Assembly: GCA_919901565.1 (NCBI GenBank)
Contig: CAKKPE010000114.1
Coordinates: 1 to 39,004, forward strand
Source: a bacterium
GTDB lineage: Bacteria > CG2-30-53-67
Length of the DNA: 39,004 nt
Direction: 5' to 3'
The notes under the pieces were generated by a model. It searched no databases and had not been told where the DNA came from. It saw only the letters and a list, made by a program, of their open reading frames with translations. Below, one piece after another: positions 1 to 39,004 of this stretch (position 1 is the stretch's first letter; every line of letters starts with the position of its first letter). The translations under genes were made by a program, and so were the position numbers.

Positions 1-3000
1 AGCCGCCGTGCTGCTCGATGACCTCGTCGATCTCCTTCATCAGGCGGATGGTCTCGTTGAGCGCGACGACGATCTTCTGGTAGTGAGAGATGTCGTCCTT
101 GGAGAGCGTGCGGCCCTTGCGGTCCTTGAGCCACTTCTCGCAGACCTGATAGCCACCGATGTGGAAGTTCCACACGGCCTCGGGCACACCGCGGAAGCCT
201 ATGGTGCCTGGCGTGGCGGGCTGGCCCTTCTTCGTCGCAGCGGCGTCGAGCCAGACGGTGTCGTTCGACCAGCCGACCCGTCCGACCTCGGGTTTCTTGG
301 GGCCGGTGAAGGCGGTGATGAAGTGGTCGAGCTTGGGCGACTCCGTCAGGTGAAGGGCGACGAGTTCGCTACCAAGACGAGCCAGGGATTCAAACAAGAC
401 GCCTGTCCGGGGGATCGGAATCCGAGCGTAATCCATCCGCAACTCGTCGCGGTAAAGAGCACGGTAGCTTCCCGAAAAGAGAATCGAGTAGATGAAGCCC
501 AGCACCTCGACCGCGTCCGGCACACGCCCTACTTGTCTGCTAAGGGAATCAAGGAACGGCTTGCTGAGATTGGGAGTGAATCGCGGCTTGCTCCTCGAAT
601 CATCGAATAGCGATGCGAGACCCCCAGACAGCTTTTCATCGAGCCACAATGGACTTAGGTTCGCACCACGATCGTGAGAGCCCGTTTTCATTTCTATCGC
701 GTGGCGCGACACAAATGCGTGGGTAAACTCGCCCGACGGCACTTGGCGCACCGATACCAATCCGAGATTCCGGCCTGAGAGCATCTGCACCGCCACATCA
801 GCCCGGGGGCGGTCGATCAAGCGTGGCTCATAGAAGATCCAACGCTGGTCGAACGGACGGTACAGAATCGGACGGACACGCTTTTCCCAGTCGGGTTCGT
901 TTCTCAGTGCTCGCCGCACATCCTCGAAACCGTCCTCTGCCTTCGACGCGATATAGTGCCGGAGCTTCCCGATCAGCGAAGCCTTGTCGAAATCGATCAC
1001 AAGGTCGTCCCGATGAGTCTTGATGCCACCGTTGTCCAGCCCAAAGATGTCCTCGATGCTGCTGAACCGTCTGTAATCCTCGGAGCTGTTGTCAACGCGA
1101 GCAAACAAATAGAATGGCGGGATTGGCGACACCATCTGCCACTCTGAATACACGGACAATGCCGCGGATTTTTCTACGCGTGTCCCCCACACCTCTCTGA
1201 ATGACACCCGAGAGCCCGGCGCTGGCACCATCGCAAACACCCCGATCGCAACTCCCTGCTGAATATCGAATACGTTGTCGTTTGCTTGGCCGGCGGGGGG
1301 GAGCTCTCCGACGTTTGAATCTCCATGCAGATCACACACCTGGATCACGCCGAATTGACTGAGAAGAGCCTCCCGGACGCCACGATGAATTACCCCAACC
1401 AGATACCCGCGATTCGAGACCATCCCATGCACCCCCCCTCCAGAGCCGTAAATGAGTTCCTGCGATAGCCCCATGAATTTCAGATAGTCATCAGAGAGAG
1501 GCTGGACGTTTCGTTCAGTGTGAACCGACGCTTTGTACGGGGCCACCAGGCCCTCTGCCGCTGCGGTTCGATTGGCCGAGCTCTTCGAGTAAGGAGGGTT
1601 CCCAATTACCACGGTGAACCGCTGCTTCCGCTTGACCTCGTTGACCGCCTGAGCCTCGTGCGCGAGTGCCGGGATCGCGAACTCAAAGGTCCCCGAGAAG
1701 TCCTGCGCCGGTTCTAGTGCATTCGTCAGGTAGATCCGCGCCCGCTTGTCGCTGCCGAAGGCGTAGCCGGTTTCGTAGAGCTTGAGCCCGACCTTCAGGT
1801 GCGCGATGGCGTAGGGCGCCATCAGGAGTTCGTATGCGTGCAGGCGCGTCAGCAGGTGCTTGGGCACGTATTCGTTCCACAGCGCCGCCATCTTCTTCTC
1901 ACCGTGGCCCTGCGCCTTCCACTTGGCGGCCATCGTCTTGTGAATGATGTCGATGACCTCGACGAGGAAAGTGCCGGTTCCGGTGGCGGGATCTAGGATC
2001 TGCACGAAGACCTGGTCGGGTGACGTGCCTTCGGGGATCTTCAGGTCCTTGTGGCGCTTGGCCATCTCGCCCCAAGTGGTCGTGTCGGCGAGACCGTCTT
2101 CGAGGCCGAACTCGGTGCGCAGCAGTTCGTCCACCGACCGCACGATGTAGGAGACCACCGGGCGCGGGGTGTAGAAGACGCCGCGCTGCATCCGCTTCCT
2201 GGCGTCGTACTCCTTGAGGAACAACTCGTAGAAGTGGATGACCGGGTCTTCCTGCGGGTTCTTGTCGCCAAAGTCGAGGACGACGGCTTCCATGTTGGCG
2301 TCGTCTAGCAACTGCACGACTTCGCTTACACCCAACTCGTCGAAGTCGATGCCCGGCCCGCCCGCCTTACCGCGCCGCCCACCGACCTTGAGGAAGGTCT
2401 CCATCAGCTCTCGCAGGAACGGGTTGGTGCGCATATGGCCGGCGAAGTCATCAACTGTCTTCTTGTGCGGGTCGGCGATGCGCGCCGAGAGCAGACCGTA
2501 GGCAATGGTCTGCGCGTACATGTCTGCGAAGCCGTCGGCGTCGAGGTCGTGGACCAGCGACGTCTGGAACGCCTTCATCAGCTTGGTGAGCGGTCCTCGG
2601 TCGGTCTCGATGGCGAGCGCGGATTTGATCCGGTCGCGGATGTCGCCCGCCAGCTTGGCCAGGCGGATCGAGAGTTCCTTCGAGGTGGTGACGACCTCGC
2701 CGTGGCGCAGGGTGAAGGCGCCGCGCCAGCCCTTGCGCCAGGCCTCGACATCGGCGTCGTCGTCGGGCCAGGCCAGATGCTGCGTCAGCTCCTTTGCAAC
2801 GGCGTCAAGATGCAACGCCGTGTCGAGGTTGTCCCAGCCGAGCACCTTGAGGGTGGGCAGATCGTGGCCGTCAGGAGCCTTCGAAAAATGAGCGAAGCTG
2901 ATCTGGCGCTCGTCACCTTCTCCGTAGTTCGAAACGAAGAGCAGGTCGTCGGCGGCCCAGGCGGTGCGGTCGGCGCTGTTGGCGGAGGCGCGCTTCTTGA

Positions 3001-3301
3001 GTGCCACCTGGCTCAGGATGCGGCGCAGCGCCACCACCGGGAGCTTCTTCGGCTCGAACTTGACGAAGAAGATGCCCCAGGGCTGGCGTGTCGAGAGCGG
3101 CTTCAGGCGCTTGATCTCGGTGATCTTGGCAGCGGTCTTCGGGTCGATGCCGAGCTCGTCGGCGGTGAAGTCATAGAAGAGATCGTCCACGTCCTCGAAC
3201 GAGTCCCGAGCAATCGGCCAGCCCATCTCGTCGCGCAGGTAGGCGATGAGTTGGTCGAATCGCTTGATGTTCGCGAGCGCGGAGCGGTGGTCGGTCGGCA
3301 T
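1..3301 (-). CDS. N6-adenine DNA methyltransferase of a type ISP-like restriction or defence system (C-terminus off the window)
   Basis: The minus strand is open from an ATG at 3301 to the left edge, about 1100 codons without a stop, so the 3' end is missing. Two motifs identify an S-adenosylmethionine-dependent adenine-N6 methyltransferase: DPATGTGTF (motif I, SAM binding, near residue 437) and GNPPY (catalytic motif IV, near residue 567). A stretch with FADMYAQTIAYGLLSAR (about residue 270) and the long C-terminal part with GNPPYSKSS and LYRPFD resemble the methylase and target-recognition half of type ISP enzymes. Residues 1-250 contain no nuclease motif that I can see. The gene starts 4 bp after the stop of the PLD-helicase gene, so the two should be co-transcribed and probably act together. 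Codons are strongly G/C-ending, unlike the por and mgl genes next door. The methyltransferase call is secure. The system type is inferred, and a class 1 DISARM-like methylase is the main alternative. Confidence 0.88.
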   Translation of the reverse strand, partial: MPTDHRSALANIKRFDQLIAYLRDEMGWPIARDSFEDVDDLFYDFTADELGIDPKTAAKITEIKRLKPLSTRQPWGIFFVKFEPKKLPVVALRRILSQVALKKRASANSADRTAWAADDLLFVSNYGEGDERQISFAHFSKAPDGHDLPTLKVLGWDNLDTALHLDAVAKELTQHLAWPDDDADVEAWRKGWRGAFTLRHGEVVTTSKELSIRLAKLAGDIRDRIKSALAIETDRGPLTKLMKAFQTSLVHDLDADGFADMYAQTIAYGLLSARIADPHKKTVDDFAGHMRTNPFLRELMETFLKVGGRRGKAGGPGIDFDELGVSEVVQLLDDANMEAVVLDFGDKNPQEDPVIHFYELFLKEYDARKRMQRGVFYTPRPVVSYIVRSVDELLRTEFGLEDGLADTTTWGEMAKRHKDLKIPEGTSPDQVFVQILDPATGTGTFLVEVIDIIHKTMAAKWKAQGHGEKKMAALWNEYVPKHLLTRLHAYELLMAPYAIAHLKVGLKLYETGYAFGSDKRARIYLTNALEPAQDFSGTFEFAIPALAHEAQAVNEVKRKQRFTVVIGNPPYSKSSANRTAAAEGLVAPYKASVHTERNVQPLSDDYLKFMGLSQELIYGSGGGVHGMVSNRGYLVGVIHRGVREALLSQFGVIQVCDLHGDSNVGELPPAGQANDNVFDIQQGVAIGVFAMVPAPGSRVSFREVWGTRVEKSAALSVYSEWQMVSPIPPFYLFARVDNSSEDYRRFSSIEDIFGLDNGGIKTHRDDLVIDFDKASLIGKLRHYIASKAEDGFEDVRRALRNEPDWEKRVRPILYRPFDQRWIFYEPRLIDRPRADVAVQMLSGRNLGLVSVRQVPSGEFTHAFVSRHAIEMKTGSHDRGANLSPLWLDEKLSGGLASLFDDSRSKPRFTPNLSKPFLDSLSRQVGRVPDAVEVLGFIYSILFSGSYRALYRDELRMDYARIPIPRTGVLFESLARLGSELVALHLTESPKLDHFITAFTGPKKPEVGRVGWSNDTVWLDAAATKKGQPATPGTIGFRGVPEAVWNFHIGGYQVCEKWLKDRKGRTLSKDDISHYQKIVVALNETIRLMKEIDEVIEQHGG

Positions 3302-3305
3302 GGCC

Positions 3306-6300
3306 TCAGCCCTCGTTCAGTTCCATCCAGCAGCGGAGCGCCGGCTTGACCCCGACCGGAGCGTCCACCCGCTTGAGGTAGGTGTTCTTGATGTGCTTCT
3401 CGATCTTCGCCCGGATCTCGACGAGGGTCTTCTCCTCGGTGGTGCACTTGCGCGGCGTCTCGGGTTTGGAGCGGATGCTGGCGACGATCTCGCCCGGCTC
3501 CTCGAGGATGGCGTCGCGATCGAGGTCGTAGAGGTACCAGCGGGTCGTGCCGGCCTCTTCGGTGAACTCCCCCGCCTGCTTGTCGAGGGCGGGGAGCGAG
3601 TAGCAAAAGAACACTCCACGCGCCCCTTTAGCCACGCGCTTGCGTCCGCTAAAGGTGGCGCCGGGCAGGCGCTTGAGGCGCGAATCCAGCTCGGGGTCGA
3701 CCTGGAGCAGGGCCTGGTACTCGAGGTGCATGTCCTCGACGGCGGTCTTGGTGCCCTCATAGGCATGGTTGAACTCCCTGAGTGCCTCGTAGTCGTCCTC
3801 GGGCGTCAGGAGCTTCCTGCCCTCGATCCCGAGTGTTTTCGAGATCAGCAAGGTCTTCTGCGTGACCTTGGTGTAGAGGGTGAGAATCGCATTCAGCTCC
3901 TCGGGGGGTAGGAAGTTCCAGAAGCTCACCTTCCCGCGGGAGGTGGCTACCTCCGGGTGGTCAGCGACGAGCTGCTTCTCCACATCCGGGTTCATGCGCC
4001 GGTCCACACGGCCGATGCGCTGCATCAGGCGCACCGGGTTCCAGTGGATGTCGTAGTTGATCATCCGCGACGCGTCCTGGAGGTTCAGACCCTCGGACAG
4101 AACATCCGTGGAGATGAGGACGCGGATCTCTGTGCGGCCCTTGTCCGCAAGTGCGGCCGACGAGCAGCCGTTGTAGTATGGGGAGAAGCGCTGGATGACC
4201 TCGGCGCGGTTACCCTTGGAGGCGCTGTCCACCTGGGCGACTCCATCGATGCCGGCCTGGTCGAGCTGGCGCTTCAGGTAACGGGCGGTATCGGCGAACT
4301 CGGTGAAGATCAGAACTTTCTGCCCCACGAGTTCCTTTGACTTGAGCAGTCGGACGAGCTTCTGAAGCTTGTCGTCGTTCTTGGGCTCAAACTTCCGAGC
4401 CTCGTCGAGAAACTGCACGATCTGATCGAGGTCGAGAAAAGTCTCGGACATCATCTCCTCGACCTTGTACTCGTTGCGGTCGAGGCGTTCGACGGCGTCG
4501 AGCATCTCCTGGGGCACGATGTCCTCGTCCTCGGACTCGTCGCCATCCTCGCCCCAGATTTCGAGTTGGCGGTGTGTCGCATAGCCGAGGATCTCGGCGT
4601 TCTGGGACTTCCAGCGCTCGAGTCGCTTCTTTTCAGCGTCGGTCCCGCTGTGGACCTGCAGGAAGGCGATCAATTTCTGCAGCAGACGGTCGCAGGAAAG
4701 CTCGAAAGAGATCACGGAACTCTCAAACCGCTTCAGAAAGTTCGTTCTGATCAGGCCGACGATCTGACCCTGGCGCCCTTCTTCCAAGGGGTCGATGCTG
4801 GTGTCCGGTCCCTTGTACCAGGCAAGCGGGTAGTACATCGGCAGGGTGAAGAGAGGGTTCTTCCGGGTGAAGGCCTTCTCGAACATGTCGAGTAGCCGGC
4901 CGTAGGTCTTGCGGATGGAGTATTCGGCCAACTGCGGAGCCTTGCGCTCCGGGAAGGCGGCGGCGTTGCCGGTCTCGCGGATCTGGCTCTCGCGCGCATA
5001 AGCTCGGCTGCGCTGCACGACGAGATGGCGGAAGATCTCGTCGGTCGCCAGAATTTCCTGCGCCTCCGCCATCTCTTCGACGACGTCAGTCACGTCATGC
5101 CCGACCCGGGTGCGCAGCGCCTTCTCCATCTGGTTGAAATGTGCGCTTAGATTGTTGACGCCCAAGGTTCGGCCGAAGTACGCCTCGTCTCGGCGAGTGA
5201 ACAGCTCGGCCATGTGCCGGAAGTCGCTCAGACGGTTGTTGATCGGCGTGGCCGTCAGCATGAAGAGGGTCTTGGGCCGGGCAGCTTGATCGAGCAGCTT
5301 GTAGAGCTGGTAGTAACGTGACGGTTCGACCTCTTCGTCAGCGTCGCCCTGGCGACCCGGATTGCGGAAGTGGTGGGCCTCGTCGATGATCACAACATCG
5401 GCGAGTTCGGCGATCCGGCGAAATCGCTCAGGAAAGTCGCCCTTGCGCCCGAGGTCCGTGTGGCTGAAGACGGCGAGGTTGCTGAAGTCGGCGTTCCCGC
5501 CGACGCCACCGATGTGCGGCAGCCACTCGCGCAGGTGCGGATCCCAAACGCCCTCCTTTGTGGCCTTGGGAGCAAAGAGCACGACCCGCTTGCCTTCGTG
5601 GAGGATGAGCCGCTCGATCAGCATCAGTCCGACGAAGGTCTTGCCGAGCCCGACGCCATCGCAGAGGAACGCGCCACCGTGCTGGCGCGCGATCTTCATG
5701 AGCGCCCAGTAAGCCTCCTTCTGATAGCAATCGATCCGGGGGAACATCTTCGAGCGCGTCTCGTCCCACTCGGTTGCGGTCAGCTCGTGGCCGCGGAAGA
5801 ACTCCTGGAGTGCCTTCGCGTAGACGTCGAACGGCGTGTAAAGGTGCGTGTGGCGTGAGATGGTCTCGATGACCGCATCGGTCACCTCGCTCGCCAGGTT
5901 CCAGTGCGCCTCGAACCACTCTTGAAGCTGGGCGACCTCGCGTGCGCTCTGGACCTGGATGTTGAGCTCGATGTTCTTGGTGAGTCCCGGGCGGGTGAAG
6001 TTGCTCGACCCGACCAGGGCCTGGGCACCGACCACTTCGAGCTTGGCGTGCGTGATGTAGGCCTTGGCGTGGAACTTGTCCTTGTCGTAGACGCGGCACT
6101 GGATCTGGCCCGAGCGGAGGGCTTCCAGGATCGCCGGGACGCTGTGGAGGAACGGGTTAGTGTCCTTTTCGTTCTCCAAGCTTTTGTCAAGCTGCTCCGT
6201 CGCTCTGGTTCGGACCGCATCGAGGAGAGCCCTACGCGTACGCTGGGTTGTCTCCGCTCCCATCAGGATCCTAATCTTGTCGAGTGACTGCCACTTCCCG

Positions 6301-6455
6301 TCGAGGGCCAGGAGCGCTCCGATCTCGAAATAGCCCGTGGCGATATCAAACGCCTTGGCGATGCCCGTCCACTCTTCTAGGTAGCGCAACCCGGTCCAGC
6401 CGGAGACACTGTTATCGACGATGAAGAGGTCTCGGCCTCTGGATTCAGCGGTCAT
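3306..6455 (-). CDS. SNF2-family helicase with N-terminal phospholipase-D-like nuclease domain
   Basis: The protein has 1049 residues. The N-terminal 200 residues form a PLD-like nuclease fold with HAK at 129-131 and GSSN at 149-152. The aspartate expected five residues after the lysine appears to be a histidine (H136), and only one HKD-type motif is present, so activity would need a dimer. An SF2/SNF2 helicase core follows: Walker A GVGLGKT (267-273), DEAH (358-361), LTATPINN (motif III) and a C-terminal lobe with STDVLSEGLNLQ and QRIGRVDRR (about 806-818). ATG 6455 is preceded by GAGG at a good distance. The downstream methyltransferase begins 4 bp after the stop. The likely role is ATP-driven DNA translocation and cleavage in a restriction or anti-phage system. 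Helicases of this type also occur as orphan repair-like proteins. GC content is clearly higher than in the genes to the right. Confidence 0.88.
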   Translation of the reverse strand: MTAESRGRDLFIVDNSVSGWTGLRYLEEWTGIAKAFDIATGYFEIGALLALDGKWQSLDKIRILMGAETTQRTRRALLDAVRTRATEQLDKSLENEKDTNPFLHSVPAILEALRSGQIQCRVYDKDKFHAKAYITHAKLEVVGAQALVGSSNFTRPGLTKNIELNIQVQSAREVAQLQEWFEAHWNLASEVTDAVIETISRHTHLYTPFDVYAKALQEFFRGHELTATEWDETRSKMFPRIDCYQKEAYWALMKIARQHGGAFLCDGVGLGKTFVGLMLIERLILHEGKRVVLFAPKATKEGVWDPHLREWLPHIGGVGGNADFSNLAVFSHTDLGRKGDFPERFRRIAELADVVIIDEAHHFRNPGRQGDADEEVEPSRYYQLYKLLDQAARPKTLFMLTATPINNRLSDFRHMAELFTRRDEAYFGRTLGVNNLSAHFNQMEKALRTRVGHDVTDVVEEMAEAQEILATDEIFRHLVVQRSRAYARESQIRETGNAAAFPERKAPQLAEYSIRKTYGRLLDMFEKAFTRKNPLFTLPMYYPLAWYKGPDTSIDPLEEGRQGQIVGLIRTNFLKRFESSVISFELSCDRLLQKLIAFLQVHSGTDAEKKRLERWKSQNAEILGYATHRQLEIWGEDGDESEDEDIVPQEMLDAVERLDRNEYKVEEMMSETFLDLDQIVQFLDEARKFEPKNDDKLQKLVRLLKSKELVGQKVLIFTEFADTARYLKRQLDQAGIDGVAQVDSASKGNRAEVIQRFSPYYNGCSSAALADKGRTEIRVLISTDVLSEGLNLQDASRMINYDIHWNPVRLMQRIGRVDRRMNPDVEKQLVADHPEVATSRGKVSFWNFLPPEELNAILTLYTKVTQKTLLISKTLGIEGRKLLTPEDDYEALREFNHAYEGTKTAVEDMHLEYQALLQVDPELDSRLKRLPGATFSGRKRVAKGARGVFFCYSLPALDKQAGEFTEEAGTTRWYLYDLDRDAILEEPGEIVASIRSKPETPRKCTTEEKTLVEIRAKIEKHIKNTYLKRVDAPVGVKPALRCWMELNEG

Positions 6456-6671
6456 TGAGGTCCTCGCATCGATTCGAAACCTTGCGAAAGCACAATTGGC
6501 ATCGCATCTTCACATACCATTTAAGTCGCCCGTACATGAAGAACCTCAGCCGTGCCAGGCTTTGAATCGTAAATTAAGATTTCTGCAAAAAACAAGAAAA
6601 CCGCCCTATACTTCACTCTTCCCTGTGAAATATCCGACGGTTTCATAGAACCAATCCCCCTCTTTAACTAA

Positions 6672-6752
6672 AGCGGTCAGCATTCAGCGGTCAGCAAGAA
6701 CTACAGCGATCCAGTAGGAAGTGTGTCGGTGATACGTAGTCAGTGGTCAGCA
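6672..6752. repeat. Three near-identical AGYGGTCAGCA direct repeats
   Basis: AGCGGTCAGCA occurs at 6672-6682 and 6686-6696, and AGTGGTCAGCA at 6742-6752. A second pair, TAAGAACGGT, lies at 6939-6948 and 6955-6964. They look like remnants of degenerate short tandem repeats in non-coding DNA next to the acquired module. No function is proposed. Confidence 0.5.
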
Positions 6753-7010
6753 ACTTCTCAACACCATCACACGACCTTGTTAAGAGATACGCTTTTTTTT
6801 GAAATATTGCTCCGGAAAAGCGGTGTCTCCGGCATAGATAAAGCGGAAATGATTATAATCAAATGAGGGTATTCAATGCAAGATAAAAGACGGGGCGGTA
6901 AAACCAGATGACGGACGACGGCAAGACAGATGACAGATTAAGAACGGTGGGCAGTAAGAACGGTAAGGGCGGAGGGCAGGGGACGGAAGGTCAGCGGAGG
7001 AGAATAATGA

Positions 7011-7032
7011 AAAGGGGACAGATATCCCCTTT
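7011..7032 (-). terminator. Perfect 8-bp palindrome downstream of mglA, possible terminator or REP-like element
   Basis: AAAGGGGA (7011-7018) and TCCCCTTT (7025-7032) form a perfect stem around a 6-base loop. Read on the minus strand the stem ends in CCCCTTTTC, a weak U-tract, about 45 bp beyond the mglA stop. It can therefore serve as an intrinsic terminator for the por-mgl operon. GGGGACAGAT-type palindromes are also common as scattered REP-like elements in related genomes, which is the alternative reading. Confidence 0.45.
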
Positions 7033-7074
7033 AATCTGAGCTCGGCAGGAAACGATTGAGAGACTGTATTGGGG

Positions 7075-7665
7075 CTAACTCCCGGATTTCTTGAGTTCCA
7101 GAAGGACCCGTTTGGCTACGGCCTTCAGGGTCTCGAAAACGCCGGGACCCTTGGGGGCCACGGCCTCAAACCAGGGGACATTGAGGGGGTTCAGGGATGC
7201 CTGGAGTTCTTCAATGGTGGCAATATTGTCCAGGTCTCTCTTGTTGTACTGCGTGACATAGGGGAGCTTGGCGAGGTCGTATCCCTGCTCCATGAGGTTT
7301 TCCTTGAGGTTTTCCACGCTCTCGATGTTGGCATCCATCCTCTCCAACTGAGAGTCGGCGACAAAAACCACGCCGTCCACCCCTTTGAGGATCAGCTTCC
7401 GGCTGGCGTCGTAGAAAACCTGGCCGGGGACGGTGTAGAGATGAAAGCGCGTCTTGAATCCCCGGATGGTGCCCAGGGCCAGGGGAAGAAAGTCGAAAAA
7501 AAGGGTCCTCTCGGTCTCCGTGGCCAGAGAGATCATCTTCCCCCTGGAGTCCGAGTTGGTTTTTTCATATATGAACTGAAGATTGGTGGTCTTTCCGCCG
7601 AGACCAGGGCCGTAGTAGACGATTTTGCAGTTGATTTCCCTGGAAGAGTAATTAATAAACGACAT
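7075..7665 (-). CDS. mglA: Small Ras-like GTPase MglA
   Basis: This 196-residue protein is a bacterial Ras-like GTPase of the MglA family, the switch that sets cell polarity and directs motility or type IV pili in Myxococcus and relatives. Visible motifs are the P-loop GPGLGGKTT (about residues 19-27), the switch II segment TVPGQ and the guanine-specificity motif NKRD. The length matches the family. AAAGGAT precedes ATG 7665 at normal spacing. It is the last gene of a minus-strand operon, 26 bp behind a Roadblock protein. Roadblock proteins of the MglB type are the GTPase-activating partners of MglA, so the pair probably works as a GTPase switch with its regulator. The upstream por genes are probably in the same transcript. 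Confidence 0.93.
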
Positions 7666-7691
7666 GCTTTATCCTTTGCGAGAGAGGGCTC

Positions 7692-8195
7692 CTACCCAAA
7701 CAGCCTGTCTATATCTTCATCTGTAATCTCTTCTAAGGGAGAACCGAGACCTTCTGACTCCTTGCCTTCACCTTGCTGTTTCTTCTGTTGAATCTCCTCA
7801 AAAATGCGGGTTAAAGCCTCCGCGCTCTTCTTGACCCTGAGGCGGACCAGGCCGAGGGAAGACCGCTGGTCAAAAATAATGACCAGGATGACTCTTCTCC
7901 CGATAATGGTTATATGAATGTTGTCTTTTTCGCCCTCGTGGAAAAGAATGGAGAATTCCTTTTCACCGATGAGCTTGGCCATGCCTCCGGTGGCGGCGAT
8001 ATTCCCTGCTGTCAGGGACGCCAGGGAGGTCGTGTCCATATTCTCATTCTCTCCGCAGCTCGTAATCAGCTGGCCATCCCGGTCCACCAGAAAGACCATT
8101 TTGGCGTTGGTCTGCAGGTGAAGCTTCTTGATCTCCTCGTCTATCTTTACGAAATCCTCTTCGTAAAGGACAAAGTTTGAAAGTGGCATTGACAT
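7692..8195 (-). CDS. Roadblock/LC7-domain protein, probable MglB-type partner of MglA
   Basis: Starting at ATG 8195, which has AGAGG about 7 bases upstream, the protein has 167 residues. The reading frame is open further upstream but lacks a ribosome-binding site there. The body (about residues 15-125) has the pattern of a Roadblock domain, with VFLVDRDGQLI, a helix rich in Ala/Gly (LASLTAGNIAATGGMAKLIG) and NIHITIIGRRVILVIIFD. A charged tail of some 30 residues follows and ends in the acidic sequence EEITDEDIDRLFG. This tail makes it longer than a minimal Roadblock protein. MglB proteins dimerise and stimulate GTP hydrolysis by MglA, and the adjacent mglA supports that role here. The symbol mglB is likely, but I leave it open because other Roadblock regulators look alike. 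Confidence 0.82.
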   Translation of the reverse strand: MSMPLSNFVLYEEDFVKIDEEIKKLHLQTNAKMVFLVDRDGQLITSCGENENMDTTSLASLTAGNIAATGGMAKLIGEKEFSILFHEGEKDNIHITIIGRRVILVIIFDQRSSLGLVRLRVKKSAEALTRIFEEIQQKKQQGEGKESEGLGSPLEEITDEDIDRLFG

Positions 8196-8300
8196 ATTGT
8201 GCCTCTTGAATGGGCCATGCTCAAGGATGCTTGAGATCAAACATGGTGTTATAAGCTAATATATTATATTTAACATATATTTAGAGAAATTACAACTTTT

Positions 8301-9263
8301 TTATTTTTCTGTTTTTTCTGCGGGTTGTTCTCCCTGGCCTGCCTTGTGCTTTGCCAAAAGCGCTTCCCAGTCCTTATCGATCTGTTTTTGCGTTTCTTTG
8401 ATGATCCATTCATTTTCCGGTTTGAAGAGGTGTTTGAAACGGCCCTGGACACTGAACCACTCCTCGATCGGCTTCTTCTCCTTGGGCGTGTAGGTGATTT
8501 TTGTCTTTCCGTTCTCCACCTCGTACAGCGGCCAGAAACAGGTGTCCACGGCAAGCTGGGCCTCACGAATGGCGCCATCCAGGGCCGAGCGCCACCCCCG
8601 ATTGCAGGGGGAGACGATGTTCAGGAAACTCGGGCCTTCGGTGTTCAGGGCCTTGCGCACCTTCTGCATGAGGTCCCGCCACTGCGATGGGCTGGCCTGG
8701 GCGAGATAGGGGATGTCGTGGGCCTCCACGATTTTGGTCAGATTCTTTCTGGCCTGCATCTTGCCGGGAATCACTTTGCCTGCCGGGCTCGTGGTGGTCG
8801 CCGCCCCTTTGGGGGTGGAACTCGACCTCTGTATCCCCGTGTTCATATAGGCGCCGTTATCATAGCAGACATACGTGAAATCATGGCCCCTCTCCAGGGC
8901 TCCGGACAGGGACTGGAGCCCGATGTCGTAGGTCCCGCCGTCTCCTCCGAAGGCTATGAACCGGATCGGCCGGTTGATCTTTCCCTGTTTTTTTAGAGAC
9001 TGATACATGGCCTCGATTCCCGAAGCCGTGGCCGCAGAATTTTCAAAGGCCGAATGGAAAAAAGGCACCCTCCATGCCGTAAAGGGATAGATGGTGGTCG
9101 CCACTTCGAGGCAGCCCGTGGCAGAGGTCACCACCACGGGGTCCTCCGCGGCCAGAAGGATTTGCCGCACAATGATCGACGCCCCGCATCCGGCGCAGAG
9201 GCGGTGTCCTCCGGTCAGAAGGTCTTGTTTCCTGGATAACTCTTTCAGGGTCAGCTTGCTCAT
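8301..9263 (-). CDS. porB: 2-oxoacid (pyruvate-type):ferredoxin oxidoreductase, beta subunit
   Basis: The protein has 320 residues. This subunit binds thiamine pyrophosphate (TPP) and a [4Fe-4S] cluster in the enzyme that oxidatively decarboxylates 2-oxoacids, or carboxylates acyl-CoA, using ferredoxin. CAGCGAS near residue 22, a further Cys in ATGCLE, FGGDGGTYDIG (the TPP/Mg site) and a later Cys (SPCNRGW) provide the expected ligands. AAGGAG precedes ATG 9263. It lies 15 bp behind porA, in the order porG-porD-porA-porB. The lysine- and glutamate-rich C-terminal tail (AGQGEQPAEKTEK) is variable in the family. Pyruvate is the most likely substrate given the delta subunit type, but related enzymes use 2-ketoisovalerate. 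Confidence 0.92.
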   Translation of the reverse strand: MSKLTLKELSRKQDLLTGGHRLCAGCGASIIVRQILLAAEDPVVVTSATGCLEVATTIYPFTAWRVPFFHSAFENSAATASGIEAMYQSLKKQGKINRPIRFIAFGGDGGTYDIGLQSLSGALERGHDFTYVCYDNGAYMNTGIQRSSSTPKGAATTTSPAGKVIPGKMQARKNLTKIVEAHDIPYLAQASPSQWRDLMQKVRKALNTEGPSFLNIVSPCNRGWRSALDGAIREAQLAVDTCFWPLYEVENGKTKITYTPKEKKPIEEWFSVQGRFKHLFKPENEWIIKETQKQIDKDWEALLAKHKAGQGEQPAEKTEK

Positions 9264-9278
9264 GATAGGCTCCTTGTG

Positions 9279-10460
9279 TCAGTTTCGTACCGTCATGTAC
9301 TCGGCCAGGGTCTTGATCTTCCCGGTCTCGGAAATCTTCAGAAGTTCCTGGAAAACGTCCCGGACATGCTGGAGTCCCAGGTCTCTGCCTCCCAATCCGA
9401 ATATCTTGTTGATCATCAGGGGTCTTTGTTTCGCATCATAGAGGGCCGATCTGAACTCCGGAAAAAGAGGGCCGCTCAGGCCGTTGACGCCATCGGCCCG
9501 GTCCATCACGCAGACCGCCTTGACTCCGGAGAGGGCCTGTGCGATTTCGTCTGCGGGGAAGGGGCGGAAGACCCTGGGTTTGAGAAGGCCGGCCTTGACA
9601 CCCTTGCCGCGCAGGTCATCGATCACGGTCTTGACCGTACCTGCTGCGGAATTCAGAACCACGATGGCCACTTCGGCCCCGTCCAGATGGTATTCTTCAA
9701 AGAGACCGTATTTCCTTCCCGAGATCCTGGCGAACTCCTTGGCCACCTGCAGGATCACGGGCTTGGCCTTTTTCATGGCCTCATATTCCTGGCGCTTGTG
9801 TTCTATATAGTAGTCCTGGAGATCCAGAGGACCGTAGGTCATGGGGTTGTCCACATCGAGGAGGGGCCTGTTGGGAATATATTCCCCGATGAAATCCCGG
9901 ACGACCTGGTCATCCAGCAGTTCCATGCTCTCGATGGAATGGCTGATGATGAAACCGTCCATGCCCACCATCACGGGCAGGCGCACCTCCATGTTCTCTG
10001 CAATGCGGATCGCCTGAATCACGTTGTCGTAGGCCTCCTGCGCGTTTTCCGAGAAAAGCTGGATCCAGCCCGAATCCCTTGCGCCCATGGCGTCCGATGT
10101 GTCGCCGTGTATGTTGATCGGTGCTGACAAAGCCCGGTTGGCCATGGCCAGCACGATGGGAAGCCTGTTGCCGGCGGCAATGTAGAGCATTTCCCACATG
10201 AGGGCCAGCCCCTGCGAGGAGGTGGCGGTCATGACCCGGCCTCCGGCCGCGGCCGCTCCGATGCATGCGCTCATTGCGCTGTGCTCGCTCTCGGCCGGGA
10301 CCAGAACGGTCTTGACCTCGCCGTCCGAGACAAAGCTGGAAAACTGCTGCATAATCTCCGTGGACGGCGTAATCGGATAGGCGGCACAGACATCGGGGTT
10401 GATCTGCCGCATCGCGTTGGCCACGGCGATGTTGCCTGTCATTGCTACTTTCTGTCCCAT
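9279..10460 (-). CDS. porA: 2-oxoacid (pyruvate-type):ferredoxin oxidoreductase, alpha subunit
   Basis: I start the protein at ATG 10460 (MGQKVAMTGN), 393 residues, because AGGAG stands just upstream. The frame is open for another 37 codons, but that stretch overlaps porD and is not family-like. The N-terminal domain carries the conserved substrate-loop sequence AAYPITPSTEI. ESEHSAMSACIGAAAAGGR and TATSSQGLALMWE follow, both typical of the pyrimidine-binding domain of these enzymes. The C-terminal third has the transketolase-C-like fold region (KAVCVMDRADG). It is co-transcribed with porD upstream and porB downstream. Confidence 0.93.
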   Translation of the reverse strand: MGQKVAMTGNIAVANAMRQINPDVCAAYPITPSTEIMQQFSSFVSDGEVKTVLVPAESEHSAMSACIGAAAAGGRVMTATSSQGLALMWEMLYIAAGNRLPIVLAMANRALSAPINIHGDTSDAMGARDSGWIQLFSENAQEAYDNVIQAIRIAENMEVRLPVMVGMDGFIISHSIESMELLDDQVVRDFIGEYIPNRPLLDVDNPMTYGPLDLQDYYIEHKRQEYEAMKKAKPVILQVAKEFARISGRKYGLFEEYHLDGAEVAIVVLNSAAGTVKTVIDDLRGKGVKAGLLKPRVFRPFPADEIAQALSGVKAVCVMDRADGVNGLSGPLFPEFRSALYDAKQRPLMINKIFGLGGRDLGLQHVRDVFQELLKISETGKIKTLAEYMTVRN

Positions 10461-10501
10461 GGGTTCTCCTTTTATCCTGATTGGTATATTCTTTTGTTCT
10501 C

Positions 10502-10792
10502 TTATTTTCCTTCCTGCACCATGGTGATGGCCTGGACCTTCTTCGGGCAAACGTCGGCGCAGACTCCGCACCCCTTGCAGTGTTTGAGGTTGAACCCGGT
10601 CATCTTTTCGTCTTTGACTTCAATGGCCGTGTCCGGGCACGATATCCAGCAGACCAGGCAGTGAATGCACTTTTGTTCGTCCAGTACGGGTTTATAGGTC
10701 CTCCATCCGCCGGTGACGTAGTTGTCCGCGTTTCCCGCTTCTTCAATGACCCCTCCAGTCGGGATCTCTTTCCAGTTTTTTAGTCCACTCAT
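10502..10792 (-). CDS. porD: 2-oxoacid:ferredoxin oxidoreductase, delta (2x[4Fe-4S] ferredoxin) subunit
   Basis: The 96-residue protein carries two complete 4Fe-4S ligand sets, CIHCLVCWISCP and CKGCGVCADVCP, and passes electrons from the catalytic subunits to external ferredoxin. The N-terminal TGGWRTYKPV pattern is characteristic of delta subunits of pyruvate-type enzymes. Its ATG overlaps the porG stop codon by 4 bp (ATGA), with AAAGG just upstream, which implies translational coupling. Confidence 0.93.
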   Translation of the reverse strand: MSGLKNWKEIPTGGVIEEAGNADNYVTGGWRTYKPVLDEQKCIHCLVCWISCPDTAIEVKDEKMTGFNLKHCKGCGVCADVCPKKVQAITMVQEGK

Positions 10793-11358
10793 TTTCCTTT
10801 CACCTCCTTGTAGGCCCGCTCAACGGACTCGGCGTTCCCTTTGATGATTTTTTCCGGAAACTTTTTGCCCAGGGTCTTTTTCATATCCTTGAGCACGGTC
10901 TCGAGCTTTACCAGCCCGGTCACGCGGGCCAGTGCCCCCAGCAAGGGCGTGTTCGGAATGGGCCTTCCCAGACAGTCAATGGAGATCTGCGTCGCATCCA
11001 CGGTAAAGACCTTGTCTGCTGGCCGGCCGATCTTCTTCGCAATCTGCTCGGGCGTATGTGTTGTGTTGACCAGAAAGACAGCGGCTTCGGGAGTCCCTTC
11101 GGTCACGTCCAGTGTATCCATCAGGGAGCTGTCCACAACGATCACCACGTTGGGGTTGGTGACCTGACAGTGCATGGTGAGCGGCGCGTCGCTGATCCGG
11201 TTGTAGGCGCGAAGGGGGGCCCCCATACGCTCCGGTCCGTACTCCGGAAAGGCCTGCACATATCCGCCTTCGGCCATCGCGGCTTCGGCCAAAACCTTGG
11301 CCGCTGTAACCGCCCCCTGGCCGGCGCGTGCATGCCATCTTATTTCGGTAATGCCCAT
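10789..11358 (-). CDS. porG: 2-oxoacid:ferredoxin oxidoreductase, gamma subunit
   Basis: The 189-residue protein starts with TEIRWHARAGQGAVTAAKVLAEA, the family signature (R-x-G-x-G), followed by FPEYGPERMGAPLRAYNRIS. Near residue 125-140 it has IPNTPLLGALARVTG, also typical. It is the first gene of the por cluster, 75 bp behind recR. AGGAGA and AAGGAT lie upstream of ATG 11358. Four separate subunits, rather than one fused chain, are the archaeal and anaerobe-type arrangement. The organism is therefore probably at least partly anaerobic, although the cluster could also serve the reverse (carboxylating) direction. Confidence 0.92.
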   Translation of the reverse strand: MGITEIRWHARAGQGAVTAAKVLAEAAMAEGGYVQAFPEYGPERMGAPLRAYNRISDAPLTMHCQVTNPNVVIVVDSSLMDTLDVTEGTPEAAVFLVNTTHTPEQIAKKIGRPADKVFTVDATQISIDCLGRPIPNTPLLGALARVTGLVKLETVLKDMKKTLGKKFPEKIIKGNAESVERAYKEVKGK

Positions 11359-11433
11359 AATCCTTGTCTCCTTTCTTTACAAAAAAATTTATCGGCTATT
11401 TCACAAACAGGGCAGTCAATATGTTTCCCGGTC

Positions 11434-12030
11434 TTAGAGTTCACTCCTGCCCTCCATGGCCTTGGACAGGGTCACCTCATCCGCATATTCGAGATGCCCG
11501 CCTATGGGGATCCCGCGGGCGATCCGGCTTATTTTACAGCGGCACTTGGATCGAAGGATCTGGAGCAGGTACATGGCCGTGGCCTCACCTTCAATCGTCG
11601 GGTTCGTAGCCAGGATCACCTCCTTGACCGGTTCGAGTTCAAGACGACGGACAAGGGACTGGATGTTGAGCTCCTCGGGCCCAACCGCATCCATAGGCGA
11701 AAGGGCGCCGTTGAGTACATGATACTGGCCCCGGTATTCTCCTGTCCTGTCGATGGCCATCACATCCATGGCCTCCTGCACCACGCAAATCATCGAGGGG
11801 TCCCGCTTCGAATCTGAACAGATCCCGCAAAGCTCCGATTCGGATAGATTTCCGCATCTGGCGCAGAAGCGGGTCTTCTCCTTGAGATCCTCGATGGCCC
11901 GGGCCAGCCCCAGGGCACGCTCTTTCGGCATCTTCATCAAAAAGAAGGCGAGCCTCTGGGCCGTCTTGGATCCGATCCCGGGAAGCCTCTTCAGCTCCTC
12001 GATCAGCCTGTTCAATGAAGAGGTTTTCAC
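11434..12030 (-). CDS. recR: Recombination mediator protein RecR
   Basis: This 198-residue protein works with RecF and RecO to load RecA on gapped DNA. It has the N-terminal helix-hairpin-helix (LKRLPGIGSKTAQRLAFFL), the zinc finger C-x2-C...C-x2-C (CARCGNLSES, CGIC) and a TOPRIM domain (VVQEAMDVMAID, ATNPTIEGEATAMYL). The start is GTG at 12030 with an AAAAAGG stretch upstream. It follows ybaB by 44 bp, which is the standard dnaX-ybaB-recR arrangement. Confidence 0.96.
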   Translation of the reverse strand: MKTSSLNRLIEELKRLPGIGSKTAQRLAFFLMKMPKERALGLARAIEDLKEKTRFCARCGNLSESELCGICSDSKRDPSMICVVQEAMDVMAIDRTGEYRGQYHVLNGALSPMDAVGPEELNIQSLVRRLELEPVKEVILATNPTIEGEATAMYLLQILRSKCRCKISRIARGIPIGGHLEYADEVTLSKAMEGRSEL

Positions 12031-12074
12031 AATGCCTTTTTCCTGTGGTCAGGACAGATGTCCCGTTTTCGCAA

Positions 12075-12392
12075 TTAAAAGAGTCCAGGGATGCTGAGCC
12101 CGCCCGTCAGTTTCTTAAGATCCTCCTGCATCATCTCCTTGGATTTCCGGATCCCCTCATTGACTGCTGCAGCGATGAGGTCCTGCAGCATCTCTATATC
12201 ATCGGCATCCACGATCTCGGGTTCAATCTGTATGGAAAGGATCTCCTGCCGCCCGTTTATCTTCACGGCAACCATGCCGCCCCCGGATGAGGCGTCGATC
12301 ACCTTTTTCCCGGCCTCTTCCTGGGCCTGTTTCATTTTCTCCTGCATCTGCTGGGCCTGCCGCATCAATTCATTCAACATATTTGATGACAT
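12075..12392 (-). CDS. ybaB: Nucleoid-associated protein, YbaB/EbfC family
   Basis: The 105-residue protein (ATG 12392, AAGGAGG upstream) has the family pattern: an N-terminal helical segment rich in Met, Gln and Lys (LNELMRQAQQMQEKMKQAQEE), the central strand set GGGMVAVKINGRQEILSIQI and the helix DLIAAAVNEGIRKSKEMM. These dimeric proteins bind DNA and are found almost always between dnaX and recR, as here. The open frame continues 21 codons upstream, but that stretch is part of an inverted repeat and is not conserved-looking. Confidence 0.94.
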   Translation of the reverse strand: MSSNMLNELMRQAQQMQEKMKQAQEEAGKKVIDASSGGGMVAVKINGRQEILSIQIEPEIVDADDIEMLQDLIAAAVNEGIRKSKEMMQEDLKKLTGGLSIPGLF

Positions 12393-12408
12393 GACCGTTT
12401 TCCTCCTT

Positions 12409-12456
12409 AGTGGTCCTGTTCGTAAATATGCCACCGTATTTACGAATAGGGCCACT
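12409..12456. repeat. 20-bp inverted repeat between dnaX and ybaB
   Basis: The arm at 12409-12428 and the arm at 12437-12456 are complementary over 20 bp with two mismatches that would be G-U pairs in one of the two RNA strands. The loop is TGCCACCG. The outer end touches the last base of the dnaX stop codon, and the other end stops just before the ybaB ribosome-binding site. No T-run follows, so it is more likely an mRNA processing or stabilising hairpin than a terminator. Confidence 0.75.
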
Positions 12457-14123
12457 TAGTGTTCGGCACCAAAGTCCTTCACATCCTGAACCTTGCCCTT
12501 GAAGATCCTCAGGGCCTCCTGAACCACATGGTTGCCGAGATTCTCCTTTAAGAGCCGGTCTTTCTTTTCCTTTTGCAGGTCTTCCTTTGTCTCGGTAAGC
12601 GTCTTCTTCCCTGGTTCAGTGCCGTTGTGTAATGAAAAGGCCAGGGCAAAATCCCTTTGCAGCAGGCCCTTGATTATTTCAACCATTTTTTCTTTTTTTT
12701 CCACGGCCATGTCGTAGTGGATCTTCTTTTTAAATCCGATGATGATCTTATGAGGCTCCGTCTCTTCAAGAAATCCGTGTTCCAATATCGAGCCGACTAA
12801 GGGGTTGGCCTTGTTCGCGTGATTCACGATTTTTTCCCAATCCAACGGGAGCGATGCCTCTCTGGAGGAGATAGGGCCCTGCTCAGAAGGTTTATGTTCG
12901 GGAGAGGTTGAGGCTCGATACGTATTGTCTGCAGGAGGGTCCTGGATCAACGTCCGGCCGCTGCCGGCGTCCCCGGCACGGAGCTTCTTCTCCAAGCCTT
13001 CTATCTGGTCAAGAATCTCCTTGAACTCCAGCAGGGGCTTGATGCGCGTCATCCTGAGCAGCGCCACCTCCAATACAATCCTCGGGTGGGTGGAGTGACG
13101 GATCTCCTCTTCGGTCTTGTTCAGGTATTCTATAAACGCAAGAAGCCGGTCCTCTTCAACTGTTTCTGAAATCGGACGCAGCTTCTCGACCTCCTCCTTT
13201 TCGATATGGATCACGTTGTTCGGGCTCTTCAGGATCTTGATCATCAACAGGTTTCTGAAATAGAGTTGAAGCTCCCTGCAAAACTCGACAAGGTCCACTC
13301 CAAGGGAATGAAGTCTCTCCACCAGGTTCATGACTCTCTCGGCATCCTGTTCAATCAGCGCAAGAGTGCATTCGTCCAAAACCTCCGGGTCGATAACCCC
13401 CAGCACCAGCTTGATATCCGCAACCGTTATCTTGTCCCCGCAAAAAGAGAGGATCTGATCCAGCAGGCTCTGGGCATCCCGCATGCTCCCTTCGGATGAG
13501 CGGGCAATCAGGCGCGCCGACTCCCGGTCTATTACAAAACCTTCCTGTTCGGAAATCCTGAGTATATGGTCGGTGATGTTCTGAACCGGGATGCTGCGGA
13601 ATTGAAAACACTGGCAGCGGGACTGGATGGTTACGGGGACCTTTTGCGGTTCTGTGGTTGCAAATACAAAGATCACGTGGGACGGCGGTTCTTCCAGCGT
13701 CTTCAGAAGCGCATTAAATGCGGCCTTGGAGAGCATGTGTACTTCATCGATGATATATATTTTGTACCGGGTGCTTGCCGGCGCATACAGGACATTCTCC
13801 CTGAGCTCCCGGATATCGTCAACGCCGGTGTTGGAGGCCCCGTCGATCTCGATCACATCCATGGCATTCCCCTGGGTAATCTGAAGGCAATGGGAACATT
13901 CGTTGCAGGGCGACATGGTCGGCCCTTTCTCACAATTTAAGGCCTTGGCCAAAATCCTGGCCATGGTGGTCTTCCCCACACCCCTCATTCCCGAAAAAAG
14001 GAACCCGTGGGCAATCCTTCCGGATTCCACGGCATTCTTCAACGTCCGGGTGATATGCTCCTGCCCGATGACATCTTCAAAAGACTGCGGACGGTATTTC
14101 CTTGCCAGAACCTGATATGACAT
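12456..14123 (-). CDS. dnaX: DNA polymerase III clamp-loader subunit tau/gamma
   Basis: The protein has 555 residues from ATG 14123. A GTG immediately before is a possible alternative start. DnaX is the ATPase of the clamp loader and, as tau, links it to the polymerase. Visible are LARKYRPQSFEDVIGQEH at the N-terminus, Walker A GMRGVGKTT (about 45-53), zinc-binding cysteines (CEKG...CNECSHC), the DEVH Walker B and the SRC sensor (IQSRCQCF). The C-terminal 150 residues are weakly conserved and rich in Lys and Glu. A run of eight A followed by G and six A lies at codons 475-479 and could allow frameshifting. ybaB and recR follow, and the SRP RNA lies just upstream. Confidence 0.96.
   Translation of the reverse strand: MSYQVLARKYRPQSFEDVIGQEHITRTLKNAVESGRIAHGFLFSGMRGVGKTTMARILAKALNCEKGPTMSPCNECSHCLQITQGNAMDVIEIDGASNTGVDDIRELRENVLYAPASTRYKIYIIDEVHMLSKAAFNALLKTLEEPPSHVIFVFATTEPQKVPVTIQSRCQCFQFRSIPVQNITDHILRISEQEGFVIDRESARLIARSSEGSMRDAQSLLDQILSFCGDKITVADIKLVLGVIDPEVLDECTLALIEQDAERVMNLVERLHSLGVDLVEFCRELQLYFRNLLMIKILKSPNNVIHIEKEEVEKLRPISETVEEDRLLAFIEYLNKTEEEIRHSTHPRIVLEVALLRMTRIKPLLEFKEILDQIEGLEKKLRAGDAGSGRTLIQDPPADNTYRASTSPEHKPSEQGPISSREASLPLDWEKIVNHANKANPLVGSILEHGFLEETEPHKIIIGFKKKIHYDMAVEKKEKMVEIIKGLLQRDFALAFSLHNGTEPGKKTLTETKEDLQKEKKDRLLKENLGNHVVQEALRIFKGKVQDVKDFGAEH
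12679..12704 (-). other. Possible slippage site in dnaX with an early stop in the -1 frame
   Basis: Codons 475-479 read GAA AAA AAA GAA AAA. A -1 shift at the AAAAAAAAG run would continue AGA AAA AAT GGT TGA and end the protein at 481 residues, about 75 residues shorter than full length. DnaX is known to be made in long and short forms by ribosomal frameshifting or transcript slippage in other bacteria. Here the site lies nearer the C-terminus than in E. coli. The run and stop are seen, but the function is an inference. Confidence 0.35.
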
Positions 14124-14166
14124 CACTGTATCCTTTTATATCGGAACTCTTTTTCACAATCACTCT

Positions 14167-14288
14167 CAGGACGAAGCGGTTTCAGGCTTCCCCGCGGCAC
14201 ACAAGATTCCATGCTTAGGGCTGCTCCTATCACGGCCTGACCCGGTTCACATGTGCTTGTTGCGCAGGACCTGGACCACTTCGCCCTG
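14167..14288 (-). ncRNA. ffs: Signal recognition particle RNA (4.5S type)
   Basis: On the minus strand this region holds the conserved SRP core: GGGTCAGGCC, then the apical loop, then GGAGCAGCCC. The two ends (CAGGGCGAAGTGGT and ACCGCTTCGTCCTG) pair over 14 bp with two G-U pairs, which gives the long rod of about 122 nt. The RNA acts with Ffh in co-translational targeting of membrane proteins. It lies directly upstream of dnaX, as in many bacteria. The apical loop reads CC-GUGAUA-GG, six bases instead of the usual GNRA tetraloop. The ends are set from the pairing and may be off by a few bases. Confidence 0.88.
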
Positions 14289-14326
14289 ACAGCAATTGTT
14301 TTTTTTCTTTAAAATATTTTTAATTT

Positions 14327-14459
<133 letters not shown>

Positions 14460-14473
14460 TGAAATTTTAATTG

Positions 14474-14518
14474 CAATTTGCTTCAGCAAATTGCCACTTT
14501 TTTCGCTAAGCGAAAAAA
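14474..14518. repeat. tRNA-spacer palindromic repeat, copy 2
   Basis: CAATTTGC-TTCA-GCAAATTG lies at 14474-14493 and TTTTTTCGC-TAA-GCGAAAAAA at 14498-14518. It sits between tRNA-Ser(GGA) and tRNA-Ser(CGA) and differs from copy 1 by one base in the second loop (TAA for GAA). Confidence 0.9.
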
Positions 14519-14608
14519 TGGCGGAGAGAGAGGGATTCGAACCCCCGGTGGGACGAGCCCACACCTGATTTCGAGTCAGGCGCCTTCGACCAGCTCGGCC
14601 ATCTCTCC
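14519..14608 (-). tRNA. tRNA-Ser (anticodon CGA)
   Basis: This is a class II tRNA with encoded CCA. The anticodon stem-loop CCTGA-CTCGAAA-TCAGG gives anticodon CGA, which reads UCG. The acceptor (GGAGAGA) and D-arm (TGGCCGAGCTGG) match the neighbouring tRNA-Ser genes. Confidence 0.97.
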
Positions 14609-14609
14609 T

Positions 14610-14682
14610 AAAATTTTTATTCGAAAAATTTTAATTATAATTTGCTTCATCAAATTGCTTCTTTTTTCGCGAAGCGAAAAAA
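14610..14682. repeat. tRNA-spacer palindromic repeat, copy 3, with an extra A/T hairpin, overlapping the end of tadA
   Basis: Three hairpins lie in a row. AAAATTTTT-attcg-AAAAATTTT is at 14610-14632, directly before the 5' end of tRNA-Ser(CGA). AATTTG-cttcat-CAAATT is at 14639-14656. TTTTTTCGC-GAA-GCGAAAAAA is at 14662-14682. The last one encodes the final residues of TadA. The bases that follow (ACGGCGTAGAT) resemble the ATGGCGGAGAG seen after other copies, possibly the relic of a deleted tRNA gene. Confidence 0.85.
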
Positions 14683-15174
14683 CGGCGTAGATCTGATTCG
14701 TGAAAAAAAATCTTGTAATAATAAACTCGCTTCTTTTTCCAAAACCCCGCCTGTCACAAGGACCTGGTGGTTCAGGCGAAAATCCTGAAGGATATTATAT
14801 TCGGACCCAGAGGCTCCTCCCTTGGTGTCTCTGGCGCCATATACCAGCCTCCCGAGACGGGACTGTATCATGGCCCCGGCACACATGACACAAGGCTCAA
14901 CCGTGACATATAGGGTTACATCGGTAAGCCGCCACCGATCCAGCATTGCTGCCGCGTCGCGAAGCGCAATAATCTCAGCGTGTGCTGCCGGATCCTTTAA
15001 GGTTTCTTTCAGATTGTAACCTCTTCCGACGACCTGATCGTCGAACACGGCCACAGCACCGATGGGAACCTCCTGGCAGGCCAATGCCTTGTGCGCTTGT
15101 TCCAGCGCTAACGACATATAGTACCGGTCTTTCAAGCAGCCCTGCCTTTCCATAAAGGGTTTATATTTATTCAT
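14650..15174 (-). CDS. tadA: tRNA-specific adenosine deaminase TadA
   Basis: This zinc deaminase converts A34 to inosine in tRNA-Arg(ACG). It has the catalytic HAE (AAHAEIIALRDAA) and PCVMCAGA zinc motif, plus VPIGAV in the N-terminal part. From ATG 15174 it has 174 residues. That ATG lies only 6 bp after the encoded CCA of tRNA-Arg(ACG) and has no ribosome-binding site, so ATG 15153 (MERQGC) is equally possible. The C-terminus (FFRFAKKEAI) is encoded by a palindromic tRNA-spacer repeat and looks like a recent extension of the gene into that repeat. Its substrate tRNA is the gene immediately upstream. Confidence 0.94.
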   Translation of the reverse strand: MNKYKPFMERQGCLKDRYYMSLALEQAHKALACQEVPIGAVAVFDDQVVGRGYNLKETLKDPAAHAEIIALRDAAAMLDRWRLTDVTLYVTVEPCVMCAGAMIQSRLGRLVYGARDTKGGASGSEYNILQDFRLNHQVLVTGGVLEKEASLLLQDFFSRIRSTPFFRFAKKEAI

Positions 15175-15180
15175 AAAACA

Positions 15181-15257
15181 TGGTGCGCCCAGCAGGATTC
15201 GAACCTGCGACCTTTGGATTCGTAGTCCAACGCTCTATCCAATTGAGCTATGGGCGC
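15181..15257 (-). tRNA. tRNA-Arg (anticodon ACG)
   Basis: This is a 77-base tRNA with encoded CCA. It begins GCGCCCATAGCTCAATTGG, has the anticodon stem-loop TTGGA-CTACGAA-TCCAA and a T-arm with GGTTCGAATCC. The A34 is the substrate of TadA, whose gene starts a few bases downstream. Confidence 0.98.
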
Positions 15258-15278
15258 TTTTTTCACGAAGCGAAAAAA
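15258..15278. repeat. tRNA-spacer palindromic repeat, copy 4 (second hairpin only)
   Basis: TTTTTTCACGAAGCGAAAAAA fills the whole 21-bp gap between tRNA-Arg(ACG) and the CCA of tRNA-Ser(GCU). It is the second hairpin of the repeat with one stem mismatch. The CAATTTGC hairpin is absent. Confidence 0.85.
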
Positions 15279-15372
15279 TGGCGGAGAGAGAGGGATTCGA
15301 ACCCTCGGTAGAGCTTTACACCCTACACTCGCTTAGCAGGCGAGCGCCTTCAGCCGACTCGGCCATCTCTCC
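15279..15372 (-). tRNA. tRNA-Ser (anticodon GCT)
   Basis: This is a class II tRNA with encoded CCA and a long variable arm. The anticodon stem-loop CTCGC-CTGCTAA-GCGAG gives anticodon GCT, which reads AGC and AGU. The acceptor stem is GGAGAGA, as in the other serine tRNAs of the cluster. Confidence 0.97.
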
Positions 15373-15373
15373 T

Positions 15374-15449
15374 AAAATTTTTCCTGCGTAAAAATTTTAA
15401 AGCGCAATTTGCTTCAGCAAATTGCTTCTTTTTTCGCGAAGCAAAAAAA
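15374..15449. repeat. tRNA-spacer palindromic repeat, copy 5, with an A/T hairpin
   Basis: AAAATTTTT-cctgcgt-AAAAATTTT is at 15374-15398, abutting the 5' end of tRNA-Ser(GCU). CAATTTGC-TTCA-GCAAATTG is at 15405-15424. TTTTTTCGC-GAA-GCAAAAAAA (one stem change) is at 15429-15449, abutting the CCA of tRNA-Ser(UGA). It has the same three-part layout as copy 3. Confidence 0.88.
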
Positions 15450-15535
15450 TGGCGGAGGAGGTAGGATTCGAACCCACGGTGCTTTCGCACAACGGTTTTC
15501 AAGACCGCCGCCTTCGGCCACTCGGCCACTCCTCC
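15450..15535 (-). tRNA. tRNA-Ser (anticodon TGA)
   Basis: This is a class II tRNA with encoded CCA. It begins GGAGGAGTGGCCGAGTGG and has the anticodon stem-loop GCGGT-CTTGAAA-ACCGT, giving anticodon TGA (reads UCA, UCG, UCU). Its 5' end lies 8 bp beyond the serS stop, so serS and the tRNA genes may share a transcript. Confidence 0.97.
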
Positions 15536-15543
15536 TGTCTTTT

Positions 15544-16848
15544 CTATACGGCACGAGTAGAACTCTCGGATTCAATCCTCTCAAGACCATTCATATAAGG
15601 ACGAAGCACCTCGGGAATGGCCACGCTGCCATCTTTTAACTGATAGTTCTCAAGAATGGCAACCAGAGTTCTGCCTACAGCCAGCCCGGAACCATTCAGA
15701 GTATGAACAAATTCGGGCTTCGCTCCGGAAACCGGACGATAACGAATCGACGCCCTTCGTGCCTGAAAGTCCTCAAAATTGCTGCATGAGGAGATCTCCC
15801 GGTAGGCGTTCTGCCCCGGCAGCCAGACCTCGATGTCATAGGTTTTTGAAGCAGCAAAACCAATGTCTCCGGTGCAGAGGGTCACCACGCGGTAGTGGAG
15901 GTCAAGGCGTTTAAGGATATCCTCTGCATCCCCAAGAAGCCTTTCCAGTTCCTGATAGGAATTCTCGGGTTCCACCAGCTTGACCAATTCGACCTTGTTA
16001 AACTGGTGCTGACGAATCAGCCCCCGGGTATCTTTTCCGTATGACCCGGCTTCCCGTCGGAAACACGGGGTATAGGCGGTAAAATAAACCGGAAGCCGGC
16101 CCGGCTCCAGGATCTCCTGGCTGTAAATGTTTGTCACCGGGACTTCCGCCGTGGGAATCAGGAAAAAATCCTCGTTCTCGTCCTTGAACACCCGGAAAAG
16201 ATCCTCTTCAAATTTAGGCAGTTGGCCGGTCCCGGTCATGGTTGCCCGGTTGACCATAAAGGGCGGAAGGATCTCCTGATACCCCTTTTCACGGGTATGC
16301 ACATCCAGCATAAAATTGATCAGCGCACGCTCCAGACGGGCGCCCAATCCTTTGTACAGCGTAAAACGGGCGCCGGCCAGCTTGGCCCCGCGTTTAAAAT
16401 CCAGGATATCCAGTTTTTCGCCGATGTCCCAATGTGCCTGGGGAGGAAAATCAAATTCCGGCGGCCGTCCCCATCTTTTGACTTCCGGATTGTCTTCTTC
16501 TCCTTTTCCTTCCGGAACCGAGGCATGCGGGAAATTCGGTATCCTCAGCAGGATTTCCTGTATGGAGGCCTCGACTTCCACCTTTTTTTTCTTCAGCTCC
16601 TTAATCTCCGCTGAAACGTCCTTCATTTCCTCCTGCAGCAAGGAAGATTCTTTGTTCTCCCTCTTGAGCTGGCCGATTTTCTTTGAAACCACATTGATCT
16701 TGTGCTGTATTTCCTCCAGCCTGGTCCTGAGATGGCTGTTTTCCTCGTCCAGCTGCACGAACCCGTCCAGAGAAAAAGGCTCTCCCCTGCGGGCCGTCAT
16801 TTGCTCTATGGCCTCAATATTATTTCTCACAAACTTCGCATCAAACAT
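15544..16848 (-). CDS. serS: Seryl-tRNA synthetase
   Basis: The 434-residue class II synthetase charges tRNA-Ser. The N-terminal 110 residues form the long antiparallel coiled coil that grips the variable arm of tRNA-Ser ([20 protein letters not shown] and a Lys/Glu-rich return helix). The catalytic core shows motif 2 ([20 protein letters not shown]) and motif 3 ([16 protein letters not shown]). The length is normal. The gene stands directly upstream of all four tRNA-Ser genes of the cluster. GGGGGTAGG precedes ATG 16848. The nearest gene upstream is a TPR lipoprotein, 102 bp away. Confidence 0.98.
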
Positions 16849-16950
16849 GCAAAAACCTACCCCCGGGATGGAAAAAATGAGAACTTACAAGCTATCATTC
16901 TGATGAAATTAAGTCAAATTATTTTCAGGCAGACTCTTAAAAAGCCGCTT

Positions 16951-17778
16951 TTACCCTTTTGATCTTGCCCCTTGTCTTGTGGTTTTTTTCTTCAGTAGAT
17001 TGTCGATCTTTCGAAGAATGATCTCTTTGTTGGGATAGTCTTTTTCCACAGATCCCAGCACAGCAAGGGCCTCTTCTGTCTCACCCATCTCTTCGAGCGT
17101 GTCTGCCAAACCGAGTTTTGCATTCGTGGCCAAAGGGCTGTTGCTGTAAAGGGCGATAAAGTTTTCAAACTCTTTTTTTGCCTGCCTAAGATCTCCCTGC
17201 CTGAAATAGACGACACAGATCCCGTAGGCGGCGGCATCCTGGTATTCGCCGGCGCCATACCGGTCCAGAAGCATGGAATATTCAATCTTTGCCTGTGCAT
17301 AGTCTTGCATGGCCAGATAACACTGGCCGATATGGTATTGCGCCTTTACCGAAAGGTCGGATCCTGGAAAATGGTCTATCAGCTTCTGGAACTCGACAAT
17401 GGCCTTTTTATAATCTTTAAGATCCGCATAATAGATATCTGCGATCTTTTCCTGAGCTTTTTCACAGTAGGGCGTGATATCCCCAAGAGAAACCGCCTTT
17501 TCAAAAAAGCCCAGGGCCTCTTTAGGCTGCTTCTTGAAAAGCAAATAAACCCGGCCGATCCAATATAGGGCTTCCTGAGAGGTTTGAGATCCTGGATAAA
17601 GCGATGCCGCCCTCTTGTAGTGGAAAAGGGCATCTTCCACCTTACCTTGCCGCAGGGCATCCCCGGCCTTCAGAAGAATCTCGGAGGGAGGCGTATTCCG
17701 GCAGGCCGTAAATAACATCAGAATAAAGACCAAAAGGCCTTTGGCTCTTGCCGGATTATTCCTCCATCTCCTCCTCAT
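16951..17778 (-). CDS. Tetratricopeptide-repeat lipoprotein
   Basis: I start it at ATG 17778 (MRRRWRNN), 275 residues, with AAAGGAAG just upstream. An ATG at 17829 is possible but would add a stretch lying wholly inside gyrA. The N-terminus is a lipoprotein signal: several arginines, a hydrophobic run ([13 protein letters not shown]) and a lipobox cysteine. Six or so TPR-like units follow, with hallmark spacing such as [44 protein letters not shown] and [16 protein letters not shown]. The pattern resembles BamD, CpoB or other outer-membrane scaffold lipoproteins, but I cannot assign a function. It overlaps the gyrA 3' end by 23 bp and is probably co-transcribed with it. Confidence 0.8.
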
Positions 17779-20206
17779 CTTCCTTTTCTGCAAGAGTGGT
17801 GATACTTGTAACCTTGTCATCTTTCTCAATCCCGATCAGCTTGACTCCCTGCGTATTCCGGCCAATCACAGAAACCCCGCTGACCCTCATTCGAATGACC
17901 AGCCCGTTCCTGGTGATCATCATCAGATCGTCTTCGTCCGTCACCTGCCGGATGCCGACGACCTTGCCGTTTCTCTCTGTGGTCTTGATGGTGATAACCC
18001 CCTTGCCCCCCCGGCTTTGCACGGGATATTCGGAAACGCTGGTCCGCTTTCCGTATCCATTTTCGGCTACCGTAAGGAGGGTGGCTGCCGGGTTCACCAC
18101 TTCCATGCCGACAACTTCATCGCCCTTGCCAAGAGAGATCCCCTTCACGCCCCGGGAGACTCTCCCCATGGGTCTGATCTGGGACTCATGGAACCGGATG
18201 GCCAATCCGTCCCTCGATCCTAAAAGAATATCCTGTTCATTGTTGGTGATGGCGGTACGGATCAACTCATCACCGGAGTCCAGTGTCAGGGCCGTAATTC
18301 CGTTCGCGCGCGGGCGGCTATAGGCAGAAAGAGCGGTCTTCTTGACGATCCCTTTCTTCGTGGTCATGATGATAAACTTATCCTCTTCAAAATCCTTGAC
18401 CGGGAGCGTATTCGTGATCTTCTCATCCGGCCCCATTTGCAGGAGGTTGACCATGGCCTTGCCCCGGGCGGCCCGCCCTGCCTGCGGGATCTCATGAACC
18501 TTGAGCCAGTAGACCTTCCCGCCGTCCGTAAAGAAAAGCAGATAGTCGTGCGTCCTGGCCACGAAAACCCGCTCGACAAAATCCTCCTCTTTGGTATCCA
18601 TGCCGGTGACGCCCCGACCGCCCCGGCGCTGGGCTCGGTAAAGGCTCACGGCGTTTCTTTTGATGTATCCGGAATGGGAAATGGTGATGACCATATCCTC
18701 TTCGGTGATCAGATCTTCCAGTTTGATATCCGCCTTTTGGGCGACGATTTCTGTTCTTCTCTGATCTGCGTATTTTTCCCGGATCTCTTTTAACTCCTCT
18801 TTGATGATTTTCAGAATCTCTTCATCATGGGCCAGAATATACTGAAGCTTTTTGATCAACTCATAGGTTTCATTCAACTCGGAAAGGATCTTGTTCCTTT
18901 CCATGCCGGTAAGGCGCTGCAGCCTCATGTCCAGGATGGCCCTGGCTTGCACTTCAGTAAGGGTATAGGTCTTGATCAGGGCAAGTCTGGCGGTATCGGG
19001 ATCCGAGGAATTCCTGATCAAATGAATCACCGCATCCAGATTGTCCATAACAACCTTAAATCCCTCCAGAACGTGTGCCCGGTCCTCGGCTTTTTTAAGG
19101 TCGAAGAGACTCCTCCGAATCACAACCTCCTTCCGGTGGTCCAGAAAGAGCCGAAGCATATCAAGGAGGGGCAAAACCCTGGGTTGGTTGTTGACCAGGG
19201 AGAGCATGATCACACCGAACGTGGTCCGCAGATTCGTATGTTTGAAAAGCTGATTCAACAGGACTTCGGCGACTTCATATTTGCGAAGTTCCAGAACGAT
19301 CCTCATGCCGTCGCGGTCTGATTCGTCCCGGATATCCGTAATCCCTTCGACCTTTTTGTCCTGGACCAGCTGCGCAATATCCTCGATGAGCCTGGATTTG
19401 TTCAATCCGTACGGTATCTCCGTAATCACAATGGCATCCTTGGCCCCTTTTCGCTGAGACCTCTCGACCATGGTCCTGGCCTGAAGGGTCAGCTTTCCCC
19501 GGCCGGTTGTATAGGCATCCCGAATACCTTCCTGTCCCAGGATAAATCCTCCGGTAGGAAAATCCGGCCCGTGTACAACCGTCAGGAGATCATTGATCCC
19601 GGCGCCGGGGTTGTCGATCAGGAGGTTCAGGGCATCCACAATTTCGTTAAGATTGTGGGGCGGAATATTCGTGGCCATTCCCACTGCGATTCCCGAGGAT
19701 CCATTGATCAGGAGATTGGGTATTCGAGCGGGAAGGACCGTCGGCTCCTGATGGGAACCATCAAACGTAGGCATGTAGTCGATGGTTTCCTTGTCAATAT
19801 CGGCGAGCATCTCCTCTGCGATCCGGGTCAGCCTGGCCTCGGTGTACCGATAGGCCGCTGCAGAATCCCCATCAACCGAACCGAAATTCCCCTGGCCGTC
19901 AATGAGCGGATAGCGAAGATTCCATGCCTGGGCCATGCGCACCATGCTGTCATAGACGGCGGAGTCTCCATGGGGATGAAATTTCTTCAGGACCTCTCCG
20001 ACCACCCCGGCAGACTTGGAGTGTTTTTTATTGGAAAGGAGGCCTTCCCGAAACATGGCGTACAGGATTCGCCGATGAACGGGTTTGAGGCCGTCCCGGA
20101 TGTCCGGCAGGGCCCTCCCCACGATGACGCTCATGGAATAGTCCAGATAGGACCGCTTCATGGTCTCTTCGATATTCATTGGCAGGATGGTGCCTTGCTG
20201 TTCCAT
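17756..20206 (-). CDS. gyrA: DNA gyrase subunit A
   Basis: The 816-residue protein is the DNA breakage-reunion subunit of gyrase. The catalytic tyrosine is in [11 protein letters not shown] (about 120). The quinolone-binding segment reads [17 protein letters not shown], so the usual resistance positions hold the wild-type Ser and Asp. The C-terminal wrapping domain begins with the GyrA box QRRGGRG (about residue 530), which identifies gyrase rather than topoisomerase IV. A second box-like QSRGGKG occurs further on. The acidic tail ends [20 protein letters not shown] lies just before ATG 20206. gyrB ends 54 bp upstream, and the gap is filled by an inverted repeat. Confidence 0.98.
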
Positions 20207-20218
20207 AATCTTCCTCTG

Positions 20219-22669
<2,451 letters not shown>

Positions 22670-22741
22670 TTAGGCGCTCCGTCCTCTTGAAAGAATCTCA
22701 ACCCTGTCTTTTTATAACAAGGCATTCTACATTTTTTCTCT

Positions 22742-23869
22742 CTATGTTACAAGAGTTATCTCTCCTTTTTGTACCTGAAAAACCCTTGTGCAGGACCTCA
22801 TTTTCCCGACAAAACCATCATCGGTTGTCGTCAAAAAAACCTGCCCGAGACCCCCGATCTGCCGACACAGAACCTCCTGCCGGTTTCGGTCCAGTTCCGA
22901 AGTCACATCATCGAGCAGGACAACAGGAAAGAGTCCTTTTTTATTCCGGTAGAGCCTGGCCTCGGCGAAGGTCAGGGAAAGGGCAAACATGCGCATTTCA
23001 CCCCGGGAGGAAGCGGGCTTTAACGGCCGGCCATCCACGAAAAAGTCCAGATCGTCCAGGTGTGGGCCGATGAGACCGGCCCTCTGGCGGATCTCTTCGT
23101 TCTCTTTCTGATCCATGACCTGTCGAAACGACTCTATCCATGCAGAAAGGTCCATGGCCGGGCCATCGGACCGGGGCTTTCGGAACAATGAAGAATGATA
23201 CAGGATTTGAATCTCGGCTTTTTTTTGAAAGAACTCTTTGAAGACCTCCCTGCAAATCGGAACAAGATCACCGAGATAATAAAACCGTTTTTCCAGTATT
23301 CGGCTTCCGGCCTGGACGAGCTGCTCATTCCACGCATTTAAGGTCTCCCTGGGCGCCATATGATCATGGATCAGGCGCAGCAACCGGTTGCGCTGATGCA
23401 AAATCCTCTTGTATTCTTTGAGGAAGAGCAGATATTTCCGATCGATTCTTGAGATGGCCGTGTCCATAAAACGGCGCCTGAATTCCGGCGCTCCCTGGAC
23501 CAGTTTAAGGCTGTCCGGAAAAAAGAGGACCACGGCAAGCTCCCCAAAATAATCGACCCCTCTCCCCACGGCATTCCCGTTGACCTTGACGATCTTTCCC
23601 CCTTCCCGCATGAAGACCGAAAGTTCCTTTTGAACACCCAGGGACCGGACCCGCCCCAGGATCCGGCCATGTTCGGACCCGTGCAGGATCAGGTCCCTGA
23701 TGTGGGTCGATCGGAACGAAGAGAGATTGGAAAGCATGTAGATCGATTCCAGAAGATTGGTTTTCCCCTGCCCATTCTCGCCGTACAGGATATTGACCCC
23801 TTCTGATGGTTCAAGATCGCAGTTGTGCAGATTTCTGAAATCGTGGAGGGTGAGTCTCTGAATATTCAT
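22742..23869 (-). CDS. recF: DNA replication and repair protein RecF
   Basis: The 375-residue SMC-like ATPase acts with RecO and RecR at gaps. The N-terminus MNIQRLTLHDFRNL is typical, with Walker A GENGQGKTNLL (about 30-40) and Walker B/signature LLDDVTSELDRNRQEVL near residue 320. There is no clear ribosome-binding site before ATG 23869, and translation may be coupled to dnaN, which ends 52 bp upstream. Confidence 0.96.
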   Translation of the reverse strand: MNIQRLTLHDFRNLHNCDLEPSEGVNILYGENGQGKTNLLESIYMLSNLSSFRSTHIRDLILHGSEHGRILGRVRSLGVQKELSVFMREGGKIVKVNGNAVGRGVDYFGELAVVLFFPDSLKLVQGAPEFRRRFMDTAISRIDRKYLLFLKEYKRILHQRNRLLRLIHDHMAPRETLNAWNEQLVQAGSRILEKRFYYLGDLVPICREVFKEFFQKKAEIQILYHSSLFRKPRSDGPAMDLSAWIESFRQVMDQKENEEIRQRAGLIGPHLDDLDFFVDGRPLKPASSRGEMRMFALSLTFAEARLYRNKKGLFPVVLLDDVTSELDRNRQEVLCRQIGGLGQVFLTTTDDGFVGKMRSCTRVFQVQKGEITLVT

Positions 23870-23921
23870 TTCTGGGGGTGGTTCGCTGTTTGAACAGACT
23901 CAAGCGTGAAGGATCTTTTCA

Positions 23922-25040
23922 TTAAATGCGCATGGGCATAATAACGCCCAAAAACCCCGGGTCCAAAGGATCTTCTAATCGAGTAGGGCTGAGTGAATCA
24001 CGGAAAAGCATGGTAACCTCATCGCCCTGCAAGGCAGAGAGAACATCCTGTATATATCGGACATTGAAGCCGGCCTCTAATTCTTCATCCTGATAGTCTG
24101 AGGAAAGGCTTTCCTTGGCCTCTCCCACTTCCGGGTTGCTGGAGGAAATCTGAATTTCTCCCTTTCGAAGTGAGAGCTTTATAGAATTGGTCTTCTCATC
24201 CGAAAGAATAGAGACCCGGCGAATGGCCCCCTGAAACAGATCTCGTTGTATCATCAGGCGGATATGATTCTCTTTTGGAACAACATCTTCATAATTCGGA
24301 AATTTAGCATCGATCAAACGGGAGAGGAGAGTATAGTTCCCTTCCTGGAAAACAATATGATTTTCTGAAACAGTGATCTCAACATCCTTGTGGTCCCCTT
24401 CATCCAAAAACCGCTTTAATTCAAGAATCGCTTTTTTAGGAATGATCACCTTCAGCGGAACCTCAGCGATTCCCGCAGAAAGGAGTTCTCTGGAGACCAT
24501 AGAGAGGCGATGACCGTCTGTTGCCACCATTTCTATAGACTTCTTTTTGCTTCCCGGAATGTGAAACAAGACCCCGTTCAGGGAAATGCGGCTCAGGTCT
24601 GAGGAAACAGCGTAAGAGGTTTTTTTGATCATCTCTTGAAGTATTGCGGCGTTAAGAGAAAGTTTTAAGGTCTTCTTGATTTCTGGAAAAGAAGGGTATT
24701 CCTGGGCGGACAGGCCGCGAAGTTTAAAACTTGATTTGCCGGACTTTATAACCATCTGCAGATGATCATCGGTTTCAATCCGGATCTCTTCTTCTTTGAG
24801 TTCCTTGGCGATTTCATAAAATTTGCGGGCCGAAACCGTAATCATGCCTGGATCCGCAATTTCTGCGGGAACAAAATCCTGGAGACCGATTTCCAGGTCC
24901 GTCGCAAAGAGTTGTATCCCCTTTTTTTGCGTTTCTATCCTGACGTTCGAAAGAATCGGCATGGTGTTGCGGGTCTGCACGATACTCTGTATTTTATGCA
25001 GTCCTGAAATAAGGTCGCTTTTGTTAATCTTGATTTTCAT
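23922..25040 (-). CDS. dnaN: DNA polymerase III beta sliding clamp
   Basis: From ATG 25040 (MKIKINKSDL, AGAGGTG upstream) the protein has 372 residues, normal for the processivity clamp. The sequence shows the three-domain clamp pattern: KTSYAVSSDLSRISLNGVLF ends domain 1 and ATDGHRLSMVSRE opens the second fold. The last residues, VIMPMRI, match the conserved C-terminal M-P-[MV]-[RK] pattern that lines the partner-binding pocket. An ATG three codons earlier has poorer spacing. It follows dnaA after a 16-bp gap. Confidence 0.97.
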   Translation of the reverse strand: MKIKINKSDLISGLHKIQSIVQTRNTMPILSNVRIETQKKGIQLFATDLEIGLQDFVPAEIADPGMITVSARKFYEIAKELKEEEIRIETDDHLQMVIKSGKSSFKLRGLSAQEYPSFPEIKKTLKLSLNAAILQEMIKKTSYAVSSDLSRISLNGVLFHIPGSKKKSIEMVATDGHRLSMVSRELLSAGIAEVPLKVIIPKKAILELKRFLDEGDHKDVEITVSENHIVFQEGNYTLLSRLIDAKFPNYEDVVPKENHIRLMIQRDLFQGAIRRVSILSDEKTNSIKLSLRKGEIQISSSNPEVGEAKESLSSDYQDEELEAGFNVRYIQDVLSALQGDEVTMLFRDSLSPTRLEDPLDPGFLGVIMPMRI

Positions 25041-25056
25041 CCAAAGCACCTCTCAA

Positions 25057-26409
25057 TTAATGAGATTGAATTTCTTCCGTAAGTTTTTGCACCATGTTCG
25101 AGAAATCCGTATCTTTTTTTATTTTGCCCTCTATGTTCCGGCATGCATGAATCACCGTTGTATGATCTTTGCCGCCGAAGGATTTCCCGGTTTCTGGCAG
25201 AGATTTGTCCGTGAGCTTACGGCAGAGGTACATGGCTACCTGTCTGGGTACGACAATGGTTTGTGTTCTCTTTTTGGATTTGAGATCACCGATCCGGACA
25301 TTGAAATGTTCCGAGACCTTTTTCTGGATTTTCTCGATAGTGACGAGATCGCCCTTTTCATTGAAAAAATCCTTCAAGACCGTCTTTGCCAGGTCTATGG
25401 TAATCTCTTGACCTGACAGGGAGGCGAAAGCCCCGAGTTTAATCAGGGATCCTTCCAGCTCCCTGACGTTGGACCGTATCTTTTTTGCCAAAAAGAGGCT
25501 GACTTCATTAGGAAGGTTGATATGCTCGATTTCCGCTTTCTTGCAAAGTATGGCAACCTTGGTTTCAAGGTCCGGTGGATGGATATCTGCAAGAAGTCCC
25601 CACTCAAAACGGGAACGGAGCCTCTCCTCCAGGTTTTGAATCTCCTTGGGGTAACGGTCGCTGGAAAAAACCAGCTGTTTTCTTGTGTCATAGAGGGCAT
25701 TAAATGTGTGAAAGAACTCTTCCTGCGTTCTCTCCTTATCAGAGAGGAACTGAATATCATCTACCATCAAAACATCCATGTTTCTGTATTTATTTCTGAA
25801 TTGCGACATACGGTCATAACGGATACAGCTGATCATTTCGTTCATGAAATGTTCCGTACTGACAAACGTTACTCTGATGTTGGCGTTTTTAGAAAGGATG
25901 TGGTGACCGATCGCATGCATGAGGTGTGTTTTCCCGAGACCTACGCCTCCGTATATAAAAAGCGGATTGTAGGCTTTGTAGAGAACCTCTGCAACAGCCC
26001 TTGAGGCGGCATGAGCAAATTGATTGCTTGGACCGACCACGAAGTTATCAAAGGTGAACCGCGGATTAAGAAAGGACCGTTCTTTCGTTGAGGTGGAATC
26101 CTGTTTTTCCGGAAAGGCATCTATGGGTTTGTTTTTTTCTTTTTCGTTATGATCTTTTTCGTTTAAAATCATTAAGTCCTTGCTCACGGAGAAAGATAAT
26201 GTTTTTTTCGAATCCATGGTTTCAAGAATATCTTTAATGACGGTCAGATAATGGTTTTCTATCCATTCCTTAGAAAACTTGCTCGGAACAGAGACCATAA
26301 TCTCATGATCGTTTTCCTGAAAGAGTTTGGTCGGCTTGAACCAGGTTTCAAAACTCTGTTTAGGAATCTGCTTACTGATTATTTGAGTAATTTCTTCCCA
26401 AGTATTCAT
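25057..26409 (-). CDS. dnaA: Chromosomal replication initiator DnaA
   Basis: The 450-residue protein opens the origin. Domain I is at the N-terminus (WEEITQIISKQIPKQSFETWF), followed by a short Lys/Asp-rich linker. Domain III is an AAA+ ATPase with FVVGPSNQFAHAASRAVAE, Walker A GGVGLGKTHLMHAIGH, and Walker B VLMVDDIQFL. Domain IV has the DNA-binding signature GGKDHTTVIHACRNIE near the C-terminus. The length is normal. Putative DnaA boxes lie 52-83 bp upstream of its start, which allows autoregulation. Confidence 0.98.
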   Translation of the reverse strand: MNTWEEITQIISKQIPKQSFETWFKPTKLFQENDHEIMVSVPSKFSKEWIENHYLTVIKDILETMDSKKTLSFSVSKDLMILNEKDHNEKEKNKPIDAFPEKQDSTSTKERSFLNPRFTFDNFVVGPSNQFAHAASRAVAEVLYKAYNPLFIYGGVGLGKTHLMHAIGHHILSKNANIRVTFVSTEHFMNEMISCIRYDRMSQFRNKYRNMDVLMVDDIQFLSDKERTQEEFFHTFNALYDTRKQLVFSSDRYPKEIQNLEERLRSRFEWGLLADIHPPDLETKVAILCKKAEIEHINLPNEVSLFLAKKIRSNVRELEGSLIKLGAFASLSGQEITIDLAKTVLKDFFNEKGDLVTIEKIQKKVSEHFNVRIGDLKSKKRTQTIVVPRQVAMYLCRKLTDKSLPETGKSFGGKDHTTVIHACRNIEGKIKKDTDFSNMVQKLTEEIQSH

Positions 26410-27021
26410 AAAATTAAAAGAATATAAGAAAATTAGTCGTAATCTATTATAAAACTACAATTATCAACAGGGTTTTCCACAAATGTGAATAACGTAATTT
26501 TACTTTATTATTCATTTGGTTACGCATAAAAAGGTCTTGATGCTAAACAGTATTGTGCGATTACGGGTCTGAAGAATGTTTTTTTACAGTTTGAAGCATG
26601 TGGTATCTCTAATTTTTTAATTCGTTTGCCGTTTTTTTTGAGAGACAGGTTAAATAAGATAGCAAAACGATTTTTTGATAGCAAGCCTTTTTTTAGTTAA
26701 TATTATTCTTATAATTTTTTTCAATTTCACTGGGTTGTGAGGAAGCTGTATTTCTTTTGTGAATTTTTTTTGTTTATGGCCTTCCTTTCTCCATCAATCC
26801 ATAAAACCAAAATAAAAACACGCTGTATTTCACAAAGAACTTTCCTGTTAAACCATAGAAGACAAGCGGAATATAGGACCTCTCCACTATATTCCCAGCT
26901 CTTACTGTTACTATATAATTTATTATTATATATATTAAGTAATAATAGAACCCGTGTAAATCATTGAAGGCCCCAACCTTGGAAATCTATCGTCTTCTAA
27001 AAAATGGTCTCCCTTTTATTC
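26410..27021. other. Putative chromosomal replication origin (oriC) between dnaA and rpmH
   Basis: This 0.6-kb gene-free interval separates divergent dnaA and rpmH. It carries a cluster of DnaA boxes at 26461-26492, and the rest is very AT-rich. The richest stretch (about 26900-26950, almost only A and T) is a candidate unwinding element. Gene orientation switches here from minus to plus. The 76-codon ORF inside (26737-26967) has no family resemblance and is not called. The claim rests on position, boxes and composition. Confidence 0.8.
26461..26492. promoter_or_regulatory. Cluster of three DnaA boxes
   Basis: TTATCAACA (26461-26469) and TTTTCCACA (26473-26481) each differ by one base from the TTATCCACA consensus. 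TGTGAATAA (26484-26492) is a perfect TTATNCACA on the opposite strand. They are spaced 3-4 bp apart immediately upstream of dnaA. Confidence 0.78.
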
Positions 27022-27050
27022 TTGACAATAAAATTTCTTATGAATATACT
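27022..27050 (+). promoter_or_regulatory. Sigma-70-type promoter of the rpmH operon
   Basis: TTGACA (27022-27027), a 17-base spacer and TATACT (27045-27050) form a near-consensus promoter. It lies 34 bp before the rpmH start codon and points into rpmH-rnpA-yidD-yidC-jag. Confidence 0.85.
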
Positions 27051-27084
27051 TTCATGTTCCAACAGATATTACGAGGAGTTTATT

Positions 27085-27219
27085 ATGTCAGTGACATTGA
27101 AACCGAATAATCGAAAAAAGAAAAAGACGCATGGATTTCTCGTGCGAATGAAGAGTGAAGGGGGTAGAAAGGTTATAAAAAGGCGCCGTGCCAAAGGGAA
27201 AAAAAAATTAACCGTATAA
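27085..27219 (+). CDS. rpmH: 50S ribosomal protein L34
   Basis: This is a 44-residue, extremely basic protein with the L34 hallmarks: an N-terminal [19 protein letters not shown], then [17 protein letters not shown]. The start is ATG 27085 with GAGGAG 6 bases upstream. The frame opens earlier at 27004, but that part covers the promoter. The N-terminal residues [12 protein letters not shown] vary from the common KRTFQPSNLKRKR but keep the charge. It is the first gene of the rightward operon next to the origin, the usual place. Confidence 0.97.
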
Positions 27220-27249
27220 ATTAAAGAGCAGACAGGTTTGTTTGGTCCG

Positions 27250-27600
27250 ATGAAAGAAATTTGGATTCGAAAAACATGGGAATATCAAAAAATATACAGG
27301 GAGGGAATCAAAGAGGTCGGGAAAAGGATGATCATATATTCTTGTCAACATGAAGGAAATCCGGCACGTTTTGGAATTGCGGTGACGAATAAAATTGGAA
27401 AGGCTGTTGTTCGTAATAGGGTTAAAAGAATTATAAGAGAAGCCATAAGAAGACAAATCAAAAATTTTGATGTTGGTTTTGATACTGCAATAGTGGCAAG
27501 GAATAAGATTATATTATCGCCGTTGCAGGAGATTGAAAAAGAACTGTTAAACCTCCTTAAAAAGGTCGGAAAGAAGAAAGACGTTGTTAAGAATCATTAA
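27250..27600 (+). CDS. rnpA: Ribonuclease P protein component
   Basis: Starting at ATG 27250 the protein has 116 residues. A TTG at 27238 would give 120. It is the protein cofactor of RNase P for 5' tRNA maturation. The key RNA-binding signature [18 protein letters not shown] is present, preceded by [11 protein letters not shown], and the protein is basic throughout. It is 30 bp behind rpmH and overlaps the start of yidD by 17 bp. Neither start has an ideal ribosome-binding site, so translation may be coupled to rpmH. Confidence 0.95.
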
Positions 27601-27796
27601 CGTAAAACTAATACGCCTTTACCAGCGCTGGATATCCCCATTTTTTTTTGGAGCATGCCGTTTTTTCCCTTCATGTTCAGAATATACCCTTGAAGCGATC
27701 TTAAAATATGGTGTTGTGAGAGGATGGATGCTCGGTTTTCAGAGAATTTTGAAATGCCATCCTTTCCATGCCGGAGGGTACAATCCTCTGAAGTAA
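27584..27796 (+). CDS. yidD: Membrane protein insertion efficiency factor YidD
   Basis: This is a 70-residue protein with an N-terminal amphipathic stretch and the family signature [15 protein letters not shown], then [17 protein letters not shown] (family pattern K-C-H-P-x2-x-G-G-x-[DN]P). It assists YidC-dependent insertion. The start is TTG 27584 inside the 3' end of rnpA, which is the common rnpA-yidD overlap. yidC follows after 51 bp. Confidence 0.95.
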
Positions 27797-27847
27797 TGCC
27801 TACCTGTATTTTTTTTAAAGAACGTGATACGTCAAAGGAGAAAATAC

Positions 27848-29437
27848 ATGGAAAAAAGGGCAATGTTGGCCTTTGTTCTGTCTCTCATTGTGCTATTCGC
27901 CTATCAGTATCTGTTCCTCTCAAAAACGCAAAATCAAAGTAGTATTCCCCAGACAACAGAAGAAGCGCAAAAGAGGCAGGAAGCGGAGAAAGAACCATTA
28001 AAACAAAAGACCGCTGAAAAAAGTGAAAAACAAGGCTTCTCTCTGCAGGAGAATGTTGCATGGCCGGTGGAAGAAGAATATGTCCTGGTTGAAACAGATC
28101 TGGCGGAATACCAAATTTCAACACGGGACGCCATGATTAAAAAAATTGCCCTTAAGAAATATAAAGATGATAAAGGCATGCCCATTCAGCTGATACCTGA
28201 GGGCACGGTGTTTTATCCTCTGCAGATCATTTCGGAAGAAGGGGCGGCTTTAAATTTTATTCCTTCTGAAAAAAAGATTATGGTTGGTGACAAAAAGAAA
28301 TTGCTTGTCATGAGCTATTTGAATCCCGGAGGGAAGAAGATAGAAAAGGTTTTTGAATTCTCTCGTGACAGCTATGAGGTGAAAGTTAAAATAGATCAGA
28401 ACTTCCTGAAGGCATATCAGGTGTTGGTCGGATCCTATCTGACCAAGCCCAATGAAAAAGAGAACCGCCAAACTGAACATGCCGGCCCCGTTATCGATTT
28501 TCAGGGCGAAATAAAACGGGTTTCGTCCAAGGAAATCAAGGAGAGAAAAACCTTTGCCGGGAATATACCCTGGGCTGCCCTTGAAGCAAAATATTTCATG
28601 ACCGCCCTGCTCCCGGAGAACAAGGATGCGGTTGCGGTATTGGACCATTTTGAAAAAGAGGAGGCACACAGTCTGGTTCTGGGCTTTTTGGGAAAAGAAG
28701 AGAATGCTTCTTATGTTTTTTACGCGGGGCCGAAGGATTATGAGCTTCTGAAATCTTTTGGAAACGATCTGGAAAAAATCATCAATTTCGGTTTCTTCGA
28801 ATTTTTGGCCAAACCGATGTTTTACATTCTTAAATCCATGTACAGGTTTGTCAGGAACTACGGGCTTGCCATTATTCTTTTAACAACGCTTATCAAGATC
28901 ATCTTCTGGCCATTGACTCACACACAACAAAGGTCCATGCAGCAGATGCAAAAAATTCAACCGGAGATCAATGCTCTTCGTGAAAGATATAAGGACGACA
29001 AACAGAAAATAACCTCGGAGACCATGGTACTCTATAAAAAATACAAGGTTAACCCGGCCGCAGGGTGTCTTCCCCTTTTGATTCAGATACCCGTTTTCTT
29101 CGCTCTGTATAATGTTCTGCTGAATGCCATTGAGCTGAGGGGCTCACCCTTTCTCTACATAAAAGATCTCTCTGCAGCGGACACGCTGTTTGGACATGTT
29201 TTTGGGTTTGCCGTAGGCCCCCTTCCTCTTCTGATGGGAGTAAGCATGTATATGCAACAAAAAATGATGCCCACCACCATGGACCCCAAGCAGGCGCAGA
29301 TTTTTCAATTCATGCCGTTGATTTTTACATTCATGTTTTTAAATTTTCCTTCCGGGCTGGTCTTGTACTGGCTGGTCAATAATGTATTGACCATTGTTCA
29401 ACAGTATCTTACGAATAAACGAAGACTGGAGGTTTAG
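27848..29437 (+). CDS. yidC: Membrane protein insertase YidC
   Basis: The start is ATG 27848 (MEKRAMLAFV) with AAGGAG at ideal distance, giving 529 residues. It is the Gram-negative type: one N-terminal membrane segment (LAFVLSLIVLFAYQYLFL), a large periplasmic domain (about 55-320), then the conserved five-helix insertase core. That core has GLAIILLTTLIKIIFWPLTH (with the hydrophilic-groove region), VNPAAGCLPLLIQIPVFFALY, MPLIFTFMFLNFPSGLVLYW and a short basic tail. The periplasmic domain indicates an outer-membrane organism. jag begins 3 bp after the stop. Confidence 0.97.
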   Translation: MEKRAMLAFVLSLIVLFAYQYLFLSKTQNQSSIPQTTEEAQKRQEAEKEPLKQKTAEKSEKQGFSLQENVAWPVEEEYVLVETDLAEYQISTRDAMIKKIALKKYKDDKGMPIQLIPEGTVFYPLQIISEEGAALNFIPSEKKIMVGDKKKLLVMSYLNPGGKKIEKVFEFSRDSYEVKVKIDQNFLKAYQVLVGSYLTKPNEKENRQTEHAGPVIDFQGEIKRVSSKEIKERKTFAGNIPWAALEAKYFMTALLPENKDAVAVLDHFEKEEAHSLVLGFLGKEENASYVFYAGPKDYELLKSFGNDLEKIINFGFFEFLAKPMFYILKSMYRFVRNYGLAIILLTTLIKIIFWPLTHTQQRSMQQMQKIQPEINALRERYKDDKQKITSETMVLYKKYKVNPAAGCLPLLIQIPVFFALYNVLLNAIELRGSPFLYIKDLSAADTLFGHVFGFAVGPLPLLMGVSMYMQQKMMPTTMDPKQAQIFQFMPLIFTFMFLNFPSGLVLYWLVNNVLTIVQQYLTNKRRLEV

Positions 29438-29440
29438 AAC

Positions 29441-30160
29441 ATGCAAAGGTTTATTGAAAAGGAAGGCAAGACCCTGGATGAGGCCAGAGAAAACGCCTTG
29501 AAAGAACTGGGTGCAAAACCCGAGGATGTGGATATCGAGGTGCTTGATGACGGAAAGGCCGGTGTTTTGGGGTTTGGTTCCAGGAGTGCGAGGGTCCGGG
29601 CCACACTGAAGAAGGGCGTTTCGGAAAAACAGGGGCATGAGAGGGAAGATGGCCTGCTGACCACAACAGCGGAAAATGCCGGGCCCGCCCATAAAACGCA
29701 GGCAGAGGAACATGCCCCTGATCTTGAACGGGCCGGGGAGCTCTTGTCGAACATGATTCAGAAGATGCACATGAACGGAAACGTTGAATCCCATATTCGC
29801 GACGGGCAGGCTGTTTTAAATGTGATTGGAGAGGATTCGAACCTTTTGATCGGGAAAAAGGGGCAGACCCTGGACGCTATCCAATATCTGATGAATCTGA
29901 TGTATAGTAAGGCGGCCAAGAAGAAGGCCAACATGGTCGTGGACGTGGAGGACTACAAGGTTAGAAGGGTAAAAAGGCTTCAGTCCATAGCCTTGGAAAC
30001 CAGGGACAAGGTTAAGCAGACCCAAAAGCCGATTGCCATTGCACCCATGGATGCCCAGGACCGGAGGATCATCCATGTAACATTACAGGACGATGAGCAC
30101 GTAAAGACCATAAGTAAAGGCGAAGGGCTATTTCGAAAGGTTGTGGTCATTCCCAAGTAA
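29441..30160 (+). CDS. jag: RNA-binding protein Jag (KhpB)
   Basis: The 239-residue protein has the expected order of domains. The Jag N-terminal domain (MQRFIEKEGKTLDEARENAL, with VLDDGKAGVLGFGSRSARV) is followed by a variable linker (about 60-95). A KH domain comes next, with the GxxG-like LLIGKKGQTLDAIQYLMNLM, and then an R3H domain with RRVKRLQSIALETRDKVKQT and DRRIIHVTLQDD. KhpB forms a complex with KhpA that binds small RNAs and affects division and cell-wall synthesis in Gram-positive bacteria. GGAGG precedes ATG 29441. It is the last gene before a terminator hairpin. Confidence 0.95.
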   Translation: MQRFIEKEGKTLDEARENALKELGAKPEDVDIEVLDDGKAGVLGFGSRSARVRATLKKGVSEKQGHEREDGLLTTTAENAGPAHKTQAEEHAPDLERAGELLSNMIQKMHMNGNVESHIRDGQAVLNVIGEDSNLLIGKKGQTLDAIQYLMNLMYSKAAKKKANMVVDVEDYKVRRVKRLQSIALETRDKVKQTQKPIAIAPMDAQDRRIIHVTLQDDEHVKTISKGEGLFRKVVVIPK

Positions 30161-30200
30161 GTAGAGTACGTAATACGATTCATTCCGGGGCAGGAAACAT

Positions 30201-30232
30201 AAAGGCGGGGCTGGCTCCTCGCCTTTTTCTTT
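30201..30232 (+). terminator. Rho-independent terminator after jag
   Basis: AAAGGCGGGG (30201-30210), loop CTGGCT and CCTCGCCTTT (30217-30226) pair over 10 bp with one G-U. The T-rich tract TTTTTCTTT ends at 30232. It lies 40 bp after the jag stop and only 18 bp before mnmE, so it ends the rpmH operon or acts as an attenuator of mnmE. Confidence 0.85.
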
Positions 30233-30249
30233 CCCAGGGGGTCTGAGGC

Positions 30250-31656
30250 TTGTCAAGGATAAACAGCAAGGATACCATTTGTGCAATCTCCACCCCGATG
30301 GGGACGGGAGGGGTTGGAATTGTCCGGATGAGCGGAACAAAGGCGATGGACATCGCTAATAAAATTTTTGTTCCTGTTTCGGACAATGGTAATGGGCCTG
30401 ATCGGGGGTATAAAATCAGGTATGGAAAGGCGAGGGATCCGGAAGACGGGCAAATCATCGATGAAGTCTTGCTTACAGTCATGCGCGCACCCAAAACATA
30501 TACCAGAGAAGATGTGGTGGAGATTAACTGCCACGCCGGTCCGGTGGTCTTAAAAAAGATCCTGATGACCCTTGTAGCCCTTGGCGCCAGGTTGGCGGAT
30601 CCCGGGGAGTTCACCCTGAGGGCCTTTCTAAACGGAAGGATCGATCTTGCCCAGGCAGAGGCCGTGATGACACTGGTTTCTGCAAAGACCGAGGCCGCTC
30701 TGCGATCAGCCGTACAGCAGCTCAGCGGCGAGTTTTCAGAGAAGATCGGTAAGATCAAATCCGATCTGATCCATATCCTCTCCGAGGTCGAGGCGGCCAT
30801 TGATTTTCCTGAAGAGGACCTCGATTTGATTAAGCCGGATGTGCTGATAAAGAAACTCATGGACCTGATCGAAGAGGTCGGCCGGTTAATTGAATCAGCC
30901 AAACAGGGGAAAATTCTGATCGAAGGGATTGCAACGGCGATCGTTGGAAAAGCCAATGTCGGCAAATCGAGTCTTTTAAACCGCCTGCTCATGGAAGATC
31001 GGGCCATTGTCACGCCATTTCCCGGGACAACCAGGGATGTGATCGAGGCCATGCTCAACATACATGGAATCCTTCTGCGGATACAGGATACGGCGGGAAT
31101 CCGTGAATCCGGTAATCTCATTGAGCAGGAGGGGATAAAGAGAAGCCGGGAGAGCATCCAAAAGGCGGATCTGGTCCTGATGGTTATGGACGGCTCCAAA
31201 GAACCGGACGATGAAGATGTCCGGATTGCCCGCATGCTGACGGACAAAGATACCGTTCTGATTTTAAATAAGATGGACCTTGTTGACAAAAAAGAACAAA
31301 AATGTAATAATTTATCAATTATAGACATCATAAGGCCTAAAATAATATTAAACACCTCTATTCTTTATGATTTGGGAGTAAACGAACTAAAAACAGGGAT
31401 AGCCGAGCTGTTTTTTCAGGGGAAAAGGGGGCATGATGAATCTCCGGTGGTCACCAATGTCCGGCACGTAAGCGCCCTGAATTCAGCTGAAGAGGCATTG
31501 CAGCGGGTGCTCCAGGGGGCCGGCCAGGGATTGTCCGAGGAATTTTTAAGTGTGGACCTCCGGGGTGCGCTTGCGGCCCTTGGGCAGATCACGGGTGAGA
31601 CCACTACCGATGATATTTTAAATGAGATCTTCAGCGGTTTTTGTGTGGGCAAGTAG
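30250..31656 (+). CDS. mnmE: tRNA modification GTPase MnmE
   Basis: The 468-residue protein, with MnmG, installs the aminomethyl-type group on U34 of certain tRNAs. It has the N-terminal folate-binding domain (DTICAISTPMGTGGVGIVRMSG), a helical domain and an inserted G domain with GKANVGKSSLLN, DTAGIR and LNKMD. It ends FSGFCVGK, the conserved C-terminal cysteine motif. The start is TTG 30250 with a G-rich stretch just upstream. One segment (about codons 347-385, 31290-31405) is conspicuously AT-rich compared with the rest of the gene. mnmG follows. Confidence 0.97.
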   Translation: MSRINSKDTICAISTPMGTGGVGIVRMSGTKAMDIANKIFVPVSDNGNGPDRGYKIRYGKARDPEDGQIIDEVLLTVMRAPKTYTREDVVEINCHAGPVVLKKILMTLVALGARLADPGEFTLRAFLNGRIDLAQAEAVMTLVSAKTEAALRSAVQQLSGEFSEKIGKIKSDLIHILSEVEAAIDFPEEDLDLIKPDVLIKKLMDLIEEVGRLIESAKQGKILIEGIATAIVGKANVGKSSLLNRLLMEDRAIVTPFPGTTRDVIEAMLNIHGILLRIQDTAGIRESGNLIEQEGIKRSRESIQKADLVLMVMDGSKEPDDEDVRIARMLTDKDTVLILNKMDLVDKKEQKCNNLSIIDIIRPKIILNTSILYDLGVNELKTGIAELFFQGKRGHDESPVVTNVRHVSALNSAEEALQRVLQGAGQGLSEEFLSVDLRGALAALGQITGETTTDDILNEIFSGFCVGK

Positions 31657-31686
31657 TAAGTGTTTGAATAATCAGGGAGTTTGACA

Positions 31687-31702
31687 TGTTCCACGTGGAA
31701 CA
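31687..31702. promoter_or_regulatory. parS centromere site 1
   Basis: TGTTCCACGTGGAACA is a perfect 16-bp palindrome and matches the chromosomal parS consensus (TGTTNCACGTGNAACA class) bound by ParB. It lies between mnmE and mnmG, 14 bp before the chosen mnmG start. parA and parB lie 2.8 kb downstream. Confidence 0.93.
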
Positions 31703-31715
31703 TGGAGCTGGACCC

Positions 31716-33599
31716 ATGGCCATAAACGGGAATGAACAATTTGAGGTTATCGTGGTCGGCGGCGGGCATGCCGGATGCGAGGCCGCGCTGGCATCCGCCC
31801 GGATGGGGTGTGCGACGCTGCTCGTGACCCAGAATCCGGATCATATTGCACAGATGTCCTGCAATCCGGCCATAGGCGGGCTTGCAAAAGGGCATATGGT
31901 CAGGGAGATTGACGCCCTGGGAGGGGAGATGGCACGGGCCATCGATGATACCGGCATTCAGTTTCGGATGCTGAACACACGAAAAGGACCGGCCGTTCAG
32001 GCCCCGAGGGCACAGGCAGACAAGAAAAAATATCGTGAACGCATGAGATCGGCTTTGGAGATGCAGGCAAATCTGGCCATTCACCAGGGCGACGTCAAAA
32101 GGCTTTTGATCGAGAACCACGAGGTGGCCGGCGTGGAGACCCTGGCGGGGAGCCTGTACCTGTCCGGGGCCGTGATCCTGACCACGGGGACGTTTTTAAA
32201 AGGCCTCATACACGTGGGTATGACGAGCTTCCCCGGGGGACGGGCAGGAGAGCCGCCGGCGGTGGAGCTGGCAGATGACCTGTTGAGCCTTGGATTTGAA
32301 ATCCGGAGATTAAAAACAGGGACCCCGCCGAGGCTTCACGCGGAAACCATCGACTTTGACACCCTTGTTCCCCTGGAAGGTGACCCTGTGCCCCCGCCTT
32401 TTTCCTTTTCCACCCGGGCGATTACAAGGCCGCAGGTCCCCTGCTACATCACGTATACCAACGAAAAAACCCATGAAATTATCCGAAAAGGCCTGGACCG
32501 GTCACCGCTTTACAGCGGCAAGATAAAGGGCATCGGGCCCCGCTACTGCCCCTCAATAGAGGACAAAGTGGTCCGGTTCCCCGGAAAAGGGAGACATCAG
32601 ATTTTTTTGGAGCCCGAGGGACTGGATACGATGGAGATCTATGCAAACGGGATATCCACAAGCCTTCCCCTGGATGTGCAGACCGGGTTTGTCCGCACCA
32701 TTTCAGGTCTTGAAAACGCCCTGATCATGAAACCCGGGTATGCCGTGGAGTATGACTTTGTTCTCCCGACGCAGCTCCTTCCCACCCTGGAGACCAAAAA
32801 GATTCGCGGCCTTTTTCATGCCGGGCAGATCAACGGGACATCCGGATATGAGGAGGCCGCTGCGCAGGGGCTTTTGGCCGGGATCAATGCGGTCCAGCAT
32901 CTCCGCGGGAAAGAGCCGGTGGTCCTGAAACGTTCGGAGGCCTATATCGGCGTCCTGATCGATGACCTGGTAACCCGCGGCACAGAGGAACCCTATAGAA
33001 TGTTTACATCCCGGGCTGAGCACCGCCTGCTTCTCCGTCATGACAACGCGGACCTCCGGCTGTGTGAGAAAGGCTATGGGCTGGGGCTGGTTTCAACGGA
33101 TGAACATGAACGGTTTTTAATGAAAAAAGACTTGATTCACAAAGAGATGGCGAGAATGCAGAAGAAAACCATCGTTCCATCTCCTGATGTCAATGAAGTC
33201 CTGGGCCGCCTGGGCAGCGCCCCTATTCAAGGCAGGACGTCGATCTTTCAGCTGGCCAAAAGGCCGGAACTGAATTATGAGAACCTTTCGGTTTTGGATA
33301 CCGGGAGGGGTCCTTTGCCCAAAGAGGTTTGCTCGATCTGTGAAACCGAAGCGAAATATGAGGGGTTTATCCAGAGAGAGAAGGACCAGGTCATGAGGTA
33401 TGACGAGATGGAGGGGATCCGGATCCCCGAGGAGATCGAGTATGGGCAGATCCAAAGCCTGTCCCGGGAAGTGCAGGAAAAGCTGAACCGGGTCCGGCCG
33501 CTTTCGATCGGCCAGGCAGCAAGGATCTCTGGGATCACCCCGGCCGCGATCTCTATTTTATTAATCTATTTGAAAAACAAGAGGTGCAGAATTGGCTAG
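31716..33599 (+). CDS. mnmG: tRNA uridine-5-carboxymethylaminomethyl modification enzyme MnmG
   Basis: From ATG 31716 the protein has 627 residues. It is the FAD-binding partner of MnmE. It shows the dinucleotide fold IVVGGGHAGCEAALASARMG, the signature NPAIGGLAKGHMVREIDALGG, MLNTRKGPAVQAPRAQADKK, a second signature GTSGYEEAAAQGLLAGINA and SRAEHRLLLRHDNADLRL. The upstream in-frame ATG (31686) would make the parS palindrome encode the first residues (MFHVEHG). ATG 31716 has GGAG at 31704-31707 with good spacing and fits the family N-terminus better. rsmG overlaps its stop by 8 bp. Confidence 0.96.
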   Translation: MAINGNEQFEVIVVGGGHAGCEAALASARMGCATLLVTQNPDHIAQMSCNPAIGGLAKGHMVREIDALGGEMARAIDDTGIQFRMLNTRKGPAVQAPRAQADKKKYRERMRSALEMQANLAIHQGDVKRLLIENHEVAGVETLAGSLYLSGAVILTTGTFLKGLIHVGMTSFPGGRAGEPPAVELADDLLSLGFEIRRLKTGTPPRLHAETIDFDTLVPLEGDPVPPPFSFSTRAITRPQVPCYITYTNEKTHEIIRKGLDRSPLYSGKIKGIGPRYCPSIEDKVVRFPGKGRHQIFLEPEGLDTMEIYANGISTSLPLDVQTGFVRTISGLENALIMKPGYAVEYDFVLPTQLLPTLETKKIRGLFHAGQINGTSGYEEAAAQGLLAGINAVQHLRGKEPVVLKRSEAYIGVLIDDLVTRGTEEPYRMFTSRAEHRLLLRHDNADLRLCEKGYGLGLVSTDEHERFLMKKDLIHKEMARMQKKTIVPSPDVNEVLGRLGSAPIQGRTSIFQLAKRPELNYENLSVLDTGRGPLPKEVCSICETEAKYEGFIQREKDQVMRYDEMEGIRIPEEIEYGQIQSLSREVQEKLNRVRPLSIGQAARISGITPAAISILLIYLKNKRCRIG

Positions 33600-34248
33600 T
33601 CAGAAACGTCTCCTTATCAGCGGAATAGAAAACCTTGGTTTGAGAATAGGTAAAAAAGAACTTTCAGCCCTGGATCTTTACACCCAGGTGCTGCTGGAGT
33701 GGTCCGGCCGGATCAATCTCACGGGGCATCGGGACCAAAAACAGATCGAAATCTTTCATTATCTCGACTCCCTGTCGCTCTTTAAAACCGGCCTGATCCA
33801 GCCGGGCCTGTCCGTGCTGGATGTGGGAAGCGGGGCCGGATTCCCGGGGCTTCCCCTGAAGATCTTTGAACCCACCCTTGAGATGACGCTCCTGGAGGCT
33901 TCGGAAAGGAGATGTTTTTTTCTGCGCTACCTGGCCCGGCTCCTCGAATTGCCTGATGTCCGGATAGAGGTCGGCCAGGCCAGGGATTTTGCACGGGAGA
34001 CAGAGGCCTCTTTTGACCTGATCGTCTCCAGGGCGGTGGGGAGCATGTCCAAGATCTCCTCCTGGACCGTGCCCATCCTGAAACCCGGCGGTCTTATCCT
34101 GCTCCAGAAGTCGAGAAAGGTGGAGAATGAAATACAGGAAAACAGAAAAGAACTCCAGAAGCTGGGGTTAAAGATCCGGGAGACGATCCCTCTTTCCGTG
34201 CCGCATCTGGATCGTTCCCGGTTTGTGGTTGTTCTTGAGAAAAACTAA
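33592..34248 (+). CDS. rsmG: 16S rRNA (guanine-527-N7)-methyltransferase RsmG
   Basis: The 218-residue SAM-dependent methyltransferase has the motif LDVGSGAGFPGLPLKI (SAM binding, about residues 77-92). SRAVGSMSKISSW and the PGGLILLQKS strand also match the family. The start is TTG 33592, inside the end of mnmG, with GAGGTG at 33581. An mnmG-rsmG-parA-parB order is standard near chromosome origins. Confidence 0.95.
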   Translation: MASQKRLLISGIENLGLRIGKKELSALDLYTQVLLEWSGRINLTGHRDQKQIEIFHYLDSLSLFKTGLIQPGLSVLDVGSGAGFPGLPLKIFEPTLEMTLLEASERRCFFLRYLARLLELPDVRIEVGQARDFARETEASFDLIVSRAVGSMSKISSWTVPILKPGGLILLQKSRKVENEIQENRKELQKLGLKIRETIPLSVPHLDRSRFVVVLEKN

Positions 34249-34259
34249 GTGGTCCATCC

Positions 34260-34283
34260 GATATGTTCCACGTGGAACATATC
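34260..34283. promoter_or_regulatory. parS centromere site 2 (extended palindrome)
   Basis: The 16-bp core TGTTCCACGTGGAACA (34264-34279) is identical to site 1 and is embedded in a perfect 24-bp palindrome (34260-34283). It lies between rsmG and parA, so ParB bound here could also affect parAB expression. The remaining 190 bp before parA show no clear promoter. Confidence 0.95.
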
Positions 34284-34470
34284 TCTCTTCGGCAAAACTT
34301 TTCTCTTCCAAACGGAAACATTCTGTGATACCTTTCCCTTGGCTGAGAGAAGGCATTACCCCGCTGTAACTGTGCTTAAAACAACATTTTTTTGATTTCG
34401 CCCACGACAGGCGGCCCGATGTGCCGGAATGCGGCGGACATCGGATCATATAAAAACCTATTGAGCAGAG

Positions 34471-35268
34471 ATGATTGTAGCCATTGCCAATCAAAAAGGG
34501 GGGGTAGGCAAGACCACCACGGCCGTAAATCTGGCTGCTTCTCTGGGTGCTGCCGAAAAAAGCGTTCTTCTGGTCGACGTGGACCCGCAGGGAAACAGCA
34601 CCAGCGGATACGGAATTGATCGGGCATCGATCAAGTCGAGTGTCTACGACCTGTTCCAGGACAAAGACCTGAAACAGGTCATCATCTCCACCCGGGTTCC
34701 ATACGTGAGTCTTGTCCCGTCTTCGATTTCGCTGGCCGGGGCCGAGGTGGAGCTGGTGGGGATGGAGGACCGGGAGTTCCTGCTCAAAAGAATTTTGTCC
34801 TCGGTTTCCGAAGAAGAATATGATTATATCCTGATCGACTGCCCTCCTTCCATGGGGCTCTTGACACTCAATGCCCTCACGGCAGCGGATGCCGTGCTGA
34901 TCCCGCTACAGTGTGAATATTATGCCCTGGAAGGGCTTTCACATCTTTTGAACACCATTGAATTGATTCGGCAGCACCTGAATCCGAACCTTTTTATCCT
35001 TGGCATCCTGTTGACCATGTTTGATATCCGAAACAGCCTCTCCTCTCAGGTGGCGGAAGAGGCGAGAAGACACTTTGGAGACCTTGTTTTTCAAACCGTG
35101 ATCCCAAGAAATGTGAGGTTGGGTGAATCCCCGAGCCACGGGATGCCCGTTCTGCTGTACGATATTCGGTCCAGAGGGGCGCAGAGCTATCTGGATCTTG
35201 CAAAGGAAGTGATTCAGCATGCAAAGAAAAGCCTTGGGCAAAGGGTTGTCGGCCCTCATCCCGGATAA
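34471..35268 (+). CDS. parA: Chromosome-partitioning ATPase ParA (Soj)
   Basis: The 265-residue protein has the deviant Walker A of ParA/MinD ATPases (IANQKGGVGKTTTAVNLAA), LVDVDPQGNSTSG (motif A') and ILIDCPPSMGLLTLNAL (Walker B). It has no N-terminal DNA-binding extension, so it is the chromosomal Soj type. It segregates the origin with ParB bound to parS. The start region before ATG 34471 has only a weak GAGCAGAG ribosome-binding site. The 3' end overlaps parB by 50 bp. Confidence 0.96.
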   Translation: MIVAIANQKGGVGKTTTAVNLAASLGAAEKSVLLVDVDPQGNSTSGYGIDRASIKSSVYDLFQDKDLKQVIISTRVPYVSLVPSSISLAGAEVELVGMEDREFLLKRILSSVSEEEYDYILIDCPPSMGLLTLNALTAADAVLIPLQCEYYALEGLSHLLNTIELIRQHLNPNLFILGILLTMFDIRNSLSSQVAEEARRHFGDLVFQTVIPRNVRLGESPSHGMPVLLYDIRSRGAQSYLDLAKEVIQHAKKSLGQRVVGPHPG

Positions 35269-36085
35269 GCCGGCCGTCGTAAAAGAAGTTGAAAACAGAG
35301 GGATTCGGAATATCCCGGTCGATCAGATCCTGCCCAATCCCCATCAGCCGAGAAAGAACTTTGATCCTGAAGCCATGGCAGATCTCGAGAGATCCATCAG
35401 GAAGCGGGGCGTGATCCAGCCGATTTTAGTCCGGGAAGGGAAACATGGGTTTGAGCTGATTGCCGGTGAGAGAAGGTGGCGTGCAGCCAAACAGGCCGGC
35501 ATTATGGCAATTCCTGCCATTTTACAAGATGTTTCAGATCAGGACTCACTGGAAATCGCCCTGATTGAGAACCTCCAGCGGGAAGACCTCAACCCGCTGG
35601 ATTCTGCCGAGGCCTATGAGCGCTTGATCAAAGAGTTTCATCTGACTCAGGAAGAGATCTCCCTGCAGGTTGGAAAACAGCGCCCCACCATTACCAATAT
35701 ATTGCGGCTTCTCAGCCTCCCTCCGGAACTCAAGGCGTATGTCAAACAGGATAAACTCACCATGGGCCACGCCAAGGCCATTCTTTCGTTGGGCAAAAAG
35801 CCCCAGCAGATTTCATTGGGCCGCGAGATCATCAGGAAAGGCCTTTCTGTCCGGCAGGCGGAGCAGATGGCCCAAAAAATAAACGCCGGTCTTCGGGAAA
35901 CGGCCCCATCGGCCAGGAAAAAAGAAATTCACCTCTCGGCTGTTGAGGATGAACTGAAGCGGTCTCTCGGGACCAAGGTGCAAATCCTGGACCGCAAGGA
36001 AAAGGGGAAGATCGTGATCGAATACTATTCCAAAACGGAACGTGAGCGGCTCATTTCCATGCTCCGGGGTTCGGTGCAAACGTGA
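35219..36085 (+). CDS. parB: Chromosome-partitioning protein ParB (Spo0J)
   Basis: The 288-residue protein begins MQRKALGKGLSALIPD, the standard N-terminal motif contacting ParA. The CTPase/N-terminal domain follows with PNPHQPRKNFD, GERRWRAAKQAGI and IENLQREDLNPLDSAEAYERL. A helix-turn-helix domain (LTQEEISLQVGKQRPTITNILRLLSLP) and a short C-terminal dimer domain complete it. AAGGAAGTG precedes ATG 35219, within the parA coding region, so translation is coupled. Two parS sites lie 3.5 kb and 0.95 kb upstream. Confidence 0.97.
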   Translation: MQRKALGKGLSALIPDKPAVVKEVENRGIRNIPVDQILPNPHQPRKNFDPEAMADLERSIRKRGVIQPILVREGKHGFELIAGERRWRAAKQAGIMAIPAILQDVSDQDSLEIALIENLQREDLNPLDSAEAYERLIKEFHLTQEEISLQVGKQRPTITNILRLLSLPPELKAYVKQDKLTMGHAKAILSLGKKPQQISLGREIIRKGLSVRQAEQMAQKINAGLRETAPSARKKEIHLSAVEDELKRSLGTKVQILDRKEKGKIVIEYYSKTERERLISMLRGSVQT

Positions 36086-36101
36086 AATCCAGGGAGGCCA
36101 T

Positions 36102-36578
36102 ATGAATTTTAGGATGATAACAGGAAGAAAACTAAAAAAAGGGGTAAAATATAAAGCTTCAAAGATATCGCCACCGATTTCTGGAGACATAGATACTATT
36201 CTGGGAAAAGAAACCACTTTTAAGGGTATACTCACCTATGATGGAACGGTCAAGATAGACGGAAAAGTCGAGGGGGAGATCCTCGCCAAGGATACACTCA
36301 TCATCGGCGAGGATGCAGAGATCAATGCCGAGATCAGAGTCGGGCGGATTATTTCACGGGGAAAGATAAAAGGAAACATCTTTGTGAAGGAAAGGGCCGA
36401 GTTTCTGGCTCCGGCGGTTGTGCAGGGAAACATCCAGACGCCTATTCTCGTGATCGAAGACGGGGTGACCTTTGACGGGAAGTGCGACATGGGGGCGGTC
36501 GCAAAGAACGTTAAAAAACCGGAACTCAAGATCACCGCCCTTCATCAAGAGGTGGTCAAGGCCAGGGCCGGAGATTGA
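36102..36578 (+). CDS. Bactofilin-family cytoskeletal protein
   Basis: From ATG 36102 (AGGGAGG upstream) the protein has 158 residues. The frame is also open earlier, but that part lies inside parB. The central 100 residues form the bactofilin beta-helix, seen as repeating short strands: TTFKGILTYDGTVKIDGKVE, GEILAKDTLIIGEDAEINAE, IRVGRIISRGKIKGNIFV, and so on. The termini are basic and flexible. Bactofilins polymerise without nucleotide and act in cell shape, chromosome or ParABS anchoring (shown in Myxococcus) and stalk or pili placement. Location 16 bp behind parB fits a ParABS-linked role. Confidence 0.9.
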   Translation: MNFRMITGRKLKKGVKYKASKISPPISGDIDTILGKETTFKGILTYDGTVKIDGKVEGEILAKDTLIIGEDAEINAEIRVGRIISRGKIKGNIFVKERAEFLAPAVVQGNIQTPILVIEDGVTFDGKCDMGAVAKNVKKPELKITALHQEVVKARAGD

Positions 36579-36667
36579 GAAAGGCCTCCTGCAGGAATCG
36601 ATCAGGAAAAAAACTAAAAATATTTCGCGACTTTTTAATACGAACGGTTACTATACAAAATAAAAGA

Positions 36668-36685
36668 GGTGCCGGCATCCGGACC
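36668..36685 (+). terminator. Weak terminator-like hairpin after the bactofilin gene
   Basis: GGT-g-CCGG, loop CAT and CCGG-ACC form a 7-bp stem with one bulged G. It is followed by only three T, so termination would be weak. It stands 6 bp before the long Shine-Dalgarno sequence of the minigene. Confidence 0.4.
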
Positions 36686-36691
36686 TTTGGG

Positions 36692-36720
36692 AAAGGAGGT
36701 GATCCATGTTCTTTAAGTAG
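36692..36720 (+). CDS. Four-codon ORF with a 14-base perfect Shine-Dalgarno
   Basis: AAAGGAGGTGATCC (36692-36705) is fully complementary to the 3' end of 16S rRNA. It is followed at once by ATG TTC TTT AAG TAG (36706-36720). Such a long match at correct spacing is improbable by chance in a non-coding gap. It could be a regulatory minigene in the leader of the downstream gene. No peptide function is proposed, and a chance match or a decayed gene start remain possible. Confidence 0.4.
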
Positions 36721-36894
36721 CTGTTGGTTTTTTGTATGCCCGAATGATCCTTCTCATGACATCGCATAATCTTCTTAAATTCCTCTTTCTAAAATTAATC
36801 TGCCTGCCTTGTTCCCGAGGATAACCGGAGAAGGGAATACAAAGACGCAATGGGGCGTCATCCATCCAATCCAACAAAAAAGAGGAGTATGGCT

Positions 36895-37527
36895 ATGAAC
36901 GATTCAATGAAAACAAGGATTTGTATGTTTGTGTTCTGCTTGCTGCTGGTCTGTGCCCATTCTGCCCGTGCAAGCCTCATTGTCAATGAAATCATGTACG
37001 ATCCATCGGCTGTATCGGATGCCTACGGCGAGTGGTTTGAGATCTTCAATTCCGGTGCCGCCCTGGACCTTCAGGGATATTCCATTGCCGATTCCGGGGC
37101 TTCAAAAATGATCAATGAATCTCTGGTCATCGGATCAGATGGCTATCTTGTGTTTGGAAGAAACAGTGACATGAACATGAACGGCGGGGTTTCCGTTGCC
37201 TATACATTCACTTTCAGTCTCGGAAACACGACGGGAGATACCGTGTCCATCCTGGACCCGAACGGTATTCAAATCAACAGCGTCACATACGGGCCCGGTA
37301 CGGGATTCCCCTCGGGAACCGGCGCCTCTCTCTGTTTTAGCGGTCTTGGCGACAATAGCCAGGGAGCAAACTGGTTGAATGCAAAAGACATAGGGATAAC
37401 CTACGGCTTAGGAGATTACGGAACGCCCGGGGCGCCGAATATTGCAGCGGTTCCGGAACCGTCCTCTCTGTTTCTGGTGGTCTCCGGACTGGCGGGGCTG
37501 CTTGTGACCGTAAGGCGAAGGAAATGA
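36895..37527 (+). CDS. Exported lamin-tail-domain protein with PEP-CTERM sorting signal
   Basis: From ATG 36895 (AGAGGAG 7 bases upstream) the protein has 210 residues. A signal peptide (MKTRICMFVFCLLLVCAHSARA) ends before SLIVNEIMYDP. Residues from there to about 170 match a lamin tail domain: IVNEIMYDP, GEWFEIFNSG, LDLQGYSIADSG and DTVSILDPNG. The C-terminus is a textbook PEP-CTERM: VPEPSSLFLVVSGLAGLLV followed by RRRK. These proteins are cleaved and anchored by exosortase in bacteria that make exopolysaccharide. The exosortase is not in this window. The domain suggests a calcium- or surface-associated structural role, but the function is unknown. Confidence 0.9.
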   Translation: MNDSMKTRICMFVFCLLLVCAHSARASLIVNEIMYDPSAVSDAYGEWFEIFNSGAALDLQGYSIADSGASKMINESLVIGSDGYLVFGRNSDMNMNGGVSVAYTFTFSLGNTTGDTVSILDPNGIQINSVTYGPGTGFPSGTGASLCFSGLGDNSQGANWLNAKDIGITYGLGDYGTPGAPNIAAVPEPSSLFLVVSGLAGLLVTVRRRK

Positions 37528-37533
37528 GTTTTT

Positions 37534-37577
37534 GGACGGCCCTTTCCCGGAGACAAAATCCCGGGGAAGGGCCGTCC
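37534..37577 (+). terminator. Strong 17-bp hairpin after the PEP-CTERM gene
   Basis: GGACGGCCCTTTCCCGG (37534-37550) pairs with CCGGGGAAGGGCCGTCC (37561-37577) over 17 bp with a single G-U. It begins 6 bp after the stop codon. No T-tract follows on either strand, so it may stabilise the mRNA end or terminate bidirectionally with the convergent gene at 37681. Confidence 0.7.
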
Positions 37578-37680
37578 CCTATATTGCACACAGGATATCA
37601 TGGCATGAACCCGATGCCGCTCGAGCCGTCATTTGAAGATACGCAGATCTATTCACTGCGGAAGCGGGATCAGGATACCA

Positions 37681-38490
37681 TCAGGCGAGTTTCATGAATT
37701 TTTTTACTGCGAGGCCTGCGATCATGGAGATTAAGAAGAAGAAATAGAGCCATCCCGGCTGAAGGCCAAAGAAACCTTCCTGTTCGGGGTATTCGATGCG
37801 GATCGCCTCTATCGGAGAGTCAGAGGGCAGTGATCCGTCCATAGAGGTCAGGTATGATATCCAATCTGTCTGCTGATTGATCTCCGGCTGGATCCTCTGA
37901 ATGTTATTGGATATCACAACGCGATGTATATATTGTTTTTCTCCCTGATGGAAAGTGAGATTGTATATGCCGGATGAGCCGGCGCTAATCTGCCAGCTGA
38001 CGCGCCTTTCTTCAGGGATACGCATAGCCTGCACATCCATGATCAGCCCTTCCGGGAGTGTGAGTTCAATCCGTTCCAGGCTGTTTGTATCCCCTGCCGT
38101 TGCCGAAACAACAAAAGACTTGCCGGGACGGATGGGGTAATAACTGTATCTGGCGTTCAGATCGATGACAATGAAGATGATCGGAATGATCAGGAGAACC
38201 GCGGATTTCAAGGTATATCTCAGATAATTGAGATTCTCCTTCATAATATCCTTCTGGATGGTAAACATCTCCGCCATGTCTTCCTTGAAAAGGCGGACCT
38301 CCAGGAAATGAATCTTGATCTGGTCCCGGATCTTCTTTAGTTTTTCCTGGTCCGTGGTCCACCTGTAAAGAAAGACCATGACCACGCCCACAACCACGGA
38401 AACCGCGGTCAGCCCTGCATAGGGGGACATGCCCGCAAACGGGGAGAGGACAATATCAAAGAATTCCGAGATGATTTTAATCATTTTCAT
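37681..38490 (-). CDS. Membrane protein, possibly EMC3/TMCO1 (Oxa1 superfamily) related
   Basis: The 269-residue protein has three likely membrane segments at about residues 24-43 (GLTAVSVVVGVVMVFLY), 92-110 (SAVLLIIPIIFIVIDL) and near 245-263 (WLYFFFLISMIAGLAV). Between the first two is a charged amphipathic stretch (TTDQEKLKKIRDQIKIHFLE) of the kind found between the first membrane helices of DUF106/EMC3-TMCO1 proteins. These are distant relatives of YidC. Between the second and third is an external beta-rich domain of about 130 residues that I do not recognise. No ribosome-binding site precedes ATG 38490. ATG 38484 is an alternative. The family call is tentative. It is the third gene of a minus-strand group converging on the PEP-CTERM gene. 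Confidence 0.6.
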   Translation of the reverse strand: MKMIKIISEFFDIVLSPFAGMSPYAGLTAVSVVVGVVMVFLYRWTTDQEKLKKIRDQIKIHFLEVRLFKEDMAEMFTIQKDIMKENLNYLRYTLKSAVLLIIPIIFIVIDLNARYSYYPIRPGKSFVVSATAGDTNSLERIELTLPEGLIMDVQAMRIPEERRVSWQISAGSSGIYNLTFHQGEKQYIHRVVISNNIQRIQPEINQQTDWISYLTSMDGSLPSDSPIEAIRIEYPEQEGFFGLQPGWLYFFFLISMIAGLAVKKFMKLA

Positions 38491-38547
38491 TTTTTAACAC
38501 AACATAAGGGCCCAGAGAACCTGTCCGCTGACACCAAGACACGCTCT

Positions 38548-38751
38548 CTATGAAATATATCCCAATCCCTGCAGCCTTTTCTTGACATCATCATCTTTTC
38601 CGCCTGAAGAGGGTTTTCCCTGGTCACGCTTCATCTCCTCTTCGAGGAGGTCAGTGACCCATTCGGAAAGGTCTGCATATCCCTTTTCCATGGCGAAGCG
38701 GGATGCACGCTCAAAGAGTTCTTTGCTGAGAGAGACCTTTTTTGCAAACAT
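38548..38751 (-). CDS. Small ribbon-helix-helix-like protein
   Basis: The 67-residue protein starts at ATG 38751 with AGGGA 8 bases upstream. The first 45 residues (FAKKVSLSKELFERASRFAM, then a second helix DLSEWVTDLLEEEM) have the strand-helix-helix layout of a CopG/Arc-type DNA-binding domain. A flexible charged linker leads to a last segment KKRLQGLGYIS. That ending resembles the C-terminus of many sulfatase or phosphodiesterase-family proteins (LxxLGY). It lies 26 bp behind an alkaline-phosphatase-superfamily gene. Function is unknown. Confidence 0.65.
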   Translation of the reverse strand: MFAKKVSLSKELFERASRFAMEKGYADLSEWVTDLLEEEMKRDQGKPSSGGKDDDVKKRLQGLGYIS

Positions 38752-38777
38752 GATGGTTTCCCTTTCTCTGTCCGGTG

Positions 38778-39004
38778 TTACTCCAGCACATCTTTCCCTG
38801 TCATGCCCGGCGCGGGGGCAATATGGAACTCGTTCAGCACGGTCGGGGCGATATCTATCAGGGAGGGATCAGTTTTCGTGATCTTCCTGTTTGAGAGAAG
38901 AATGCCGGGGACCAGCACCGGGTCGATACAGTGGTCTCCGCTCCATGCCTTGAGGTTATCCTCCACCAGTACCCTGGGGGCTGCCCCGAGCGCTGTTTGC
39001 CAGG
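38778..39004 (-). CDS. Alkaline-phosphatase-superfamily phosphodiesterase or phosphomutase-like protein, C-terminal end
   Basis: Only the last 75 residues are inside the window, and the frame is open to the right edge. WSGDHCIDPVLVPGILLSNR contains the D-H metal-ligand pattern of the superfamily, with SLIDIAPTVLNEFHI and PGMTGKDVLE at the end. These are typical of type I phosphodiesterase/nucleotide pyrophosphatase or phosphoglycerate-mutase-like proteins. The substrate cannot be judged from this fragment. It is the first visible gene of a minus-strand set with the small protein and the membrane protein downstream. Confidence 0.75.
   Translation of the reverse strand, partial: WQTALGAAPRVLVEDNLKAWSGDHCIDPVLVPGILLSNRKITKTDPSLIDIAPTVLNEFHIAPAPGMTGKDVLE

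Follow-up and report, generated by a model that had tools for sequence, protein, structure and literature searches.

The stretch of DNA analysed here (the window, 39,004 nucleotides in length) starts at the first base of a bacterial contig (C114), i.e., at a contig end, and opens with two genes of the minus strand, a helicase carrying its own PLD nuclease domain and an N6-adenine methylase (Table 1). The helicase matched PLDc_2 (7.5e-13), RE_NgoFVII (2.4e-6), Helicase_C and ResIII in Pfam. The initial annotation, made from the sequence alone, had read a PLD signature in this 1049-residue protein (HAK at residues 129-131, GSSN at 149-152); both motifs are correctly placed and invariant in 36 homologues, where H129, K131, G149, S150, S151, N152, N161 and E163 are all kept, as are the Walker A lysine (K272), the DEAH box and QRIGR. 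The structure prediction that it had proposed gave a model with Swi2/Snf2 motors, RapA among them, as its closest folds (E 2.9e-17), but the PLD part was modelled at low confidence (pLDDT 34-60) and, being poorly resolved, leaves the nuclease call to rest on sequence. PLD-SNF2 proteins are a kind already known from model libraries and the literature (PMC12839542), and families of related PLD-helicases are present in NCBIfam and PADLOC (NF042964, PDLC02193 and PDLC01075). In loci L060, L061, L062, L064, L065 and L068, a distant SNF2 helicase relative is linked both to a gene resembling type III Res and to a small protein, which in L060 is DUF4391; the hosts are Streptococcus suis, Algoriphagus and Bacteroidaceae.

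The methylase frame (2-3301 within the window) is still open at the window edge. The first 55 bases of the window match exactly one other site of the genome, the end of contig C142, and this match fits two ends of one assembly path. Across the join the frame stays open, giving a methylase of 1280 residues, and the joined sequence continues as in a relative (L031). The part added by C142 is a Peptidase_S24 domain (8.7e-7, above the curated cut-off) at the C-terminus of the protein. The initial annotation had described an ISP-like methylase of at least 1100 residues, correctly as regards its methylase and specificity parts; since the gene extends past the contig end, the S24 peptidase had escaped notice. 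Pfam matches comprise a complete Type_ISP_C domain (PF18135, 2.6e-66), N6_Mtase and Eco57I, and the type ISP enzyme LlaBIII aligned over residues 433-986 (3.4e-21). The methylase half has relatives among type ISP enzymes and among single-chain enzymes of the type IIG/DrdV-like kind, but carries a distinct and undescribed N-terminal domain. In four relatives (L012, L017, L029 and L086) the methylase C-termini contain repeated segments of the type 'ARELGYQRTG', which in L012 had no match in Pfam.

The GC content of both genes (0.61-0.62) stands against 0.50 in the rest of the window and about 0.50-0.52 nearby, and their GC3 (0.79-0.85) against 0.64-0.73 in the rest of the window. Transfer had already been considered likely from a GC content well above that of the flanks, and high GC together with close relatives in many phyla makes horizontal transfer well supported. 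Upstream of the helicase, after ~0.6 kb, there are genes for a small GTPase, an MglB-like protein and pyruvate:ferredoxin oxidoreductase, whereas downstream, on C142, we find an island with an AcrB-family pump in addition to the genes listed in Table 1. Farther into the window, an AT-rich dip (26001-28500, GC 0.34-0.39) lies between gene blocks of opposite direction.

Table 1. Features of the locus, with positions in the window unless contig C142 is given
Feature	Position	Strand	Basis or remark
PLD-SNF2 helicase-nuclease, proposed restriction/motor subunit, 1049 aa	3306-6455	minus	translation, Pfam, fold match
PLD nuclease domain, residues 36-185, single HxK...GSxN...E motif	5901-6350	minus	PLDc_2, invariant motif
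SF2/SNF2 helicase core, residues 244-820	3996-5726	minus	Walker A GVGLGKT, DEAH, QRIGRVDR
Intergenic gap, helicase stop to methylase start, 4 bp	3302-3305		
N6-adenine methylase (1280 aa) including a Type ISP specificity domain, initial 1100 aa	1-3301	minus	
N-terminal domain, residues 1-197, undescribed, proposed helicase-docking	2711-3301	minus	shared by the methylase partners of the helicase family
Helical connector and methylase core	1052-2710	minus	
Methylase motif I, DPATGTGTF	1967-1993		intact
Methylase motif IV, NPPY	1589-1600		intact
Type ISP C-terminal specificity (target recognition) domain, residues 751-1090	32-1051	minus	Type_ISP_C
Exact terminal overlap, 55 bp	1-55 = C142:20199-20253		last 55 bases of C142
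Remaining methylase part, beyond the window edge	C142:19657-20198		
S24 catalytic motif GKSM	C142:19939-19956		
S24 catalytic motif TVKR	C142:19807-19824		
Defence/conflict island (L079)	C142:10001-20253		IS630 transposase, AbiEi antitoxin-like, Fic, zeta-type, HsdM

Conservation of the pair and the methylase N-terminal domain

One scan of 84,980 genomes yielded 60 related loci, and in about 44 of them the methylase lies directly downstream of the helicase; carriers include Caenimonas koreensis and Bradyrhizobium. The pair occurs in Pseudomonadota, Acidobacteriota, Planctomycetota, Chloroflexota, Actinomycetota and other phyla, and since it is kept in dozens of genomes, the pairing is not due to chance. 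The 4-bp spacing reported at the outset holds for our locus and is identical in many close relatives, which suggests translational coupling of the two genes. No third gene recurred beyond a handful of related loci; in L011, L012, L013, L015 and L017 a gene of ~1230-1270 aa follows the pair, which in L011 encodes a RecD/UvrD-like SF1 helicase. Searches of viral contigs gave only two relevant loci (L092 and L093), so the pair is not a typical phage cargo. Two independent genome samples agreed with this picture. Among 386 genomes sampled around our genome (G000), the profile of the methylase N-terminal domain was found in four and that of the helicase in five, namely the same four plus one contig-end fragment, whereas in 68 genomes of one other class the N-terminal domain was present in six and the helicase in five, all of them shared, the sixth being genome G416. 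Over the two samples, 8 of 9 genomes with the N-terminal domain also encode the helicase.

The first ~197 residues of the methylase are the only part common to all aligned partners of the helicase. As the initial annotation had observed, no nuclease motif is visible in this protein: an alignment of 38 homologues contained no invariant D, E or K in that region and no conserved PD-(D/E)XK pattern. The invariant residues are instead W28, W75, F78, F82, R93, L120, L121, F122 and W192. The domain had no match in Pfam, and its predicted fold had none in the PDB at E<0.001 (Foldseek), so that a likeness to a degenerate PD-(D/E)XK core, to which the predicted succession of secondary-structure elements (helices and strands) hints, is speculative. 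In seven loci the same helicase and N-terminal domain occur with a different methylase body of the Eco57I kind, with a TaqI_C specificity domain in most of those examined. Plasmids offered 280 records matching the methylase, and among the matches listed the alignments begin at residue 190-221 and none covers residues 1-189; a Paracoccus plasmid relative has a clear PD...VEAK nuclease where the family has the N-terminal domain. From this co-conservation, the domain may dock the helicase-nuclease, a role against which stands the case of G416, where the N-terminal domain is present with ~0.6 kb of contig upstream and no helicase was found. A link to the methylase N-termini of cyanobacterial plasmids was plausible by eye, but the profile comparison was not significant and we rejected it. 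Two such plasmids (L095:4455-7760 and L098:4470-7661) encode an ISP-type methylase with a different N-terminus lacking an evident nuclease motif, and a SNF2 helicase gene of ~1400 aa close to one of them (L098:8364-12578) could perhaps form an analogous split system. In L087, an intact pair is closely followed by a broken second copy of the N-terminal domain (at about 12366-12902).

The median identity to relatives falls from 77% in the helicase and 72% in the N-terminal domain to 61% in the methylase core and 41% in the specificity domain, a gradient that would be usual for restriction-modification (R-M) systems changing specificity around a fixed restriction machine. The pair is a real, conserved two-gene R-M variant, and we regard as its likely form of action a two-subunit, ATP-dependent R-M system with a type III-like organisation, in which the methylase would recruit the PLD-SNF2 protein as restriction motor. 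The intact domains and motifs, the conserved pairing, the gradient, the helicase and N-terminal domain kept with an exchanged methylase body and the neighbouring AbiEi, Fic, zeta toxin and HsdM genes of the defence island all argue for this reading; the low-confidence PLD model and the N-terminal fold lacking a PDB match argue against it, and the genome also has HsdM and several other helicases, which complicates the attribution of an activity to the pair. Single-gene anti-phage PLD-helicases are known, and our helicase would be related to them if the two enzymes of the locus acted independently, the helicase as a defence protein on its own and the methylase as an orphan or as a self-sufficient enzyme of the type IIG-like kind. 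Such a reading, which would accommodate the related PLD-helicase families in the libraries and a methylase core resembling single-chain type IIG enzymes, is improbable in view of the tight co-occurrence, which persists over large distances with a short spacing that is often fixed at 4 bp, of a methylase lacking an N-terminal nuclease and of an N-terminal domain that stays with the helicase while the body changes.

A LexA-like S24 tail on the methylase

The most interesting and surprising part of the system is the C-terminal tail, whose role would probably be regulatory. The six S24 tails found all match PF00717, and the Ser-Lys dyad is intact in the S24 domain of our methylase. In an hhalign profile comparison the tails align with LexA of E. 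coli across its cleavage region (E 3.5e-6, 32% identity), with the Ser (GKSM/GMSM) and Lys (TVKR/TVKR) motifs in register and an Ala-Gly cleavage-like motif near the LexA cleavage region; in our methylase these are S1184, K1229 and an Ala-Gly near residue 1146. A search of PDB sequences with the S24 profile by itself gave no match. As in LexA and UmuD, Ser, Lys and the Ala-Gly site are present, but here the peptidase is fused to a methylase and not to a DNA-binding repressor, a fusion for which we found no description in the open-licence papers searched. The tail is optional, being carried by ~6 of 22 close ISP-type methylases; others end after 'HGGWPGAF', and a few have different tails. Placing the six carriers on the helicase tree takes six changes, no fewer than with shuffled labels, so the module seems to be gained and lost over time. 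A Halomonas plasmid record (L097:6941-9427) has an S24 domain of the same kind directly ending a Schlafen-group-3 helicase gene, an arrangement suggesting that S24 is a mobile module which attaches to proteins of defence systems.

Our genome assembly (97% complete) encodes RecA, and no other S24 protein or LexA-type S24 repressor was found in it, so the methylase tail would be its only LexA-type sensor. In this line, we tentatively advance the possible, if rather doubtful, idea of a built-in DNA-damage switch: on breakage of infecting DNA or of the host chromosome, the resulting RecA filaments would trigger self-cleavage of the methylase and change its oligomeric state, turning restriction either off, as a built-in form of restriction alleviation, or on. 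The RapA-like SNF2 fold, the LexA-like tail and the presence of RecA with no other S24 found could also be accommodated by a system that serves regulation or epigenetics and not the restriction of foreign DNA. Methylation would then be the primary function, hemimethylated or damaged DNA would be cleared or remodelled by the helicase, and the S24 domain would be the SOS sensor. We hold this to be quite improbable, since the intact and invariant PLD motif, the hypervariable specificity domain, the patchy horizontal distribution and the defence-island neighbours fit restriction, and the tail itself is missing from most homologues.

Relation to known systems and proposed mechanism

The pair as a unit is not described in the model libraries or the open-licence papers searched. 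The initial annotation had considered a split type ISP-like or a DISARM-like system and suggested profile searches of both proteins and a survey of the genes left of position 1. DISARM also joins a SNF2 helicase, an adenine methylase and a PLD protein, so that the locus might be read as a DrmD-type helicase with a fused DrmC and a DrmMI methylase acting together with DrmAB, and the helicase (P0001) does match DrmD (137 bits in NCBIfam, 107 bits in PADLOC) and, weakly, DrmC. In those searches, where PLDc_2 and Type_ISP_C were matched, the DrmD score (137.4 bits) stayed far below the curated cut-off of 610 and DrmMI matched the methylase with 15.1 bits. Neither drmA nor drmB was found on C142, on either flank across both contigs or as a recurrent gene in relatives, and the only MZB/DUF1998 protein of the genome lies on another contig; with the DrmA/DrmB core missing, we rejected DISARM as highly improbable.

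The DUF499-centred, BREX-related type 2/Hma systems likewise combine a separate N6-methylase with a protein in which an HKD nuclease and a Swi2/Snf2 helicase are fused, but need a DUF499 ATPase and a DUF3780 protein (PMC12839542). No DISARM or DUF499 partner, nor DUF3780, occurs in the annotated part of the window (1-14126) or on C142 near the locus, and DUF499 and DUF3780 are not recurrent in relatives, so this candidate was rejected as well. An ordinary type IIG enzyme was discarded because no nuclease pattern is conserved in the methylase N-terminus across 38 homologues. The connector, methylase and specificity part does align with type IIG/IIL enzymes (DrdV; PADLOC PDLC03610) from ~residue 196 to the end, but those work without a helicase, having a nuclease at their own N-terminus, whereas here a domain lacking such a motif replaces the nuclease and a helicase-nuclease is encoded alongside.

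As for type ISP enzymes (LlaGI, LlaBIII), the type of methylase and specificity domain, an SF2 motor and the expected adenine methylation are shared. Type ISP proteins combine all functions in one chain with an Mrr-type PD-(D/E)XK nuclease and a coupler, whereas our system has two chains, a PLD nuclease, the undescribed N-terminal domain and the S24 tail. The split two-chain, R-M-like character proposed at first is thus retained, with the PLD domain on the helicase, and the ISP label stands as an analogy only. CglI and NgoAVII also couple ATP-dependent restriction to a PLD nuclease and have a separate methylase gene, but their PLD and helicase proteins are separate, with a B3-like recognition domain on the nuclease and Z1 on the helicase (PMC4267653, PMC5737866); in our pair PLD and helicase are fused, and Pfam gave neither B3 nor Z1 matches. 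In SauUSI, a PLD nuclease and an SF2 helicase share one chain, but this single-gene enzyme is modification-dependent and has its own modification-reading domain (PMC7913695, PMC12707154), whereas recognition here appears to lie in the partner methylase. With type III systems (Mod/Res) the pair, whose genes co-occur, would share a methylase with target recognition and a helicase-nuclease depending on it for cleavage. Type III Res proteins carry a PD-(D/E)XK nuclease, for which we find PLDc_2 on a SNF2 helicase; the methylase is of the ISP/Eco57I kind and the gene order is res-mod.

In the two-subunit R-M system that we favour, the Type ISP-like specificity domain would let the methylase (Mod) recognise an asymmetric site, where methylation of an adenine would protect the host. 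Where the DNA is unmodified, the methylase would recruit or license the PLD-SNF2 protein (Res) through the N-terminal domain, the RapA-like motor would translocate and the PLD domain would cut, which should require two PLD copies together because each chain has a single HxK motif. Where present, the S24 tail could dimerise the methylase and release it on RecA-DNA filaments after damage.

If true, this scheme would add a two-gene, widely exchanged architecture to R-M systems, in which one undescribed domain lets differing methylases share a PLD-SNF2 motor, a natural example of modular recruitment. Moreover, the S24 tail offers a link, open to testing, of restriction control to the response to DNA damage. 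In type I R-M systems, control of restriction after damage runs through ClpXP or assembly (PMC12707154, PMC11109961), in comparison with which a LexA-type self-cleaving part would be a new solution.
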